From positions 1 through 64,000 of the IMG/VR virus record IMGVR_UViG_3300006923_003182: a DNA stretch of 64,000 nucleotides. One strand, given 5' to 3'. A program made the position numbers and the translations under genes. Shown in pieces: positions 1 through 64,000 of the stretch (positions within the stretch are counted from its first letter, which is position 1; each line of letters begins with the position of its first letter). The stretch comes from a virus. The notes beneath the pieces are model-generated. The model was given only the letters and a program-made list of their open reading frames with translations, was not told the DNA's origin and ran no database searches.

Positions 1-936
1 AAAACGATCGTATTCTGTCTGGTTTGTGTGGGCTAATAAAAATTCATCTGCATAAATTAATGGAAATCTTCCAGTTTTAATATTCTTTTCTTGTGCCAAT
101 GTTAGCAGAACATAGAGGAATTTCTGATCGACCTTGAGCATTTCGACGAACTCCATCATCCCGCGATTTGCTATATTTAACTCCCCATCAAATCTGTACG
201 CTCTAGGATCAGATTCTGCTCCATATTCCCCAATCTTGCTAAGATCCATGGAGCCAACTAATTCTGAAATATCTTGGCTCTTTTTATCTGACGGCACGAA
301 GGTTCCAATTCCAGTTCTAGACTGCTCTGATAGTATCACTCTCTTTACTGGGAGGTCTAGAAAGTTCCCATCGTATTTATCTCGAAGGATAAGACCCATA
401 AGAGGGCTTAGCTGCCCACGGATTAGGATGCCGTGCTCCTCCTTGAACTGGCCCCTTAGGCTTTCGGGAATTGCGCATAACGGGTCCTCCTGCATTGGGG
501 AGTCTGAGAGTCCGTATAGGGCGCCCTCGTCTATTCTGGAAAATGCCTCCATTCCTCTTTTTAGCGAAATGGCCAACTGAGACTTACCACTAGAAGTTGG
601 TCCAAACATTAAAAGTATTCTTCGAGAAACTTCACTGCCAGTAGCTGCGGCCCGAAGGTAGGACATGATTTCTTCTATTGATTCGTCAATACCAAATAAA
701 TCATTTTCAAAGAATTTATAATTTGTTATATTGCCATCCTCGTCTCTGTCAATTCCGGCGTGTTCGATCATCTTTAGGGCCCGCTCGTGAGCACCCATAT
801 GAATCGAGGGATTCGTGATTACCATCTCGATATAATCTTTGAGAGTGCCCTTCCACAAGGACTCTTCGCCGGCCTCAATGTGCTCGCCTAGCGCGTCTAA
901 AATTGAAAGATTTTTCTTTGAAGTCTTTTTTGGCAT
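1..936 (-). CDS. prkA: PrkA-family AAA+ serine kinase, C-terminus cut by window edge
   Basis: The reading frame is open from an ATG at 936 to the left edge, giving about 312 residues without a stop. The translation carries PrkA hallmarks: 'NDLFGIDESIEEIMSYLRAA', a P-loop 'FGPTSSGKSQLA', 'LSEQSRTGIGTFVPSD', 'SDPRAYRFDGELNIANRGMM' and 'EFVEMLK'. In bacteria PrkA (YeaG) is a serine protein kinase with an AAA+ N-terminal domain and a kinase-like C-terminal domain, usually acting in stress or sporulation. Only the AAA+ part is visible here, so kinase activity cannot be judged. The ribosome site GCAGGAG lies 9 nt before the ATG. It is the most downstream gene of the replication-type operon in this window. 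Its presence in a phage is unusual, and its role there is unknown. Confidence 0.85.
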   Translation of the reverse strand, partial: MPKKTSKKNLSILDALGEHIEAGEESLWKGTLKDYIEMVITNPSIHMGAHERALKMIEHAGIDRDEDGNITNYKFFENDLFGIDESIEEIMSYLRAAATGSEVSRRILLMFGPTSSGKSQLAISLKRGMEAFSRIDEGALYGLSDSPMQEDPLCAIPESLRGQFKEEHGILIRGQLSPLMGLILRDKYDGNFLDLPVKRVILSEQSRTGIGTFVPSDKKSQDISELVGSMDLSKIGEYGAESDPRAYRFDGELNIANRGMMEFVEMLKVDQKFLYVLLTLAQEKNIKTGRFPLIYADEFLLAHTNQTEYDRF

Positions 937-952
937 TCTACTTTTCTCCTGC

Positions 953-1240
953 TTATTTTTCTTCACCAAAGATGTCACGAATAGCTCTCTGGTCACCTTC
1001 TCTTATTTTATTAGTAATAACCCTGGCCTCTTCTTTTGCTTTTTCAACTATTTCTTCTTTTCTTCTTTCTATCTTACCGAAGGGGGCCGAGACTTTTCTG
1101 ATCAAAGTTTTATTTTGACATTCATCGCATAAAAGATCTTCAAAATGATTATTACAAATTAGTTGTTTATATTTTAAAATTCCATAATTAAAATTATGCT
1201 GAGTCAAGCATTTGGTACATTCAAATGTATATTTTGGCAT
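953..1240 (-). CDS. Small zinc-ribbon (FmdB-like) protein with charged tail
   Basis: This 95-residue protein starts with a short beta strand followed by CxxC ('ECTKCL'), and a second pair 'CDEC' lies near residue 38. This is the zinc-ribbon layout of FmdB-type regulatory proteins. The second half (about residues 55-95) is a charged helix rich in E, K and R. Its ATG overlaps the stop of the upstream 61-residue gene as TAATG, and a GGAGG sits just before it, so translation is probably coupled. Zinc binding is a reasonable inference. Whether it acts on DNA, RNA or protein cannot be read from the sequence. Confidence 0.7.
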   Translation of the reverse strand: MPKYTFECTKCLTQHNFNYGILKYKQLICNNHFEDLLCDECQNKTLIRKVSAPFGKIERRKEEIVEKAKEEARVITNKIREGDQRAIRDIFGEEK

Positions 1241-1425
1241 TATGCCTCCGAGGTTTCTTTATAAAAGAGCAAATCATTTTTAAATTCTATATTTCCAGAT
1301 AGAGACAGATCTCTTAGTAATTTTTTTTTGAACTTTTCATCAGTTATTACTACGCTTATTTCCAAATCATTAGTTTTTGTGTCATATTTAATATTTTTAA
1401 TCTTTCCAACCTTTTTTTCTTTCAT
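1240..1425 (-). CDS. Hypothetical 61-aa lysine-rich protein
   Basis: A short basic protein with alternating hydrophobic residues ('IKYDTKTNDLEISVVITDEK') that suggests a small beta-rich fold. I do not recognise a family. It is accepted as real because it sits between two genes with a 4-nt overlap upstream (ATGA at 1422-1425) and a TAATG junction downstream, which is the normal spacing in this operon. Confidence 0.6.
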   Translation of the reverse strand: MKEKKVGKIKNIKYDTKTNDLEISVVITDEKFKKKLLRDLSLSGNIEFKNDLLFYKETSEA

Positions 1426-1727
1426 TCCATCCCCAGTGCGGCGAGCGCCTCTAGTATATGTGGATTAGACTGATTCGCCATAAACAGCAATAGGCTCTTA
1501 TCTAATTTTTCATATTCACAAATCATATATGACGGTATGTCAATTGCCGGAATCGCCTCGGGCCGGTCCGGACTGCCCATATATTTGTCAAGAGGAATGG
1601 CTCTAATATACTTATCGCTTCGGCCAACTTTTACGATCAAATATGTTCGATCTTTTTCGAAGATAGTGCTGATCTTGACTATATCTTTTGAGCGGAGATT
1701 ATTTATATCTGATGGCTTAAATTGCAT
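1422..1727 (-). CDS. Hypothetical protein downstream of DnaB helicase
   Basis: About 101 residues if translation starts at the ATG at 1727 (MQFKPSD...), which lies 6 nt after GGGAG. A longer frame reaches 1772, but it would overlap the helicase by 56 nt and has no better ribosome site. The protein contains 'IVKISTIFEKDRTYLIVKVGRSDKYIRAI', a beta-rich stretch, and a helical C-terminus. I do not recognise a family. Its overlap with the helicase stop and with the following 61-aa gene implies co-translation. Confidence 0.6.
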   Translation of the reverse strand: MQFKPSDINNLRSKDIVKISTIFEKDRTYLIVKVGRSDKYIRAIPLDKYMGSPDRPEAIPAIDIPSYMICEYEKLDKSLLLFMANQSNPHILEALAALGME

Positions 1728-3084
1728 TTTCATCTCCCGGATCCTCAACCCAGTCATCCGGGAAATCTTCAATTCTAGACTTTGCGAAAACTTTTCTTAG
1801 CGAGACGGTCCCCTTTGGGCCGTCTCTATTTTTTACAATATGTATTTGCATATCTTCTCGTAACTGCTCGTCTTCTCTGTTCCCAATTATGAACGCAATG
1901 GCTGCATTATCTCCAATCATTTTGCTTCGGCCAAAATCCTCAAGGCTAACATTGTCTTCTTGTTTTCCGTTCTTTTTTCTTCCCGCGGCCTTTCTTTGCG
2001 CTGCGGTTATAACCGGAATGTCTTTTTTTCTGCAAAACTCATGCATCTCTTCGGACACCTTTCCGACGTCGAGCCAGTCGGATCCAGCGGTTCCAAGGAC
2101 TGGCTTCATTAGTTGCAGGTAATCGATAAAGATTGCATCCGGCCTAAATATTCCCATAATACTTTCAAACTTTGCTTCGATCTCTCCCATGGTAGAGCCG
2201 CGTGGCAAATCGAGTATATAAAATATTTTATCATAGTTTTTTTGAAACTTAAGACCCTTTTTCCATCGTTTCTTTTCGCCATCTTTTAGCCGCCCGCGCA
2301 TAACTCCGCGGTGGGATACTTGCGCTATATTCGCATCAAGCCTCTGCTCTAGCTGCTTTTTGCTCATCTCGAGTGATACATATAAAATATTTTTTCCATC
2401 ATTAGATGTAATATCGCCAGTTTCCGGAGAATTTGTTCCCCTCCATGCATTTATGGCCATATTCATCATCAATAATGACTTGCCCGATGAGCTTGCTCCG
2501 CCGATCACCAACATCTCTGAGTTCTTAATCCCCCAGGTATATTCATCTAGCGCAGGATATCCTGATAAAAAGCCGCGTATTTCTTCTGGGTTTTCCGCCG
2601 TATATTCATAATCTCTAATTCGGTCCTCAACCGACATTGAAACCATTCCCTCTGAAAATACATCGTTTTTGTACAGCTTCTCAGTCTGCGAAAGTACTTT
2701 TTTCAAGCCCTCATTGAAATCCTCAACCGACTCCTCCCCCCTCTCTACATCCTCTGCGACCCCTCCTACTTTGCTAATTAGAAATTTATTATAGCGCTCT
2801 TTTATTTTATCTAAAAAATATCCGACTTCATTTGCGGCACATGACTCTTCTTCTATAAATCTTGCGATCTCTGAGTCCTCTCCCTCTTCCTCGAGCAAGG
2901 AATATAGGACATCAAAAGATGGCGGAATCTTGTGCCGAGAATAATATTTATACATTGCAGCCTCTGCCGGCTTCATGGTCGGAAGAACAACTTTGTTTAA
3001 AAGATCATGCTCTATCTCTCTATAGATCCCATTTAGCTCGATTGAGCCTTTTAGCATCCAGTTTATAATCTTAGCATCTATCAT
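1717..3084 (-). CDS. DnaB-type replicative helicase
   Basis: This 455-residue protein should unwind DNA at the phage replication fork as a hexamer. The N-terminal half (about 1-165) is helical, as in DnaB primase-interaction domains. The C-terminal RecA-like motor has Walker A 'GGASSSGKS' (195-203), the DnaB box 'YVSLEMSKKQLEQRL' (235-249), Walker B 'AIFIDYLQLMKP' (317-328) and 'VITAAQRKA' (358-366), where the glutamine acts as gamma-phosphate sensor. The next upstream gene overlaps it by 4 nt and encodes an AAA+ loader, matching the DnaB-DnaC partnership. The length fits the family. No intein or frameshift is seen. Confidence 0.92.
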   Translation of the reverse strand: MIDAKIINWMLKGSIELNGIYREIEHDLLNKVVLPTMKPAEAAMYKYYSRHKIPPSFDVLYSLLEEEGEDSEIARFIEEESCAANEVGYFLDKIKERYNKFLISKVGGVAEDVERGEESVEDFNEGLKKVLSQTEKLYKNDVFSEGMVSMSVEDRIRDYEYTAENPEEIRGFLSGYPALDEYTWGIKNSEMLVIGGASSSGKSLLMMNMAINAWRGTNSPETGDITSNDGKNILYVSLEMSKKQLEQRLDANIAQVSHRGVMRGRLKDGEKKRWKKGLKFQKNYDKIFYILDLPRGSTMGEIEAKFESIMGIFRPDAIFIDYLQLMKPVLGTAGSDWLDVGKVSEEMHEFCRKKDIPVITAAQRKAAGRKKNGKQEDNVSLEDFGRSKMIGDNAAIAFIIGNREDEQLREDMQIHIVKNRDGPKGTVSLRKVFAKSRIEDFPDDWVEDPGDENAI

Positions 3085-3749
3085 TTAGCTCTCTTTCTGA
3101 AGTCCGATCCGGAAACTACATATTCTTTTAAAAATTTTGAAAACAAAGACTCGGTAGACCTGGAAAAGCTACCGGCCAATACGTCCTTGAGTGACGGGGT
3201 ATTTGAGCAAATTATCGTCGGCATCTTATTTTGGAACCTATGCCGAAGAACCCTCTCCATAGTTTGTCCGAACAGGAGTTCGGCCTTTTCGGACGGATAG
3301 ACCCATCGGGAATCATACTCGTCGATTACTATAAAATCCGTCGATGTTATCTTGGAAAAAAAATTTCGGTCTTCGATTGAGTCTTGGATCATATCGCTCA
3401 TATTATAGTACCCAGCCGAGTAGCCTTTTGTGATTGCTATTTTCAAAAAACACGCTGCCATATACGTCTTGCCGGTACCTAGCGGGCCAATAAACCCAAA
3501 GGACTCTCCGTCATCGTACATTTTATCTATATTCGTTATCTTCGGCTCCATTGCCGACTTGAACCTCCTATCTCCGGCGAAGTCTTTGAATGAATGCTTC
3601 CAATATTCGAGTGGAATTTCGGCGCTGGTGTATCTATCAACCCTAGAGAATTTCTTTGAGCACTGGTTGCAGGTATTTTCTCCGCACTTATCACATTCAT
3701 TTTTTATCAACAATTTTTCTCTATCTAATTTACTCTTTGGGATCATCAT
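3081..3749 (-). CDS. DnaC-like AAA+ helicase loader with N-terminal zinc finger
   Basis: A 222-residue AAA+ protein. Four cysteines (19, 22, 27, 30) form a compact putative zinc finger. Walker A is 'GPLGTGKT' (88-95), Walker B 'FIVIDEYD' (139-146), and a sensor-1-like 'TIICSNTP' follows. This layout matches DnaC/DnaI-type loaders that place the replicative helicase on DNA; the gene directly precedes that helicase with a 4-nt overlap. Two adjacent ATGs are possible; the second, at 3746, has better spacing (6 nt) from GAGG. The N-terminus overlaps the LSm-like gene by 17-20 nt. Confidence 0.88.
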   Translation of the reverse strand: MMIPKSKLDREKLLIKNECDKCGENTCNQCSKKFSRVDRYTSAEIPLEYWKHSFKDFAGDRRFKSAMEPKITNIDKMYDDGESFGFIGPLGTGKTYMAACFLKIAITKGYSAGYYNMSDMIQDSIEDRNFFSKITSTDFIVIDEYDSRWVYPSEKAELLFGQTMERVLRHRFQNKMPTIICSNTPSLKDVLAGSFSRSTESLFSKFLKEYVVSGSDFRKRAK

Positions 3750-4149
3750 CGCCCTCTATGACAAAGTTCATGCCACTAAGGCCTCCTTTTGCGTCCGGCT
3801 CTCCCCCGAAAAATGCAGAAAAATTATTATCTTCACCATCATCAATGTGGTTAAGCATCGATTTTGGAATCGACATTGCGCTTTCATCATAATGCAATCT
3901 ATTTTCTGGAAAAGAAGTATCAGCTGCCTTTGCTGGCTCTCCCTCTTCGGGTCCAAGGTGCTGAATTGGAGCCGATGCCCCCTTTTCGAGTATGCTCATC
4001 GCTGAGACCTTGCTTTTAAATATCAAGTATAATTGTCCATCGGACCTCACCACTAGGTTTTCATCGCTTGTCGACTCAACGATCCCCGTTAGGGTCCATC
4101 CTCCGTCTAAAAACAGCGCGGCTGTTAGTCCTTCTAATTTGTGCTTCAT
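3730..4149 (-). CDS. Hfq/LSm-like domain protein with acidic tail
   Basis: The first 55 residues resemble an Sm fold of the Hfq type: a helix, then 'AALFLDGGWTLTGIVES', 'DENLVVRSDGQLYLIFKSKVSAMSIL'. In Hfq the corresponding strands read roughly as xVFLxNGxxLxGxIxSFD...KHAISTV. The remaining 80 residues are acidic and probably disordered ('EEGEPAKAAD', 'IEGDDDPKE'), like the tail of some Hfq proteins. If the fold is right it could form a ring that binds RNA. It lies between a hypothetical gene and the helicase loader, so binding ssDNA or replication proteins is also possible. The similarity was judged by eye and needs a profile search. Confidence 0.5.
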   Translation of the reverse strand: MKHKLEGLTAALFLDGGWTLTGIVESTSDENLVVRSDGQLYLIFKSKVSAMSILEKGASAPIQHLGPEEGEPAKAADTSFPENRLHYDESAMSIPKSMLNHIDDGEDNNFSAFFGGEPDAKGGLSGMNFVIEGDDDPKE

Positions 4150-4748
4150 TGTATTAACCCAAGTTGTTTCGCTCTACCTATAAGGGCAGCTTCTGGCTCA
4201 TGGGGCGAAAGCGAATATGTTTCTATATATCTTTTTATAATCTCTAAGTCATCAGTGGTTTCAATTTGGTGCTCGGATGCTAGGCTGGGATGAGTTTCCT
4301 TGCACCATTCGGCTAATATTTTGAATTTATTCTTTTCATTATGCTTTTTTAGCATTGAATCATACATCCTTTCAAATTCATTGATCATTGATGGCATTAA
4401 AAACAATCCAGTACCAGTAACGGATTTTTCACCACTTCTAAACTTATAATTAAACATCCATGATATATAATTTGAAATTTTTACCGTCAAATCGAGCTTT
4501 GTCTTTTTTCTTTCCTCATCGCCCAATTCATCATAATTTTCTGGGGCCAAAGTTTTAAATAATTTTGCGAAGTCACGGCTCTCCTTTCCAAGGCCTGGGC
4601 TCCCATTCCACCTGACCAGCCTAAAGTTTACGCCATTTTTATTTCGATACTCATGGCAAAATAGTGCCATAAGAGTGATGTGATTCCATGATTTTTTTGG
4701 CTTTGATATCCACTTTGGTATATTCTCATAAAATTCTTCTTGAGTCAT
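4146..4748 (-). CDS. Hypothetical 200-aa protein in replication operon
   Basis: A mostly helical soluble protein with no signal peptide or membrane segment. Notable stretches are 'RLVRWNGSPGLGKESRDFAK' near residue 45, which is not a true P-loop, and 'PSMINEFERMYDSMLKKHN' in the middle. It overlaps genes on both sides by 4 nt and lies between the resolvase-like nuclease and the LSm/loader/helicase genes, so a replication or recombination accessory role is the best guess. I do not recognise a family. Confidence 0.6.
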   Translation of the reverse strand: MTQEEFYENIPKWISKPKKSWNHITLMALFCHEYRNKNGVNFRLVRWNGSPGLGKESRDFAKLFKTLAPENYDELGDEERKKTKLDLTVKISNYISWMFNYKFRSGEKSVTGTGLFLMPSMINEFERMYDSMLKKHNEKNKFKILAEWCKETHPSLASEHQIETTDDLEIIKRYIETYSLSPHEPEAALIGRAKQLGLIQ

Positions 4749-5284
4749 TTGGAGTCCTCGTCTGGATTGAATACTGAAAAACTAACCCTGCCGTCGTCGA
4801 CCGCTCGTCGGATCGCCCGCTGCACCTTGCTTAGCGAGCTTCCTCCGGTCTTTACGTCAAGGAATATAATCTGCTCTATATCTTGCGCAACACCTTCTCG
4901 AACTCGGGCCAGTCCGTCAAAAACTACAAAATCGATGGGCGCGGCAAAGAATCTAAAATCCTTTGGGTCCAGGCCGGTCTCCATTGCGAATGGAGCGAAA
5001 TGTTCTGCCGTCTGCCCGCGAGTTATCGATTTAGATTTTTCTACTGCATCTTTTCTGATGTGCCGCTCTCTGATTTGCATCCAGTTTTCATACTCTGACT
5101 TAATTCTCTCCTCCAGCCTTCTCATCTCCAACTTGTGGCGATCAGAGATAACGCCAAGCTCTGTCTTTAGGGCCATATTTTGCATCTCTACGCCATTAGG
5201 CAGAGGCTTCGGCCTTGACAAGTAGAGAGACCCCAAGAGTGCTCCTATAAATATTATCAGGGCAAAAATCATAACATATTCCAT
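4745..5284 (-). CDS. Membrane-anchored Holliday-junction-resolvase-like endonuclease
   Basis: The start at 5284 is preferred over 5314 because GGAG lies 6 nt upstream; it gives 179 residues. The first 20 residues form a membrane segment ('MIFALIIFIGALLGSLYL'), followed by a coiled-coil region and then a nuclease-like domain: 'RGQTAEHFAPF', 'FRFFAAPIDFVVFDGL', 'IIFLDVKTGGSSLSKVQRAI'. The D and the D-V-K (ExK-like) residues match the restriction-endonuclease-type core of the Endonuc_Holl family, related to archaeal Holliday junction resolvases. It would process branched phage DNA during replication or packaging. The membrane anchor is typical of that family. Confidence 0.75.
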   Translation of the reverse strand: MEYVMIFALIIFIGALLGSLYLSRPKPLPNGVEMQNMALKTELGVISDRHKLEMRRLEERIKSEYENWMQIRERHIRKDAVEKSKSITRGQTAEHFAPFAMETGLDPKDFRFFAAPIDFVVFDGLARVREGVAQDIEQIIFLDVKTGGSSLSKVQRAIRRAVDDGRVSFSVFNPDEDSK

Positions 5285-5353
5285 AAAAATCTCCGGATGC
5301 ATATATGGTACCAATGCGGACAGAACATGTCTAAAAAAACTAATTAAAACTTT
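5285..5353 (-). promoter_or_regulatory. Intergenic gap with weak sigma70-like boxes
   Basis: This 69-nt gap separates the UvsW-like gene from the resolvase-like gene. On the minus strand it reads TAGACA, 17 nt, TACCAT, a partial match to -35/-10 boxes, about 40 nt before the gene at 5284. The boxes are not strong and there is no second example to compare with, so the call is tentative. Confidence 0.25.
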
Positions 5354-6892
5354 TCAGGTCCACTCGATTATCTTCCTATCTGGGTACTTCTTTAGTGGGA
5401 TGTTTCTAGACATTATTATTTTGAATCCCGGTTCGCTCTGATAAACTTTTATTCGAGCCTCAGAGTGATCTCTTAGATACTTGCAGTTATCAAAAAACTC
5501 TACGACAATGGCCTTCTTTTTCCCCTTGTTTTTTCTGATAACCCTGCCAATTCTCTGAAGTGCTCTTCCGCTGGACTTGCCCGAGCCGGCAAGAATTAAC
5601 GCATCAAGACTGGGGATGTCGACGCCCTGATCAAAAATCTTTGAGGCGATTAGCAAGTCCAGGTTTCCATCTTTCATCTTCTGAATGGCCTCCATTCTAT
5701 TCTTCGTGCTTCGAGCGCCGTCCAAAAACTCAACCCTATACTCATCTTGCAGCCTTTCCATAAGAAGCTTGCCATGGGCAACTCTAACTACAAGAATTAG
5801 AACTTTTCTTCCGCCATCTATTAGCCTTCTCGCGGCCTTTATGATGAGATCGTTTCGCTCCTCGTTCTCTACGATATAATTTTTATACACTTCGTGATAT
5901 GTCTTGCCAACCTTTCGCATGGTTGGGACGTTTAAAAAATGTATATCCGGAGGAACCAAGTACTCCTCCCTGATTAGCTTTGTGGCACTGATGTCAACAA
6001 TTTTTGGGCCAGCCACAGCCTCGATTAGAAGATCATCCCCGCCATCCCGCCATGGCGTTCCAGAGAGCAAGAACCTGTGTCGAGCAGATGTCGAGGCTTT
6101 GTGCAAGAACTGCAAAGTCTCAGATGCCGCATATTGGCACTCGTCAAAAATAAACAATTGAGCATTCTCAACCGCCGCCCTAACGCTTTCCTTGTTAAGG
6201 GCTTTGATATGTTTTTTTGAATCTTGAGTTGTATCATTATCTATCGTCTTAACTTTTTTGTTAAATGCAGCAGCAGCAGACCAGATTGTCATTATCGTGA
6301 TGTCTTTTGACACATCACATTCTCCGCCTCCGACGATTCCGCAGTCTATCCCATAGGCGTCTTTCATTGTATCTTTCATTTGATATAATAATTCAATCCC
6401 AATAACATAGATTACAGTTGGTATATTGTAATGCGCAGCGATAGAGCAGAGCATAAATGCCTTCCCCGAGCCTGTAGCTGACTTTATTATTCCGCCTCCG
6501 GACTTTATGGATGATCTTAGCGCCTTCTGCTGATAGTCTCTCGGCTCAAATGCCTCCGGGAGCATCTGGATTGGCTCGCCATACTTTGGAACTGGGCGAT
6601 TATCGATTATTTCATACGTCAATTTGTTTTCATCTAAAATTTTTGTCACTATCTTTAGTAGGCCTATATGGCATTTCCCATATTTTGTCATGAGTCGGAC
6701 TTGCCCATCCCAGCCGCCCTGGCTCCCTCTCGCTCCGAACCCTCCGCGACCGCCCTGCATATATTTGTACCCAGGATGCTCGTAGCTAGTCGCCTCATCT
6801 ATGATCTTCGTAACCTCCTGTGGAATGAATCCGCTTATTTTGCAGTTAACATTATCCAGAGAAATAGAAATTATATCGTCTTCACTGCTCAC
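5354..6892 (-). CDS. UvsW-like SF2 DNA helicase
   Basis: A 512-residue superfamily-2 helicase. An N-terminal accessory domain (about 1-110, with a glycine-rich loop) precedes motif Q/I: 'EPRDYQQKAL' (116-125) and 'SATGSGKA' (138-145). Motif II is 'FIFDECQ', motif III 'LLSGTPWR', and motifs IV-VI include 'LIASKIFDQGVDIPSLDALI' and 'RALQRIGRVIRK'. The order and length match phage UvsW and cellular RadD/Ssl2-type helicases that remodel branched DNA. The Walker A threonine/serine is replaced by alanine (A145), which is odd because that hydroxyl normally helps hold magnesium. It follows the thioesterase gene with a 4-nt overlap. Confidence 0.87.
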   Translation of the reverse strand: MSSEDDIISISLDNVNCKISGFIPQEVTKIIDEATSYEHPGYKYMQGGRGGFGARGSQGGWDGQVRLMTKYGKCHIGLLKIVTKILDENKLTYEIIDNRPVPKYGEPIQMLPEAFEPRDYQQKALRSSIKSGGGIIKSATGSGKAFMLCSIAAHYNIPTVIYVIGIELLYQMKDTMKDAYGIDCGIVGGGECDVSKDITIMTIWSAAAAFNKKVKTIDNDTTQDSKKHIKALNKESVRAAVENAQLFIFDECQYAASETLQFLHKASTSARHRFLLSGTPWRDGGDDLLIEAVAGPKIVDISATKLIREEYLVPPDIHFLNVPTMRKVGKTYHEVYKNYIVENEERNDLIIKAARRLIDGGRKVLILVVRVAHGKLLMERLQDEYRVEFLDGARSTKNRMEAIQKMKDGNLDLLIASKIFDQGVDIPSLDALILAGSGKSSGRALQRIGRVIRKNKGKKKAIVVEFFDNCKYLRDHSEARIKVYQSEPGFKIIMSRNIPLKKYPDRKIIEWT

Positions 6893-7296
6893 TGCTCACT
6901 TTTCCTTTCCCTCTTATTCCATCGGCCTCGTTCTGAAAATTTTTCAATTCCATGTGGTACCGGTTCGCCGAACTCATCTAGCGCTACAAAAATAATTTTA
7001 TCAATCGTAATGAGAGACTTCTTGTCCCTCTTGTTCCTAACCAACACCTTGAGTGTTATCGATGTCGTCCCGAATTCTACAATTTCTGTTCCAAACTCAA
7101 TAACATCACCAGATTTTGCAGAATTTAAAAAATTAATTTCAGACATATGAACGGTAACTACATTTCTTGTGCCTAGTTGACAAAATACAAAAATGCTTGC
7201 TTCTTCGTCAATTAGCGATAAAAGCCTTCCGCCAAAGAGGGTGCCCCTTGGGTTTAAATCTTGTGGCTTTACAAGATAACGGCTTCTAAATTTCAC
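6889..7296 (-). CDS. Hotdog-fold acyl-CoA thioesterase
   Basis: The domain holds the YciA/BACH-type acyl-CoA thioesterase signature 'NPRGTLFGGRLLSLIDEEAS', where the asparagine and the acidic residue on the central helix are the usual catalytic positions, followed by 'VTVHMSEINFLNSAKSGDVI'. Such enzymes hydrolyse acyl-CoA or acyl-carrier thioesters. I prefer the GTG at 7296, which makes the common 4-nt GTGA overlap with the endolysin stop and gives 135 residues. ATGs at 7320 and 7347 are in frame but would overlap more and lack a clear ribosome site. A thioesterase beside an endolysin is unusual; lipid remodelling at lysis is only a guess. Confidence 0.8.
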   Translation of the reverse strand: MKFRSRYLVKPQDLNPRGTLFGGRLLSLIDEEASIFVFCQLGTRNVVTVHMSEINFLNSAKSGDVIEFGTEIVEFGTTSITLKVLVRNKRDKKSLITIDKIIFVALDEFGEPVPHGIEKFSERGRWNKRERKSEQ

Positions 7297-8228
7297 TTTA
7301 TCTTTCCAGCCTCTTTGCATAAGGTTGCAATATCTAGGCCGGCGCAATCGATTTTCTTTTTAGTTAAGTGATAATGACTCACAAACCCACTAAAACTACA
7401 GGCTACGGCACTGGGAGAGACTCCGGAGACGCCCAGTCCGCCATCATCAGTTGGCGACACAAGGGGGATTTCAATTCCGTTACTAATGGCCGCCCACAAA
7501 GCCTTTAGAGCTCTTATCTGCACGTCATAAAAGCCCAAGTGAGAAGACAGCTTCTTTCCTCTTACTATTGCGTTCGTAACTACGGGCCTTTTGCCAAATC
7601 CATTATCAACGTACCAATCTTGATATTTTTCATAATAAGCATTTGAAATCTCAACGCCAATGGAGCTGTGATTCCATTTCGCGCCGCCGGCGTGCCACGC
7701 TCCATGCTGAGTATCTAGCAACTGATATATTGTTCCATCATTATCTATACAAAAATGTACTGATATTCCTCTGTTATTAAGAACGCTGGCACAAGACGCC
7801 GAAGACAAGCAAACATCCCAATGATTTACAAACATAGTTGGCTTCCGGTCTTCCTTTCCTGAATAATCATAATAATTTCCAGAGCCCGCCTTAAGTCCAC
7901 CGGACTCATCCCACAAGACCACCTTATGCCATCTTATGGGCAGTGGCTTGCCGTTGTGAATTATATATTTTTCGTCACTACAGGCCTCGAGACCACTGGG
8001 CGCCGAGGTATCAGCGCTCGGCAAGTGGCTTGAGATATTCGCTTGGCGCTCAGTCCATATTCTTCTATATGTGGACGGACCCACTAATCCATCTGATTTT
8101 ATCTTATTCTTTTTTTGCCACTTCTTTACTGCATCAACCAGATCGTCGTCAAAATTGACAACTCCAAACCAGGTTGGATCCCATGATAATTTTTCGGCAC
8201 TTGCAGAGTTATAAAAGTTTTTATCCAT
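7293..8228 (-). CDS. Endolysin: N-acetylmuramoyl-L-alanine amidase with peptidoglycan-binding domain
   Basis: This 311-residue enzyme should cut the amide bond between muramic acid and the stem peptide. Residues about 26-60 form a peptidoglycan-binding helix bundle ('VDAVKKWQKKNKIKSDGLVG'). The Amidase_2 domain follows: 'FVNHWDVC' (133-140), 'VHFCIDNDGTIYQLLD' (157-172), 'AWHAGGAKWNHSSIGVEISN' (177-196) and 'FVSHYHLTKKKIDCAG' (282-297). Likely zinc ligands are H136 and H287 with C295 or D294; H179 is near the site. There is no signal peptide, so it probably needs a holin or spanin not seen here. It overlaps the thioesterase gene by 4 nt. Confidence 0.85.
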   Translation of the reverse strand: MDKNFYNSASAEKLSWDPTWFGVVNFDDDLVDAVKKWQKKNKIKSDGLVGPSTYRRIWTERQANISSHLPSADTSAPSGLEACSDEKYIIHNGKPLPIRWHKVVLWDESGGLKAGSGNYYDYSGKEDRKPTMFVNHWDVCLSSASCASVLNNRGISVHFCIDNDGTIYQLLDTQHGAWHAGGAKWNHSSIGVEISNAYYEKYQDWYVDNGFGKRPVVTNAIVRGKKLSSHLGFYDVQIRALKALWAAISNGIEIPLVSPTDDGGLGVSGVSPSAVACSFSGFVSHYHLTKKKIDCAGLDIATLCKEAGKIK

Positions 8229-8232
8229 AACA

Positions 8233-10656
8233 TTACCGTCTGCGTCTCTTGTCTATGATAGAGCCGCGCTGAAGCTTGTTAAAGCCCGACTTCTTCTTCT
8301 TGATTTTTCTGTGAACCTGGTCGGCAACGGTGTTAACGTTATCCTCTTCAAGATCGAGGGTCATTGCTGCCACTCTTCCTTTTTCTTTTTGGCCGGCGAC
8401 CTCTGCCTGCATTCTGCTCTCTTGTTTGAGGCTTTCAATTCGGTCCCTGGGAAGCCCGAGTCCGGCGAACCAAGAGTAAATCTTTATGGAATCGGAGTCA
8501 CTCTCTATGTCGTATACTCCCTGGAATACGGAGGCTCCGTTTGTTTGCTCTGAAATCATATGAAAACAATAATTTATATTTATTGCCGGAAGCTTGTTAA
8601 GAACGCCCTCTGGGGCTGAAATTATAACTCCACCGACCCTAGTCTGAGAGATGTCAAAGCCAGATGCCAACATATTCCCACTAAGACTCTCTATTACCGC
8701 CTCTGCTAGCGCCGTCTCCTCCATATAATCTTCAACTTCAATCATCCCATAAACAGAGCAGTCTCCGCATGAGATTATCTTTCCAAAGTCACTTGGATCC
8801 ATTGAAGTATATCGAGACGGACGAGACGTAAGTGTATTAAATACATGAAGCGGTTCAACAATTGCATTGTTAGATACGCTCCAAAAGTTATTCTGACTGA
8901 GGTTAGAATAAATTTGCTCGATTCTCGCATTATCAGCCACAATAAGACTCGAAACCATATTGTCAGAAGTCATTCTTGCAAGTCTAGAAAGGGTTTCTAT
9001 CGAGTTTCGCTTAGACCGGGCGTCCTCGGTTGCCTTCGGAAGAATGTAAATCACCCCCACTGGCATGCCGGTCTCAAATAACATCCCCACCATAGTGTCA
9101 ACGCTTGAAGAGCCCGTTCCGCCGCCGCCCGATATTGCCAAATAAACCATGTGGTTTCCCGCAGCAACGTCTCCTACGAACTTATGTATATCGGACTCGT
9201 TTTCTTCAAAAATCTCTCGACCAAGATCCAGATCCTTTCCCGTCCCACCAAGACTGCCCTCAAGAAGCAGCTTCTGAGTGGGAAGAACATCTATAAACTC
9301 CAGGTCTTGCGCGGAAGTATTAATTACTCCAACGTCATATCCTTTTTTATGCATTGTTTCTGCAATTCTCGACCCGGCCTGACCGACACCTATTACTGCT
9401 ATCTCAATGCTGACAGACTGCTGAGTTATTATGCTTGGCACATCGTCCTCCATAGTTTTGCTTACCTTGGCCCTTAGAGCCTCAAGGACGTTTTCATCCA
9501 AAGAGCTTCCAGAATCTTCGGGCTGCTCTGTCGAATCATCAAAGGCGTCCATGAGTGCCTCATTTTCAGCCTCAATTTGCTTTGTTTTTTTCGTCTTCTT
9601 CTTTATCTTTACATCTTTGACGCTAGTTTTCTTCGCTGTCATAAAATCCTCATAATAGCTCTTGAGCTGTGTTAAAATTTGATATTCGCTGGTTATCGCA
9701 AATTTTACCGGAGTTTCGTTTGCATTATACGAAATAACATCACAAAGATACTTGGAATGTTTATTCATAGGATCGGCATTCGTAGTTATTATATCACACC
9801 CCATCGCAGAGGCCTCATAGAGACTCATGCCCAGACCCTCTCGGGTTGACGGCATTAGCACACAATGAGAATTGTCATAAATACTAACCAGGTCTTTCGA
9901 CACTAATATAGAATTTATTAGTATGATATTCTTACATTTTTCAGCCAGGGCCCGATCCCTATCAGAAAGAAGCCCGCTTATTGTCAGGGTTGTGCTCGCT
10001 CCAGAGTTAGTTGAGAATTTCGTATATGCCTTAATTACTTCTGTTGTATTTTTCTGACTAAACGATGGGTTTGTAGACCCGGGATGAAAAAATCTTATGC
10101 CAGAAAGGTCTTTTTTGTCTACCTTTCGAGAAAAGGTGTCTTGATTTACGTAATTCCAGGACATTTTTTTTGCGTTTTCATATTTCCCAAAGATCTCTTT
10201 TGATGTATCTGTCAGGCACCATATTTCATCAAACGTTCTGTATGAATTGTTATCTATATACCTCTTTATCGACCACTCCGGCATTGGTATGTCTATAATT
10301 TTCAAATTTGGGTTGCCCGTCCTGGCCCTTGTTGTCCATTGAGCCTTCGGCATGAAGGTTTCGAATGATATTATAAGATCTATATTATTTTTGGCAACAA
10401 TATGTTCGATCCGAGTAGTTTGCGCGACAATTGTCAACCCGGCATGCAGATTGGCGTCGTTTGGCCGGGGGTACACCGGAGAGAATCCCGCCCGGCCATG
10501 AAGTCTTTTGAACTTTGGCTTTGCAGTATAAATAACTTTATTGTTTTTCGACAGCATGTCTCCAAGAGATTTCGCCAAATAATAAAGACCCGACTCGAAT
10601 AGATACGTCTTTATTAGAATGCTCTTGTTTTTAATGTTATCTACTTCGCTATCCAT
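8233..10656 (-). CDS. Glycosyltransferase-FtsZ/tubulin-like GTPase fusion
   Basis: One 807-residue frame holds two unrelated domains. Residues 10-335 are a GT-B glycosyltransferase (GT4-like) with the 'REGLGMSLYEASAMGCDIIT' donor-site motif (272-291). Residues 339-415 are a charged linker ('VKIKKKTKKTKQIEAENEAL'). Residues 417-735 are FtsZ/tubulin-like: 'IAVIGVGQAGSRIAETMHKK' (419-438), 'GGTGKDLDLGR', the tubulin signature 'SGGGGTGSS' (509-517), and a T7-loop-like 'SMDPSDFGK' (618-626) with two aspartates for GTP hydrolysis. The C-terminal 25 residues are very basic. Good internal starts at 9642 and 9441 could also make the GTPase alone. A homopolymer error (A7 at 9585-9591) could falsely join two genes. 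Confidence 0.85.
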   Translation of the reverse strand: MDSEVDNIKNKSILIKTYLFESGLYYLAKSLGDMLSKNNKVIYTAKPKFKRLHGRAGFSPVYPRPNDANLHAGLTIVAQTTRIEHIVAKNNIDLIISFETFMPKAQWTTRARTGNPNLKIIDIPMPEWSIKRYIDNNSYRTFDEIWCLTDTSKEIFGKYENAKKMSWNYVNQDTFSRKVDKKDLSGIRFFHPGSTNPSFSQKNTTEVIKAYTKFSTNSGASTTLTISGLLSDRDRALAEKCKNIILINSILVSKDLVSIYDNSHCVLMPSTREGLGMSLYEASAMGCDIITTNADPMNKHSKYLCDVISYNANETPVKFAITSEYQILTQLKSYYEDFMTAKKTSVKDVKIKKKTKKTKQIEAENEALMDAFDDSTEQPEDSGSSLDENVLEALRAKVSKTMEDDVPSIITQQSVSIEIAVIGVGQAGSRIAETMHKKGYDVGVINTSAQDLEFIDVLPTQKLLLEGSLGGTGKDLDLGREIFEENESDIHKFVGDVAAGNHMVYLAISGGGGTGSSSVDTMVGMLFETGMPVGVIYILPKATEDARSKRNSIETLSRLARMTSDNMVSSLIVADNARIEQIYSNLSQNNFWSVSNNAIVEPLHVFNTLTSRPSRYTSMDPSDFGKIISCGDCSVYGMIEVEDYMEETALAEAVIESLSGNMLASGFDISQTRVGGVIISAPEGVLNKLPAININYCFHMISEQTNGASVFQGVYDIESDSDSIKIYSWFAGLGLPRDRIESLKQESRMQAEVAGQKEKGRVAAMTLDLEEDNVNTVADQVHRKIKKKKSGFNKLQRGSIIDKRRRR
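9439..9451 (-). promoter_or_regulatory. Internal ribosome-binding site for stand-alone FtsZ-like product (GTG start)
   Basis: Within the fusion gene the minus strand reads GGAGG (9451-9447), 5 nt, then an in-frame GTG (9441-9439) 14 codons before the FtsZ fold begins. Translation from here would give a 402-residue FtsZ-like protein, the usual FtsZ length. An in-frame ATG at 9453 overlaps the GGAGG and has no site of its own. Confidence 0.5.
9640..9651 (-). promoter_or_regulatory. Internal ribosome-binding site at the glycosyltransferase/linker junction (ATG start)
   Basis: GAGG (9651-9648), 5 nt, then in-frame ATG (9642-9640), codon 339, exactly where the glycosyltransferase fold ends. The next base makes ATGA, the overlap form used between most neighbouring genes here, but the glycosyltransferase frame reads through it. 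Translation from this ATG would give a 469-residue linker-FtsZ protein. This looks like a former gene boundary. Confidence 0.5.
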
Positions 10657-10726
10657 TTAAATATCTTACCATAGTGCATTATTTTAGACCAACTTATCTC
10701 ATTCTACTCTTGAATATTAATAGCGA
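10657..10726 (-). promoter_or_regulatory. Putative late-type promoter element
   Basis: This gap before the glycosyltransferase-FtsZ gene contains, on the minus strand, CTATTAATATTCAAG (10723-10709) followed by AGTAGAATGA. Almost the same string occurs before the 1128-aa polyvalent gene (32014-32002), with related ones at 25351-25378 and 54103-54117. The recurrence in unrelated gaps, each before a gene likely expressed late or packaged, points to a promoter or other control site. TAGAAT may serve as a -10 box, but no clear -35 is seen. Confidence 0.45.
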
Positions 10727-11671
10727 TTAAAGAGAGCCGAGAATTTCGCAATACTTAGAAAACAAAGCCTCGGATGAGAAGTTTTCAACGGCATACTCAT
10801 AAGCTCCAGCCTTCAAATTTCCACGAAGCCTTTCATCTTCCATTATTTCAATTATTGCCTCAGAATAGTCCTCAATCGTCTTATTAACGATGATTCCGGT
10901 CTCATAGTTTTTGCCATGCAAATATATTTTAGGATGAGTTACGGAGCAGACGCCAGACGCCCAACTCTCCATAAGGGTTTGGGATTTTGTTTCAGATATT
11001 GACGTACCAACGTATAAGCTGGCGCTTTTAGCTAAGTCAATATGATCAGAATATGAATATGGAGAAGGGTGCCCTATAAATTTAAAATCATATTGTGGCA
11101 AAGCCTTTTCCAACTTCAGGCCAAAGCCTATATCTTTCGCAAAATGCTTAGAGTTTCCCTTCCACATAATAAACCCAGCATCATTATCGCTAGGCTTCCA
11201 CAGCTCCATCTCTGGCCCAACAATGAGAGTCGACATTTTCCTCAAATCAAATTTATGTTCTTTCGCTATTTTATATTTCAACCTATCATTTACAGATAAC
11301 ACATAGTTCGGAGCAGCCATCCCAAGTAGTGTCGATTCTCTCTTTAGATCTACACAGTCCAAGACGTTTGGGCCCATTATCAACGGAGTCCCAGTATTAT
11401 TTGAAATCTTTCCGGCGACTCGATAATGCCCCCCGCTGCCGCTCCAATGATGAGCATAGTCAGACCCCTCAATGCTTCTTTTTAGTCTTGCGATATCTAC
11501 AATTGAGTAATAATTAATTCCATCAAGTTTTTGCTCTACTTTTAGTGTGGTAAATATATCTATTTGAAATCGTTTATCCATTGCCTTTATAAAATTATAC
11601 AGGGACATTCCGGGGCCATTTGTAAACCGCCTTGTAGCCCCTACATTGAATGCAAAAATTGTTATTTTCAT
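10727..11671 (-). CDS. Glycosyltransferase, GT4-like
   Basis: A 314-residue GT-B-type enzyme that likely transfers a sugar from a nucleotide donor. The N-terminus is the acceptor domain ('MKITIFAFNVGATRRFTNGP'), with a glycine-rich loop. The donor half includes 'FKFIGHP', 'YVGTSISETKSQTLMESWAS' with the E-x7-E-type acidic pair, and 'RLRGNLKAGAYEYAVENFS'. Its start overlaps the sulfotransferase stop by 4 nt. Acceptor and donor cannot be read from the sequence; neighbouring genes suggest surface-glycan synthesis. Confidence 0.8.
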   Translation of the reverse strand: MKITIFAFNVGATRRFTNGPGMSLYNFIKAMDKRFQIDIFTTLKVEQKLDGINYYSIVDIARLKRSIEGSDYAHHWSGSGGHYRVAGKISNNTGTPLIMGPNVLDCVDLKRESTLLGMAAPNYVLSVNDRLKYKIAKEHKFDLRKMSTLIVGPEMELWKPSDNDAGFIMWKGNSKHFAKDIGFGLKLEKALPQYDFKFIGHPSPYSYSDHIDLAKSASLYVGTSISETKSQTLMESWASGVCSVTHPKIYLHGKNYETGIIVNKTIEDYSEAIIEIMEDERLRGNLKAGAYEYAVENFSSEALFSKYCEILGSL

Positions 11672-12525
11672 TTTAAGATTTTACCAACTTCACCTGTAAG
11701 CTTGGGATATATTTTATAAGACAATTCGAAGAGCTCGTCGTCAAAAAGCCCCAGGAATCTATCGTCTTTTAAATATCTCTTCCAGCGACTCAAAACTTTC
11801 ATTTCCTGAGCCGCCCCATTCTTCGTTGTTAGGTCAAAGCTGCTTCCAAACCCATTAGATGGTACCTTGGAGATTCCCTTGTCCGAAAAGTCCAAATCCA
11901 ATTTTTTGGATATTTGCTTTCGATACTTTTCTGACAAAAACCATTCGTTATAAGATATAGAAATCGAATCCCCAAGAAAAGATGTCTCTCCTAGAAGCTC
12001 TCTTGCATGCTCTTTCCATCTTTCCGCCATTCTATTGTCTGCCCATCCGATTTCGCTGGTTTGATCTATATTCTTTTTGATAGAGATTAGGCTCTTTCCT
12101 TCCTCTTTTCGAATGGTGTTATTTCTATCAAACAATCTTATTCTACTCGCAAATAAGTTAAACGGATCCCGCAAGATTAAGATCTTATATAGCCTCTTCG
12201 GCCTTCTCAGTTTCATCAGACTTTTTGGGTCCTTTTTGTACTTTATCATTCTTGCAAGAGATGAGTCTTCACAGTTAAATGCGAAGTATGGGAGGTTCGC
12301 CGGGAATGGAGACCCACTTCCGATTATTCGTCCACGATCCACATACATATTCGGCGGCTTGTGGCATATGATGTCATTATGAAAATAAATTGGCTCTTTA
12401 GTTTGAGAAAAAATCCAATGCATTACCGCATGATGTCCCGATCTTCTCATCGCATAAAACTCGAGTTGATTTTTTACCGACCGAAACTTACGACGACACC
12501 CCTTAAGCTTCGCGGCCATAATCAT
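11668..12525 (-). CDS. P-loop sulfotransferase-like protein
   Basis: The protein has a 5'-phosphosulfate-binding-like loop 'YAMRRSGHHAVMHWIFS' (about residues 24-40) and a 3'-phosphate-binding-like motif 'ILILRDPFNLFASRIRL' (about 114-130), the two anchors of PAPS-dependent sulfotransferases. The C-terminal half is helical and basic. It would sulfate a glycan or another acceptor if PAPS is available from the host. The ATG at 12519 is also a possible start. The gene overlaps the cupin gene by 17-23 nt. It lies between the GT4-like gene and the cupin, in a small sugar-related group. Confidence 0.7.
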   Translation of the reverse strand: MIMAAKLKGCRRKFRSVKNQLEFYAMRRSGHHAVMHWIFSQTKEPIYFHNDIICHKPPNMYVDRGRIIGSGSPFPANLPYFAFNCEDSSLARMIKYKKDPKSLMKLRRPKRLYKILILRDPFNLFASRIRLFDRNNTIRKEEGKSLISIKKNIDQTSEIGWADNRMAERWKEHARELLGETSFLGDSISISYNEWFLSEKYRKQISKKLDLDFSDKGISKVPSNGFGSSFDLTTKNGAAQEMKVLSRWKRYLKDDRFLGLFDDELFELSYKIYPKLTGEVGKILK

Positions 12526-12871
12526 CTTCTATGCGAACAACGTCGTCCAACTGATGCGTTGATACCTCAATCAATTCCACGTTTACTTCATTTGCGGCAA
12601 ACCGATGAGTCAGGCCGACCGGAACATGAAACGTCTGCCCTGGAAATAATTTTATTATCTTTAAATCCGTCATATCGTTGAACGCTCCCCTGGTGTGCAG
12701 ATAAAGGATTCCAGACTTAACCATTATGGTTTCTTCCTTTTCCTCATGATACTGAAACGACAGTTGGTGCCCAGCTTTAATGAACAATATTTTCCCCACA
12801 TATCCCGATTCGGAGCAAGACTTCGCCCAGATCTCTTCGTGTCCCCAAGGTTTTTCGACTTTACTTAGCAT
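12503..12871 (-). CDS. Cupin, phosphomannose-isomerase type II-like
   Basis: A 122-residue single cupin: 'KPWGHEEIWAKS' at the start, first cupin motif 'GHQLSFQYHEEKEETIMV' with H-x-E metal ligands, and second motif 'GQTFHVPVGLTHRFAA'. This resembles the small isomerase domain fused to mannose-1-phosphate guanylyltransferases. It could interconvert Fru-6-P and Man-6-P, which would feed the phosphomannomutase (32034-32819) and Gmd (16041-17024) seen elsewhere. A sugar-nucleotide epimerase role is also possible. Confidence 0.7.
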   Translation of the reverse strand: MLSKVEKPWGHEEIWAKSCSESGYVGKILFIKAGHQLSFQYHEEKEETIMVKSGILYLHTRGAFNDMTDLKIIKLFPGQTFHVPVGLTHRFAANEVNVELIEVSTHQLDDVVRIEDDYGREA

Positions 12872-12872
12872 T

Positions 12873-14990
12873 TTAAGCCAAATCAGATAGCATGGGCTCC
12901 GTGACGTCCCACTTCTCTAAAATTTTATATAAATTAGCTATAGTTAAGCCTAAATGCTCTGCTGCTTTATTTTTATTACCATCAAACATCGACACGGCAT
13001 CTTTTATATCCCTTACCGTTTTGTCCTGAAACTCTCTCCTGTATACGCTCAGTAGCTTCATTTCGAGATCCATCATATATCGATTTAAAGTTGACGAACT
13101 AATCCCAAGCTCCCTGGCCGTAGTGGTTGCAATTCCGCCATTATTAATAAGAGCTATATCAATTTTATTTCTAATCTCATCTGGAGTTAGCGATTTTGGC
13201 ATATATCCTAAAATATCCACCCCGTAATATTCCAGCCGGGCGCTCAAGCCTCTATCATTTGTGCTTAGTGCCCGGGCCATTGCACTTTTATTGCCAAAAT
13301 TTTCCTCCAGTATTCTTATGAACTCCTCCCTACTGCTATCAAAATCTAAATCACGGTAGCTAATTCTACGCGCCTTTCCGCTTATTTCATATAGATCTAT
13401 ATTATTTCTTCTGACAACGGCTCTAATTCCACTCTCTGTTCTGTTTAGCTTTTTGGCAACAGCGTTTACGTCTCCATTTAGCTCATAAAGAGCAGCAACG
13501 ACATCCTCCGCCGACACTGGCTGCTCATTATATAGAAGATCACTTTTATCAAATTTATATTTTTTCATCTTAGTGGCAAATGTGGCCGAGTGCATGTTGA
13601 TCATCCGGGCCGCCTCGGCAATTGAGTGGCTGGATTTTAGTGCATTTAAAATGCTACTCGATTCAGCGTCTTCTACTCTCTTTTTTATTTCATCAATATT
13701 TATCCCGAGCGTCCTCATCTCAATTCTAAGCGTTATTCCGGGCCTTTTTATTTTTCTTGATGTCTCTTTTACATTCCCATTGTTAGCAATCAGCGTGTCA
13801 ATAATAATCTTCTTTCTCTCTTCGTCTTTTTTTGTATCCCTGTAATCTTCCGGGTTTAGCCCAAACTTATCCGCATAATGCGCTAAGCTCTGGTACTTCA
13901 CTCCCATCAACTTGGCGGCAAGAACTCGGTCTCCATTTGCCTCTACTAAAAACTTTTCTATCTCTGTTATCTTTCTCCTCTCTTCTGCCGCTCGCTCTTT
14001 TTCTCTTTCCTCTTTGATGATGTTTTTTGCATCAGAGATTTTACTACCAAAATCTGGATGTGCCTCTTCAAATATGTCGATGACTTTTCCCTTTAGCCAC
14101 CAGGCCGCATCTATAACTTCCAAATCGGCAGCCTCCATGGAGTCCATATAATTTATGATTTCAAATTCTGGTTTAGACTTTATTTTGTCAGAATAGTAAC
14201 TATTACTCGCACCAGAGGGATACGGAGAATGGGGATCGCTCTTCAGTATGTTGCACCTATTTCCGCCGCGAGCATGGTCTTTTCCATATTTTTCTTCAAC
14301 ATCTTTATATATCGAAACCTCAACTCCCAAGAATCGCCTTCTAAAGGACTCCTTGGACTCGCCATCGCTCCTCTCTATGGGCTCTAGGTGGACCATTTCT
14401 ATCGGCTTATGGAGCGTAGTCCAGGCTGCGCCACATCGAATATGAGAATTGCCCTCGGTATAATCCGCTGACATCTGATTTGGACCGCCGCCCGCCGCGG
14501 GACCATCAGAATTGGGGGAAAAAATATCACTTAAGCGCATCTTTCTGCTCATAAATTTTTCTACCGCGCCCTTGTCGAATGGCTCGGTATATAATTTTTT
14601 TATGGTATCAAGCCCGGCGGACGTTACATATAGACGGCCGATTTTGTGCTGTAAGAGCCGCGTGATGGGATTCTTTGCCTCTCCGACATACCAGTTGTAT
14701 ATCGGCAGGCCCGTTAGTGCGTCGACCACTTGTTTTCCGTCAACTTTGTTTTCTAATTTTAATACATATATGTAGTGAACGCCATCTTGCAGCGGCCCCA
14801 TTGCTGAAACCTCCTGCCCCGGCCCTATCCCTAGGTGTGGGATCGGAACTCTGCCGCGCGCGCTCTTTGATATTAGATGACTATAGTCGCAGTTATATGG
14901 CATGAGCTCGCCGACGGCGGCAGCGGCGTCTTTCAGCCCCATGTCCTCCAATATGCCTCGTAATAGTGGGATTTTATTAAATCCTTTCAT
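12873..14990 (-). CDS. GIY-YIG nuclease-like protein with seven tandem helix-turn-helix repeats
   Basis: About 705 residues from the ATG at 14990 (a TTG at 15005 is in frame but less likely). Numbering here is from the TTG. Residues 77-125 look like a GIY-YIG core: 'HYIYVLKLENK' and 'YNWYVGEAKNPITRLLQHKI', followed by 'CGAAWTTLHKPIEMVHLEPI' (191-210), a stretch common after GIY-YIG cores. From about 345 to 701 there are seven Fis-like HTH repeats of about 38 residues (345-383, 397-435, 449-485, 499-537, 560-597, 612-648, 664-701), e.g. 'NNGGIATTTARELGISSSTL'. A long multi-site DNA reader attached to a nuclease suggests a homing-type or genome-targeting enzyme. I know no named match. Confidence 0.7.
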   Translation of the reverse strand: MKGFNKIPLLRGILEDMGLKDAAAAVGELMPYNCDYSHLISKSARGRVPIPHLGIGPGQEVSAMGPLQDGVHYIYVLKLENKVDGKQVVDALTGLPIYNWYVGEAKNPITRLLQHKIGRLYVTSAGLDTIKKLYTEPFDKGAVEKFMSRKMRLSDIFSPNSDGPAAGGGPNQMSADYTEGNSHIRCGAAWTTLHKPIEMVHLEPIERSDGESKESFRRRFLGVEVSIYKDVEEKYGKDHARGGNRCNILKSDPHSPYPSGASNSYYSDKIKSKPEFEIINYMDSMEAADLEVIDAAWWLKGKVIDIFEEAHPDFGSKISDAKNIIKEEREKERAAEERRKITEIEKFLVEANGDRVLAAKLMGVKYQSLAHYADKFGLNPEDYRDTKKDEERKKIIIDTLIANNGNVKETSRKIKRPGITLRIEMRTLGINIDEIKKRVEDAESSSILNALKSSHSIAEAARMINMHSATFATKMKKYKFDKSDLLYNEQPVSAEDVVAALYELNGDVNAVAKKLNRTESGIRAVVRRNNIDLYEISGKARRISYRDLDFDSSREEFIRILEENFGNKSAMARALSTNDRGLSARLEYYGVDILGYMPKSLTPDEIRNKIDIALINNGGIATTTARELGISSSTLNRYMMDLEMKLLSVYRREFQDKTVRDIKDAVSMFDGNKNKAAEHLGLTIANLYKILEKWDVTEPMLSDLA

Positions 14991-15030
14991 AGTAATAGGT
15001 CTCAAATTATTAGTAAGGATTTAGAATTCA

Positions 15031-15357
15031 TTAAAATGATACACTCTCGCCGCAACCGCAAGTTCTATCTGCCTTTGGGTTGTTGAATACCAGGCCAGAT
15101 TTCAAAAGGTCTTCTTCGTAGTCAATTTCCACTCCATTTAAGAATAAATAAGACTTCATATCAATACAAACTTTGACACCGTTGAACTCAAACACCTTAT
15201 CCCTCTCTTCGGGCTGGTCTATGAATTCATATTTGTACATATAGCCAGAGCAGCCGCCGCCCTGAAGTTTTATTCTAAGATAGTTATCTGGTGTTTGCCG
15301 CTTCATTAGAAGCGATCTTACCTTGTCCTGCGCAGGTTGTGTCATTGTAATTGCCAT
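15031..15357 (-). CDS. iscA: A-type iron-sulfur carrier (IscA/HesB family)
   Basis: A 108-residue HesB-fold protein with the three ligand cysteines in the expected places: C36 in 'LQGGGCSGYMYKYEF' and C100/C102 in 'DRTCGCGESVSF'. Such carriers take Fe-S clusters from IscU and pass them to apo-proteins. It is the third gene of a compact Nfu/IscU cluster, with gaps or overlaps of 8-11 nt. The length is normal. ErpA is an alternative name that sequence alone cannot exclude. Confidence 0.88.
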   Translation of the reverse strand: MAITMTQPAQDKVRSLLMKRQTPDNYLRIKLQGGGCSGYMYKYEFIDQPEERDKVFEFNGVKVCIDMKSYLFLNGVEIDYEEDLLKSGLVFNNPKADRTCGCGESVSF

Positions 15358-15368
15358 TTTGTGCCAAC

Positions 15369-15632
15369 CTAGTAGTATGGGTTTGTGCCAGAAAGGTGAT
15401 CGGTAACATCCTCAATCTCGCCGATATCTGGAAACACTTCTCTAAAATGTCTTTGGACTCCAAGCATCATAGTTATTTTTGATGATGCGCACCCATGACA
15501 CCCTCCACCCATTATTATTTTAAGTGAATTGTCACTTTCATTGAATTCATGAATGGAAATGTTTCCTCCGTGCATTTCTAAGCCAGAATTTATATCTTCA
15601 TCTATGATTTTCTGTATCTCTTCTTTATTCAT
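15369..15632 (-). CDS. Nfu-type Fe-S carrier (NifU C-terminal domain)
   Basis: This 87-residue protein has the CxxC of the Nfu domain, 'GGGCHGCASSKITMM' with C45 and C48, and the preceding 'MHGGNISI' strand. Nfu proteins bind a [4Fe-4S] cluster across a dimer and deliver it to targets. It is the bare domain without an A-type or degenerate partner domain. It overlaps the IscU gene by 8 nt, so the two are probably co-translated. Confidence 0.88.
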   Translation of the reverse strand: MNKEEIQKIIDEDINSGLEMHGGNISIHEFNESDNSLKIIMGGGCHGCASSKITMMLGVQRHFREVFPDIGEIEDVTDHLSGTNPYY

Positions 15633-16017
15633 TCTCTATCCCACGTTTTTTCTTCCAATCACTGATTGCAGCCTTGATGGCATCTTCTGCAAGGACAGAG
15701 CAGTGAATTTTGACCGGCGGCAATGAGAGCTCTCTCGCAATATGGGAATTGGAAATAGCCTCCGCCTCATCGGTGGTCCTTCCGATGACCATGGTGGTCG
15801 CCAGTGAGCTAGAGGCCACGGCTGAGCCACACCCAAATGTCTTGAATTTTGCGTCCTCGATGATACCGTTGTCATTAATCTTGAGTTGCAGTTTCATCAA
15901 ATCGCCGCAGGCTGGCGCGCCTACCATGCCAGTACCAACATTCGGATCAGACTTATCTAAGCTGCCCATGTTTCTTGGACTGTCAAAGTGATCCATTACC
16001 TTGTCTGAATATGCCAT
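15625..16017 (-). CDS. iscU: IscU Fe-S cluster scaffold
   Basis: A 130-residue IscU with all family residues: C37 and D39 ('GAPACGDLM'), C63 ('FGCGSAVASSS'), the chaperone-binding 'LPPVK' (99-103) and C106 ('IHCSVLAEDAI'). IscU builds [2Fe-2S] clusters with a cysteine desulfurase and hands them on with HscA/HscB. None of those partners is encoded here, so the host must supply them. The start has GGAG at a 5-nt spacing. Confidence 0.92.
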   Translation of the reverse strand: MAYSDKVMDHFDSPRNMGSLDKSDPNVGTGMVGAPACGDLMKLQLKINDNGIIEDAKFKTFGCGSAVASSSLATTMVIGRTTDEAEAISNSHIARELSLPPVKIHCSVLAEDAIKAAISDWKKKRGIENE

Positions 16018-16040
16018 TATATCTCCAGATATATATCTAA

Positions 16041-17024
16041 TTATTGGCCAATTGCGCTCAGCATTTCCAGGTCGTTCTCATACATCTCTTTTAATAGCGC
16101 CTTCCAGTCATATTCTGGGTCCCAGCCGAGCTTCTCTCGAGCCTTGCTCGCGTCTCCTAGTAGGTATGGGACATCTGACGGTCTCAGAAATCTTTTATCC
16201 AACTCATATACTTCTTCAAACTCCAGGCCGGCGAGATAACAAACGTACCTGAGCATTTCTCCTATTGTTGCTCCCGATCCTGTGGCTATGACGTAATTTT
16301 CCGGAGCTTCTTGCTGTAGCATCAGCCACATCGCTTTTACATAGTCCTTGCTGCAGCCTTCATCTCTAAATGCGGACAGGTCGCCCATTTTCAACGTATC
16401 TTGAAGCCCCAACTTAACGGAAGCAACTCCGTGAGTTATCTTTCGAGCTGCAAAGCTCACGCCTCGGCGCAGAGAAGAGTGATTGAACAAAATTCCAGAA
16501 ACGGCGAACAACCCATAAGCTTCTCGGTAATTATTTACGGACAGGTGAGCCGCACACTTAGAAATAGCGTAGGGAGAGCGGGGATTGAGGGGAGAGTTCT
16601 CGTTATACCCCTCCCTTGGGCAGTCAACTCCCCCTAGCATTTCGCTCGTGGAGGCTTGATAATAGCGAGTGGCCGGAGAGTAGTCTTTCAGCAAAGAAAG
16701 ATGCATTATCACGGCTTCTGCGTTTACCTGAAATACCTTTACCGGATTCACAAAGCTGTAACCAACATGACTGGCGGCCCCTAGGTTGTAAAACTCATGA
16801 GGCTGTACGTCATGGATCAACCGGCCGATAAAAATGGGATCAGAAAGGTCTCCCTCGGTGTAGTGGAAGTTTTCATCATCCATTAGATGAGCTATGTTCT
16901 CCGTTCCAGAATTAACGCTCTTGCGAATACTAACTCCAAATACCTCATACCCCTTACTTAGCAGAAATTCTGCCAAATATGAACCATCCTGTCCCGCCGT
17001 GCCTGTTATTATTGCCCTAAGCAT
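16041..17024 (-). CDS. gmd: GDP-mannose 4,6-dehydratase
   Basis: A 327-residue SDR enzyme making GDP-4-keto-6-deoxy-D-mannose, the precursor of GDP-rhamnose, GDP-fucose and others. Visible motifs are the NADP-binding 'TGTAGQDGSYLAEFLL' (8-23), 'LGAASHVGYSFVNPV', the catalytic Tyr-Lys 'SPYAISK' and 'NHSSLRRGVSFAARKI'. It is close to the family's usual 330-370 residues. The phosphomannomutase and cupin genes would supply mannose phosphates. AAGGAG precedes the ATG by 5 nt. The sugar made from its product cannot be decided because no GDP-fucose synthase or Rmd is seen. Confidence 0.9.
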   Translation of the reverse strand: MLRAIITGTAGQDGSYLAEFLLSKGYEVFGVSIRKSVNSGTENIAHLMDDENFHYTEGDLSDPIFIGRLIHDVQPHEFYNLGAASHVGYSFVNPVKVFQVNAEAVIMHLSLLKDYSPATRYYQASTSEMLGGVDCPREGYNENSPLNPRSPYAISKCAAHLSVNNYREAYGLFAVSGILFNHSSLRRGVSFAARKITHGVASVKLGLQDTLKMGDLSAFRDEGCSKDYVKAMWLMLQQEAPENYVIATGSGATIGEMLRYVCYLAGLEFEEVYELDKRFLRPSDVPYLLGDASKAREKLGWDPEYDWKALLKEMYENDLEMLSAIGQ

Positions 17025-17107
17025 TAAAGCTCCTTAATTATAGAATTATAATACTTCATATAAGGCATTTACTTTGTCTATTTTTTATCGAACAATAATT
17101 TTTAAAA
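17025..17107 (-). promoter_or_regulatory. Intergenic gap with a -10-like box upstream of gmd
   Basis: This 83-nt AT-rich gap precedes gmd and the iscU-nfu-iscA group. The minus strand carries TATAAT (17050-17045), about 20 nt before the gmd ATG. No convincing -35 lies at the correct distance (a TAGACA is about 24 nt upstream). It may start a transcript that covers the Fe-S genes. No hairpin with a T-run is seen. Confidence 0.35.
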
Positions 17108-17659
17108 CTATTTTTCCAAAATAACACTACCCGCCGAAGGTAGGTCATACAGCCTAACCTCTCCGCCTTTTGCTCCAAGGCTCCCGAACCCCCCGCCGCC
17201 GGGCTCAAGGCCTCCATCCTCCTCCGGGCCCATAGCTCCGGTAACCGGTCTCCCCGATTTTATTATTTCTTGTATTTCCATAATTGTTTCGTGCATATCT
17301 TCGGAATAAAACGGCAACCTATAAGATCTTGGATCTGATAACTGCCGGCGTCGAAAAAACTCATAAGAATCATCCAACTCTCCATCGGCTTCGCTTATCC
17401 ATAAAAATATTGCCCCCGGCTCTCCAGACGCCTTATTTGGACTTCTTGCCAGGGCCCAGTGTATTAAAAATTTATCTGGCAACCCGACCTCGGCGGGCCA
17501 TCCGGCCAAGTTCTCTAAAGATCGGGCGATATTGAGCGAAAACAAGACCGTAGCCGTTATCGCAACAAGCTTAGCCCACCACCTACCGCTTGATCCGATA
17601 ACAAACCATAACAATATTGACGCAAGGACTATAAATATCAAAGAAACCTCTATCACCAT
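17108..17659 (-). CDS. Hypothetical membrane protein with glycine-rich C-terminus
   Basis: The 183-residue protein begins with two membrane segments (about 4-22 and 28-45). A globular region of about 80 residues follows ('SGEPGAIFLWISEADGELDD'). The tail has a flexible glycine-rich stretch ('GGLEPGGGGFGSLGAKGG', about 148-166) and ends with 'VRLYDLPSAGSVILEK'. Its start overlaps the ExbD-like gene by 7 nt, so it is likely the third part of that membrane cassette. I do not recognise a family; a partner of the ExbB/ExbD-like pair is the best inference. Confidence 0.6.
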   Translation of the reverse strand: MVIEVSLIFIVLASILLWFVIGSSGRWWAKLVAITATVLFSLNIARSLENLAGWPAEVGLPDKFLIHWALARSPNKASGEPGAIFLWISEADGELDDSYEFFRRRQLSDPRSYRLPFYSEDMHETIMEIQEIIKSGRPVTGAMGPEEDGGLEPGGGGFGSLGAKGGEVRLYDLPSAGSVILEK

Positions 17660-18240
17660 CCGATCCCTGTAAAATACTTTGGAATACTATTCGTCCCAAT
17701 TACCCGTCCTTCTCGATCCAATATAAACCTACAGGCAGTCTCTTCTTGCCCGCTGTACCTCATTAACAGGGTTCTTGAAGAAACTGTTCCAAATGGATTT
17801 ATTTTATCTATTGTAACCAGGACTGGAGTTTCTCCTTCGGTTCTTTTGATGTAAGCATGGATATTTACAACATATTCTCCCGGCATCATTCCCCTGATCA
17901 TAACGATCTCCCTGTTATCGCTATTATCTATTGATTCTGATATCGAGGAGGAGTAGGGATCAACTCCAAGGTCATCTCGATCTAAATGCATCATTCCCGC
18001 CTCCTGGTTTCTAAAGAACACAACATTGCCCTCTGGGTCTTCGACATAAATGTCTATATCATCGTTTCTGTCACCCGGCCATGATGCTGTGATTATAAAC
18101 TCGGCCCTCACGTCTATTTCGCTTGACTCTTTTTCTGGACTTACAATTAACAGCGCAATTGCGAATAGAGCAACAAAGCACAGAAGCGTATTAAATAAAA
18201 TATCAAGAAATGCCAAGTTTGAATGGTATGACCTTCCCAC
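17653..18240 (-). CDS. ExbD/MotB-like single-pass membrane protein with extracytoplasmic beta domain
   Basis: This 195-residue protein has a short cytoplasmic start, one membrane helix 'FLDILFNTLLCFVALFAIAL' (about 11-30) and a 160-residue external domain. The layout and the aspartate at the membrane entry (D13) match ExbD/TolR/MotB stators, where that residue carries protons. The external part ('WPGDRNDDIDIYVEDPEGNV', then 'GEYVVNIHAY') looks like a beta-sandwich, not the OmpA-like peptidoglycan-binding domain of MotB. The GTG start follows the ExbB-like gene's stop directly, after GAGG. Confidence 0.65.
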   Translation of the reverse strand: MGRSYHSNLAFLDILFNTLLCFVALFAIALLIVSPEKESSEIDVRAEFIITASWPGDRNDDIDIYVEDPEGNVVFFRNQEAGMMHLDRDDLGVDPYSSSISESIDNSDNREIVMIRGMMPGEYVVNIHAYIKRTEGETPVLVTIDKINPFGTVSSRTLLMRYSGQEETACRFILDREGRVIGTNSIPKYFTGIGW

Positions 18241-18699
18241 TTATTTCGCCTCAGAGTCGTCGATATTAAAGCATTGAACTTTTAACAGGGCACTGCTTAT
18301 GAGGCCAGTAAGAGTTGTATATAGCGCCGTTGACATTCCAACTCCTAGTTCTGTAATCAAATCCTGAATTGTACTTATATCTTCTATATTTATGCCAGCA
18401 AACCCACTAAGCATTTCTATAAAACCTATAACAGTTCCAATCATTCCTATTGTGAGAACCAGATCGCTCATAAACCATCCAAATTCTATATTCGGGGTCA
18501 GACCTCGATCGATCTGCCATGATTTATGCCCACACCACACGGACGTAACAATTAAAACGAGTAAGTTTACAAAGCTCAGCTTGGTAAAGTCACTATCCCA
18601 AAGAGCCTCTCCCAGGCCCATATAGAGTCCCTGGGTTATCGCCCCGAGCATGAGCGAAAAAAACAACCACCAGGTTAAAAATGTTTTATATTTATTCAC
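18241..18699 (-). CDS. MotA/TolQ/ExbB-like proton channel subunit
   Basis: A 152-residue membrane protein with four predicted helices (about 8-28, 43-60, 76-97, 113-140). The last two carry the family signature 'LTIGMIGTVIGFIEMLSG' and 'LGVGMSTALYTTLTGLISS'; in ExbB/TolQ/MotA these line the proton path. With the ExbD-like protein it could form a proton-driven motor in the inner membrane. The GTG start follows the TGA of the 1122-aa polyvalent gene with AGGGG upstream, so translation is coupled to an injected-type protein. It is shorter than ExbB (about 240 aa), lacking most of the cytoplasmic loop. Confidence 0.75.
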   Translation of the reverse strand: MNKYKTFLTWWLFFSLMLGAITQGLYMGLGEALWDSDFTKLSFVNLLVLIVTSVWCGHKSWQIDRGLTPNIEFGWFMSDLVLTIGMIGTVIGFIEMLSGFAGINIEDISTIQDLITELGVGMSTALYTTLTGLISSALLKVQCFNIDDSEAK

Positions 18700-21600
18700 T
18701 CAGCGCCCCTGCTTGGTAACGCTCGAAAGCCACCGGGCGCGAGCTGTCCGCCCATTAGGAGCAAGCCCACTATAGTCATCGATCTTATCCAGACCGAGCT
18801 CAAAAAAGTAGTAACCACCTTTTGCCTCTGCTAATCGACTGGCTGCAGAAATTGCGAAATCTGCATCACCGTATATTTCGTGTATTTTGCTATCAAAAAA
18901 TTCATAAGGAGAGGCCTTCGCCAGAGACTCCGCAGCCTCCATTGTCAAGTGTCCGTATTCATCCGATTCGTGAAATTTTAGATCAAAAAAGATTCGAGGG
19001 CCTAATTCTATCATCCCCTTCATGGCAATCGGTATTCTGTCTTTGTACTTATCTATTTTGTAAAGATCACTTCCAAAGAATACCCACGGAAAGCTCTCTA
19101 TTATCCTGTCTATTGCGACTTCCGCAAGAACCTCGTACCTTTCATCGGCTGCCGTATCGGGGCCCTCCTCGAAAAAGGCCCATGGGTATTTCCCTGTAGC
19201 CAAGGCCTCCGCTGCGGCGAGCCCAAATTCCGAATATTCCGCCATCATGTGAAGGTTGAGCTTAAAAAATTCATCTGGATTTTTTTCGGATAAAGCTTTC
19301 GCGGCGGGCAGGGCTGCTGCCGCGTATATATCACTTGGGCCCTGCTTATGTATTTCTAATTGAAAATAAGAATATGGACGTGACTCTACCATGCATTTTA
19401 CAAATTTCTTATTTAATACTTCAAATCTTGGGTCATTAAATCGGCCATTTAATAACTTTAAGTATTTTTCATAATCACTACATACATATCTCTTGGCCAT
19501 CCTGATGGCTATCGTGATAAACTCCTCGACGGTGTGTAGTCCGTTATCTGTAAAGTCAGAGAAGCTATCCGAGTTATTTTTCGCCAAGGTTGCATCAAGT
19601 GTGTGCATCGTGTTATTTGTCAGCAACTCTTTTAGATTAACATTGGTCGCGTACTCTCCTAAGGCCTTAATTGCTTGTCCTTTTTTGTAATAATCATTTT
19701 GATTCTCCATATTATATATCACGTATCTATCCAAAAAGACTCTTGCAGACTCCTTTAGCCCTTCATCATCAAATACTTCATTAGGAAGGTTTTCCATCAT
19801 ATCTTGAATCATATACCCATCTGGGACGCCAAAGCCTTCGATTCTCGCATCCGAATTAAAGGCGTCAATCCATACCTTCATCCGTTCCCGAATAAATTCT
19901 ATAGTTTTATATTTTTCAACCGGGAGAATCACCAACGCCCTCCATTCCAGATGGGATCCAAGAGATGTTTCTATTAGCATTTCTCGCAACTCCTCTGTTT
20001 CTAGCAAATCAAAGATCCCCAGAACCTCTTCTTCCGATATATGCTCGGAATGTAGGACGTATGAGCTCACAGCTTTCGAGATAAGCACATCTGGCAGGTG
20101 ATTGTCCTTATTCGCCCTCATAACCTTCTCAAATCCGTAACTTCGTTCGTCGATCATTATTGTTTCAATATTTTTAGCAAGAAACCTCAAAGCAATTGGG
20201 GATAGCGCAGACATCCCAAGTACGGAAAAGAAAACACTACTGAGATTGTACTCTTTACCTTTCTCTTCCATATTGCTCAAAACACCGTCGACCAAGTTAT
20301 GCTCCTCTCGACCGGCTAGGACTGCTATAACTTCATCCGGAGACCATAGGGCTCCGGAGTAATAATTATCCATTATCTTTTCAGTCTCGGCAATCATCCA
20401 ATAATCGTCTGAATCTTCATAATCTATTGGAGCAAAATACTCATCCAGCCAATTACGAATATATGGTGCATACTTCTGTACCGGAGGGGCGTTTTCCTTT
20501 CCCTTTATTTGATGCACATTTCTGCCCGATGAGCCTCCCACCTCTATTGTCACGTGAGGCTCATTCTTGGCGTCTCTTAGAGAATAGATCTTAAGGCGCC
20601 CAATGATGATGTCATCGCAATAGCCCCCAACGCAGTGCCCCATGTTGCGACCCTCGGTTTCGACATCCTCGGGCGGGACAAGAACCATCGTGTATCCGTC
20701 CCCAAAATCATGATGAACATTTTTTGTATTATATTCGCCAACTTCAATAGCCGGAACAAACTGCTCGTGCCACTTTTCGGCAGCCTGGATCATGGTCTGC
20801 GCGGAAATACTCTGCCATGGGCCCATTCCCGGCTCAGGGAACGCATCCAGAGAGTTCACATAATCCTTAATTTGAATTAAAACCAGCCGTGGCGATGCCG
20901 CTTCATTCATATTAATGTTCGCCAGCCACTTAATAAATGGCTTTCTATTCTTATGGGGCAACAGGTCATCACCGACGAGGGCAATGGCATTTAATGCCGA
21001 TCTATTAAAAATTGGTCCATCCTCTGCCCTCTCGGAAAGGCTCTCAAAATAAGATCGAGGATCTTGCTCCGGGCTCTTTGCGATCTGCTTTTGCAATGAC
21101 TTTATATTAATCTTTTTTAGATACTCCTTATCTGCCTGTGCGGCAACCTTGTGCAGCTTTTCTATCTGGCCCATCCGGCCTCTTTCGCTTTCGCAAGCTC
21201 TAATTATTGATATATCTTTTGCCTCTTTCTTGAAGCCATTACTCCGAAGCCATTTCGACAGCCTATCTAGAGCATAATCAGGCTCATCTGGCCACTCATC
21301 CGGATCGAACTCAGACCACTGCTCATTTAGCGAAATATATTTAGATGGTATGTGACCATTGATAATTATTGTATCGTGATCAACTCCGTCATTAGCCGCC
21401 TCAGAATCAGAATACTCCACCCCCAGAGCCCAGGCTATGGAGTTTATCATTTTTTCTCTATAAATAGCCGGCTCCATCTCTATAACAGGGAGCTCTTCAT
21501 TCTTTTGCTCATAATCTTTGCGCATCGCGCTTAAATCTATTTCAAATATATAGTCGCCATAAGAGTCAATTGCTTCTGGATTGAAGCTTGCGAAAATAGC

Positions 21601-22068
21601 ACTTCCAACCCAGCGATTTGAAAGCCCCCTCGTCTTGCTCATTGGAGATAGCCCTTCTCGCATAATTGATTTAACATTCTCTCCTGGAGTTGCGTGATAG
21701 GCTATTCCGGCAAAGTAATCCTCCTGATAATTCTCCTCGTCAACGTAGTCTTCTGGGGAAATGTTATAAATCCAATGATTCGCGTCTTCGGAGCCGCTTA
21801 TATTTTCACCGTCCATGTCAGCAACATGTTTGTCGCCCCGCCAGCCAAATGCATAAATTTTACTCAGGCCCTCTTTTTCGTTCGTAAGATCTATAACTTC
21901 CGTGGATCCACCGTCCTTATTTATAAGCTCAGAAAACCTACTCCAATTAAGCGCCTCATACCCCCCTATCACGTCCTCAAGGATCCCGAGCTCTTCCTCG
22001 GTCAAGCCTTCTGGTTTCATGGCAGCTTTAAATAGACTTTTAACTCTTAATCGCCTAAAGCTTCTCAT
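18700..22068 (-). CDS. Polyvalent protein: ART-like + PcfJ-like units + alpha-solenoid repeats
   Basis: The 1122-residue protein begins with the basic tag 'RSFRRLRVKSLFKAA'. Residues about 122-245 resemble an ADP-ribosyltransferase-fold domain ('AYHATPGENVKSIMREGLSP'). A second tag 'MGQIEKLHKVAA' (299-310) begins the next unit. Residues about 455-515 match PcfJ-like proteins ('RNMGHCVGGYCDDIIIGR', 'IYSLRDAKNEPHVTIEV'). The last 230 residues carry six or seven repeats of about 31 residues with 'FF.L.LH....Y....AAE.LA' spacing. Such combinations occur in phage and plasmid 'polyvalent proteins' thought to enter the host with DNA. Substrates are unknown. The next upstream gene overlaps by 4 nt. 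Confidence 0.75.
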   Translation of the reverse strand: MRSFRRLRVKSLFKAAMKPEGLTEEELGILEDVIGGYEALNWSRFSELINKDGGSTEVIDLTNEKEGLSKIYAFGWRGDKHVADMDGENISGSEDANHWIYNISPEDYVDEENYQEDYFAGIAYHATPGENVKSIMREGLSPMSKTRGLSNRWVGSAIFASFNPEAIDSYGDYIFEIDLSAMRKDYEQKNEELPVIEMEPAIYREKMINSIAWALGVEYSDSEAANDGVDHDTIIINGHIPSKYISLNEQWSEFDPDEWPDEPDYALDRLSKWLRSNGFKKEAKDISIIRACESERGRMGQIEKLHKVAAQADKEYLKKINIKSLQKQIAKSPEQDPRSYFESLSERAEDGPIFNRSALNAIALVGDDLLPHKNRKPFIKWLANINMNEAASPRLVLIQIKDYVNSLDAFPEPGMGPWQSISAQTMIQAAEKWHEQFVPAIEVGEYNTKNVHHDFGDGYTMVLVPPEDVETEGRNMGHCVGGYCDDIIIGRLKIYSLRDAKNEPHVTIEVGGSSGRNVHQIKGKENAPPVQKYAPYIRNWLDEYFAPIDYEDSDDYWMIAETEKIMDNYYSGALWSPDEVIAVLAGREEHNLVDGVLSNMEEKGKEYNLSSVFFSVLGMSALSPIALRFLAKNIETIMIDERSYGFEKVMRANKDNHLPDVLISKAVSSYVLHSEHISEEEVLGIFDLLETEELREMLIETSLGSHLEWRALVILPVEKYKTIEFIRERMKVWIDAFNSDARIEGFGVPDGYMIQDMMENLPNEVFDDEGLKESARVFLDRYVIYNMENQNDYYKKGQAIKALGEYATNVNLKELLTNNTMHTLDATLAKNNSDSFSDFTDNGLHTVEEFITIAIRMAKRYVCSDYEKYLKLLNGRFNDPRFEVLNKKFVKCMVESRPYSYFQLEIHKQGPSDIYAAAALPAAKALSEKNPDEFFKLNLHMMAEYSEFGLAAAEALATGKYPWAFFEEGPDTAADERYEVLAEVAIDRIIESFPWVFFGSDLYKIDKYKDRIPIAMKGMIELGPRIFFDLKFHESDEYGHLTMEAAESLAKASPYEFFDSKIHEIYGDADFAISAASRLAEAKGGYYFFELGLDKIDDYSGLAPNGRTARARWLSSVTKQGR
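21139..21174 (-). other. Internal LHKIA-type tag in the 1122-aa protein
   Basis: Encodes MGQIEKLHKVAA (residues 299-310), between the ART-like unit and the PcfJ-like unit. It matches the N-terminal sequences of neighbouring polyvalent proteins. Confidence 0.6.
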
Positions 22069-22505
22069 TGCCCCCTCCAGTACATTATCAGGGCAGGTAC
22101 ATGCGTCATTCCAAGCTCTATGGCCGCTGCGAGTCGATGACGACCACTAACGAGCTTATAGCTTCTATTTCCCCATGAACTTTTCCATAATGTTACCGGA
22201 GGAAGCGGAACCCCACTCATCATTTTATCTTTCAGCTCATTCGTCCAGATCCTTCCATATTCTTCTTGTTTTTTTGCCAAATTTATTGGAGCATTATAAT
22301 CAAACTCTTCGACCGAGATAATTTCAATTCCGTCGCCAAACAAATCCTCCTTCCTATCTTCGGGCCCCAAAAACTGCTGCACTTCCCCCTGGGCATCATG
22401 CATTTCCCTGTCTACAGATGAGTGGTCAGCTTCCCATGTGACTCGCTCTACGGCTTCGGCGATCTTAAGGAATCTTTTTAATTGCATTTTTCTGCAGCCC
22501 TTCAT
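22065..22505 (-). CDS. Small polyvalent-type protein with ParB/Srx-like domain
   Basis: This 146-residue protein starts with the tag 'MKGCRKMQLKRFLKIAEAV', like its neighbours. The C-terminal 60 residues hold a ParB/sulfiredoxin-like motif: 'GVPLPPVTLWKS' then 'SYKLVSGRHRLAAAIELGMT', where G-R-H-R is the nucleotide-phosphate loop of the ParB-N family. Such domains bind or hydrolyse nucleotides or act as nucleases. It overlaps both neighbours by 4 nt. Confidence 0.75.
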   Translation of the reverse strand: MKGCRKMQLKRFLKIAEAVERVTWEADHSSVDREMHDAQGEVQQFLGPEDRKEDLFGDGIEIISVEEFDYNAPINLAKKQEEYGRIWTNELKDKMMSGVPLPPVTLWKSSWGNRSYKLVSGRHRLAAAIELGMTHVPALIMYWRGQ

Positions 22506-24979
22506 TCCAAGACATCCTTATATCCAGCGACCCATGAATCATCCTGCTCTATGTTTTGCATTTGATTTTTAGAAATCATTATCCAAATATACTTCTCTCC
22601 GGCATTGATTGCCGCAAAGGCCCTATGATTCCCATCTCGAATTTGGAATGTAAATTTGCCCAGATCTCCCCCTCCAGACTCCTCTGCTTTTTTCAACTGC
22701 AATTCTAACTCATCTTTGAGCTCGTTATATGAGCTTTTGATTATCTCATATTCGTCATCATATTCTGCATTGTTATTTAAGTATTCTTCTTTATCCTTCA
22801 AATATTCATCTAGATCTTCATCTCCAGTTGTTAATGGCGCATGGCCGTAATCTTCCTGGTACTGTATCGACTCTTCAACCTCGCTGAGTCCGACTTTTGA
22901 CATCTCGCCATATGGCGCGTAAAGAATCACCTTTTCTGGAGATGAATTTATCTTGTCGGCCAATTGAGAAATCTTCTCATCGTAAAATACATTCCCTTGG
23001 ATTGGATAAACATAATGAGAATCCGCCCTTACCATCTTTCCGGAGTCTCCAATCCAAATTACATTTTGCCCATGATATAGATTGTCAAATTCTGTTTCGC
23101 GCTCGATCTCATCTGAATCTAAATCTGGATAAAAATCTTCACGGTATTCCGCATATTGATCCGGCTGGCGCCAAAGCGGACCTTCGTCGCGGGGGACTGC
23201 GAGCTTGAGCAGCTGATTTAATGTTTTTAATTCTGCATATCTTTTCGAATATGCCGTAGCGGCAGTTTCCCCCACGCCCGATCCAACAAGCAGTTCGAGA
23301 ATCATATCGCTGCGGTCTGGATTATCCCTCCTGAGCTCGCTATAAAAGTCAACCATTTTAGTGACCTTCTCGGGGGGTACATTATTTATCTTCGCTACCA
23401 TATTTGTGAATTCTTCGTCCGAATAATTTGGCTTAGACAGATCGTAACCCACATCCGAAAGCCTCCTCTCAGATCCATATGGCTGATCTTTCCGGGGAAC
23501 AACTTTCAGGCCTAATTTTAGAAATTCTTCTCGCGAATACCAAACCGGATCCTTGCCATACTCTTTGTGTCTTATTCTCTTTATTTGCCTCGGAGAAACA
23601 AGGCCTCTCAATAATGCTTGAGGCTCGCCTCCCTGGGTCCAGGTTAGAGACAGATGTGGCCTAAAGCTATCTGGAAACTTTTTACCTGCCATCTCGGATC
23701 TGGCTTTCACTTCGGCGTTATGCCAATCGACAGAATGGGCATGCGGATCGCTTTTTCTTCCTATATTCCCAGAATAATCAACTCCATGAAGAAATTTGGC
23801 CCTTACATCAATCTCTAGAATTATCTGCCCATAGCTTGCAAACTTATCCGCCGCCTCTTCGGTTGGGGCCACGAAAATACCCGCGTGTCTCGGGCCGCTA
23901 TAAAGCCTTGGCATAATCTTATTTGCGTCAAATCCATTAATCATTTCGTAGCAATCCGCCAGGGTTGTGCCATGGAAAACTGTTATGATATCATTTGGAC
24001 GAACATTGTTGACATCCATTTCTTCTGATATTTTAAAAATTTGACCCAAACGAACCTTCCTGGAAGACTCTTTGTCGCCCAAAGACTCGACCATATAAGA
24101 GTGAAGGCCTCGGCGATCTTCTTTATCTTCCATTTTTTGCCGCGCATATTCTGATTTATACCTCCTGTCGAAGGGGCTCTCCTCGAACCCCTCTTCGACT
24201 CGGCTTAGCATATCGGAATGAGTGGACCTTCCCATGGATGAGTCCGGCCTATAGTCTACAAAGGAAACAAACCTTCTTCCTTCTAATTGGTTATTTCTAA
24301 CAAAGGTGTCGATTATTGCCGACAACGCGTTGATCGAAGAATCATAAGACTCTCCGCCAAATGGCAGTTTATAGCTTTTATCGTACTTCTCCTTCCACTT
24401 TTTCGCCGTCATTCCGGTCCGCAAATAATCATCTTTAAATAATCCCGGATTGTCATAGGCCGGGAAGTCATTCCACATATCCTCCGGCACAACTCCGAGC
24501 GGCTCACTTACCGTGACGAAAAATACAGAATCATCCAGTTCACCGGATTCGACCTGTTTTCTTATTTTATTATATGCCTTATAATATTCGCTAGTATTGC
24601 AGCGACCATGGCCCCAAGGCTTTGTTGACGCGCATGGAACCAGGGCGATTGTCTTGTATTCTTCGGGGATTTTATAGTTTCGCATTTTTTCATGCCACTC
24701 TATAATTTCCGGCTGAGATAGAAGCCCAACGGTTTCTCCGGGAGTATATGCAACAAGATCTGGGTTTAATCTGAAATCTTTATCGCCATAACCTTTGGTT
24801 TTTTTATCCAAAAGATGTTGGCGTAATTCTGGCCAATTCTCCTCAGATATGTATGGCTTTTTTCCTTCATTATCCGAGCCCAATTGGGCTCTTTCAAATT
24901 CTGATAGCTCAATTTTTGGGCGATCGGCAGAAGACTGCTTAAAGAGTCTTTTTAGATGTAATTTTCTAAAACTTTTCAT
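22502..24979 (-). CDS. Polyvalent protein: DUF5591-like + ART-like + ParB-like units
   Basis: An 825-residue three-unit protein. Tag 1 is residues 1-16 ('MKSFRKLHLKRLFKQS'). Residues 109-240 resemble DUF5591, the domain found in archaeosine synthases: 'IALVPCASTKPWGHGR' and 'VTVSEPLGVVPEDMWNDFPA'. Tag 2 (307-319, 'RKVRLGQIFKISE') precedes an ADP-ribosyltransferase-like unit (331-480; 'ITVFHGTTLADCYEMI', 'HAGIFVAPTEEAADKFASYG'). Tag 3 (584-595, 'LKTLNQLLKLAV') precedes a unit ending in a ParB-like 'FQIRDGNHRAFAAINAGEKY'. It probably works as several effectors made as one chain. Catalytic activity is not proven; classic R-S-E residues are not obvious. Confidence 0.7.
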   Translation of the reverse strand: MKSFRKLHLKRLFKQSSADRPKIELSEFERAQLGSDNEGKKPYISEENWPELRQHLLDKKTKGYGDKDFRLNPDLVAYTPGETVGLLSQPEIIEWHEKMRNYKIPEEYKTIALVPCASTKPWGHGRCNTSEYYKAYNKIRKQVESGELDDSVFFVTVSEPLGVVPEDMWNDFPAYDNPGLFKDDYLRTGMTAKKWKEKYDKSYKLPFGGESYDSSINALSAIIDTFVRNNQLEGRRFVSFVDYRPDSSMGRSTHSDMLSRVEEGFEESPFDRRYKSEYARQKMEDKEDRRGLHSYMVESLGDKESSRKVRLGQIFKISEEMDVNNVRPNDIITVFHGTTLADCYEMINGFDANKIMPRLYSGPRHAGIFVAPTEEAADKFASYGQIILEIDVRAKFLHGVDYSGNIGRKSDPHAHSVDWHNAEVKARSEMAGKKFPDSFRPHLSLTWTQGGEPQALLRGLVSPRQIKRIRHKEYGKDPVWYSREEFLKLGLKVVPRKDQPYGSERRLSDVGYDLSKPNYSDEEFTNMVAKINNVPPEKVTKMVDFYSELRRDNPDRSDMILELLVGSGVGETAATAYSKRYAELKTLNQLLKLAVPRDEGPLWRQPDQYAEYREDFYPDLDSDEIERETEFDNLYHGQNVIWIGDSGKMVRADSHYVYPIQGNVFYDEKISQLADKINSSPEKVILYAPYGEMSKVGLSEVEESIQYQEDYGHAPLTTGDEDLDEYLKDKEEYLNNNAEYDDEYEIIKSSYNELKDELELQLKKAEESGGGDLGKFTFQIRDGNHRAFAAINAGEKYIWIMISKNQMQNIEQDDSWVAGYKDVLE
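23195..23230 (-). other. Internal LHKIA-type tag 3 in the 825-aa protein
   Basis: Encodes LKTLNQLLKLAV (residues 584-595), at the start of the C-terminal unit with the ParB-like motif. It matches the phi-x-K-phi-A core with L instead of H. Confidence 0.5.
24023..24061 (-). other. Internal LHKIA-type tag 2 in the 825-aa protein
   Basis: Encodes RKVRLGQIFKISE (residues 307-319), just before the ART-like unit. The core is I-F-K-I-S, a degenerate form of the motif. Confidence 0.5.
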
Positions 24980-25335
24980 TGTTTCTCAATCTTAATTACC
25001 ATTACATTATTAGGATCGAATATTACCCAATTTCCATCCAAATAAATGGAATCAAACCCTTGCTCTTGAATTTGCTGCAGGTAAAGCTTGTCATATTCGC
25101 CCCATCCGGCGGTTCTGCCAACTGATAGTTCGACTTCCATTATATATTTTGATGATATAGCCCCAGATTCACCATTTAATATTTTATCTTTATCTTCGTG
25201 GAACCACATAACGCCCTGAGCTCCCATGCTGGGATCGAAAACATGAATAGGAACATTGCTACCATGATAGGCAGTAACTACTTCCTTGTCGGCTGCGATT
25301 TTATGCAAACTTGTTATTTTGCTAAAACGATTCAC
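24976..25335 (-). CDS. Single-unit ART-like polyvalent protein
   Basis: A 119-residue protein with GTG start, AGG upstream, and the tag 'MNRFSKITSLHKIA'. The rest is a minimal ADP-ribosyltransferase-fold unit: 'VTAYHGSNVPIHVFDPSMGA', 'GVMWFHEDK', 'YIMEVELSVGR', and a C-terminal 'GFDSIYLDGNWVIFDPNNVM'. This Y-H-G-S ... F-DP layout is typical of ART domains in phage polyvalent proteins. It is the simplest example of one tag plus one cargo. It overlaps the 825-aa gene by 4 nt. Confidence 0.75.
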   Translation of the reverse strand: MNRFSKITSLHKIAADKEVVTAYHGSNVPIHVFDPSMGAQGVMWFHEDKDKILNGESGAISSKYIMEVELSVGRTAGWGEYDKLYLQQIQEQGFDSIYLDGNWVIFDPNNVMVIKIEKQ

Positions 25336-25384
25336 TTTAACCTAGTCCTTACGCTTGAAGAGCATTGATTATCAATAGAAATTT
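25336..25384 (-). promoter_or_regulatory. Gap upstream of the polyvalent block with a partial copy of the conserved element
   Basis: The minus strand reads CTATTGATAATCAATGCTCTTCAAGCGTAAGG (25378-25348), sharing CTATT.ATA.TCAA and TTCAAGCGTA with the elements at 10709-10723 and 32002-32014. It lies before the 119-aa ART gene and could start transcription of the 25.3-17 kb block. Confidence 0.35.
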
Positions 25385-27208
25385 TCACTCAACGGAAACG
25401 GATTTTGCCAAATTACGAGGCATATCGACCGAACAGCCCCTCTCTATTGCCAAATAGTACGAAAATAATTGACATGGAACCAAAAACATCAGTGGATTCA
25501 AAACTTTATTCGAGCAAGTTGGAATTTCAATGTAGTCATCAACAATATTTCGTAGCTCATCAGAGCATTTATCTTCGAATATCCCGATCACCGTTCCTTT
25601 CCTTGCCTTTATCTCTCTAATATTTGAAATCATTTTCTCCTCAGATGCATCAGCGGAAACCAGCGCTAATGTTGGCATTTCTTCCGAAATCAAGGCCAGA
25701 GGCCCGTGCTTCAACTCAGCAGCGGAGTATCCTTCGGCGTGAATATAGCTTATTTCTTTTATTTTCAATGCAGCCTCTTTTGCGACCACTTCTAATGGCC
25801 CTCGGCCGATCGTTAGCATGTTATTATATTTTGCATATTTTTTGGCCAACACCTTGAGTTTGTCGGCAGACTCAAGCGCTCCAAGCATAGCGCCCGGAAG
25901 ACTTTTAAACTCAGACAGCAAAGACTCGTAACTTAGTCGAGCAAAATCTCTTTTTGCCCCGATCATTGCAGCCATAGCTAGCATCGCTGTTATTTGGTTC
26001 ATAACAGCCTTGGTCGATGCCACAGACACCTCTTTTCCTGCACGAATATATATTCCTGCGTCGACCATCTTTGAAATTGTAGAATTTGGAACATTTACAA
26101 TTCCAACATTTAATGCCCCATGGTTCTTAAATGCCTTTATGCATCCAATTGTATCCGCTGTTTCTCCGGACTGAGAAACTGACACCAAAACCGTTCCGCC
26201 CGTAACAACTGCGTTGTAATATTTCAATTCACCGGCAGGAATCGCTCTGGTTCTTATTCTTGCGATTGTTTCCATCGCCATCGCTCCGATTTGCGCAGCA
26301 TAAAATGCCGATCCGCATCCGGTAAATATTATCTCTTCTGCTTCTAGCAGATTATTAACAACAGAATCAATCCCGCCAATTCTAATTTCGTCATCGCAAA
26401 CTCTCCCCGTAATAGCCGTCCTCAAGTAGTCCGGCTGTTCGAATATTTCTTTTTCCAAAAAATGAGCATAATCACCCAAATGATATTGTGACTCTACAAG
26501 TTCTACTTTTTCAAACTTCGCGTCTACTCCCGCCCCGTCTAAAGCGTGCATCTTTACCGCCCCACCTCGGGCGATTATCGCCAAACGGTTGTCTGCCATT
26601 GTAACTACATTATCTGCACCGGACGGCAGAGATCCGAAATCAGAGGATATAAATATATTATCATCCGAATCCTTAGCGATGCAGGCGGGGGAGCCTAGTC
26701 TGGCGACAAAAAGCCTATCCTTATGATCCAAATGTGTGAATACCATTGCATATGCTCCACGTATCGATCTAAGGGCGGCAATTATGGCATCTTTTATATC
26801 TAAATTTGCAGAATAAAACTGAATTAAGTTTGGAACTATTTCGCTATCCGTATCCGAGGCAAACTTAAACCCCTCCTTTTCGAGGAAGCTCTTTAGCTCG
26901 GCATAATTTTCAATAATTCCATTATGTACCAAGGCAATTTTTTTATCATTTGAAAAATGAGGATGAGAATTAACTATACTTGGGACTCCGTGTGTTGCCC
27001 ATCTATTATGCCCGAATGATAATCCAAATGATTCGGCCTCTTCGGCTAATAGCTCCGGGTGACCTACGCACTTTTCGATCAAAAACTCACTATTTACTAC
27101 CGAGACGATTCCAGCGGAATCATATCCGCGGTAAGCAAGCCGCTCCAGCCCCGATCTCACTATGTCATATGAATTTTCATCTCCAATATATCCAAATATT
27201 CCACACAT
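25385..27208 (-). CDS. glmS: Glutamine-fructose-6-phosphate aminotransferase
   Basis: A full-length 607-residue GlmS making glucosamine-6-phosphate from Fru-6-P and glutamine. The N-terminal class-II amidotransferase begins 'MCGIFGYIGD' with Cys2 as nucleophile, followed by 'LAYRGYDSAGI' and 'GHNRWATHG'. Two SIS domains follow: 'FTGCGSAFYAAQIGA', 'SQSGETADTIG', 'GRGPLEVVAKEAALKIKEIS', 'AELKHGPLALI', ending '...MPRNLAKSVSVE' as usual. GGAGG lies before the ATG. It supplies the amino sugar for the UDP-GlcNAc-based pathway in the 33-49 kb operon; GlmM and GlmU would come from the host. Confidence 0.95.
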   Translation of the reverse strand: MCGIFGYIGDENSYDIVRSGLERLAYRGYDSAGIVSVVNSEFLIEKCVGHPELLAEEAESFGLSFGHNRWATHGVPSIVNSHPHFSNDKKIALVHNGIIENYAELKSFLEKEGFKFASDTDSEIVPNLIQFYSANLDIKDAIIAALRSIRGAYAMVFTHLDHKDRLFVARLGSPACIAKDSDDNIFISSDFGSLPSGADNVVTMADNRLAIIARGGAVKMHALDGAGVDAKFEKVELVESQYHLGDYAHFLEKEIFEQPDYLRTAITGRVCDDEIRIGGIDSVVNNLLEAEEIIFTGCGSAFYAAQIGAMAMETIARIRTRAIPAGELKYYNAVVTGGTVLVSVSQSGETADTIGCIKAFKNHGALNVGIVNVPNSTISKMVDAGIYIRAGKEVSVASTKAVMNQITAMLAMAAMIGAKRDFARLSYESLLSEFKSLPGAMLGALESADKLKVLAKKYAKYNNMLTIGRGPLEVVAKEAALKIKEISYIHAEGYSAAELKHGPLALISEEMPTLALVSADASEEKMISNIREIKARKGTVIGIFEDKCSDELRNIVDDYIEIPTCSNKVLNPLMFLVPCQLFSYYLAIERGCSVDMPRNLAKSVSVE

Positions 27209-27282
27209 GCTTTTTCCCTCCGGGTTTCGTAATATCCCTTTAAATTAATAGCTAATTTTTAAATATATTGCGGAGGCTAAAA
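27209..27282. promoter_or_regulatory. Divergent intergenic region between glmS and the LOG gene
   Basis: This 74-nt AT-rich gap separates two divergent genes, so it should hold promoters in both directions. Both genes have clear ribosome sites (GGAGG on each strand). I cannot pick convincing -35/-10 pairs; AT runs such as TTTAAATATATT are near the plus-strand gene. Confidence 0.4.
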
Positions 27283-28041
27283 ATGAAACCAGTTAAATGC
27301 TATGACGATCTAGACTACATTCGAGGAAAGGACGCTAGACATATTCGGATACTACTAGAGCACGAACAGGTCAAAACGAGATTGAAGGACAACAATGTGG
27401 AAAATACAGTTGTAATTTTCGGGTCAGCAAGGACGCTTCCGCCATTAGACTTGACGTCAAAAGCTGAAGATGCTCATTTTGCAAAAGATAAAGAATTTAA
27501 AAAACAACTTTCCCAGTCGAGGTACTACGAAGAGTGCATGAAGTTGTCTGGAGACCTGATTGGGTGGTCTGATAAAAACAAGACAAATATGCATATATGC
27601 TCGGGAGGCGGCCCTGGAATTATGGAGGCCGCCAATAAGGGTGCATTTTTGGCCAATCCAAATAAAAGTATCGGATATGGAATATCCCTCCCATTTGAGG
27701 CAGAAAATAACGAATACATCACAGAAAATTTAAGCTTCGAGTTTCATTACTTCTTTATTCGCAAATTTTGGCTCACATATCATGCAAGAGCCGTTGTGGC
27801 CATGCCCGGTGGATTTGGAACTATGGACGAAATATTCGAGATTCTAACACTAGTACAGTGCCAGAAAATGCCAAAAGTTCCAATAGTCCTATATGGTAAA
27901 GATTATTGGAATTCTATTTTGAACCTTCAGGCATTTGCGGACCACGGAGTGATCTCGGAAGAAGATCTGAATTTATTTAAAATATGCGACACCCCGGAAG
28001 AGGCTCTGGAGTACTTGACGAAAAGCATGGAGCTGACGTAA
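27283..28041 (+). CDS. LOG-family (Rossmann) phosphoribohydrolase-like protein
   Basis: The only plus-strand gene. The ATG at 27283 follows GGAGG by 6 nt, giving 252 residues; a longer frame from a TTG at 27268 would start upstream of that site. The family motifs 'SGGGPGIMEAANKGA' and 'MPGGFGTMDEIFEI' are intact. LOG proteins cleave nucleotide 5'-monophosphates at the N-glycosidic bond (cytokinin activation in plants; nucleotide salvage or unknown roles in bacteria). The wider family also includes pyrimidine/purine nucleosidases. Its orientation and isolation suggest a separately acquired unit. It ends 4 nt from the convergent gene at 28046. Confidence 0.85.
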   Translation: MKPVKCYDDLDYIRGKDARHIRILLEHEQVKTRLKDNNVENTVVIFGSARTLPPLDLTSKAEDAHFAKDKEFKKQLSQSRYYEECMKLSGDLIGWSDKNKTNMHICSGGGPGIMEAANKGAFLANPNKSIGYGISLPFEAENNEYITENLSFEFHYFFIRKFWLTYHARAVVAMPGGFGTMDEIFEILTLVQCQKMPKVPIVLYGKDYWNSILNLQAFADHGVISEEDLNLFKICDTPEEALEYLTKSMELT

Positions 28042-28045
28042 ATAT

Positions 28046-28408
28046 TTACTCTCCCTCTTTCGTCTCCGGAAGTTTATTATCCTTGGTGCCGTCAATATTG
28101 TATGTTATTTGCTCTCCATCTTCAAAGGTAATAATGGTGCCATTTATTAAATGCGAAGTAATATGAATGCTTACGAAGTCGTTCATTGAGTCGAATACCG
28201 CGATCGATCCGCGAGGTGAGGGCGAGAGCCAGTGAAGCATTACCTGTCCTGTTGCCAATAACGCCCCCTCGACTATGACTCCCGTTCCTGATATCCCCGT
28301 TTCGTCATTTTGGCGGCAGACCGTAAAGGTTCTTATGCCCCTAGGAGCAAGTCTCGCTGGAGGGCGCGGCTTCAGATCCTCGTCCTCTGCTTTTTTCTCA
28401 TCTTCCAT
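28046..28408 (-). CDS. Hypothetical 120-aa small conserved-type protein
   Basis: The N-terminus is charged and proline-rich. The core 'RTFTVCRQNDETGISGTGVI', then 'ATGQVMLHWLSPSPRGSIAV', resembles a small family I recall from actinobacterial phages and hosts with 'D.TG.SGTGVVAEG...W' patterns, function unknown. It starts right after the TAA of the 59-aa gene, with AGAGG 5 nt upstream. The recall is by pattern only. Confidence 0.55.
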   Translation of the reverse strand: MEDEKKAEDEDLKPRPPARLAPRGIRTFTVCRQNDETGISGTGVIVEGALLATGQVMLHWLSPSPRGSIAVFDSMNDFVSIHITSHLINGTIITFEDGEQITYNIDGTKDNKLPETKEGE

Positions 28409-28588
28409 TTAGGCCTCTGCCGCAGGAGACATGCTGTGTACCGCAAGGGTCTCTATCGCATCCTCTTCTGCTGCCTTTATTTCATCCATCATTTCCCAAA
28501 CGCTAGCGTTTTCGTCCATAAGTCTTTCGTTTTCTTTTTCTAGTTCTTTTATCTTGGCGTACGGCCTAAATATGTCTCTAAATTTCAT
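28409..28588 (-). CDS. Small 59-aa coiled-coil protein
   Basis: Translated here from an ATG at 28588 that overlaps the TGA of the 1128-aa gene (ATGA). The product starts MKFRDIFRPYAKIKELEKEN and is mostly one charged helix with heptad-like leucines, ending HSMSPAAEA. The next gene starts directly after its TAA. The coupling on both sides supports a real gene. No family is recognised. Confidence 0.6.
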   Translation of the reverse strand: MKFRDIFRPYAKIKELEKENERLMDENASVWEMMDEIKAAEEDAIETLAVHSMSPAAEA

Positions 28589-31500
28589 GATTCGCCCCTT
28601 GTGTGTTGTTGCTCTAAAGGAATGTTTTTTATATCATTTGTCGTTATATGCTTTAAATTTAACGACCCAGAAGAAAGTCTCTCCCAAGCTCCCTGTGCAT
28701 GGATATTCATTAATACATAATAAAGATAATTAGAATCTAGCACGCTTTTTGCCGCCGGCCTTACGGCAACTCCTATGTGCTGCGGCTCGAAAGACTTGAC
28801 CACTGACCCCACTGACTCTTTCGATCCCTTCCTTATTATCCAAAAATCTGCATCTTCAAAGTTTGTTTTAATCTCGCAGAAACCTCCGAGCTTGAGCGGG
28901 CTGGCAAGCTTATGGAGCTTTGCAATTTTATAAGATCTTCCATCCTCAATTATATTTTCGTTAGGAAAAGCTCCCCACTCAAACTTCTCCTCATCATCGC
29001 CGACTGGACTATAAAGATCGTTGTAATCTCCAGAGGATACCATGGCATCAAAGGTTCTATCTCCATCTAAATATGCTTGAAAAATTCTATGATTGCCATC
29101 TTCAACAATAAGTTGCTCGTGTTTGGTGTCCCAAAATAATTCCGGGAGCCCTTCCGTCATCGATGGCCTTCCGAGGCGAAGATGCCTCAAAGTCGAATCG
29201 CCCTGACCCTTAGACATAGTGATTTTTTCAAAAGGAATGCCCCTAACCAGGGTGTATCCGCTTTCGCTATCTTCTATTTCTCCAAGCAGATCCTCCGAGA
29301 ATGAGAAGGGCATTTTTGAGAATGGAAGCTCCAATTGACGGCCGCTCTGCTTGCGAGCCTCGTTGTCATCGGCCAAATCCTCATCTTCCTCATATTCTAT
29401 CTCTTCGAACTGTCCGTATCCTAATTCGTTTTTTGTCTCAAAGTATATTGAGGCCTCTTCCGGCGTTGCCTCGTAATAATCTGACAGCCCCTTGTAGCTC
29501 ATTTCATCGTTCCGATAAATATCGCTAGCGTTCGCCAGAATATAATATGAATCAATAAATTTTGCCGGGATTCTGCCGCGATATCCATATACGCCCATCT
29601 CCCTAGACACCGCCATCGCCGTGCCCGGCATTGCCTCACCTTGGGTGCCGGAGCTGCGAGTTTTGTTGGAAATATAGTCATAAACATTGGTCTGTTCCGA
29701 CTTGTTATTTATATCATAATCCGGAACAAGTTTGGCCTCATCCTGCAGAGAAAACTCAACGATCATGGGGTCGTCGCCAACCTTATCTGCTGTATGTACC
29801 GCGTGCGCTCGAGCTTCATCAAATCTGGATGTAAAAAATATTAAATCAGAATGGGCAATATCTTTATAATTCGTCTCTGACACTCCCGGCCGAAGTCCCG
29901 TCTTTAAAATATCTCCCAAATACTTGGTTGACGTACCGTGAAACATGGTCTTTGCAACTCTCCCGCGTATTTCGTGCTTTGATGCTTCAAACTCATCATC
30001 TCCGCCGTAATAAACAACGTTGTTTAGCCCTAGCTCTTTGAATACTTTTTTCACTAAGATTGAAGACTTCGGGTCCAGGGAAAACCCCCCTCTTCTTTGC
30101 AAGTGAAGATCAGAGCGTGGAGGGTTGGTCCAGGGGGCGTCATGGATCGACCCAACAAGAACGTCAGAGCGCCCCTCATCGTCGATTGCCGTGTATAGAT
30201 CCTCTAAGATCTCCCAGTCTTTATACTTCATCCCTATTTCGGTATTTATTTCATCTATAATGTCATCAGGTATGGGCTCATCATCATCTTCGAATCTCCA
30301 TATTTTGGAGCCAAACGCAACAATCGAAGATCCGCTGCCGTAGATATGCATAGCAATTTTATGTAAGCTTGCAATCTTGTCCATTCTAGCGCTGATATCA
30401 AAGTGAGCTAGAGCCAATAGAACCCCCGGATGAACATCAAGACTCGAAACCTCGTCTAAATCGACAATCTTCCAATCTGTATGCTCCCAGTTTAGCGTCG
30501 GGCTTATCGAGCCCATTACGTCCGCAGTAACTTCCAGCAGAAACGTCGTAAAAGTAAAGCTGCCATCTTTAAAAACATAATTATCTACAAACCTTCCAGA
30601 TGGTATGCCTCCGATCTCCTCTTCGGCCTCATGGATTGCAGATTCTTTCGGATCCCTCCCGCCCCCGTTAGAGTCCCTCGGAATGGCCCCTCCAGAAATG
30701 CCCCACAATCCCGGGTTCTCAACGTATGGTGAGCGCTTGAGTAATAATATTCTTTCGCCGTCCGTTATCATTATGCCCGAGGCTGCTGAGCCCCAGTACT
30801 TCCCGACAAAGCCTTCGTCCCGGTAGTCCGTGGCTACTTTATTTAATTTCGCGATCTTTCTTTGACGCTTGGACATCTCCTCGTCATATCCATCGGACTG
30901 GCCAATTACCTCTCCGCCTGGAAGCACCGCCCTCCAGGTGCTGCCCACGGTCTTCTCGTGCTCAGCTATATAATCGACATAATCATTTCCACCATAATGA
31001 AATGTTAATTCATAATTTGGATACCCAGAATCCTCTACCACATATAGTATTCTGTTCTTTCCCGAGAATCCAATTGGCATCATTGAGCGAAGATTTTGAT
31101 GACGCCAATCGTTATCACTTTTTATATTTATAAGCTCTGGAGCGGCGGCGCTTAGGGCATCGACCGAGACTCTTAGCTTTTCCCATGAGCCCTTAAAGGC
31201 ATTATTTCTAGTGGTTTCGATTAAGTCTTCATAATCTTGAATCTTATCTTCGACCCCCTCTACCATTTGGTTGTTGCGCCTTATGATTCCTTCAATTATT
31301 TTATTATAACGTTTAATGTTCTCATCTTTATAACGATGAGCCTCGACCTCCATGAGGTGATTCGCATAAGAAATGAAGACATCTTTGAATAAACCATAGA
31401 ATCGCTCTCTCTGTCTTTTTATCCTATTCTTAAATCCAGGATGGTTTTCGATTAAAATATTTCCTAGGTCGTCTATCTTATCCGAATAGTCCCAAAGTCT

Positions 31501-31971
31501 AATTTCATCATATATCTTATTGTAAAAATCTGGATTAAGATTTCCCGAGTATCCCCAGCCACTTCTAGCGCCGTGGAAGACAAGGCTGCCCTCAAACGTG
31601 CGAAAGAATTGGTCAGCAGAAGACCCAATAATCCTGGATATATTCGGCAGTACAAAATCTTCGTCAACCATAGCATCTGGGCTGCGAGTTTCATAAGTTA
31701 TGCCAATCATTAATTTATTATCTCCGCGGGTCGTGGCGGTGCTCGATGCGGAAGATGCGGATCCAAAATTATCGGTCATATAGACGCCACCATGAGTCTT
31801 TATGGAGCTTGTGCCGGCCCCGCGTCCAAACTCATCGTTATAAACGGGGGGCTTATTTGGCAATAATCCTTCTTTTAGGATCCCCCTTAAATTATTTGAG
31901 GTTGTTCCGTGCCAAAATAGCTTTCTTTCGGCAATCTTGTGCAGCCTCGATATTTGCCCCGAGCGATTCAC
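28585..31971 (-). CDS. Four-unit polyvalent protein: ART-like, NUDIX, ART/ParB-like, HsdS-like
   Basis: 1128 residues from a GTG (GGAG 7 nt upstream). Unit 1: tag 'SGQISRLHKIA' (4-14) and ART-like 'KLFWHGTTSNNLRGILKEGL' (17-36). Unit 2: tag 'QRKIAKLNKVA' (370-380) and a NUDIX hydrolase (about 385-525) with 'GLWGISGGAI' and 'ESAIHEAEEEIGG' (443-455). Unit 3: tag 'MDKIASLHKIA' (530-540), a second ART-like domain 'TMFHGTSTKYLGDILKTGL' (675-693), and a ParB-like 'VEDGNHRIFQAYLDGDRTF' (956-974). Unit 4: tag 'SYKIAKLHKLA' (1013-1023) and a short region like an HsdS recognition domain ('SSGSLNLKHITTNDIKNIPL'). The NUDIX box arginine is replaced by H447. Each tag lies exactly at a unit start. Confidence 0.75.
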   Translation of the reverse strand: MNRSGQISRLHKIAERKLFWHGTTSNNLRGILKEGLLPNKPPVYNDEFGRGAGTSSIKTHGGVYMTDNFGSASSASSTATTRGDNKLMIGITYETRSPDAMVDEDFVLPNISRIIGSSADQFFRTFEGSLVFHGARSGWGYSGNLNPDFYNKIYDEIRLWDYSDKIDDLGNILIENHPGFKNRIKRQRERFYGLFKDVFISYANHLMEVEAHRYKDENIKRYNKIIEGIIRRNNQMVEGVEDKIQDYEDLIETTRNNAFKGSWEKLRVSVDALSAAAPELINIKSDNDWRHQNLRSMMPIGFSGKNRILYVVEDSGYPNYELTFHYGGNDYVDYIAEHEKTVGSTWRAVLPGGEVIGQSDGYDEEMSKRQRKIAKLNKVATDYRDEGFVGKYWGSAASGIMITDGERILLLKRSPYVENPGLWGISGGAIPRDSNGGGRDPKESAIHEAEEEIGGIPSGRFVDNYVFKDGSFTFTTFLLEVTADVMGSISPTLNWEHTDWKIVDLDEVSSLDVHPGVLLALAHFDISARMDKIASLHKIAMHIYGSGSSIVAFGSKIWRFEDDDEPIPDDIIDEINTEIGMKYKDWEILEDLYTAIDDEGRSDVLVGSIHDAPWTNPPRSDLHLQRRGGFSLDPKSSILVKKVFKELGLNNVVYYGGDDEFEASKHEIRGRVAKTMFHGTSTKYLGDILKTGLRPGVSETNYKDIAHSDLIFFTSRFDEARAHAVHTADKVGDDPMIVEFSLQDEAKLVPDYDINNKSEQTNVYDYISNKTRSSGTQGEAMPGTAMAVSREMGVYGYRGRIPAKFIDSYYILANASDIYRNDEMSYKGLSDYYEATPEEASIYFETKNELGYGQFEEIEYEEDEDLADDNEARKQSGRQLELPFSKMPFSFSEDLLGEIEDSESGYTLVRGIPFEKITMSKGQGDSTLRHLRLGRPSMTEGLPELFWDTKHEQLIVEDGNHRIFQAYLDGDRTFDAMVSSGDYNDLYSPVGDDEEKFEWGAFPNENIIEDGRSYKIAKLHKLASPLKLGGFCEIKTNFEDADFWIIRKGSKESVGSVVKSFEPQHIGVAVRPAAKSVLDSNYLYYVLMNIHAQGAWERLSSGSLNLKHITTNDIKNIPLEQQHTRGES
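28903..28938 (-). other. Internal LHKIA-type tag 4 in the 1128-aa protein
   Basis: Encodes RSYKIAKLHKLA (residues 1012-1023), at the start of the HsdS-like C-terminal unit. Confidence 0.6.
30349..30387 (-). other. Internal LHKIA-type tag 3 in the 1128-aa protein
   Basis: Encodes MDKIASLHKIA with flanks (residues 529-541), between the NUDIX unit and the second ART-like unit. The core is identical to the N-terminal tags of the 119-aa and 1128-aa proteins. Confidence 0.7.
30829..30867 (-). other. Internal LHKIA-type tag 2 in the 1128-aa protein
   Basis: Encodes RQRKIAKLNKVAT (residues 369-381), just before the NUDIX unit. An in-frame ATG (residue 366) precedes it, as at a gene start. Confidence 0.6.
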
Positions 31972-32033
31972 TTAAATTCTCCAATTTGCTTTCATTCTAC
32001 GCTTGAATATTAGCAAATTTTCAAATAGTTAAA
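31972..32033 (-). promoter_or_regulatory. Putative late-type promoter element upstream of the 1128-aa gene
   Basis: The minus strand reads GCTAATATTCAAGCGTAGAATGA (32014-31992), nearly identical to the element at 10723-10699 (ATTAATATTCAAGAGTAGAATGA). It sits about 20-45 nt before the GTG start. Sharing 19 of about 21 positions between two unrelated gaps is unlikely to be chance. Confidence 0.5.
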
Positions 32034-32819
32034 TTATATTCCTAAATCTTTCATTTTCTTCTTTACAGAGGTGCAAGTATCTTTTGGTCCGGTTACCGGA
32101 AATGATTTATCTTCCAATAATTTATGCATCGTATAGTCATTTCCTTCTGGGGTCATTCTATCTCCCCAGTAGTAAACATCGTATTCATTAAAAAATTGCA
32201 TAGCGTATGTCTTGTCCCAGTTTTCGGGATAAATATCAAAACTAGTATCACCAGCGATAACGGCCGTAAGCTTTATTCCATTTTCATCTAAAAACTCTTG
32301 GAGCTCCCCGGCCCGAATCCCCCGCAGCCCTCGTTCTGCGTCAATTTCTTTAAACTTATCCCTATCGGCATCAGTTGCCATTCTCCCAATCGGGCACCAG
32401 TTTACTGTAGAGCCGCGATACGTAATAAACGTCCCGGTTAGTGGAATATCATCGGCATCTTGCATAATTTCAGCTTGGGCGTATACCAGCTCGGTCATCA
32501 ACTTTCTAAAGGCGACCTCTCCCAGGTGGGCTCGCAAATCTTCTTCTTTAATAACCTCATAAGAGATTTTTTCATCAGACTTTATAACGTTATAAGCCTT
32601 GGTTCCATTACAGGCCAGGGCATAAACTTTAAAATCATGCGGCATTGCTAAAAATAACTCTTCGCACTGCTCTTTTAAAAAGTCCATATCCGAACCCGTA
32701 AGGATTCCGATCTCGATGGACTTATTTGCTTTGGATAATAACTTTATAATCTTTTTTGTAACTTGTTTCCGAGACGCGCAAAGGGTGCCGTCCAGATCAA
32801 ATAGGAATACTGTTTTCAT
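32034..32819 (-). CDS. Eukaryotic-type phosphomannomutase (HAD family)
   Basis: A 261-residue HAD-IIB protein resembling PMM1/PMM2 rather than bacterial ManB. Motifs: 'FLFDLDGTLCASRKQV' (5-20) with the two catalytic aspartates, 'IGILTGSD', the sugar-binding stretch 'YRGSTVNWCPIGRMATDADR', 'TSFDIYPENWDKTYAM' and 'YYWGDRMTPEGNDYTMHKLL'. It would convert mannose-6-P to mannose-1-P for GDP-mannose synthesis, feeding Gmd. The length is about that of PMM2 (246). It directly follows the cysteine synthase gene. This type is unusual in bacteria, so it may come from a eukaryote or from other viruses. Confidence 0.85.
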   Translation of the reverse strand: MKTVFLFDLDGTLCASRKQVTKKIIKLLSKANKSIEIGILTGSDMDFLKEQCEELFLAMPHDFKVYALACNGTKAYNVIKSDEKISYEVIKEEDLRAHLGEVAFRKLMTELVYAQAEIMQDADDIPLTGTFITYRGSTVNWCPIGRMATDADRDKFKEIDAERGLRGIRAGELQEFLDENGIKLTAVIAGDTSFDIYPENWDKTYAMQFFNEYDVYYWGDRMTPEGNDYTMHKLLEDKSFPVTGPKDTCTSVKKKMKDLGI

Positions 32820-32820
32820 T

Positions 32821-33675
32821 TTAAAATAACCTTTTTAAGTCATCATCAGATATATATCTTTCTCCACGATCGCAGATTATGGTTACGACTTCGCCGAAGA
32901 TGCTTTTATTTAATCTAATTTGCTCGGCTGCCAGAACATTGGCCGCCGATGAAATACCAACTAGAACTCCCAACTCCCTGGACAGGGATATCATCTTTGA
33001 CTTTGCATCTTCTGTTTTTATCTTAAGTGTTGCATCAGCGTGCTCAGCATTCATCAGGTAATCTCCGCCATCGCCGATTCCCTGAATCCCGTGTTCCTCT
33101 TCTTCTGGGCGCATAAATATAAGCTTTGTATTTAAATCATTTTCTGCAACAAAAGCAGCGATCCCCATCATTGTCCCTCCGGTGCCGGCGCCGGATACAA
33201 AGGCTCCCCATGTGCTTTCGCCTAATTGCCTAAATATCTCTTTTGCGGTTGTATTTTTATGGCATTGTATATTTAGTTTGTTTTCAAATTGCATGGGCGA
33301 CCAAGCCCCCGCGGCTACAAGTTCATTTCTATACTTTATGGCTCCGGCGAAATCATATGGAGCAACTTCAATAATTTCAGCTCCAAAGAACCTCATCATG
33401 CTTCGCCTTTCTTCGGACATGTTAGACGGCATTATGATCTTTACCTCGTTCCCCAAGGTTGCCCCAATCGCAGCAAGAGATATGCCGGTATTCCCGGAGG
33501 TCGCCTCAACCAATATAGTGTCTTTCGAGATTGCATTATTTTTTAATGCATCTTCTACGATATATGAGATGATTCTATCTTTTATTGAGCCCGTGGGGTT
33601 ATAGGTCTCAAGCTTTACAAGAATTCCGGACCTAAGTCTAACTAATGGTGTGTTTCCAATTAATTGTTTGAGCAT
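32821..33675 (-). CDS. cysK: Cysteine synthase (O-acetylserine sulfhydrylase)
   Basis: A 284-residue PLP enzyme. The Schiff-base lysine is K32 in 'NPTGSIKDR'; 'EATSGNTGISLAAI' binds the substrate carboxylate; 'SGAGTGGTMMGIA' binds the PLP phosphate; 'GISSAANVLAA' lies near the C-terminus. It makes cysteine from O-acetylserine and sulfide. It is a little shorter than bacterial CysK (about 310). CysM or cystathionine beta-synthase-type activity cannot be excluded. Together with the Fe-S genes it hints at sulfur supply, though it lies in the sugar operon. Confidence 0.85.
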   Translation of the reverse strand: MLKQLIGNTPLVRLRSGILVKLETYNPTGSIKDRIISYIVEDALKNNAISKDTILVEATSGNTGISLAAIGATLGNEVKIIMPSNMSEERRSMMRFFGAEIIEVAPYDFAGAIKYRNELVAAGAWSPMQFENKLNIQCHKNTTAKEIFRQLGESTWGAFVSGAGTGGTMMGIAAFVAENDLNTKLIFMRPEEEEHGIQGIGDGGDYLMNAEHADATLKIKTEDAKSKMISLSRELGVLVGISSAANVLAAEQIRLNKSIFGEVVTIICDRGERYISDDDLKRLF

Positions 33676-33709
33676 TTAGTCCCCCATAACTATACTCAAA
33701 TATGGAAAA

Positions 33710-34627
33710 TTAATATGAGTAGCTCGTCCCTAAGATTTTTTCTTCTATATTTTTGACCGGAGAATAGCCGAGAATTCCTTTAATCTTATCTATATTGGCG
33801 AGAGAGTGCTTTACGTCGCCTAATCGTTCGGCTTTAAATATTGGAGGCATAAGATCTAAAATCTCACAAAGCTGTAAAAGCGACATATTTTCCCCCCTGG
33901 CTACGTTGAAGGCTTCCCCATTTAACTTTTCAGGATGCTCTGCCGCCAATATGTTCGCAGAAACAACACTTTCAACGGGGCAAAAATCTCGACTCTGCAT
34001 TCCATCGCCATAAATTGTTGGACGAACATTGTTTCTCTTGCAGACCGAAAACGCGGGCAAAACGGCCGCATAAGCCGAATCGGGGCGCTGCCTTGGCCCG
34101 ATCACATTAAAATATCGCAAACATGCGGTATCTAATCCCATTTCGGATGCATATAGTCGGCAATACCGCTCACCTGTTAGCTTCTGGAGAGCATATGGGG
34201 ACCGAGGGTTGGGCTCGTCGCTCTCGCAGTTAGGAGGGCCGTCAGAGCCACCGTAAATAGACGATGAAGAAGAAAATACAAATCTTTCAACCTTATATTT
34301 TCTGGATAACTCCAAAAGCCTTACCGTTCCGTTTATATTTGTAAAATCAGAGAAAACCGGATTCTCAACGGAGGGGGCTACTCCAGACTTTGCGGCAAGA
34401 TGAAACACGTACTTGATTTTATGATTCTGAAAGGCTCTTTCTAGGTTATCAGAAGTTATATCATAAAGAGCCGGAATAAAATTTTCATGCCCAATATGAG
34501 ATTCCAGAGTTGTTTGCAATCCAGAGCTTAAATTATCAACACCAATAACTTTATACTTATTGAGTAATTCGTCCGTAAGGTGTCCGCCGATAAACCCCGC
34601 AGATCCGGTAACTAATACTGTATCCAT
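33710..34627 (-). CDS. NAD-dependent UDP-sugar 4-epimerase
   Basis: A 305-residue SDR epimerase: 'VLVTGSAGFIGGHLTDELL' (4-22), 'VFHLAAKSGVAPSVENP', the Ser-x-x-x-Tyr-x-x-x-Lys site ('SSSSSIYGG' and 'SPYALQKLTGERYCR'), and 'YFNVIGPRQRPDSAYAAVLP'. The last stretch is typical of UDP-GlcNAc/UDP-GlcNAcA 4-epimerases such as WbpP. It could make UDP-GalNAc(A) for the glycan. It might instead act as a dehydratase, but the lack of a T-D-E type site argues for an epimerase. Confidence 0.82.
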   Translation of the reverse strand: MDTVLVTGSAGFIGGHLTDELLNKYKVIGVDNLSSGLQTTLESHIGHENFIPALYDITSDNLERAFQNHKIKYVFHLAAKSGVAPSVENPVFSDFTNINGTVRLLELSRKYKVERFVFSSSSSIYGGSDGPPNCESDEPNPRSPYALQKLTGERYCRLYASEMGLDTACLRYFNVIGPRQRPDSAYAAVLPAFSVCKRNNVRPTIYGDGMQSRDFCPVESVVSANILAAEHPEKLNGEAFNVARGENMSLLQLCEILDLMPPIFKAERLGDVKHSLANIDKIKGILGYSPVKNIEEKILGTSYSY

Positions 34628-34644
34628 TTTATAATTCCTTTCAC

Positions 34645-35306
34645 TTAAAACTTATATCCGAAATAATCTATATCTTTAGAATAAAGCTTTCGAATGAATT
34701 CTACCATTTCCTCATCATAATAATCCTGGTATTTGTTGTTAAATTTTCGGTATGACGTTTTGAATTTTGGCAAACTTTTAGAATCAAACCTTCCAAGTTG
34801 TAATTTGTCAAAAACAACTGCTATATCATTATGTAAGTTTTCATATTTAATGTAGAAGTCACAAACTGGCTTGTCGTCTATAGTGTGAAGCTCCCAGTTG
34901 TTTAATTCTGACGCGTGCTTCTTCGAAAACAACTTAAATAAAGTCTTTGCATCGGCGAATTTATTAGCCTCCAGCTCTCTGCCTCCCACAAACCAGAATA
35001 AAGAAACGGCCCTATCCCACGGATTTCTTACGGCGGAAAATTTATAGTATGAATCAAATAATTCCGGTCCGATTTCCTTCTTTATCTTTGATGCGGGGCT
35101 ATGCGGCCGCCACTGAGACCTCTTATTTATCCCATTCATTCTTCCTGCGATTATTCCATATTTTGATTCTTGCATATTGACAGAATCACCATTTTTTATG
35201 CTCTGCTTGGGGCCTATGCAATATTTCTGAAAGACGCCTTCGACAGAACTTCCTCCGACTTTTTTATTCTTAATGTAAATGAACTTTTTCGATGTGATAT
35301 TAGCAT
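34645..35306 (-). pseudogene. Sulfotransferase with 5' frameshift at an A5 run
   Basis: The visible frame (176 residues from the ATG at 35175) begins after the cofactor site of a sulfotransferase; it contains the 3'-phosphate motif 'SAVRNPWDRAVSLFW'. The same frame stays open upstream for 43 more codons and encodes 'KKFIYIKNKKVGGSSVEGVF', the missing 5'-phosphosulfate loop, but has no start codon. An ATG at 35306, directly after the dehydrogenase stop, is in another frame; adding one A to the A5 run (35285-35289) joins them and restores a gene of about 220 residues. This is either a sequence error, a real mutation or slippage. Confidence 0.7.
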
Positions 35307-36119
35307 TTAATCTTCGATAATATTTATAGAATCGGGCCTTAGTATATTCTTGGACTCAACCGCGGCCTCCAAGACTTTGCATATAGACTTTTCCCTCTTC
35401 ATTTGCGCCAGAAGGGCATTTGTATCCTTCGGGAAGCAATGTCCAGAATAACTAAGTCCACCATCGGGGCCTGGAACATTTGTATGCATCTTTTCAACCC
35501 ACGGGCCGAGCATTAAGTCTCTTACATTATTATAATCTATTCCAAGAGAATTGCATAGAAGATAATATTCATTAAATATTGAAACCTTAACGCTGTAATA
35601 GCAATTTCTCATAATCTTCATTGCCTCCGACTCATCAGAAGTGCAGGCCGCGATTCTTGCCGACGGGTATAGTCTCTTATAGAACAATATCAGCCTATCG
35701 AACAGCTCAGACTTGCTAGAGCTTCCAATAACTATGTAATCTTGATTGTGAAAATCTTCAAATGCCGTTCTTTCGGTTAAAAACTCTGGATTATGAGCAA
35801 TATTAAGCCCATACTTATTTGCCAGCGTCTTGGTTACACCGATTTCAACAGTAGACTTTATAACACAGAGCCCCTTGTAGTTGTTCTTTTTTAAAAGTTC
35901 AAGATTCTCTTCGATCGCAGATAAGTCGAAGTGCTTGCCGCTTATAAATGGAGTCGGAAGGCAGAGAAACAGAATATCCGAATCTAGGACTGAATTAATC
36001 GTTCCTATTTTTTGAAACTTGTCGTATATAGCTGTGGTTACGCCATTTATTTTAAACGACTTATGCAATGCACTGCCAACAAAGCCATTCCCTATCTGTG
36101 CAATTCTCATCGTCATCAT
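35307..36119 (-). CDS. Short UDP-GlcNAc/UDP-glucose 6-dehydrogenase-like enzyme
   Basis: A 270-residue protein of the UDP-glucose/GDP-mannose dehydrogenase family: NAD site 'IAQIGNGFVGSALHKSF' (6-22), 'LCVIKSTVEIGVT', 'NIAHNPEFLTERTAFEDF', lysine K178 ('SVKVSIFNE'), and the thiohemiacetal cysteine C228 in 'YSGHCFPKDTNAL'. It ends soon after, so the C-terminal UDP-binding domain of standard enzymes (about 430 aa) is missing. Next to WbpB- and WbpE-like genes it most likely oxidises UDP-GlcNAc to the uronic acid (WbpA step). The ATG at 36110 has better spacing from AAGGA than the one at 36119. Confidence 0.8.
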   Translation of the reverse strand: MMTMRIAQIGNGFVGSALHKSFKINGVTTAIYDKFQKIGTINSVLDSDILFLCLPTPFISGKHFDLSAIEENLELLKKNNYKGLCVIKSTVEIGVTKTLANKYGLNIAHNPEFLTERTAFEDFHNQDYIVIGSSSKSELFDRLILFYKRLYPSARIAACTSDESEAMKIMRNCYYSVKVSIFNEYYLLCNSLGIDYNNVRDLMLGPWVEKMHTNVPGPDGGLSYSGHCFPKDTNALLAQMKREKSICKVLEAAVESKNILRPDSINIIED

Positions 36120-36583
36120 TCCTTCCTACCGTTTAGGCGCGGGAAGCCTGCACTTTTATCGCCTGAAGCCCCAATAAATTTTATTATCTTCTCGGTAACG
36201 TCCTTATCTTTGAATATATCCAAGATCAAGAGCCTATCCATGGCGCCTGCGTCGGAAAAGGTCTTTATAACATCGCGATGGAACTCGAGCATATCGGGAA
36301 GCCCCTCGTGATTAGAGAACCGCCTCACCGAGCGTGTCCAGGCTGCACTGTCCCTGATGGTTAATATAAATCCGCTGCTATTCGACTCGGCCAGCAGCTC
36401 TTCGTATCTTTGGTATAGCGAATTATCGATTACCGCAACTGCATCAAGATTTGCGACATTCGGAGTGCCACCGGTGAGCATGCACTTGTGCTCAGACGAA
36501 ACCCCAAGCTCAAAAAGATATGCGGCCAAGCTGGTAGTCCCCGTCCTTGGAAGCCCAATTCCATATATGGCCGTGTAATTCAC
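36116..36583 (-). CDS. Small sulfotransferase-like P-loop protein
   Basis: A 155-residue protein with the phosphosulfate loop 'YGIGLPRTGTTSLAAYLFEL' (7-26) and 'FILTIRDSAAWTRSVRRF' (about 72-89), as in the Sulfotransfer_4-type family. It is shorter than usual sulfotransferases (200-300). It overlaps the dehydrogenase and the oxidoreductase genes by 4 nt each, placing it inside the sugar operon. Sulfation of a sugar is the likely role; a nucleotide-kinase-like role is less likely. Confidence 0.7.
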   Translation of the reverse strand: MNYTAIYGIGLPRTGTTSLAAYLFELGVSSEHKCMLTGGTPNVANLDAVAVIDNSLYQRYEELLAESNSSGFILTIRDSAAWTRSVRRFSNHEGLPDMLEFHRDVIKTFSDAGAMDRLLILDIFKDKDVTEKIIKFIGASGDKSAGFPRLNGRKE

Positions 36584-37473
36584 ATCACGCTCTTTGCGAT
36601 TTCATTGACCACCACTAGAGACTCCATTGCATCGTCTATTCCGAACCCGTTGCCAGATAATACTTCTTTATACGAAATTGTATGCAAATCTGTGAATCCG
36701 CCGCTAAACTCAACACTTTGGTTGTCAATCGTTATTTTTCTAAAAGCAGGCTGACCGGCAGCGATAGATTCTTTTGGAAGATCATTTTCATCCGTACTCA
36801 GCCTCCATTTTACGTTTGCTCTCTCTAGAATCAGGGTTCCAGAGACGCTTGATGAATACTTGCTTTCGACTATGTTTTCAACCGGCGACCCAAAAATCCA
36901 TATTAACATATCGAAAAAATGTATACCAATATTTGCAGCAAGACCTCCCGACTTAGACTCCTGTCCCTTCCATGACTGGCAATACCACTTGCCTCTTGAC
37001 GTTATATACTCAAGATTTACATCGACAACTTTTTTGGAGTTATTATATCGGCTCTTTATGTCTATAATGGCCGGATGATGACGAAGCTGCAAAATGCAAT
37101 TTACTGTTCTTCCCGTCTCTCTCTCTATCTCTTTCAAATATTGCAAGTTACCTGCCATTACAACCAGTGGCTTTTCGCAAATAACATCACAATCGTTACG
37201 AAGCGCCAGCCTTATATGCGAATCATGCAAATAATTTGGCGAACAAATACTTATGTAGTCTATTTTGCCACTTGTTCTTCTCAGCTTGTCGACGTGTCTA
37301 TCAAATCTCTCGATTTCGGTAAAAAAATCTGCCCCTGGAAAGTATGAATCAATAATTCCAACGGAATCAAATGGGTCAATTGCCGCTACCAAGTCGCAGT
37401 TGTTGTCTTTTATTGCTCGCATATGCCGTGGGGCTACATATCCAGCGGCACCGATGAGTCCAAACTTTTTCAC
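36580..37473 (-). CDS. wbpB: UDP-GlcNAcA 3-dehydrogenase (WbpB/WlbA-like)
   Basis: A 297-residue Gfo/Idh/MocA oxidoreductase with stretches typical of WlbA/WbpB: 'FGLIGAAGYVAPRHMRAIKD' (4-23), 'AIDPFDSVGIIDSYFPGADF', 'IDYISICSPNYLHDSHIRLA', 'CEKPLV' and 'KSGGLAANIGIHFFDMLIWI'. The enzyme oxidises C3 of UDP-N-acetylglucosaminuronic acid with NAD. The next gene in the transcript encodes the matching aminotransferase-type family (WbpE-like, 4-nt overlap), as in Pseudomonas and Bordetella O-antigen clusters. The match is from memory but long and specific. Confidence 0.85.
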   Translation of the reverse strand: MKKFGLIGAAGYVAPRHMRAIKDNNCDLVAAIDPFDSVGIIDSYFPGADFFTEIERFDRHVDKLRRTSGKIDYISICSPNYLHDSHIRLALRNDCDVICEKPLVVMAGNLQYLKEIERETGRTVNCILQLRHHPAIIDIKSRYNNSKKVVDVNLEYITSRGKWYCQSWKGQESKSGGLAANIGIHFFDMLIWIFGSPVENIVESKYSSSVSGTLILERANVKWRLSTDENDLPKESIAAGQPAFRKITIDNQSVEFSGGFTDLHTISYKEVLSGNGFGIDDAMESLVVVNEIAKSVM

Positions 37474-38570
37474 TTTTTACTTCCATAATTAAAGAAAAGA
37501 TTAATATTATGAGATATATACTCCAATTCATCTGCTTTTAGCCCAGGATAAATAGGGAGTGATAAGACCTCATCGCAGGTCTTTCTCGACTCCAGCAGGC
37601 CGTCTGAGTCTGCGAACGCCGAATAGTCACAAAGAGGTGCCGGATAATATATATTCGAGGGGATCCCATTGTTGTATAAAAACTTTTTCAAATCGTCCCT
37701 TCGACTTGTTCTTATTGTGAACTGATTAAAAGAGTGTAGGCTACATTTCTTTGGCAAAACAATGTTTTCGATATCACCTATAGCATTAAAGTAAAATCTA
37801 GCATTCTCCCTTCTCTTTTCAATCCATTCGTCCGCTTTCTGAATTAATACTGATAAAAATGCAGCCTGCAATGCATCCAGCCTATAGTTTCCGCCAGTAA
37901 TTTCATAGTTATACTTTGATGACATGCCATGTTTTCTAATCATTCTTAGTCGTTGATCGACCCCCCCGTCGCCCGTGGTAACCGCGCCCCCGTCCCCAAG
38001 GCATCCTAGATTTTTTGCCGGAAAAAAACTAAAACTGCTCGCTATCCCGAAGCTTCCATTTGGGGCACCATAAGATTGAGCACAATCCTCTATAAGATGG
38101 ATCCCCCTATCTCTGCATGCAGCCGATAGACTGCTTAGATCGCTATACTCTCCAAACAGGTGAACAAAGATTACCGCCTTCGTAGCTCCCGTGCAAGAGT
38201 TCATTATTCCATCGACAGACGGGGAAAAGGATCCTGGAGCAAGGTCTACAAAAACAGGAGTCAGACCCGCTTTTGAGATAACCGATGCAGATGATATAAA
38301 CGTAAAAGCCGGGACTATAACCTCAGATCCCGGTGGTAAGTCGAGAGATGTTAATATCGCAGTTAATGCGTCTGTGCCGTTCGACACTCCAACGCAATAT
38401 TTCGACCCAACTTTTCTGGAAAAAATATCCTCAAAAAGCTCAACTTCGGAGCCTAAGATAAAGTTTCCATGCTCAAGGCACCTCTCCAGGCATCCGACCA
38501 GCTCTTTCCTGCTGCCGCTTAACATTTTTGAAAAATTAAAAAAATCAATATTTGTATCTATTTTTTCCAA
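37470..38570 (-). CDS. wbpE: UDP-sugar aminotransferase (WbpE-like, DegT/DnrJ/EryC1 family)
   Basis: A 366-residue PLP aminotransferase: 'VGVSNGTDALTAIL' (60-73), 'EVIVPAFTFISSASVI', 'IHLIEDCAQSYGA' (157-169) and the PLP lysine K186 in 'FSFFPAKNLGCLGDGGAV'. WbpE/WlbC transfers an amino group from glutamate to C3 of the 3-keto UDP-sugar made by WbpB. It overlaps the WbpB-like gene by 4 nt and the asparagine-synthetase-like gene by 13 nt. Substrate choice is inferred from the neighbours. Confidence 0.87.
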   Translation of the reverse strand: MEKIDTNIDFFNFSKMLSGSRKELVGCLERCLEHGNFILGSEVELFEDIFSRKVGSKYCVGVSNGTDALTAILTSLDLPPGSEVIVPAFTFISSASVISKAGLTPVFVDLAPGSFSPSVDGIMNSCTGATKAVIFVHLFGEYSDLSSLSAACRDRGIHLIEDCAQSYGAPNGSFGIASSFSFFPAKNLGCLGDGGAVTTGDGGVDQRLRMIRKHGMSSKYNYEITGGNYRLDALQAAFLSVLIQKADEWIEKRRENARFYFNAIGDIENIVLPKKCSLHSFNQFTIRTSRRDDLKKFLYNNGIPSNIYYPAPLCDYSAFADSDGLLESRKTCDEVLSLPIYPGLKADELEYISHNINLFFNYGSKK

Positions 38571-39415
38571 AAAACCTCTCCATTAAATGCTATACTATCG
38601 TGCGGAACTTTAAAGATATCGAGCCATATGTTAAATTGGCAAAAAAACATTTTCTGCCTCTTGCTTTTCGGCTCCACCGCGAACCCCTTTGCTCTCAATG
38701 CCTCGACGTGCTTGTCAATTATGTCGTGGTCTACCCACTCCATAATAAAGCCACTTTTATCTCTAAATACAAAGTCTTTAGAGAAATCTTCTAAAAGTAA
38801 TTCTTTTATTATCTTTTTGCCAAAAGACTCTTTGTTGTATTCTTGCAAATCACGATCCAAGAATGGGTACCGTCCTTCGATGTCAAATTTTAAGCCCATT
38901 TTATCATTTTTCCGAAGGTGATGAAAAATAAGAAGATTCTTATCGTGATGTAGCTTGTCCTGGTTGGTTTTCGCAGAAATCTCTGCGAAAAGCCCTCTGG
39001 GATACTCTTCCGTGTCATAATATGAGTACCCGCCATATAACTCATCGGATCCTAGTCCGCTTATGCTTACTCTTTTTTGTTTTTTATTAATCTCACGATA
39101 AAGAAAATATCCAACCGATACCCAGTAAAACGGCTCCTCCCATATTCTCACTATTTCATATAAATAATCTTCAAAAGAGTCTATCCTGTGAGAGAAGTAA
39201 TGTACATTTATTCCATATTTATCTTCAACAATTTTAGCATACTTATCGTCGCCATAGCACAAGAAGAGGCAATCCTCTTCTCGCCCTAGCTCGCACACCG
39301 CCTTCACTATGAGTGAGCTGTCGAGCCCTCCCGATAGTGGCACAGCGCAGTTCTTGGTTATCCTTTTTTCGACTGCTATTTTAAAGTTTTTATAGTATTT
39401 TTGCGCTACTGACAT
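38558..39415 (-). CDS. Asparagine-synthetase-like amidation domain (split gene, C-terminal half)
   Basis: A 285-residue ATP-PPase: 'CAVPLSGGLDSSLIVKAV' (23-40), 'RVSISGLGSDELYGGY' with the family G-x-G-x-D-E-L-F-G-G pattern, and 'GRYPFLDRDLQEY'. It would activate a carboxylate and use ammonia from the glutaminase half at 39390-39917. In O-antigen clusters such enzymes (WbpS-like) turn uronic acids into uronamides, which fits the neighbouring WbpB/E genes. The two halves overlap by 26 nt in different frames; removing one A from the A5 run at the overlap would fuse them. See the finding. Confidence 0.82.
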   Translation of the reverse strand: MSVAQKYYKNFKIAVEKRITKNCAVPLSGGLDSSLIVKAVCELGREEDCLFLCYGDDKYAKIVEDKYGINVHYFSHRIDSFEDYLYEIVRIWEEPFYWVSVGYFLYREINKKQKRVSISGLGSDELYGGYSYYDTEEYPRGLFAEISAKTNQDKLHHDKNLLIFHHLRKNDKMGLKFDIEGRYPFLDRDLQEYNKESFGKKIIKELLLEDFSKDFVFRDKSGFIMEWVDHDIIDKHVEALRAKGFAVEPKSKRQKMFFCQFNIWLDIFKVPHDSIAFNGEVFWKK

Positions 39416-39917
39416 TTCCGAATCCAGTTATGTTTGTACTATTAAAATCTATTAATGGGAGCGATGAAATATTTGACGAATATACCACTGATCCCTCAAA
39501 GCTCTGCATATATAGTGATCTTACTTTAAATGGATCTGTATAAACATACTCTTTTTTATTTTTCTTGTCCCAAATGAGTATAGCGTACTGTCCATCTAAT
39601 CTCTTTACGAAATCTTCGCCCCACTTCTTAAATGAGAATAATATTGTTTCGAAATCAGAATCATACTTAAAATCATACTCTTTAAGCTCTTTGTTTATTT
39701 CTCTGTAATTATATATTTCGCCATTAAATAAGAGAACATAGTCATCACACTCTAATGGGAGCTGCATTGTATCTTCGCCTGTAATCTGCAGTCTCGTCTG
39801 TATGAGCTGTGCCCCGTCTCCTATGAATTCTCCACAAGAATCTGGGCCGCGATCCTTTATTGAATCCGGAATTTCTGGATATCTATAGTCACCAATTACC
39901 GCAAGTATTCCGCACAC
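39390..39917 (-). CDS. Class-II glutamine amidotransferase (split asparagine synthetase, N-terminal half)
   Basis: I choose the GTG at 39917, with GAGG 6 nt before it, because it gives Met-Cys-Gly-Ile so that Cys2 can be the N-terminal nucleophile; the ATGs at 39920 and 39929 would misplace it. Further family motifs are 'SIKDRGPDSCGEF', 'LLFNGEIYNYREINKEL', 'SDFETILFSFKKWGEDFVKR', 'LDGQYAILIWDKKNKKEYVY' and 'TDPFKVRSLYM'. It releases ammonia from glutamine for the synthetase half encoded next. The 175 residues equal the usual N-terminal domain. Confidence 0.85.
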   Translation of the reverse strand: MCGILAVIGDYRYPEIPDSIKDRGPDSCGEFIGDGAQLIQTRLQITGEDTMQLPLECDDYVLLFNGEIYNYREINKELKEYDFKYDSDFETILFSFKKWGEDFVKRLDGQYAILIWDKKNKKEYVYTDPFKVRSLYMQSFEGSVVYSSNISSLPLIDFNSTNITGFGNVSSAKIL

Positions 39918-39925
39918 CATACACC

Positions 39926-40522
39926 TCACTCGAAATGGTAAAGACAGTACTTTGCCTTACAGGAGTTGGCATAATATTCCCATATTTTTTCAAACCCAAA
40001 TTGCTCGTAATCCCTCGGAAACCAATATGGAGCCATCTCTGCGGTCCCCTGGGGCTCTCTGTCTGGAGCTTCAAATATCACAATTATTTTTCCAATTCTC
40101 TTTAGATTATCAATAATCTCATCTACTTCGGGAATATGACATAAGACAGAATTCACATAAACAACATCATATTTTTTAGTTATACTGGGCAGGTCTGTAT
40201 CGTCCCCCACCCATATATTTCTCAGTCCGAACACCCTCCTCCCCTCTTCAATGGCGCGTTCACTGATATCGATTCCATAAACTTCTATATTTCTTTCCCT
40301 AAACTGGTTGAGATGCCTCCCTATATTGCACCCAAATTCAAATAGCGTCGTTGGAGAGAGGGAGTCTATGTAGTCGTATATATAAAAATTATTTTCAAAA
40401 ATATTATATTGAAAATGATATTTATTTTTATAGTACTCCCCCGCACTACTGCTCGGCCCCGTGGGAGTCTTAGGCCCCAAGAGTGACTCAATTAAGTCTT
40501 TATATAAATACCTATGAGCCAT
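39926..40522 (-). CDS. SAM-dependent methyltransferase
   Basis: A 198-residue class-I methyltransferase with motif I 'LFEFGCNIGRHLNQF' (60-74), the acidic strand end 'VYGIDISERAIEEG', and 'YDVVYVNSVLCHIPEVDEII'. The C-terminal part 'FEAPDREPQG' is of the sugar/lipid methyltransferase type. The position between a glycosyltransferase and the amidation genes suggests methylation of the glycan or a sugar intermediate. It overlaps the upstream gene by 11 nt. The target cannot be read from sequence. Confidence 0.78.
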   Translation of the reverse strand: MAHRYLYKDLIESLLGPKTPTGPSSSAGEYYKNKYHFQYNIFENNFYIYDYIDSLSPTTLFEFGCNIGRHLNQFRERNIEVYGIDISERAIEEGRRVFGLRNIWVGDDTDLPSITKKYDVVYVNSVLCHIPEVDEIIDNLKRIGKIIVIFEAPDREPQGTAEMAPYWFPRDYEQFGFEKIWEYYANSCKAKYCLYHFE

Positions 40523-41510
40523 TCGACTTCCTTATTTTTTCCAGTTCGAATATCTCTGGGATCTCTTGGCGGATATACTCATCGCTTACAACTTCATGAT
40601 TGACGCGTATAATGGATTTTGTCATATTTACTTCGCCCTTTATATCACACATAACAAGGCCATTCTCCCTGCACGAGAAGTGAAGGTGTCTTTTTCTATG
40701 GTTTTTTATGGCATCTCTTGGCCATTTGTCTAAATACTTATCCTCACTGTCGAGCCATAGCTTCCACTCTAATTTCTCCAATATTTCTTTCGATAACGCC
40801 CTCCCCGGAGCAATAGGCTCTCCTCGATGATGTCCGATACCCTTTATATTCCCCTGATATCCATTCGAATAAGTTGAGTATTTCGTTAATAAGTCATAAT
40901 AATATATGTCTAATGAGGCTATTTCGTCATACTTCTTCTTTTGCATATTCAACAATACAAATAAAAAATACTTATCTGAGAATAAATTATCGGACCCCGT
41001 CAGGATAACATAGTCTGGGTCGTATTCCTTGCACGCCAGCAGCCTAATGTTCGCCTTTCTCCCCAGCGGAGCGTTGGGGGATTCCACATACTTAAACCCA
41101 CAGCCTTCCACCAGTTCTCGCGACAACCTGCCCTCACTGCCGACGACTACTACATTTATAGTGATCTTTGGAAATCTATTTTTTAATCGCCTGATTCCCG
41201 CAGCCCAGGCCATGAAGACGTCATGACGTCTCCATATCATTGTGGCAATAACTATGCTCAGGCCGGCAGGCTCCGGATCGGAAAATAATTTTTTGTTAAA
41301 CTTATTTACTCCATATCTATAAATCTTTTTTTTATTAGAATATTGAACAATCGGTTTCGACTTCCCGCCGCTCTTACTCTGGAGAGGCAGCTGGTCCGAT
41401 GGGATCGTATATATCCTACTTGTATTTTCAATAGCCCCCCCAGACGATGATGAGGCCTTCCTTATGGACTTAAAGTTGGCGTTCTTCTTTTTTATTTTTA
41501 TTTTTTTCAC
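40512..41510 (-). CDS. GT-A-like glycosyltransferase
   Basis: A 332-residue protein with a lysine-rich, probably disordered N-terminus (1-85). The core has 'GLSIVIATMIWRRHDVFMAW', 'NVVVVGSEGRLSRELVEGCG', 'NAPLGRKANIRL' and 'YVILTGSDNLFSDKYFLFVL', where S-D-N takes the place of the metal-binding DxD. The same set of motifs occurs in the C-terminal half of the protein at 42507-43889 ('WRREDVF', 'VGSEGRRSELLSKSLG', 'KPLGRKFNARIKW', 'ILLGSDDLIS'), so the two are paralogues. Donor and acceptor are unknown. Confidence 0.7.
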   Translation of the reverse strand: MKKIKIKKKNANFKSIRKASSSSGGAIENTSRIYTIPSDQLPLQSKSGGKSKPIVQYSNKKKIYRYGVNKFNKKLFSDPEPAGLSIVIATMIWRRHDVFMAWAAGIRRLKNRFPKITINVVVVGSEGRLSRELVEGCGFKYVESPNAPLGRKANIRLLACKEYDPDYVILTGSDNLFSDKYFLFVLLNMQKKKYDEIASLDIYYYDLLTKYSTYSNGYQGNIKGIGHHRGEPIAPGRALSKEILEKLEWKLWLDSEDKYLDKWPRDAIKNHRKRHLHFSCRENGLVMCDIKGEVNMTKSIIRVNHEVVSDEYIRQEIPEIFELEKIRKSNGS

Positions 41511-41514
41511 TTTG

Positions 41515-41991
41515 TTATTTAATCTTTATTTTATAAAATTTTGCCGGGGACCCAAACCAGACTTCTTTATCTGGGATGTTGCTTCGAACCTGAGAACACG
41601 CGCCAATAATACAATCGCTTCCTATCTCAAATCCAGGCATGAGAGTTACGTTCGCCCCAATGAGCGTTCCGTTTCCAATCCCCACAACCATCTTCTCGTC
41701 GTTCCTGCTCAAGTCTGCCGTGTCTGTCAGCACAAACCCATATTTTATTAAAACATTAGAGCCGATAACGGCGTTCGCAGAGATTGTACACCTACTTCCA
41801 AACGATGTTCCATCACCTATTGTGACATTCTCCCGAATCTCACAATAGGCCGTAAAACTACAGTTTTTTCCAATTTTTGACCCACTTCTTATGATACAAA
41901 ATGGGCCAACCTTGGTACCGTCCCCAATCTCAACTCCATCTTCAATATATGCAAGCGGATGTATTTCCAAATTTCTTCCCAAATCTCTCAC
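41515..41991 (-). CDS. Left-handed beta-helix acyltransferase (WbpD-like)
   Basis: A 158-residue hexapeptide-repeat protein: 'IEDGVEIGDGTKVGPFCIIR', 'SGSKIGKNCSFTAYCEIREN', 'VTIGDGTSFGSRCTISANAV' and the end 'DKEVWFGSPAKFYKIKIK'. This fold is used by N-acetyltransferases that act on UDP-amino sugars; with the WbpB and WbpE-like genes it would add the second acetyl group to form UDP-diacetamido-uronic acid. Serine O-acetyltransferase-type activity is an alternative. It overlaps the next hexapeptide gene by 1 nt. Confidence 0.78.
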   Translation of the reverse strand: MRDLGRNLEIHPLAYIEDGVEIGDGTKVGPFCIIRSGSKIGKNCSFTAYCEIRENVTIGDGTSFGSRCTISANAVIGSNVLIKYGFVLTDTADLSRNDEKMVVGIGNGTLIGANVTLMPGFEIGSDCIIGACSQVRSNIPDKEVWFGSPAKFYKIKIK

Positions 41992-42506
41992 TATGCGCCC
42001 CCCTCGGCCGTCTGCCGATCTAGTTTTCTAATTATTTTCGCCGGAGAGCCATAAATAAGCACTTCATTTTCATAAAACGATGAAGTGACTACAGAGCCCA
42101 TCCCTATTATATTTTTGCTACCCAGCACAGCCCTATTTCTAATGCAACAGTTTATTTTTATCTTGTTTAAGCTGCCAATTTTACAAAATCCAGCCAAAAT
42201 CGCTCGCACTCCGATTTCATTTTTGTCCCCAATTAAAACATCGTGGCCAATATTCGAGTAATTCATTATAAAATTTCCAGACCCTATCGCTGTATCGCTC
42301 TCTGCTCCGGACATTATAGAGACATGAGCTCCAATCCAATTATCATCTCCAATTACAACCCCGCAAACATCATCGGGGCCGCTACTGGTAAACCCCGGCA
42401 GACCTATAACTGCGTATGGGTATATTATATTTCCAGTTCCAATCACAACGTTATCGCAAATAATCGCCGTACTATGAATCTTGTTTCCATCTATAAAACT
42501 CCACAT
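41991..42506 (-). CDS. Left-handed beta-helix acyltransferase (LpxA-like)
   Basis: A second hexapeptide protein of 171 residues: 'GNKIHSTAIICDNVVIGTGN' (8-27), 'IYPYAVIGLPGFTSSGPDDV', 'VVIGDDNWIGAHVSIMSGAE' and 'YGSPAKIIRKL' at the end. The start is like LpxA, which acylates UDP-GlcNAc, but the central part differs. It may be an O-acetyltransferase or a UDP-amino-sugar acyltransferase. The two acyltransferase genes are adjacent (1-nt overlap), which hints at two different acetylation sites on the glycan. Confidence 0.75.
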   Translation of the reverse strand: MWSFIDGNKIHSTAIICDNVVIGTGNIIYPYAVIGLPGFTSSGPDDVCGVVIGDDNWIGAHVSIMSGAESDTAIGSGNFIMNYSNIGHDVLIGDKNEIGVRAILAGFCKIGSLNKIKINCCIRNRAVLGSKNIIGMGSVVTSSFYENEVLIYGSPAKIIRKLDRQTAEGGA

Positions 42507-43889
42507 TTACTTGATCATCTCCAAGATTCTACTACGCTCATCATCCGTCAGCTCTCTATTATTCGATGTTTTTAATATCTGCTTAAGAGTGGTTCTATTC
42601 CCCTCTGTCTTTATATCTACAATTATACCATTTATATCCTTCATGCTCAGGACCGTCTGGCTCTTGATTGATTTCAATTTTTTAGACCAAAGCTTTCCAT
42701 CGGGAGAGTTATTCGCGTCGTCTGGCCATAAATTTGGACCAATTCTTTCAACCAATGACCGACTGAGGCATCGCCCGGGGGCGAGCGGCTCTGTTGATCG
42801 CCCTCCCTTGTACCCAAATGTATATGCCCCAGTCTTGGACTTCATATCGTAAAAGTACAAGTCGCCCCAACTTATTAAATCATATGACATTGCCTTGGTC
42901 TTCAGTTCGGAAAAAACTTCCTTGGAAATTAAATCATCACTGCCTAACAGGATTATGTGGGTGTATTGCTTGCTCTTTATGAACCACTTTATTCTGGCAT
43001 TAAACTTCCGTCCAAGTGGCTTATTTTTCTCCTCGACGTAGTGGCACCCGAGACTTTTTGATAGCAACTCCGATCTGCGACCCTCACTTCCGACTGCCAA
43101 TATATCTGCAAATTGACTATTATTCTTTACGAACAGCCTAAATACATCCTCTCTTCTCCAGATTGGGGTAGCTATCAATGGCCGGAACTCGCTACGTGGC
43201 GGTGGGAGCTTTCTTTTGCTCTTATTCCTCAGAGAACTAGACAGACCCTTGGAGGCTCCGTTGTAAGCTTTTTTACTTATATAACTTCCGTCCATTTTCC
43301 ACTTTCTTTTTAGATATCCGACGAAGTGTCTTGCTCCAGCGTCACTTCCGAATTTTCTCATCTTCTGTGTATACTCATAATATTTTGAAAATGCTATAGC
43401 TGCCGTCGGAGCCGAATCGTGGTCCCCGAGTACTTTGGATATTTCAACATTTTGGTACCCCAACTTCGCAGCTCTTTTTGCAAAGTCTCGGTCACCACCC
43501 AGAACATCTCTAAACTCTAACTGCTGCAGCGCCTCAGAGCTCCATAGCTTCAATGAGCCAATCTTCTTCTCTAAGAATAAATCATATAATAACGAGGAGG
43601 CATTAAGAATTTTTACTCCATCTGCTTCTTTCTTTTTTGCGAACTTGAGCAGCTCAGTGATAGCATTTTTCTTAAGATACATGTCCTCATCTATCTGAAG
43701 GCACCACTTGGTACCAACACACGCATTTCGCATAGTGTTTAGCCACGCAGATTGTGGCGACTTATTTTTAATAACCACAACTTCAACAACATTTGGGCTC
43801 TCAGCGGCTAATTCATCTATTATCTTCTTGCAGCGAGCAAACGTTGGAGACCCAACCGTTCCGATGCATATTGTTATTGAGTCACCCAT
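42507..43889 (-). CDS. Two-domain glycosyltransferase (GT2-like plus GT-A-like)
   Basis: 460 residues. The N-terminal part (1-200) is GT2-like: 'ITICIGTVGSPTFARCKKII' (5-24), 'VVVIKNKSPQSAWLNTMRNA' and 'KWCLQIDEDMYLKKNAI' with a D-E-D metal site. A basic linker (about 200-235, 'KSKRKLPPPRSEFRP') leads to a second domain homologous to the 40512-41510 protein, with 'LLGSDDLIS'. One chain could add two sugars in turn. It abuts the LpxA-like gene and overlaps the upstream gene by 1 nt. Confidence 0.75.
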   Translation of the reverse strand: MGDSITICIGTVGSPTFARCKKIIDELAAESPNVVEVVVIKNKSPQSAWLNTMRNACVGTKWCLQIDEDMYLKKNAITELLKFAKKKEADGVKILNASSLLYDLFLEKKIGSLKLWSSEALQQLEFRDVLGGDRDFAKRAAKLGYQNVEISKVLGDHDSAPTAAIAFSKYYEYTQKMRKFGSDAGARHFVGYLKRKWKMDGSYISKKAYNGASKGLSSSLRNKSKRKLPPPRSEFRPLIATPIWRREDVFRLFVKNNSQFADILAVGSEGRRSELLSKSLGCHYVEEKNKPLGRKFNARIKWFIKSKQYTHIILLGSDDLISKEVFSELKTKAMSYDLISWGDLYFYDMKSKTGAYTFGYKGGRSTEPLAPGRCLSRSLVERIGPNLWPDDANNSPDGKLWSKKLKSIKSQTVLSMKDINGIIVDIKTEGNRTTLKQILKTSNNRELTDDERSRILEMIK

Positions 43890-44812
43890 TACGCTCTATC
43901 CTTCAAGAAATTATCAAACAAGGTTTGAGCCCTGCTGTCCGGGAAGTGATTATCTCTAGCATACTTAGCAATTTTATTATAAGAATATTTATTATTATTT
44001 AATTTATTTCCCTTTGAAATCATATCTTTCTTTCCGGAAAATACCTCCCCCAAGAATGGATTGCTCATTACTATTTTAGCTTCCGGAATATTTCTCTCAA
44101 TGAGGACCGGCATTCCGGCACCTATGTACTCAAAGAATTTTGACGAACTTTCTCTCTGAAGCTTCTTGCTTCCTAGCGGATAAATTGACGGGACAAACCC
44201 AGCAAAGTAGTGGCCACGATTTAGCTCCTGATAGAGCTTGCTATGGCTTTTCGGCTCCAAAATTAAAGAACCTGGAATTTTAGACTGCACGAATTCTATA
44301 TTCTCCTTAAATCCTGGAGAGCTCCTGGTGAATCTCAATATACTTTTCCCTCGCCAGTATTTTATCGGATAAACCCCAAAGCTAATTCCCGAGGCATTCA
44401 TTGTCTTTATCTTTGCTTCAGCCAAGGGAGAGAGTCTTCCCAAGTAGGCCATTCGCACCCGGTCCGTGGTGGCTATTTTTATATCCCTATCTCCATGGCA
44501 GTAATTCATTAAAATAAACTGATTATTTTTTGGAGCAGGGTATGGGGATATCGAGCAGGCTGTATCTACCCCGGTCATATCGAATCCGCACTCGGTAATC
44601 TTCAAAGTATATTTCGAACTAATCTTTCTCCTTAGAGGCGTTCTGTCAATAATTGCGAAATCATACTTTAAATCATAATCATTAATAAAGGATTCAAATT
44701 CACATATTTTATGCAATTCTTCAACTATCTTTCCAATCTTACATGGAGAGCAGTGATAGAGCCCGCCTCTACCATAGTTGCCGGAATATCTTGAGAAGAT
44801 TCCAATCCTCAC
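43889..44812 (-). CDS. Putative GT-B glycosyltransferase
   Basis: A 307-residue protein starting 'MRIGIFSRYSGNYGRGGLYH', with 'VRMAYLGRLSPLAEAKIKTM' in the middle and a donor-site-like 'SSKFFEYIGAGMPVLIERN' near the C-terminus, as in GT4-type enzymes (E at 'FFEYIGAG'). It overlaps both neighbours by 1-4 nt in a row of GT genes. Confidence is lower than for its neighbours because the N-terminal half is not clearly Rossmann-like. Confidence 0.7.
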   Translation of the reverse strand: MRIGIFSRYSGNYGRGGLYHCSPCKIGKIVEELHKICEFESFINDYDLKYDFAIIDRTPLRRKISSKYTLKITECGFDMTGVDTACSISPYPAPKNNQFILMNYCHGDRDIKIATTDRVRMAYLGRLSPLAEAKIKTMNASGISFGVYPIKYWRGKSILRFTRSSPGFKENIEFVQSKIPGSLILEPKSHSKLYQELNRGHYFAGFVPSIYPLGSKKLQRESSSKFFEYIGAGMPVLIERNIPEAKIVMSNPFLGEVFSGKKDMISKGNKLNNNKYSYNKIAKYARDNHFPDSRAQTLFDNFLKDRA

Positions 44813-45747
44813 TTCAATACCTCTTCGAAAGCTTCGCCCCAGCGCTCTTTGTATTCTTTAATTCCAAACACTTTGATCGCCCTGGCTCGACCGGCCGCGC
44901 TCAGCTCCGCTTGCAAATCTTTTGACCCCAAAATTCTCTTACACGCCGCTAACATATCTTCCTTCGTATCTGCAAAAAGACAGTCTCTCCCGCCCCTTAG
45001 GTGCCTGCTTATTCCATGATTATTAGTTGTGACTAGCGGAGCCCCGCACATCATTGCCTCGACCCTGCTGCGAGGCATAGCGCTTCGCACAGTGGAATTC
45101 AGGCAAACCCCATACTTATTATATTTTTGCACTAATTTCTTTAACGGAAAGTTTCCAATACTCTCGGGCAGGTCCTCGTCTCCATGGCCAACCAAGTCGC
45201 ACAAGCCAGTCTTTTCGGAGACATACCTCCACTCATCAAATCCTAATATTGCCCCTCTTTTTTCGAATACATTCGCTACGGTCAAGATCCTATCATTTCT
45301 TTTCAGCTTCATATCGCAAAATTCATCCGGATCAAATCCGTGGGGGATGTAAAAATGTTTTTTTCCAGGCAAGTTTTTATAATTCTTATCCATCGCATAT
45401 TTGGAATTCCACACAACCACTCTGGCCCACCTTGGAATAGAAAAGGGAGCATCCGTCTGAACTACGGCAATTCCCGGTGCGCGATGCCTTCTTCGAAATG
45501 GCTCAAGCCTTTTTGCTCCCGGTGACACGCGAACCATAATAATATTATATTTTCGCGTCATTAGTGCGCGCTCTTTTGCGGCAACGATGTTCGCCTTATC
45601 TCCGCTAATAGCTGGTCGGCCGAAGTCCTCATCGGTCGGGGCACGGCCGTTGAGTTTGGTGCACCAAAATCGAGGACCAGTCTTAAAGAACTCATATTGA
45701 TGCCCGCCATGAACGAGCCAATCCATAATTTCCAATTTTTCAACCAT
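44809..45747 (-). CDS. GT4-like glycosyltransferase
   Basis: 312 residues of GT-B type. The acceptor domain is compact; the donor half has 'HFYIPHGFDPDEFCDMKLKR', 'ILTVANVFEKRGAILGFDEW' and the E-x7 motif 'PRSRVEAMMCGAPLVTTNNH', plus 'LQAELSAAGRARAIKVFGIK'. It overlaps neighbours by 4 and 8 nt. The donor is unknown. The 'AEERWGEAFEEVLK'-type acidic tail is typical for the family. Confidence 0.82.
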   Translation of the reverse strand: MVEKLEIMDWLVHGGHQYEFFKTGPRFWCTKLNGRAPTDEDFGRPAISGDKANIVAAKERALMTRKYNIIMVRVSPGAKRLEPFRRRHRAPGIAVVQTDAPFSIPRWARVVVWNSKYAMDKNYKNLPGKKHFYIPHGFDPDEFCDMKLKRNDRILTVANVFEKRGAILGFDEWRYVSEKTGLCDLVGHGDEDLPESIGNFPLKKLVQKYNKYGVCLNSTVRSAMPRSRVEAMMCGAPLVTTNNHGISRHLRGGRDCLFADTKEDMLAACKRILGSKDLQAELSAAGRARAIKVFGIKEYKERWGEAFEEVLK

Positions 45748-46852
45748 AGTTTTTAAACCGATCTTTCTTTAAAATTTCTTCAATTCTACTCCCGACGGCC
45801 TCTATTGTCATGGTTTTTGATATATTTTTTGCGTTAATGACCTTGTCGGCTATGTCTTCGTTATTCTCGAATACGTTTCTCATATTTTTGCGCAAAGAAG
45901 AGGTGGAGGGATATGCCCAATTCTGAGTCTTATTGTATAATGGCTGCCAGCCCATGCCCTTCACTGGGCCGATTTTGTGAGCAATTATATTTGCGCTATT
46001 TTCATCTAAAAATTCTGTTATCCCGCCGAACTTTGTAGTTATCAAATGATTCCCGGCCTCAATGGCATCATGAATCGGCATCCCCCATCCTTCGCCGCGA
46101 TGCGGAGCCACATAGCAGTCGCCATAATTATGAATTGCTTTAATTTGCTCAAATGGAATTTTTTCGTCAATTAAGTATACTTTTGGATAAAACTTTTTAT
46201 TTAGTCTTCTCTTTATATTTATAATATCAAGATAAATCTGCTCTTTTTTGTACTTATCCGGATCGAGCTTGCTGGTTTTTATAAGCAATAAAACCTTATC
46301 CTTCCGGGCGAACTCGTTGTAATAGGCCGTTAGTAGCTCTTTGTACCCCTTTCTCTCGTGCCATTGAAATATAGAATAAAACTTAAATACATCATCCGAT
46401 ATTAAAAGCTCAGAAGTTGCCGGGGACGGAACCGCCACAGTTAGCGCTGAGGAGCTCCAGATGGACGGGGTTGGCACGACCTCTATGTGACCTTTAAAGC
46501 CAGCCCTGCGACAGGCTGTGGCGACCAGTTCGCATGGTGCCCATATCTCATCCAAAAACTTTATAGAACTACGCCAAGGCGTGGGCAAAGCATCCGCCTC
46601 CCAGTAGAAATAGCCTATTTTATAATTATTTGACTTATGCTGGCTAAAGGGTGGCATATTCAAATATAAATCAATTTTGGGCGAACCAGAAAAGTTATTT
46701 AGCTTGATGTTAAAATCCGAAGGGCTTGAGCTTAATTCAAATTTTGTATTTACATCCGACCCAGACAACGCGAGTGCAAAAGCTCTACTGGCATTTGCAT
46801 ACCCAGAGGGGCCCGAGGTTTTTGCGAAATATCTTATTGAAGGCAGAGGCAT
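45740..46852 (-). CDS. GT4-like glycosyltransferase
   Basis: 370 residues: N-terminal 'GPSGYANASRAFALALSGSD' (14-33) with the flexible glycine loop, 'IGYFYWEADALPTPWRSSIK', donor domain 'FYSIFQWHERKGYKELLTAY', and 'VAPHRGEGWGMPIHDAIEAG' (E-x7-E-like) followed by 'NHLITTKFGGITEFLDENSA'. This is the pattern of GT4 enzymes in polysaccharide clusters. It overlaps its neighbours by 8 and 1 nt. Confidence 0.85.
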   Translation of the reverse strand: MPLPSIRYFAKTSGPSGYANASRAFALALSGSDVNTKFELSSSPSDFNIKLNNFSGSPKIDLYLNMPPFSQHKSNNYKIGYFYWEADALPTPWRSSIKFLDEIWAPCELVATACRRAGFKGHIEVVPTPSIWSSSALTVAVPSPATSELLISDDVFKFYSIFQWHERKGYKELLTAYYNEFARKDKVLLLIKTSKLDPDKYKKEQIYLDIINIKRRLNKKFYPKVYLIDEKIPFEQIKAIHNYGDCYVAPHRGEGWGMPIHDAIEAGNHLITTKFGGITEFLDENSANIIAHKIGPVKGMGWQPLYNKTQNWAYPSTSSLRKNMRNVFENNEDIADKVINAKNISKTMTIEAVGSRIEEILKKDRFKNYG

Positions 46853-48375
46853 CAGACGTACCTACCCACTAGAATCTCAGAATCTCCATCATTTCTCTTG
46901 TAAAATACAGAATCCGGAAGAACCCCAGATAAAAACTTAGCGGATATATCCTTTATATCATGATTATCTCTAACATACTTTGATGCAGCTCTAACTACAT
47001 CGCTATTTTCGATATTTTCAGATATCAATAAAGCATTTTCAGATTCAATATCACCGATAAAAAATCCATTAACTCCATTCGAAATAATATCTGGAATCCC
47101 TCCAACTTTAGGCATAAAAACCGGAACTCCGGATGCCATAGCTTCAAGCATTGAAATGGGAGTTCCTTCCATTGTTGATGTAGAGAGAAATGCATCAAAT
47201 AATGAGTAATATTTATGCACATCCCTCTTATGTCCGAAAAACCTAACGTTCTCCCCTGCGGCCTGCCTTAGTCGTCCAAGCTCGGGGCCGGAGCCTATAA
47301 TTAAAAAGGTAAAATCCTTCATTTTTTTAGCAATATCTAAAACTCTATCTATATTTTTCTCAGATGAAAGCCTTGAAACAACCCCCACAGTCGGCCGATT
47401 GATTGGAAGATTATTTTGGACCCGAAACTCTCTCCCATCCCGATTGCAAAATCTGTCTAGATCGATCCCAACTGGTATAGTTGTGACTCTATTCTCTTCG
47501 ACTCCTTCGATATCAAGACACAAAGATGATGATACTTTAAATATCTGATCAACTCCTCTTCTCGACTTTATGCTCGAGACCGAATCAGACCACTCGAAGT
47601 CGCTATGATAAATTTCAATTATTCTAGATGATATCGCACCAGTAGACACCAGCGCAGAGATCTTCTCGTAAACCCTTTTGCTATTATAATAAATAACAAC
47701 ATCGTAACCTCTTGAGGAGATAAGCGCCCCGAGACGATCAACGCCGCCAACCCTGGTGTGCTTTACTCTCTTATTGCTGCAAGCTCCGACGAGCGGATTT
47801 TTCCCAAGATATAGTAGTTCTATAGAAAGCATTTTGGAGTCTATATTGTCCAATATGCTCTTTATATATATCTCTGCCCCTCCATAAATTCCATACGGGA
47901 TGACGATGGCCAATGTGCTTGGGTCGGCGGTCCCAAATCTCGAAAGCAACTCTAGATCTGTTCGTTTTATGCTATTTTGTTTGCTCTTTTTCTTTTTTAT
48001 CGGAAGCGCTCGGCTCGAAGATATGACGACTCTTCCAATTTCCACTCCACCGATTGCCCCACCGGGTCTAGTTATTCTTATTTTTCCAAAAAAAGGCTCC
48101 GGCGCAGAAATCGGAAAAGAAGACTCCGACCAACTCGTGCTAGATAGTGAAATTTTTTCATCCAACAATATTATATTATCTTTCGACAAAATCTGGAGCC
48201 TCGCTGGGCCGTTTCCCGAGCGCTTCCGCCCTATAACCTTTATCCTTCCTTCGGCCGGTATCCTTGCCGGGTGCTCTGCGATTCCCCTGGGATTTAAATG
48301 AACGGTCTTCTCTGTCCCAACACGAATCCCGCTTCCAAACCATTTAAAATCCCTAGCGGAGTCGAAATCTCTCAT
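46852..48375 (-). CDS. GT4-like glycosyltransferase with N-terminal beta domain
   Basis: I choose the ATG at 48375 because it makes the usual ATGA overlap with the upstream stop; a longer frame to 48411 has no better site. About 507 residues: a beta-rich N-terminal domain of about 130 residues ('FKWFGSGIRVGTEKTVHLNP'), possibly glycan binding, a lysine-rich linker, then GT4: 'IVIPYGIYGGAEIYIKSILD', 'VGVVSRLSSEKNIDRVLDIA', 'FLIIGSGPELGRLRQAAGEN' and 'STSTMEGTPISMLEAMASGV'. An extra domain before GT4 is uncommon. Confidence 0.85.
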   Translation of the reverse strand: MRDFDSARDFKWFGSGIRVGTEKTVHLNPRGIAEHPARIPAEGRIKVIGRKRSGNGPARLQILSKDNIILLDEKISLSSTSWSESSFPISAPEPFFGKIRITRPGGAIGGVEIGRVVISSSRALPIKKKKSKQNSIKRTDLELLSRFGTADPSTLAIVIPYGIYGGAEIYIKSILDNIDSKMLSIELLYLGKNPLVGACSNKRVKHTRVGGVDRLGALISSRGYDVVIYYNSKRVYEKISALVSTGAISSRIIEIYHSDFEWSDSVSSIKSRRGVDQIFKVSSSLCLDIEGVEENRVTTIPVGIDLDRFCNRDGREFRVQNNLPINRPTVGVVSRLSSEKNIDRVLDIAKKMKDFTFLIIGSGPELGRLRQAAGENVRFFGHKRDVHKYYSLFDAFLSTSTMEGTPISMLEAMASGVPVFMPKVGGIPDIISNGVNGFFIGDIESENALLISENIENSDVVRAASKYVRDNHDIKDISAKFLSGVLPDSVFYKRNDGDSEILVGRYV

Positions 48376-49463
48376 ACTAGGTCCAAGATTTGATTTGCTG
48401 CATTTTCCCAAGTAAACTTTTTGAGCGTCTCTTTTCTTTCATCCGAGAATTCATCTAAAATTATAGCCTTATTGAGATACATGCGCTTCATCTTATCGGC
48501 CAGGTCTTCAACCTCTGGGACCCATATTTTTGCCCCGGGGGATGCCCTCCAGTATTGATACTTATCTCCGGCAGCAATCTCTCTGACATCTACGAGCAAG
48601 CTATTTTTCTCATTTAAAAAGTCTAGATGGCCAGAACAATTTGGAGCTATAACCGGAAGACCAGCGGCCATTGCCTCTAAAAACGGAAGGCCGAATCCCT
48701 CTGCCGAAGTTGCGCTAACAAGCGAATCACAAGAATTATAAAGAGGAATCAGGCTGTCATACTTTCTTTGTACGATTTCAATCTGAGGAAGACTTTTTCC
48801 TTTGTGCTTTTTTTGTACTTTTACAATCTCTTTTGCAATATCACATTCAAATTTAAATTTTGGCTTCTTCAGAGAGGTCTTTATTATCAGGCAAACGTCA
48901 TCGGAAGCAGAAAATGCAGAATAATAAGCATCAACCAGCATTCCTATGTTTTTTCTGTGATGCGCTATAGACACGTTAAGAAACTTAAATGATTTATTGG
49001 TCTTGATCGAATCTAACTTGTCTTTTCGGTCAAAATCTTCAATATTTATTCCATGAGGAACCACTATGCATTTATCTTCAGGCCAGCCAGATTCTACAAA
49101 TACCTTTTTAGAGTATGAACTCGACGGCAAGACGTAATCCACATGCTTTATCTCGGGGAGCCAAACCCCCGGTAGGATACTGGACTCGTAATTATATATT
49201 GCAAGCTTTAAGTTTGACTTGCCGCGAAATCGCTCTTTAAAGTTCCGAGGGAGGGTATATGTGATGTCTATGTCCGGATCTTTGACCTCTCTCTTTGTCT
49301 TTTTCATCCAATCTGGCGGAAACATTTCATACCCGTTTATTGAATTAAGATATAAGTCATGACCCTTTGCATCAAACTGAGCAAGAAGGCTTCTGATTGT
49401 TACGGCCCAGCTATGGCTGGTTCCGAGCATGGCTTTGCTTCTGATCTTTAACGTCTTGGGCAT
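48372..49463 (-). CDS. GT4-like glycosyltransferase
   Basis: 363 residues: 'LGTSHSWAVTIRSLLAQFDA' near the start, 'YNYESSILPGVWLPEIKHVD', 'CIVVPHGINIEDFDRKDKLD', 'FKFLNVSIAHHRKNIGMLVD' and 'ATSAEGFGLPFLEAMAAGLP' (E-x7-E), with 'NCSGHLDFLNEKNSLLVDV'. It is similar in layout to the 45740-46852 protein, so the two may be paralogues. It is the first gene of the long sugar operon, starting 51 nt after the 1517-aa gene's stop. The start has no strong ribosome site. Confidence 0.87.
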   Translation of the reverse strand: MPKTLKIRSKAMLGTSHSWAVTIRSLLAQFDAKGHDLYLNSINGYEMFPPDWMKKTKREVKDPDIDITYTLPRNFKERFRGKSNLKLAIYNYESSILPGVWLPEIKHVDYVLPSSSYSKKVFVESGWPEDKCIVVPHGINIEDFDRKDKLDSIKTNKSFKFLNVSIAHHRKNIGMLVDAYYSAFSASDDVCLIIKTSLKKPKFKFECDIAKEIVKVQKKHKGKSLPQIEIVQRKYDSLIPLYNSCDSLVSATSAEGFGLPFLEAMAAGLPVIAPNCSGHLDFLNEKNSLLVDVREIAAGDKYQYWRASPGAKIWVPEVEDLADKMKRMYLNKAIILDEFSDERKETLKKFTWENAANQILDLV

Positions 49464-49514
49464 GGCATGATTTTACCAAAAAAAGTACCAATAATTGAAA
49501 ATACTAAATTAAAA
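49464..49514 (-). other. Short gap between structural gene and sugar operon
   Basis: This AT-rich 51-nt gap follows the stop of the 1517-aa gene. The minus strand has a T7 run (TACTTTTTTTGG) and TAAAAT, but no GC-rich stem before the T-run, so I do not call a terminator, and no firm promoter. Read-through from the structural genes into the sugar operon is plausible. Confidence 0.3.
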
Positions 49515-52500
49515 CTAACTATCTGCCCCAGCTCCCAAGTTGCATGGCCACGGTCCGTCCACATATGACCCAACTCTTGTATCCGCAACAACAAAGAAGC
49601 ATAGCTCGTCTTCTTCGAATGCCTCTATATCGGAGCACAGCCCCAGGCCAATCCTGTCGAGATCTTTAATGTTCACTTCAACGTCGCCATTAACAAATCC
49701 TGACTTCTTAAGGTAAATTCCAAAGTTTAAAACGGTTCTATTCTCAGCGTTTAGAGCATCATATAAAACATTTTTAGTTCTCAATGTGGCAATTCCAGTC
49801 TGAGGATCTAATGATACCCCAACTTTAAATATAACTCCAGTCGTAACGTCTTCATAGAGAATTTCCAGGGTTATATCCGCCCCAACCTCAATGCTTGTTG
49901 TTGCGTCCGTGCTCGCCTCAATCAATATCGCCTTATAATACCCCGGCAGGTGGCCGGACTGGGATAACCAGAAAATAACATGCGAGGTCACGTCGACCTC
50001 AAAGGTTTCCCCAACTGCGACTTCTCCTGGCACAAATGTTGACACGAAAGAATCATTGTGCTCGAGCGGATAATCAAACAATGCGCCCAAGTTATCTGCA
50101 TTCATTATATTATATGGAGTTATGTTAAACTTGTCGTACGATAATATCGGTTGATATGCGGTCATTTTCAAAGATGCAGATACAATATTTGTTTTGGACG
50201 TAAGATTAAGCGGGAATGTAGCAGTAACCCTGCTTGCCCCCGCTAGGGCGTCTCTTCCGACAATAATTGACTCTCCGAGCAAATTATCTGACTCTAAATC
50301 CGACTGGAGAACCACCTCATGCAGCCTAACTGCGAAGTTTACGCCAGCACTCGGTGTATCATAATTTGCAACCTCAAAGTCTACAGTAGCATCGCCTATG
50401 CCGGGGTGAAGATCTGGGTTTTCGCCAATCCTTATATACTGGCCGGTCGGATTTGCCAAAACATCTATTGAGTTGTCATCAAAATAGTATGCAGTTACTA
50501 CCTCATTTACTCTGCGCACTCTAAACAACATGTCTTCGCCCAGCTTCTCTGCGTAATCATCAAAATAATCAAAATCGTATATCAGAGCACCATCTGCATT
50601 AAAAATCTCTCCGCTAAAAAAGACTCCAAGGCCATGTCCCGCAACCTCTCTCCATCCAACCTTTAGCTCCGCCCAGGTTCCGTCATCATTTACTATGTCT
50701 ATCGTAGAGAAGAAAGAGGCCTTTCCGGTGAAAAATAGATCGCTCTCCCACGCGCTCCTCGCTGCTCGAAAATCTATAATAAAATCTCCAGACATTCCCG
50801 GCGCGGCTGACGGGTACTCTACTCTTCCGTATTTTTCCGTTGAAAACTCTATTGTTGTAATGTCAAACTTTATTCCGCGAGTTGACTTTGTTCCATCGTC
50901 CTTATCTATTGCCAAAACAGAGGATGACGCATTCCCAAGAGACTCTGCCCATTCGGAAAAGTATATATAAGAACTCTCACTGAGCTCCTCTCCTATGAGC
51001 TCAGTGGCCGTTGTGGCCTCGGCCTCATCTGCATATCCATCGACAACGTACCCGTCGACCAGGGCGTCAACATGAAGACTTGCAATGGCTTTCGAAAACT
51101 TAACCCTACCCTTTGTAATGTCGGTATCAGTAGCCGAGTCCTCACAGCCAACGTATGTCCCATCCGAAAACTTCATAGCGGGATATCCAGACGCAGTAAA
51201 GCACTTCCCTTCATCAGACTTTATAAAGTTTGTATAAAGATTTATGCTGCAGCCCTCGATACTGCCAGGCGGAAGGGGTATTGTTACGTTGGAGTACTCG
51301 AAGTCTCCATGATATGGAATCCCCGGCTCAGAGTAGATCTCTCCATTTGGAATGAACAAATCGTTTGCCAATATTTTTTGTGTTTTAAACTGAGGAGTAC
51401 ACAGGGACCCGTCAATGCACTTTGGCTCCTGACAGATGCAGGTTTCAATATGCTCTTCTATGAGGGTGGATTCAACGAACCTTCTTAAGTCACAAATATC
51501 TACAAACCTCTCGTCAAACGCGGCTCCTATGCTTGATATGGAATAATTCTTTTTGACAAATGGGACGCTCATCAAGTTTATGTTATCAGCAAAAACGTTT
51601 ACCCTGGTTCCGCTAATAATTATGACATTAAAGTCGGATGCTCCAGAGAATTCAACGTCTGCCCCGTCCATGCTGGAGACGACAACCGAAACGTCCAGAC
51701 CAGATGTGCCGACGGTTTTGGCTGTAATTTCAAACTCTCCGGCATCCGCTTGGTCCGAGGGTATTTCGATCTTATCCCCGACCCTAATGGCGAGAGCCTC
51801 CAAATCAGAGGACGTAGAAAATGAAATAACATTGCCTCCGGATGCAGATGAGCCGGACGATACGGAATCGGAAAATACCTCTGGATAATCAGATGATTCA
51901 AAAATATTCTCCAGCCGAAGCCTTAATATCTTAAAAGTCTCATCCGCAGAAAAATTTACATAGCCGTCTACAGCGTCTTCCATCAGCTCTATGTCTGTTC
52001 CGTCTACTGAGCCATCGGCATTTAAATCTGCCTTTAGAAAGTCTATAATGCCAAACTCTCCGCCGAGAATTCTTCGCTCTGTTGTCTCCGAATTTATTGT
52101 ATTTCCGACAACATTGAGTAGCTCTATTATATCGTTTGATGTAATCTCATTATCACCATCCAAGTCTCCGGTGAGAACCTCCTCGCATATTGCTTCTATT
52201 ATTCTATAGCGAGATGTACACTCACAATCTGTATCTGGAGTAATCACTTGCCCAACGAGGTTAGCGGCAACAAGGGCCGCCTCCGGGTTCACTATAACGA
52301 CCTCATTGGCCTCGATCATTCCCGGGAGATCAATCTCTCCAGAGAATATGCTTGAATCCCGAACGTTTTTATCTGAAATTTTGCCAAGGAATATACTTGG
52401 ATTATTATAATCCAGGCTGTCCAGATCTTTTATCATTCCAAAGGATGGGTAGTCTTCTATTTTTGAATAAACAAGATTCCCAGTTCTTGGATGAGTCTTG

Positions 52501-54068
52501 GGGTCTGAAAACTTGTCTTCTCTAGAAAGAGTTAGATAGTTTGTTCCGCCCTCCGATACATCGCTTATGGATATATTTCTCTCGAATTTTGATATATGAG
52601 TTCCGCCAACATATTCTTCTGTTTTTGGAAGAGTTATTGGGGTTCCATCACTTGCATATGCAGAGCCATTGGTAACTTCTATGGAGTCGGAATGAATAAC
52701 AAACCACAAAGATGCCGTTATATCATCAACATAAACTCTATTTTTTGAGTCATATTCTACATACCTGCTCTGCTGGCGACCGAATCGCTCTGTTACCGAT
52801 AGGTCTTGCCCGTTGTCTTCTTTTCTAGATACGGCATCATATCCCTTCTCGAGGAGTATCGTGCCGGTTTTATTGCTCCCTCTTCTGGAGATTAAAACGA
52901 CGTAGTATTTATCGACCTCCATCGATGGTTCGATATCGGGGTCTGCAATCAGCATATCAGCAAAATTAAAGCTGACTATCTTCGGCGTGCTGCTAAGCTC
53001 GTATCCAAGATCTTTCAAGTCCTCTTGACTATAGGCTCTTTCCGCTATTGGCTCTGGCTCGGGATCAAAATCAATGAAGTTATCCGGGACATGATCTGAG
53101 GAGCACTTTGTTTCTGTTGACAGCTTGTGAATTGATACAACTATATCTCCAGAAAATTCATACTCAAGGCCCGCATCAGCATCCAGGTCTTCCTCTATCG
53201 ATACCAACAAATCGACCCTCTGGAGGTTATTTGTTCTAGATAGAAACTTCTGACCGTACATCGGAGAATCCGACGAAGCAGCCGCAAAAGACACCTTGCT
53301 TTCTGATTCTAGCTCAATGTATAAGTCAGATATTGAATTCTCGGACCCCAATAAGTCTATTATTTCATCTTTTATCGTCTTTTCTGGATCCGAGCTTATA
53401 AAATTAGAAATTCCAATATTTGGAGACTCAACCTGAAAGGACGAGGTCGTACGTGCGAAAACCTTTAGTGGCTCAGCCTCTCTGAATATAAAGCCGCCAC
53501 CGGCATCTGAAATTGAATTAAGGCTTTCAGCATATGACAAAAACTCTGTTCTTCCAGTCCCTCCGGAGAAGTTATTGAAAATAACACCGGAAATACTAGT
53601 ATAGTAATTTTCTGTAACTTGCACTTCATTATCTTTAAACTCTAAAATCTCAGAGGTCAGAAGTCCCGAATCACCAATGCCGTTGAATCTTTTTCCTAAA
53701 ATCAATACCTTTGCGGCATGTCTTCCTCCGAGATTAAGGCCGTGCGCCTCAACCTCGATCCTTTCTCCATGGGCAGAATCTGCCGGCTGTCGATCAAAAT
53801 ATACGGCAGAGCCGTCAAAGGATCCAGATTCTATTTTGAATTCGGAAGGGTTTGCGCCAGAAGAGTGCGCCCCAGGAGCCGAAGTATCCAGAAGAATCCT
53901 CTCGCCAAACGGCGCATCTTGAACCACGCCACTTCCGTGAAAGTCAATATTTAGCTCAGATACTAGAGATCTATGATGAATCTGCTCTTCGTCTAAATCC
54001 CTCTCTGTAACCCGCTGCCCATCAAAGAAGTTAATCCTTGGGGCATTGGCTTTTTTCATATTTCCCAT
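49515..54068 (-). CDS. Large virion-type structural protein with dockerin-like calcium module
   Basis: A 1517-residue beta-rich protein with low cysteine content. The N-terminus 'NAPRINFFDGQRVTERDLDE' (8-27) is of a type I recall at the start of phage baseplate or appendage proteins. Near residues 630-700 (51985-52185) two calcium loops of a dockerin-like pair are visible: 'DLDGDNEITSNDIIELL' and 'DLNADGSVDGTDIELM'. The C-terminal half has Ser/Thr/Asp-rich jelly-roll-like stretches and one 'VDGYVVDGYADE' patch. No signal peptide is seen. A fibre, appendage or baseplate role is likely. It is the last gene of the structural run and directly precedes the sugar operon. Confidence 0.7.
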   Translation of the reverse strand: MGNMKKANAPRINFFDGQRVTERDLDEEQIHHRSLVSELNIDFHGSGVVQDAPFGERILLDTSAPGAHSSGANPSEFKIESGSFDGSAVYFDRQPADSAHGERIEVEAHGLNLGGRHAAKVLILGKRFNGIGDSGLLTSEILEFKDNEVQVTENYYTSISGVIFNNFSGGTGRTEFLSYAESLNSISDAGGGFIFREAEPLKVFARTTSSFQVESPNIGISNFISSDPEKTIKDEIIDLLGSENSISDLYIELESESKVSFAAASSDSPMYGQKFLSRTNNLQRVDLLVSIEEDLDADAGLEYEFSGDIVVSIHKLSTETKCSSDHVPDNFIDFDPEPEPIAERAYSQEDLKDLGYELSSTPKIVSFNFADMLIADPDIEPSMEVDKYYVVLISRRGSNKTGTILLEKGYDAVSRKEDNGQDLSVTERFGRQQSRYVEYDSKNRVYVDDITASLWFVIHSDSIEVTNGSAYASDGTPITLPKTEEYVGGTHISKFERNISISDVSEGGTNYLTLSREDKFSDPKTHPRTGNLVYSKIEDYPSFGMIKDLDSLDYNNPSIFLGKISDKNVRDSSIFSGEIDLPGMIEANEVVIVNPEAALVAANLVGQVITPDTDCECTSRYRIIEAICEEVLTGDLDGDNEITSNDIIELLNVVGNTINSETTERRILGGEFGIIDFLKADLNADGSVDGTDIELMEDAVDGYVNFSADETFKILRLRLENIFESSDYPEVFSDSVSSGSSASGGNVISFSTSSDLEALAIRVGDKIEIPSDQADAGEFEITAKTVGTSGLDVSVVVSSMDGADVEFSGASDFNVIIISGTRVNVFADNINLMSVPFVKKNYSISSIGAAFDERFVDICDLRRFVESTLIEEHIETCICQEPKCIDGSLCTPQFKTQKILANDLFIPNGEIYSEPGIPYHGDFEYSNVTIPLPPGSIEGCSINLYTNFIKSDEGKCFTASGYPAMKFSDGTYVGCEDSATDTDITKGRVKFSKAIASLHVDALVDGYVVDGYADEAEATTATELIGEELSESSYIYFSEWAESLGNASSSVLAIDKDDGTKSTRGIKFDITTIEFSTEKYGRVEYPSAAPGMSGDFIIDFRAARSAWESDLFFTGKASFFSTIDIVNDDGTWAELKVGWREVAGHGLGVFFSGEIFNADGALIYDFDYFDDYAEKLGEDMLFRVRRVNEVVTAYYFDDNSIDVLANPTGQYIRIGENPDLHPGIGDATVDFEVANYDTPSAGVNFAVRLHEVVLQSDLESDNLLGESIIVGRDALAGASRVTATFPLNLTSKTNIVSASLKMTAYQPILSYDKFNITPYNIMNADNLGALFDYPLEHNDSFVSTFVPGEVAVGETFEVDVTSHVIFWLSQSGHLPGYYKAILIEASTDATTSIEVGADITLEILYEDVTTGVIFKVGVSLDPQTGIATLRTKNVLYDALNAENRTVLNFGIYLKKSGFVNGDVEVNIKDLDRIGLGLCSDIEAFEEDELCFFVVADTRVGSYVDGPWPCNLGAGADS
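51985..52185 (-). other. Dockerin-like EF-hand pair in the 1517-aa protein
   Basis: Two DxDxDG-type loops about 45 residues apart, each followed by an amphipathic helix, as in type I dockerins. They probably bind calcium and may stabilise the fibre or dock a partner module. Confidence 0.65.
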
Positions 54069-54122
54069 TCACTGCTCCTAACTAACACATTGTCGATATT
54101 AGCTTGATTATTAATAGAGCCA
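54069..54122 (-). promoter_or_regulatory. Gap upstream of the 1517-aa gene with the conserved element
   Basis: The minus strand has CTATTAATAATCAAG (54117-54103), matching CTATTAATATTCAAG before the glycosyltransferase-FtsZ gene at 14 of 15 positions, then GGAG 6-8 nt before the ATG region. This is the second-best copy of the element. It lies about 35 nt before the start. Confidence 0.45.
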
Positions 54123-57100
54123 TCAGCAATGATTTCTTGGAAATTTTACCAAGGCATTTGAGTGAGCGGGCTTAAGCCTATTTACCAATTCAATTATTAA
54201 ATCTTCTGTTTTTTCATCAGTTATTCTACCTAGATCGTCTAGAATTTCTATATCAAAGTTATAAATGCCTCTTTCTGGATCGATTATCGATGCAAAATTT
54301 TCATCGTCTGCCATTACCTTCGTAAAGTTTATAATAGCAGTTGTCATATCATCTTCTATTATTGGATATATGGATTCTTTATTTTCTGAATAATTTATAT
54401 CTATATAATTTCCGTAAATATCTCTTGGAATGTGCCTTGCAACCCTACTGAATCGTATATTGTCAATTCTAGAATAAGCCGATCTTCCTCCGAGGATATC
54501 CCCTCCGACTCCTATTGTTCTGAAGTCATCAACAATTTTGATTTTATAATTATTTGATGCAATCGTTCCTCGGGAAGATAATTGCTGCCCGTAGGTTATT
54601 CCGCCATTATACGTTAAATTTGTTCCATAAGTTATTGTTCCGCCCTCGATTCCATCGACAAACATCGTCATATTATCCCGACTGGAATTTGCCTTATACG
54701 TGCAAATTATTCTATGCCAAGTATTTTTTGTCCAATTTATATTTGTCTTCACTGCATTCTCTATTCCACTTGCGGTTATGGAAAATACAATTTGGCCAAA
54801 TTTACTTTTATATATTGATATTCTATCCCCAGAAAACTCCAGGGGAACATATGAGACTACAACGTCTACATCGTGCCCGGGCAGCGCCTCTCTTAGGCTT
54901 ACCTCTCTTCCGTTCGGAGATAAAATAGCACCGACGGAGAAATCCTTATCCGTTCCGGTTCCTCCTGCGAGACGTCCGGATATCTGACTCCTATGTATCT
55001 CGTCGAAAAGTATGGCGTCCGCCTCTTCTTGGGTATAAAACTCCGAAAACTCCTTTGTTTTTCTCATTAATCTTATTCCAATGATTTTCGAGGCGGCAGA
55101 GGGCAGGCGAATAGAAGTTGGGGAGCTGGCCGAGACTCTGGCCATTGCAGATGATGCGATATCTATATAGTATCGGTCTTCGTCGTCAGCCTCTGTGTCC
55201 ATGGCCGGACTGACCCAAAGCTCGATGGACCCCTCGTCCCTTCTGAAGTATGAATCTTTATTGTTTAAAATCAATGGCGGTGAGTTTATGAATCTTGCAG
55301 ATTCGCCAAAGGCCGAGTTTACACTAACCCCAGAAATATCACTACTCCCTATTCCCGGATAATATGTAGCATCATTAAATATTGGACCACCGGCTGCAGC
55401 GTGGGACTCGAGATACGTCGCTCTTGAGTCCTCTTTTGAAAATCCAATTCTCATCATGTTGTCAACGAAGGTTGCTTCGTTATTTATATGGGCGAGTAAT
55501 AGGGCTATTTGTTCTGTGTTTAATTTAAATTTAAAGTTCGTTTCTTCATTTAAAAACTCTTTTAAGCGCAGCCTTCTTCGCTGTAATTCAATTGGATTCT
55601 CAAAATGAATAAGGGCCAGGGTTTGACGGTCAGGGCAGGATCTATTTGGATCATTGAATTCACCAGTAATGCTCCTTACTCCGGCACGGCCGGTGGCAAC
55701 TGGTCGGGTATCTTGCGACATCTCAGAGATTATTTTAAATTCATCAATTACTCCGCCAAACTGCCCCTCTCCTCTTATATCGGTTCCTATAAATGAATCT
55801 TTCCCTATCCTTGGAACGGACACTTTTAGCCTGGTTGGGTAGTCGAGCTCGTATTTTCCAGGATGCAACTCAAAGGGAACGGTCCCACCGGTCCCTGCCG
55901 TTGTAATATTAAATAGGCCAGCCCGATAAGACTCAAACTCTGCAGTTTCGCCACCATTCACCGACTCTGTAATCAAATCTGTCTCTACAAGCTCGACAAC
56001 GCATGGTTCGTAGTCGATGTCTGCAACGCCAAGGGACCCGGCAATTCTTGAAACATTTAAAAATGTCTTTGACAACTCAACGCTTCCGTTTTCTCTTAAG
56101 ATAACTCTCTCAACTCCGACTCCATCCGTAGTATCTCCAAAAACATCAATAAAACTATCACCCAGGCTGGCGCCATATCCGTCTATATATCCATCGCGAT
56201 CATCACAGAAAATCACATTGTCGGAGTCAAATCGTAGCGTCAGATTCCGCCCCAGATTCTGAGTTGAAATCCTTCCAGACTCCGAGGTTAGCAAGTTATG
56301 CCCAAGCTCAGAGTCAAGCGAAATCTCAAAGTCTACCGACGAGCCCCATGGGCCAGTTTCGTAACTATCAATCGCCGGAATCATTCGATCAAGAACAACT
56401 CTTCGCATAGATATGTCATCCAAATCGATCGGCGGCGTAGAGTGGGTTTTTAGGATGCTCTTTCCGCTATATTTCTCAATGTCAAATCCGGAGTCCGAAT
56501 AGTAAGAAGAGCCAGATAGCCAAATCCCCTCTTTTAGCCTTCCAAGGACGAGTCCAAATGTTCTAATGTGAATGTCTAAATCTGAATACTCAATTGTATC
56601 TGTACTTTTGCAATCAACATTTCCACCAACAAATTCTATCGTTCGATCCGACACGTTGGCCCGGAAGGATGGCTTAATTATTTCATCTCCAGATATTATA
56701 TTTATCGCCCCACTGTCTACCGAATAGAGAACCCCACCGAGCTCCATCTCTTCTCCGTTACATGTTTTTCTATAAATCGAAAACTTTTCATTTTTAAGAT
56801 CTGTTTTAATTCTACTCTTAATTCCGGCTGTCGGAGCAAAAGAGAATCTGATATCTGATGCCGAAGTATTAAATACAACTGGATTTAAATTAATGCCAGA
56901 CACTATTGTTACGCGGCTAGAGTCGATTACGCTTCCTATTATTAGCTCTTCTCCGACCATGGTTGGGGCCATTCCGGACGATCTTATTATAATAGATCTA
57001 CCAACCATGTCCGAGGAGAACCCTGCATCGCCGGAGTATAGAGAGCTGGAGCCGGCAGATACCGTTCCGTCCTCATATATGTCTGAAAACAATATATTGT

Positions 57101-60100
57101 CTATCGCAAATCCGTGCAGCACCTCTTGGCCAATGTCTGAAAATTTATCATTTATTTTTATCTTTGCCGAACCACCAAATCTATATAGATTTGGAGCCTC
57201 TAGGCCATCAAGAAATAGGTGCATTTCATCTTGCTCGTTAAGAGTATTTAACCTCCAACTTGCAGCGACATGATGCAGCTCTCCGGGCCTAAAGTTCTTT
57301 ATATTTGTAGCTATATTAAAAACACCCGATTCGGAAGATGACTTACTTTCTTTTATTCTAAAATTTAGAAATCCCTTGCCATCCTTGAACAGAGAGACTC
57401 TTCCGTGGCGCTCATCCTCTCCGGTATCGTATATATACCTGAATCTGTCTGAATTTAAATAAATCTCATCCACGTCATAATCTGGGCCGGACAGGTAGCC
57501 ATCGGCGTAACCATCAATATAGCCATCGGCGTAACCATCAATATAGCCTTCGGCGTAACCATCCACGAACAGGGCCGGCTCTCCCGCAAAGAAGGAGAAC
57601 AAAACCTTTGAATCAGTATTTATAAATATATCATTGCTCTCTAGCGTACTCACCCTCTCCTCGTGCCTTCCCTCAAAGGACACTAGGGATAAATCCAGAG
57701 AGGAAGATCTTTCTGAGGCTGGCTCGAAAACAGATGAGTCAAGCCATCTTATCGCAATGTATGGCTCGGACAGGAGATCGCAGTCATCCAGATTGGCATC
57801 ATTAAAATCTGACCCGGCAAGCCTTGACAAAATTGTGCTGTCTGCGCTTATTGTTATATTTCCATCTAAATCTTTATCTACGCTTAGTCCGATAAACTCA
57901 TTAGATATCCAGTCCAAATATACTATGTCCAAAATGGAGTTATCTACTCCGTCCATAATAACAGCCAGTGGAGTTCCGAAGTTAGCATGAGCTAGGGCGA
58001 TCTTAATAGATATTGATCCATCGCCGATTTCAATTGGAATCATTCCGGAAAACGTACCAGAAATTGCACCATCAAATTCGGACCCGCCGGCTTGATCGAT
58101 GTAATTTGCTCGAAAAAATACAGAAGCAGAGTATTCACCGCCGGAGCATGGGAGGCTTGAATAAATAAGCTCATCTCCACCGGAGAGCCCTCCTCCGCTC
58201 ATTCTATATATTCCTCCGGATTCATTGGTAGAAAAATCACCAACTTTTGCCCACGGGATTGACTCCAGGGACGACCCTCCGGTTATGACGTTTATTAGCT
58301 CAGACTGCGTCTCCCTGATGTTTCTCCACCCAGACTCCTCTATCAGTCCGTCTCCGCAGTATCTGAGCTCCGAGGAGCACACAGCTCCAATACGACACCC
58401 GTTTTCATCTTCACTTCTTCTCGCCCTCAGTACCGATGAAAATTCACCGTTTGTTGTAACCTTTCCTGAAATACCATAATTTGAATGAATTTCTTCAAAT
58501 GTATTTTGAAACGATCGAACCGCTCGGTCTACCTTGTAGCTTCCATCCGGAAGTATTGACGGGAAGCCAAAATCAGAATTGATGACGAGAGAATACAGGG
58601 CGGGGTCAGTAGCCATGAGCTGATCTTTGCTTGTAATCTCCCACTCTTCAGAGATTAGGTCTTCATTCTCGCTATACTCGCCCAGAAGAGAAGATATTCC
58701 CCAGTATAAATATTTAGAAATCTGACACTCAAAATCACAATTTTTATTATCATCATGATACCACGATGATATCGGGTATACAGCCGGAACTATAGGATAA
58801 TATCCTCCCCGCGCCGTATTCATGGCGGTTGTCAGCTCCGATCCGACGAAGAGCCCAAACTTGTCCGGGTATGTATTTGAATAGCCCACATCACCTATTA
58901 AACTCCACACCATTCTGGTCGTTGGATCTACAGCTTCGTCCGAGATGTCATTTGAATATATTACAATACCAGTATTAAACTCTTTATCTTCCCAAATTCT
59001 TGACTCAAGTGAGTCAAAATCGCCTCTATCTTCTGAGACTATTATATATGAATTTCTTTCCGTCAAATTTTGAATAACGAGCTTATTATCAGGATGACCG
59101 TCTTCGTCATTATCCAAGAGCTGGGCAAGAACATTTGCAACGTGCAGGACTTTTTCGCTTGAAGCCAAGCTCGTAGAGAAAATATGAATCCCGAATACAT
59201 TAATGTACTTTACAAGCCCCGCGGCAAAAAACGAAGATAACTCCGCCGGGGGATTGGAAAACTCCAGGGAGAAATCGTCGTATATCGGGAACGCTCCAGA
59301 TGGAATTACTACATTTTTATCTATTCGACTCCTAATAACCCACTGGCCCGCATCTTCAGACAGCGGTGATTCGCAGGTCTCATCGAAGCCTATAAATATC
59401 CCCTCGCTTACATCCGCATTATGAGGAAGACCAGAAGACACGAGCGGAAAATCATCTTTGTTTACAGAAAACGGCATACGCATGGGGTTTCTTGCGGTCT
59501 TTCCAATAAATATGTCTTCCAATCCAAACCTATTTTTTATGGAATAATTATATTTTCCTATATTAAATACAGACTGGCACATGCTATCTGGAGCAGATAT
59601 GGAGATTCCGTGCCCAAATGATGAGTCGCTATGCGACATAAGATCCGAGTAGAGAACTTGAGCTTTCTTTCCGGCATTTAGGTGCGTCTTTAGCAACACA
59701 GAGACAACGTTATCTAATGGATTATGATCTGTTGTTACATTGACGTGACCAGAGCTCCAATCTAATAGGTAGTCCATATTCTCAAAATTAAAAATTTCTT
59801 CAGACAAAGCGCTGGTTGCGAGGGGAATGGAGACAGATTGAGCCACAACTCTTAATCTTCCAATCGGAAGGTAATCGTTCAAGGCCTTCGACCCTGCGGC
59901 GCTAAGATGCTGCATATTTCCGGGGATTCTCTCGATAATAAATCCGCCAATTTTGGTCGGAATTCCGCCCCTTACCGTTCTTCCTGCAAGATCCAAGAAC
60001 GCATACACCTCATATATCCCGCCATTTGAGTCGACGATCTGAAGTACAGACGGGGACTCATCGATAAGGAAATTCTTGTTCAGGAATGACGAAAGATCGA

Positions 60101-63100
60101 TCTCGTGGTCCAACTCAATTCTTATAACCTGGGTGTCTTTATTTCTAAAGTCCAAAAGATTATCAATAACATTGCTAACAGCGCAGACACATCCTCGTAT
60201 GGGGTACGGCCCCTCGTATGACGGATACTCCACCGCATCAATATGCTCTTCTTTCGTCTCGAAGATTAAAATATTTCCATCGGAATCCCTTACCGGCTTC
60301 ACATTAAGCAGAATCTGCAGAGATTTATTATTATCAGAGATAGAAATTGCGGCCACACAATTAGAGTCCAAATCGGACATGTGATGGGATATATCTGTAG
60401 AATGTCCAAGCGCTTCGGGAAGGGAGAAGGTATCAACTCTTATGCTCGTATCGAGCCTAAGTGGGCCAAAATGAGAAAGGGCCGGTGGGCTTTTCTTTAG
60501 CCCAAACTCTCCGGACGAAACCTTCTCTAGTCCAGATTCGTCGTATACCATCTTGTAGTTCGATATAGAGACTCCATCTCCAGAGTAATCTATAGTCCCA
60601 ACAGCGTTGGATATCTCGAATAATTCAAATTTATTTTTGAGGCTAAACGGATCCGTGGTTGTATTGTAATAAAACCTATCTTCTCCGATATCATCCAAGT
60701 TAATCGTTAAGGTTGCATCATTATTTATACCTGCCCACTCCGGACGAATCCATGCAGATAGCGTTCCCTCTTCTATTGAAATATTTGAATCGGAGGGTAT
60801 TTTAACAATATTATCATCATTTATCATCAGCCCTGAGCCAAATCGACCCTCGGAGAAATCCAGAACACCGCTGTATTCAACTCCACCCGGAGATAAGTAG
60901 TCTCGCCCAAGAATCCAGTTTCCAAAATGAGACTCAGTTATCTCCGGCTCAATCAGTGTGAACGATTCTATCAATGATTTGAACGCCGGGACGGTCGGCC
61001 CAGATGTAAATGCCTCTAGCGTCCCCAGTAGCGCGCTTCTATACGTTTCGCGGTCTGTCGACATAGAGAAGTCTTTGAAAAATGGTATATCAGTTAGGTT
61101 TCCGAAGTTTTTCCTCAGAGCATCCCTGAGCGCTCCGTATTTGTATGATACATAATAATCCTGCCCCTCGATCATCGCATTGGAGATGGACCAGTCAATT
61201 TGATTATCTCCATATTCATATGATACATAGATATCGTCAGCAACATACGAGTAATCTAAAAAGATCTTCCCGTACCTATAATCCACAATGAGACTATCTC
61301 CGGGCTCGGGGATGTTGCTATCGATATAAGATATATCTACCATATCTCCATTTGCAACGGCGGCATCCGACGGAATTAATATCTCCATTCTATCTTCATA
61401 GATGTCTACAGTGGCTTTTACAATGATCTTCGCGCCCGCTCCTACTGTCGGCTCTTGCGCCTCTACGTTATTTACTGCAGGAGAGAAGACGTCAAGCGTT
61501 GATGTCAGGCTGTCAAAGTTATTTATTTCGAACCTATTTCCATCCGAATCAAGCAGAAAATCTTCTAGGTTATCTATTGATGAATTTATGCTTCCGCTCC
61601 TAATCCCGGCCGAGGCTGTGCCATCGAAAGAATTGGAGAAAACTATTTCAACATCGTCGATTTTTGTTACATTTAGCTTCTCATCAAACAGCTCCTCTCC
61701 CGTTTTGGACAAGGTTATTGATAATAGTTTGCTAATATTTGAATCTTTTACCGTTATACTATAAGTCCCATCTTTTTCTATCAGGTAGCGACTATCATGC
61801 CTCTTTAGATCGATAACATTGGCGTCGATCTTCATATGTGAGGCGTTATAAATATTTCCGCCGCCGTCCGAAACAAAGGAGGTTAACAAGGAAGCATCGA
61901 GGGCCGATTTTCTTTTGGATCTGTACCTGCTATCAAGGCTAGCGCCTACAACTGATTCTTTTAAGTAAATTCCATTTATCTGTCTTATATCGGACATCAT
62001 GGCAACCGTATAGTCGCCGAGAACAGTTGCAGCAGAAACCGCCTCCCCGTGAGAGTTAAATGTACTTCCAATCTCCGGAGACTCAAATGATGGCTCTAGA
62101 TCTATTAGTGATATACTATTGGAATCAAGAGAGAAATCTTCATATATTACGGCTGCATTTTTAATCGAATCAGAAGCTCTGTTTTTCTTTGCGATCTGAT
62201 CCGAGCTTAATAGGTTGGGGTTTTTGGTTATAATCTTTGAGCAACTATATTTTGCCGTTCCAAGCGCGAGGGGGTCCTGGCTCTTATTGATTCCAAGATA
62301 TACAACTCCATGCGCATAATCAACAACATAGTCTCCAACGCGAGTTATCCTGGATAAATTCTCAAAAAATTTATCGCCGCGCTTAGACAAAACCGACGAT
62401 ACAAACCCCGATCTTGATGCCTCGTTGATGTCGTAATCAGATGAAAGCGGAGAAAAGAACCTCTCTTCTATAAATACATCATCTTTGGAAAAAGATAATG
62501 ATGAATTAAAAAAGACACCCATGGCGTCAAGCTCTTTATTTAAAATGCCAATATTTGAAAGAGCCATGGAAATAACTCTTGGCCCAATAATCACTTCCGA
62601 GCCCAGCATGGGGGTCGACAAGGAGTTGGATATTCCAACAGAGTTTATCACGCCCTCTGAGTCGGGGGAGCCAAAAAACTGAATCGGCAGATCGTCCGAA
62701 TCGGACTCCCCTCTTATAAAGTATTCTTTTGAGTTCTCGTCGATCAGCTCTGCCGGGATGCCCGGCTTGATCTTAATGTTACTATTTGAACCTCCAGATA
62801 CAACCGTAGTCTTAAATGCCGGAGAGACAAACTCTTCGAATGGCTCGATTTTTTCTGCATCAACCTTTAGGAACTCTGCCATTTCTGATTTTTTAGACTC
62901 AAACTTTGGAGGAGTTCGGCCAGTGAAATGGATTTCCGTATCGGTAGTGTATAGTTTTTTATATACTTCTCCCGTTGTTTGGTTTACAATTCTAAATACA
63001 TTTGTTATCGGCTGATGCGCCGTCTCTACCGAGAAAGACGACGTAAAGTTGTTTTCCACATGCTCGGCCGAGACCTCCTCGTGACATGGAGCTCTATAAT

Positions 63101-64000
63101 CATCTCCCTCTGAAAATACCTCTCCGTAAGAGAATTCTATTTTCACCTCTTGGCCGCCGAGATCTCTCACCTTGCTGGCGACAACATCTCCTCCATCAAC
63201 ATAATAGTCTAAATTATTCTCAAATACGTCTCTATAGTAATATTGCGCAGCGAGGCTTTTAGACCCAGTTCCAGATACCCCGTCTCCAACGATTATTACC
63301 TCTCCGGTTTCGTAATTTATCGAGTACTCGCCCTCCAGCATCGGGAGTCTTGATGTATTAAACTTTAGTTCTTTTAAAAATGCACTTGGAAGCCCCGGCT
63401 CTCCGGATGAATGTGAAAATGCAACCCCGCCAATCTCGGCAACTTCGTTATTAGAAAAAACAATCGGAGCATTAGACAAAAAGAATCTAGAAATATTGGT
63501 TGGAATCGATTCCTTTGCCACATGTTTTACGTTAAATACACTAACTGAATCTTCCGACACCTCAATTCCAAAGTCATTAAACGCATAAGAGATTATTAAC
63601 TTATCGCCGGGTCGTGGCTTGTCTATATTTCCAAACTCAGATATTAAAATTTGATTTGATTTCAACTCAAAGTAAGAAAGAGAATGTTCTCGATCATATT
63701 TATTATCCAGTATGGAGTACTTATATCTTTCTATATTATAATCTGTTCCTATTTCATTATTGCAATCATAAATATCATTTTCCTTTATGAGCGCTAGGGA
63801 CAATAATTTTATTATATTCTTATTTGCAAGACTAATTAAATATCCATCAAATTCGCCATCACTTGTATCTTCACTAATGTCTACGCTTACCACTCGCCTG
63901 CGGAGCGACACTGGGCCGCTTGATGGCATAGCCCCCTCCCTCGCCTCTCCGCCAGAAGACAGGTCTATTGCTCCGAATCTCGACGGAAAGCCTTCGGGAA
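54123..64000 (-). CDS. Giant fibre/appendage-like protein with LamG modules, possibly cut by right edge
   Basis: From the ATG at 63929 it is 3268 residues; GGGAGGGGG lies just before, but the frame stays open to the window edge (at least 23 more codons), so the true start may lie outside. The chain is beta-rich and acidic. LamG/concanavalin-like modules are visible near 60.7 kb ('EGTLSAWIRPEWAG'), 57.3 kb ('LHHVAASWRLNTLNEQDEM') and 54.5-55.3 kb ('GSIELWVSP', 'TWHRIICTYKANSSRDNM'). A region at 58.5-59.2 kb resembles a secreted family from marine bacteria ('VLAQLLDNDEDGHPDN'). A DGY repeat lies at 57494-57563. It is probably a carbohydrate-binding virion appendage used in host attachment. Confidence 0.7.
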   Translation of the reverse strand, partial: PEGFPSRFGAIDLSSGGEAREGAMPSSGPVSLRRRVVSVDISEDTSDGEFDGYLISLANKNIIKLLSLALIKENDIYDCNNEIGTDYNIERYKYSILDNKYDREHSLSYFELKSNQILISEFGNIDKPRPGDKLIISYAFNDFGIEVSEDSVSVFNVKHVAKESIPTNISRFFLSNAPIVFSNNEVAEIGGVAFSHSSGEPGLPSAFLKELKFNTSRLPMLEGEYSINYETGEVIIVGDGVSGTGSKSLAAQYYYRDVFENNLDYYVDGGDVVASKVRDLGGQEVKIEFSYGEVFSEGDDYRAPCHEEVSAEHVENNFTSSFSVETAHQPITNVFRIVNQTTGEVYKKLYTTDTEIHFTGRTPPKFESKKSEMAEFLKVDAEKIEPFEEFVSPAFKTTVVSGGSNSNIKIKPGIPAELIDENSKEYFIRGESDSDDLPIQFFGSPDSEGVINSVGISNSLSTPMLGSEVIIGPRVISMALSNIGILNKELDAMGVFFNSSLSFSKDDVFIEERFFSPLSSDYDINEASRSGFVSSVLSKRGDKFFENLSRITRVGDYVVDYAHGVVYLGINKSQDPLALGTAKYSCSKIITKNPNLLSSDQIAKKNRASDSIKNAAVIYEDFSLDSNSISLIDLEPSFESPEIGSTFNSHGEAVSAATVLGDYTVAMMSDIRQINGIYLKESVVGASLDSRYRSKRKSALDASLLTSFVSDGGGNIYNASHMKIDANVIDLKRHDSRYLIEKDGTYSITVKDSNISKLLSITLSKTGEELFDEKLNVTKIDDVEIVFSNSFDGTASAGIRSGSINSSIDNLEDFLLDSDGNRFEINNFDSLTSTLDVFSPAVNNVEAQEPTVGAGAKIIVKATVDIYEDRMEILIPSDAAVANGDMVDISYIDSNIPEPGDSLIVDYRYGKIFLDYSYVADDIYVSYEYGDNQIDWSISNAMIEGQDYYVSYKYGALRDALRKNFGNLTDIPFFKDFSMSTDRETYRSALLGTLEAFTSGPTVPAFKSLIESFTLIEPEITESHFGNWILGRDYLSPGGVEYSGVLDFSEGRFGSGLMINDDNIVKIPSDSNISIEEGTLSAWIRPEWAGINNDATLTINLDDIGEDRFYYNTTTDPFSLKNKFELFEISNAVGTIDYSGDGVSISNYKMVYDESGLEKVSSGEFGLKKSPPALSHFGPLRLDTSIRVDTFSLPEALGHSTDISHHMSDLDSNCVAAISISDNNKSLQILLNVKPVRDSDGNILIFETKEEHIDAVEYPSYEGPYPIRGCVCAVSNVIDNLLDFRNKDTQVIRIELDHEIDLSSFLNKNFLIDESPSVLQIVDSNGGIYEVYAFLDLAGRTVRGGIPTKIGGFIIERIPGNMQHLSAAGSKALNDYLPIGRLRVVAQSVSIPLATSALSEEIFNFENMDYLLDWSSGHVNVTTDHNPLDNVVSVLLKTHLNAGKKAQVLYSDLMSHSDSSFGHGISISAPDSMCQSVFNIGKYNYSIKNRFGLEDIFIGKTARNPMRMPFSVNKDDFPLVSSGLPHNADVSEGIFIGFDETCESPLSEDAGQWVIRSRIDKNVVIPSGAFPIYDDFSLEFSNPPAELSSFFAAGLVKYINVFGIHIFSTSLASSEKVLHVANVLAQLLDNDEDGHPDNKLVIQNLTERNSYIIVSEDRGDFDSLESRIWEDKEFNTGIVIYSNDISDEAVDPTTRMVWSLIGDVGYSNTYPDKFGLFVGSELTTAMNTARGGYYPIVPAVYPISSWYHDDNKNCDFECQISKYLYWGISSLLGEYSENEDLISEEWEITSKDQLMATDPALYSLVINSDFGFPSILPDGSYKVDRAVRSFQNTFEEIHSNYGISGKVTTNGEFSSVLRARRSEDENGCRIGAVCSSELRYCGDGLIEESGWRNIRETQSELINVITGGSSLESIPWAKVGDFSTNESGGIYRMSGGGLSGGDELIYSSLPCSGGEYSASVFFRANYIDQAGGSEFDGAISGTFSGMIPIEIGDGSISIKIALAHANFGTPLAVIMDGVDNSILDIVYLDWISNEFIGLSVDKDLDGNITISADSTILSRLAGSDFNDANLDDCDLLSEPYIAIRWLDSSVFEPASERSSSLDLSLVSFEGRHEERVSTLESNDIFINTDSKVLFSFFAGEPALFVDGYAEGYIDGYADGYIDGYADGYLSGPDYDVDEIYLNSDRFRYIYDTGEDERHGRVSLFKDGKGFLNFRIKESKSSSESGVFNIATNIKNFRPGELHHVAASWRLNTLNEQDEMHLFLDGLEAPNLYRFGGSAKIKINDKFSDIGQEVLHGFAIDNILFSDIYEDGTVSAGSSSLYSGDAGFSSDMVGRSIIIRSSGMAPTMVGEELIIGSVIDSSRVTIVSGINLNPVVFNTSASDIRFSFAPTAGIKSRIKTDLKNEKFSIYRKTCNGEEMELGGVLYSVDSGAINIISGDEIIKPSFRANVSDRTIEFVGGNVDCKSTDTIEYSDLDIHIRTFGLVLGRLKEGIWLSGSSYYSDSGFDIEKYSGKSILKTHSTPPIDLDDISMRRVVLDRMIPAIDSYETGPWGSSVDFEISLDSELGHNLLTSESGRISTQNLGRNLTLRFDSDNVIFCDDRDGYIDGYGASLGDSFIDVFGDTTDGVGVERVILRENGSVELSKTFLNVSRIAGSLGVADIDYEPCVVELVETDLITESVNGGETAEFESYRAGLFNITTAGTGGTVPFELHPGKYELDYPTRLKVSVPRIGKDSFIGTDIRGEGQFGGVIDEFKIISEMSQDTRPVATGRAGVRSITGEFNDPNRSCPDRQTLALIHFENPIELQRRRLRLKEFLNEETNFKFKLNTEQIALLLAHINNEATFVDNMMRIGFSKEDSRATYLESHAAAGGPIFNDATYYPGIGSSDISGVSVNSAFGESARFINSPPLILNNKDSYFRRDEGSIELWVSPAMDTEADDEDRYYIDIASSAMARVSASSPTSIRLPSAASKIIGIRLMRKTKEFSEFYTQEEADAILFDEIHRSQISGRLAGGTGTDKDFSVGAILSPNGREVSLREALPGHDVDVVVSYVPLEFSGDRISIYKSKFGQIVFSITASGIENAVKTNINWTKNTWHRIICTYKANSSRDNMTMFVDGIEGGTITYGTNLTYNGGITYGQQLSSRGTIASNNYKIKIVDDFRTIGVGGDILGGRSAYSRIDNIRFSRVARHIPRDIYGNYIDINYSENKESIYPIIEDDMTTAIINFTKVMADDENFASIIDPERGIYNFDIEILDDLGRITDEKTEDLIIELVNRLKPAHSNALVKFPRNHC
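57494..57563 (-). repeat. DGY tandem repeat within the giant protein
   Basis: Two exact 24-bp direct repeats (57497-57520, 57521-57544) and a degenerate third (57545-57563). The coding strand gives a run of three-residue units (AEGYIDGYADGYIDGYADGY). Because the period is 24 bp, a multiple of three, copy-number change keeps the frame. Similar 'DGY' patches occur elsewhere in this protein ('RDGYIDGYGAS') and in the 1517-aa protein. Confidence 0.85.
58535..59220 (-). other. Secreted-protein-like domain in the giant protein
   Basis: This part encodes 'KVLHVANVLAQLLDNDEDGH', 'SSWYHDDNKNCDFECQISKY' and 'TDPALYSLVINSDFGFPSIL'. I recall this order of motifs from secreted proteins of unknown function in marine bacteria. 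It sits between LamG-type regions, so it looks like an imported module. The original family's function is unknown to me. Confidence 0.45.

Follow-up and report, generated by a model that had tools for sequence, protein, structure and literature searches.

The tagged proteins and their units

The window analysed here, a stretch of 64,000 nucleotides from virus record IMGVR_UViG_3300006923_003182, comes from a giant phage that is known through environmental DNA. A jumbo-phage contig of 316,664 bp, which also holds head genes, includes a stretch 99.96% identical to the window, and on this contig about 185 kb separate the head genes from the cargo genes described here. The cargo genes encode five proteins (p18700, p22065, p22502, p24976 and p28585), each of which starts with a short leader, or tag, directly ahead of a functional unit, as do stand-alone homologs; three of them carry further copies of the tag internally (Table 1). 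The unit names given in a preliminary description, made from the sequence by eye, were borne out by Pfam for NUDIX, PARP/ART and PcfJ, and the ParB-like name found weak matches, while the HsdS-like name for the last unit of p28585 gained no support in Pfam or PHROGs. No homolog of that last unit was found. By combining PARP, NUDIX and phrog_11974 units, p28585 holds at least two unrelated effector domains in one polypeptide, as is the case for polyvalent proteins, and p22502 does so partly by homology.

Table 1. Tags and units of the five proteins, each listed from its N-terminus
Feature	Position in window	Strand	Basis or remark
p28585 N-terminal tag ISRLHKIA (GTG start)	31930..31953	-	pattern match
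p28585 unit 1, PARP/ART-like	30856..31929	-	Pfam PARP E 4.4e-10, best stretch aa 14-52
p28585 internal tag IAKLNKVA (aa 373-380), directly ahead of NUDIX unit	30832..30855	-	
p28585 unit 2, NUDIX	30376..30831	-	Pfam NUDIX E 2.1e-8, aa 397-511
p28585 internal tag IASLHKIA (aa 533-540), directly ahead of phrog_11974/ART unit	30352..30375	-	
p28585 unit 3, phrog_11974, ART-like, KVP40.0290 homolog	29422..30351	-	E 1.8e-36, aa 530-814; far end approximate
p28585 stretch aa ~851-1015	28927..29421	-	no tag toward unit 3; ParB-like by eye only
p28585 internal tag IAKLHKLA (aa 1016-1023), ahead of last unit	28903..28926	-	
p28585 last unit	28588..28902	-	no family match in Pfam or PHROGs
p24976 N-terminal tag ITSLHKIA (GTG start)	25294..25317	-	pattern match
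p24976 remainder after tag, weakly ART-like	24979..25293	-	ART-PolyVal E 0.12, below cut-off
p22502 N-terminal tag LKRLFKQS	24932..24955	-	looser copy
p22502 unit 1, DUF5591	24050..24931	-	Pfam DUF5591 E 6.4e-6, aa 93-175
p22502 internal tag LGQIFKIS (aa 311-318), ahead of unit 2	24026..24049	-	
p22502 unit 2, ART-like by eye	23222..24025	-	44% identity to G002:231505, aa 312-583
p22502 internal tag LNQLLKLA (aa 587-594), ahead of unit 3	23198..23221	-	
p22502 unit 3, free-standing in G005	22505..23197	-	71% identity, E 2e-127
p22065 N-terminal tag LKRFLKIA	22458..22481	-	looser copy
p22065 remainder after tag, weakly ParB-like	22068..22457	-	Pfam 0.014 (below cut-off), PHROG 1.6e-4
p18700 N-terminal tag VKSLFKAA	22021..22044	-	pattern match
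p18700 unit A, ART-like by eye	21166..22020	-	sequence reading only
p18700 tail hairpin LDRLSKWLRSNGFKKEAKDIS (aa ~264-290), just ahead of internal tag	21199..21279	-	
p18700 internal tag IEKLHKVA (aa 302-309), after Met299	21142..21165	-	
p18700 unit B, PcfJ-like, C-terminal part repetitive	18703..21141	-	Pfam PcfJ E 7.3e-9, aa 466-532

The tag is conserved as a protein motif

All eleven copies of the tag that had been claimed for the five proteins were found in place. The pattern first proposed for them, [IVL]xx[LI]xK[IVLA][AS], fits nine, the N-terminal copies of p22065 and p22502 being looser. Shuffling predicts 0.18 matches to this pattern in the five proteins, which have nine; the 72-kb record has 53 further ORFs, and these gave 3 matches against 2.1 expected. 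A strict form, [ILVMF]x[KRSTQ]L[HFNL]K[IVL][AS], occurs seven times in the five proteins, never in 300 shuffles of them and never in the other 53 ORFs; its core, L[HN]K[IVL]A, is present six times in the five proteins and is likewise absent from the other ORFs. The shorter form [LMIF]xKx[AS], whose residues we number P5 to P1, is fitted by all eleven tags; the five proteins contain 18 matches to it where 6.6 would be expected, and the seven that are not tags are about the number due to chance. One of these seven, MDKIA at aa 530 of p28585, lies next to a tag.

Among 174 comparisons of a residue (L, I, V, K, A or S) shared by two copies, the codon was identical in 59 (0.34), and codon usage predicts the same value, 0.34. 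The copies are therefore not recent DNA copies; with the agreement of synonymous codons no higher than expected from codon usage, it is the protein motif itself that has been kept. Conservation continues upstream of the K-x-A core, as VNRxxxIxxLHKIA in two of the proteins and as MxxxRxxxxKxxxK in the other three. Downstream, the stretch right after the internal LHKIA of p28585 begins MHIYGSGSSIVAFGSK.

Internal tags lie at unit borders

Because p28585 is, on sequence comparison, an accessory protein (a search of 19 related records gave no match), relatives were compared unit by unit. As scan queries, p22502 and p18700 had no match beyond the near-identical 316-kb contig. Internal copies had been described as preceding new units, and this held for four of the five internal tags of p22502 and p28585, which lie at most 12 aa from homology-defined borders (6e-5 at random); the sixth internal tag, that of p18700, falls outside this count, and IAKLHKLA, ahead of the last unit of p28585, has no homolog-defined border. 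Within p28585, homology of the NUDIX unit with a second jumbo phage begins at aa 378, and homology with the N-terminus of KVP40.0290 begins at aa 525. KVP40.0290, the stand-alone homolog of unit 3, starts MKNLKSFMEELQSLNE where the window has LHKIA, and by eye this start would be a T4-type leader with an LxE site, ending in LNE at residue 16. No separating tag is present in p28585 between aa 541 and 1015.

For unit 2 of p22502, homology with a jumbo phage that has its own tag (G002) begins at aa 312. Unit 3 has a stand-alone homolog in G005, whose alignment starts at aa 585 and which has VFKYS at the position of the tag, and in L203 it is fused behind another domain, a third architecture, with ILKEA at the junction. 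A single unit-3 junction thus exists in three forms, LLKLA, VFKYS and ILKEA; the Val of VFKYS is at P5, outside the counted class [LMIF]. In other phages, then, at least two of the units that are strung together in the window are encoded by genes of their own, each with its own leader. Motif copies are also found inside units, LLKRS in the NUDIX domain and IIKSS in p22502, so the motif alone cannot suffice for cutting. In p18700, the C-terminal part has repeat-like matches to G005:62885, and the tail hairpin resembles the C-end of that same protein (phmmer i-E 0.014); by eye this hairpin is also like the second leader type described below.

In G002 the tag is RVAxR[YFWAH], with 29 copies against 0.56 expected, and it sits just after the G002 homologs of p22502 unit 2 and of the NUDIX unit. 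Variants of it, ASRVTARYL and ASAVRVVARF, stand just ahead of two G002 homologs of p22502 unit 2, and in another homolog (89092-91305) 35 aa separate the tag from the match; no exact copy was found ahead of the G002 NUDIX unit. The head of G002 is enriched for K-x-A, while its cargo tag is RVA. R[VI]A occurs 15 times in this head against 6.5 expected, and in the same count [LMIF]xKx[AS] showed no excess (12 vs 12.8).

The same core recurs throughout the head proteins of related phages

In the head-protein homologs of eight related contigs, [LMIF]xKx[AS] is enriched two- to fourfold. G001, which holds the window's own head module, has 61 matches against 19.6 expected, and the other seven contigs have 53/20.4, 69/19.0, 58/21.4, 55/19.1, 22/9.9, 61/18.9 and 9/2.5 (seen/expected), values reached in none of 200 shuffles for each of the eight. 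The remaining proteome of each contig stands at 1.0 to 1.3 times expectation, and in several genomes the motif count beyond the head exceeds that of shuffles by a small margin. In seven genomes the reversed motif gave 15-30 matches against 27-74 for the forward one. Across seven genomes, the motif lies within the first 45 residues of 82 of 151 head-module proteins, compared with 187 of 1383 other proteins. Counted outside the head, the first 20 residues show little or no excess in three of eight contigs (G003, 18 vs 15.2; G006, 11 vs 9.1; G007, 8 vs 7.3).

A blind scan, ranking up to 400 pairs of residues spaced one apart, put K-x-A at rank 1 in the head modules of G003-G008, at rank 1 or 2 in that of G001 depending on the protein set, at rank 1 in 14 phage G proteins, at rank 2 in G002 and at rank 3 in five Myrna proteins. 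In four other regions of G001, two of them presumed tail modules, K-x-A ranked 370, 290, 103 and 336. As a control, seven T4 head proteins returned I-x-E at rank 1, L-x-E at rank 5 and K-x-A at rank 12; I/L-x-E is the known gp21 site of T4. With SPN3US, A-x-E came out at rank 48 from seven whole proteins and at rank 4 from the first 160 residues, a weak signal which means that the scan is not always sensitive.

Around K-x-A in head proteins, L/M/I/F is enriched at P5 and Ser/Gln/Glu at P1'. In one head-module protein, all six aligned orthologs have a variable N-terminus that ends in the motif, with the conserved part starting directly after it. A second, hairpin-shaped leader with the same core opens about a dozen other N-termini of this phage and was found in five of nine genomes. 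From these comparisons, the motif is wider than first described, a putative head-wide site plus a second leader type.

A search for a prohead protease gene found a head maturation protease, with phrog_18299 in all 24 orthologs aligned (of 30 usable). It is 36% identical to phage G gp19 and 31% to Myrna gp97, which by sequence places it in a phage G/Myrna-type family. In family scans the protease domain had no Pfam match, hits in other parts or in individual members being at chance level, and in the PDB nothing matched it below E 0.4; its predicted structure is poor (mean pLDDT 47.6). Peptidase_S77 had no match in either of two records, in a search whose control also gave none. The protease protein has 1108 aa, of which about the first 260 form the protease domain, and motif sites are scattered along its long tail.

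Discussion

The putative substrate site of the tags matches the head-protein site by enrichment and position only, and because the tag shares its core with a motif found throughout the head-building proteins of the group, loading into the head and cutting there are probable. We propose, with a probability of roughly 0.7, that the LHKIA tag is a head leader ending in a head-protease site and that the proteins of the window are trains of units that are packaged, cut and injected. The core hydrophobic-x-Lys-x-Ala/Ser would be the predicted site of the head maturation protease (hydrophobic P5, Lys at P3, Ala/Ser at P1). The prohead would gather tagged proteins together with its core, and the protease would then cleave behind the A/S, at internal tags as well, freeing single enzymes (ART, NUDIX, PcfJ-like and ParB-like) that may leave with the DNA at infection. 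A capsid-targeting or processing role had already been suggested, and it gains strong, if indirect, support from the head-module-specific motif, the lineage-specific leaders and the positions at borders. The one published cut found, in the distant relative phage G, disagrees at P3. As tabulated in the part of the source available, the phage G capsid protein is cut 27 residues in, leaving 255 of 282 (PMC5646251 Table 1); in this cut, VALA|Q, the P1 Ala and P1' Gln fit, while P3 is Ala and not Lys. The available part of PMC7150772 gives no Myrna cut site, the literature excerpts on phage E3, Tunturi and KVP40 virions held nothing usable besides that paper, and in the available texts no virion or cleavage data were found for any close relative.

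The tag might instead serve targeting without internal cutting, as an amphipathic docking signal for the head core, its internal copies being fusion relics in trains delivered whole. Conservation reaching upstream of the K-x-A core would suit such a signal, as would the presence of the hairpin leader at C-ends and inside proteins, and the N4 virion RNA polymerase, a polyvalent protein, is packaged uncut according to the available part of PMC5512222. We consider this unlikely, because the internal copies have retained the K-x-A core despite random synonymous codons and so look selected rather than relic; moreover, the same core marks the border between leader and mature protein in a head protein, and cargo docking would not explain the sites along the protease protein's long tail.

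We give still less credence to release by another route, be it through internal starts of translation or through a protease of the host or one acting after injection, with the tag a linker or relic leader. Although a Met precedes three of the six internal tags by 3 to 7 residues, as at a gene start, the other three have none in the 12 residues upstream, and of the three Met codons only that of Met299 in p18700 has an AGAGG stretch before it, at a distance of four bases; the two others lack a well-spaced stretch of this kind. Embedded peptidases have been proposed to release polyvalent proteins (PMC5512222, in the part available), but the five proteins have no peptidase family match in Pfam or PHROGs, and a mere linker would not match a head-wide motif. 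An artefact is very improbable: the motif is short and degenerate, and could in principle reflect chance repeats or a DNA duplication carrying the leader along, but the absence of the strict form from the shuffles contradicts chance, codon identity at random expectation contradicts recent duplication, and in other phages the corresponding borders carry tags specific to the lineage.

Tags ending in a putative head-protease site have parallels in several systems. As in herpesvirus assemblin, whose consensus has Ala at P1 and prefers Ser at P1', and as in herpesvirus protease-scaffold fusions, P1 can be Ala and Ser is favoured at P1', and the protease protein here has a long, many-site tail; unlike in assemblin, P3 is Lys, and protein-family searches found no sequence family link. 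In T4, IPI-III and Alt carry capsid-targeting sequences cut by gp21, and the cargo includes an ADP-ribosyltransferase (PMC9026906, in part). The phage studied here likewise has a short N-terminal leader, a short putative site with fixed P3 and P1 and cargo including an ADP-ribosyltransferase. Unlike the L/I-x-E of T4, its predicted site is K-x-A/S with a hydrophobic P5 (all eleven copies), its tag is repeated inside proteins, between units, and its protease is of the phage G/Myrna-type family. PhiKZ and SPN3US, jumbo phages too, have head proteins cut at S/A-x-E by gp175/gp245, and so also have P3-x-P1 sites; multi-site propeptides and ejected proteins are described, with Glu rather than Ala/Ser at P1, and the available parts of these papers describe no multi-enzyme trains cut between enzymes (PMC10052503, PMC5694885, PMC9026906). 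Polyvalent proteins, as Iyer and co-workers (2017) describe them in the part of the paper available, similarly combine multiple effector domains, among them ART and ParB-like ones, in one phage polypeptide, and injection was proposed (PMC5512222); unlike the embedded peptidases or whole transit considered there, the tag here points to a head protease acting in trans. The literature excerpts consulted contained no recognised precedent for tags at which a head protease cuts between effector units.

For the phage G-like head lineage as a whole, the evidence tilts slightly towards true effector polyproteins, with one tag per lineage and with units that move between genomes being refitted with the new genome's tag. 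The lineage tags on such a reading would be LHKIA here, RVAxR in G002 and the T4-type LxE leader in KVP40. If the cut-and-inject proposal holds, the phage head would serve as a vessel that delivers effector polyproteins cut by a protease, a strategy otherwise associated with RNA-virus polyproteins. Although weak on SPN3US, the blind residue-pair scan finds the T4 site again and would offer a cheap predictor of head-protease specificity for uncultured phages. One scan found relatives of the capsid protein encoded in 255 stretches, and the site would be readable from any genome of this large, mostly uncultured group, yielding catalogues of the proteins that are probably injected and of those that counter bacterial immunity. 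If the polyprotein reading is true, the tag could show the injected proteome from sequence alone.

Tag conservation and unit borders

The preliminary description had claimed eleven copies of an LHKIA-type tag, five N-terminal and six preceding new units, in five proteins of the window, and we find all 11 at the sites proposed. A strict pattern, [ILVMF]x[KRSTQ]L[HFNL]K[IVL][AS], matches seven times in the five proteins and in 0 of 300 shuffles of these five; none of the 53 remaining ORFs in the 72-kb record contains it. At residues common to two copies, codons are identical in 59 of 174 comparisons (0.34), and codon usage predicts 0.34. The tag's DNA has diverged and its protein motif has not, so selection appears to maintain it.

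The window corresponds to positions 227980-291955 of G001, a 316,664-bp IMG/VR contig (99.96% identity), whose head module at ~34-61 kb has PHROG matches to a major capsid protein, a portal, a large terminase and an 1108-aa protein bearing a head maturation protease domain. A capsid-protein scan detected a relative's coding sequence in 255 stretches, and we retained the best 80. Seven of the larger relatives (G003-G008, G010) were examined over their full length, and G002 (59.5% GC; capsid protein 38.5% identity) joined the set on account of its shared cargo units. Terminase ORFs are unusually long in G003, G005 and G007. Myrna gp97 (1211 aa), two genes ahead of the capsid gene and labelled tape measure in its record, also begins with the head protease domain.

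Tagged proteins and other features of the window and related contigs
Feature	Source	Position	Strand	Length	Observation
p18700	window		minus	1122 aa	
p22065	window		minus	146 aa	
p22502	window		minus	825 aa	
p24976	window		minus	119 aa	
p28585	window		minus	1128 aa	
Hairpin leader sites	G001	52, 113, 136, 144-161, 195 kb			outside window
Head protease-domain protein	G001	39995-43321		1108 aa	domain is front part; long low-complexity tail with numerous Phi-x-K-x-A/S sites; layout resembles a protease-scaffold fusion
Single ORF	window	8233-10656			glycosyltransferase group 1 domain (Pfam 4e-12) and tubulin/FtsZ GTPase domain (2.7e-14); PhuZ PHROG match 1.4e-4
Three adjoining short ORFs	window	15031-16017			by eye, iron-sulfur cluster assembly (IscA-, NifU-, IscU-like)
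Proton channel protein	window	18241-18699			MotA/TolQ/ExbB-like (Pfam 1.2e-8), directly downstream of p18700
Channel protein, then two ORFs	window	17108-18699			the two ORFs membrane-anchored by eye
Portal	G003	90249-94109			large insertion beginning with Cys, intein-like by eye

Homologs place several unit borders close to tags. Unit 3 of p22502 (aa 585 to the end) is a stand-alone 262-aa gene in G005 (71% identity), the junction reading LLKLA then VPRDEGPLW in the window and VFKYS then MPRNEGPLW in G005, where Val at P5, upstream of the presumed cut, lies outside the counted P5 class. In a third phage, L203, the homolog stands after a different domain, with the junction ILKEA then MPRPYGSLF. 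Unit 2 of p22502 aligns with G002 over aa 312 to 583, the stretch between the two internal tags. In p28585, the G002 alignment of the NUDIX unit begins at aa 378, and from aa 525 unit 3 aligns with KVP40.0290, beginning at its first residues. The N-terminus of KVP40.0290 (MKNLKSFMEELQSLNE) resembles a leader of the T4 type with an LxE site at its end; the leader ends in LNE in both vibriophage homologs read, of 53 matching records. Of the five internal tags in p22502 and p28585, four are no more than 12 residues from homology-defined borders (6e-5 at random, a somewhat generous figure because the border alignments partly include tags).

G002 (IMGVR_UViG_3300025141_000016) carries a tag of its own, RVAxR[YFWAH], with 29 copies across the whole contig versus 0.56 expected; R[VI]AxR copies number 11 near N-termini, 4 near C-termini and 20 inside proteins. 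Exact tags fall just after the homologs of p22502 unit 2 (tag at aa 580, unit end 565) and the NUDIX unit (444 and 437), and the variants ASRVTARYL and ASAVRVVARF directly precede two unit 2 homologs. No RVA-type tag stands in front of the NUDIX unit, which has YGKTA at the place of the window's LNKVA, and for a fourth, weaker homolog of a window unit the tag is 35 aa off.

A K-x-A motif across the head module

With the head module fixed first from PHROG hits and no motif named beforehand, a pair scan looked for the ordered pair of residues that, at a given spacing, most exceeds shuffled sequences. At a spacing of one apart, K-x-A led in the G001 head (74 vs 45.9 expected), followed by M-x-K and L-x-K; in a slightly different protein set M-x-K came first and K-x-A second. 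K-x-A topped the ranking in the heads of G003 to G008 (z 3.7 to 6.4), as it did among 14 hand-picked phage G proteins from gp11 to gp28 (32 vs 17.5); it was second in G002 (91 vs 59.1) and ranked third among five Myrna proteins (27 vs 15.4); the scan leaves out G010, which has three head homologs. In the T4 control (seven head proteins) I-x-E ranked 1, L-x-E 5 and K-x-A 12, and the published site of the T4 head protease gp21 is I/L-x-E (PMC9026906, excerpt). A control with seven SPN3US proteins reported cleaved, site A-x-E, was weak (rank 48 whole, rank 4 in the first 160 residues). K-x-A ranked 370, 290, 103 and 336 in four non-head G001 regions, of which two are presumed, from their position and the sizes of their proteins, to be tail modules.

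The longer form [LMIF]xKx[AS], which fits all 11 tags, occurs at 2.2 to 3.6 times expectation in the head homologs of eight of eight contigs (0/200 shuffles each) and at 1.0 to 1.3 times in the remaining proteomes, tagged cargo counted in, a level above all 40 shuffles in some genomes. Read backwards, the motif is less frequent by a factor of 1.8 to 4.6 (seven genomes). Around head-protein K-x-A, P5 favours Leu, Met, Ile and Phe, and P1', after the presumed cut, Ser, Gln and Glu. The motif lies within the first 45 residues of 82/151 head-module proteins versus 187/1383 others (seven genomes). A 182-aa protein of the head module has it at the end of its variable N-terminus, directly before the conserved part, in all six orthologs aligned (LKKES, MSKEA, LEKFA, LHKVA, IVKHS, FKKMA), and the capsid protein keeps MIKQA, and likewise IVKYA, in 6/7 aligned genomes. 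The G002 head module shows an excess of K-x-A (76 vs 47.4), a lesser one of R[VI]A (15 vs 6.5) and none of [LMIF]xKx[AS] (12 vs 12.8); head and cargo motifs thus agree less closely in that contig.

G001 also has a second leader, a hairpin of ~30 residues (e.g. MIKELIKLATHLDERGLVKEADYLDSIIKKA) with the same K-x-A core two or three times. Its profile gave 33 matches (i-Evalue < 1) in five of nine genomes, 15 in G001, some weak, and others in G003, G004, G005 and G008; one set of shuffled proteins gave none. The leader (MIKELIKLATHLDERGLVKEADYLDSIIKK) stands on 12 N-termini of G001 (three weak) and also occurs internally and C-terminally, and a similar hairpin adjoins the internal tag of p18700 on its upstream side. 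Over the first 20 residues of non-head proteins the motif clearly exceeds expectation in G001 (39 vs 12.9), G004, G005, G008 and G010; in G003, G006 and G007 such an excess is small or lacking.

Proposed processing and alternatives

From enrichment, position and the T4 control, we propose that the motif is the head protease's site, and we infer packaging, cutting and injection as follows. The leader would carry tagged proteins into the prohead, where the head protease would cut after A/S, at the N-terminus and between units, and the separate enzymes left in the head would then be ejected together with the DNA. Several observations count against this proposal. Cutting leaves 255 of the 282 residues of the phage G capsid protein (PMC5646251, excerpt), and the computed cut falls after VALA, which fits P1 and not P3. 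Neither Pfam nor the PDB gave a match to the head protease domain, and it yielded no usable structure model. Motif copies also lie within units, so accessibility must matter for cutting.

The main rival is that the tag docks these proteins without any internal cutting. A lesser one is that the units arise from internal translation starts, as might be suggested by three of the six internal tags, which are preceded by a Met at a distance of 3 to 7 residues; the other three have no Met in the 12 residues upstream.

In the portions of the sources consulted, leaders cut by the head protease are known from T4, phiKZ and SPN3US (PMC9026906, PMC5694885, PMC10052503); multi-domain polyvalent proteins are known, with embedded peptidases proposed to release them (PMC5512222); and packaging in phage heads has been proposed for ART and Nudix proteins, some of them fused to head proteins (PMC9503650). 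Our searches, which covered PMC papers, turned up no account of effector trains whose units are separated by a recurring head-protease tag.
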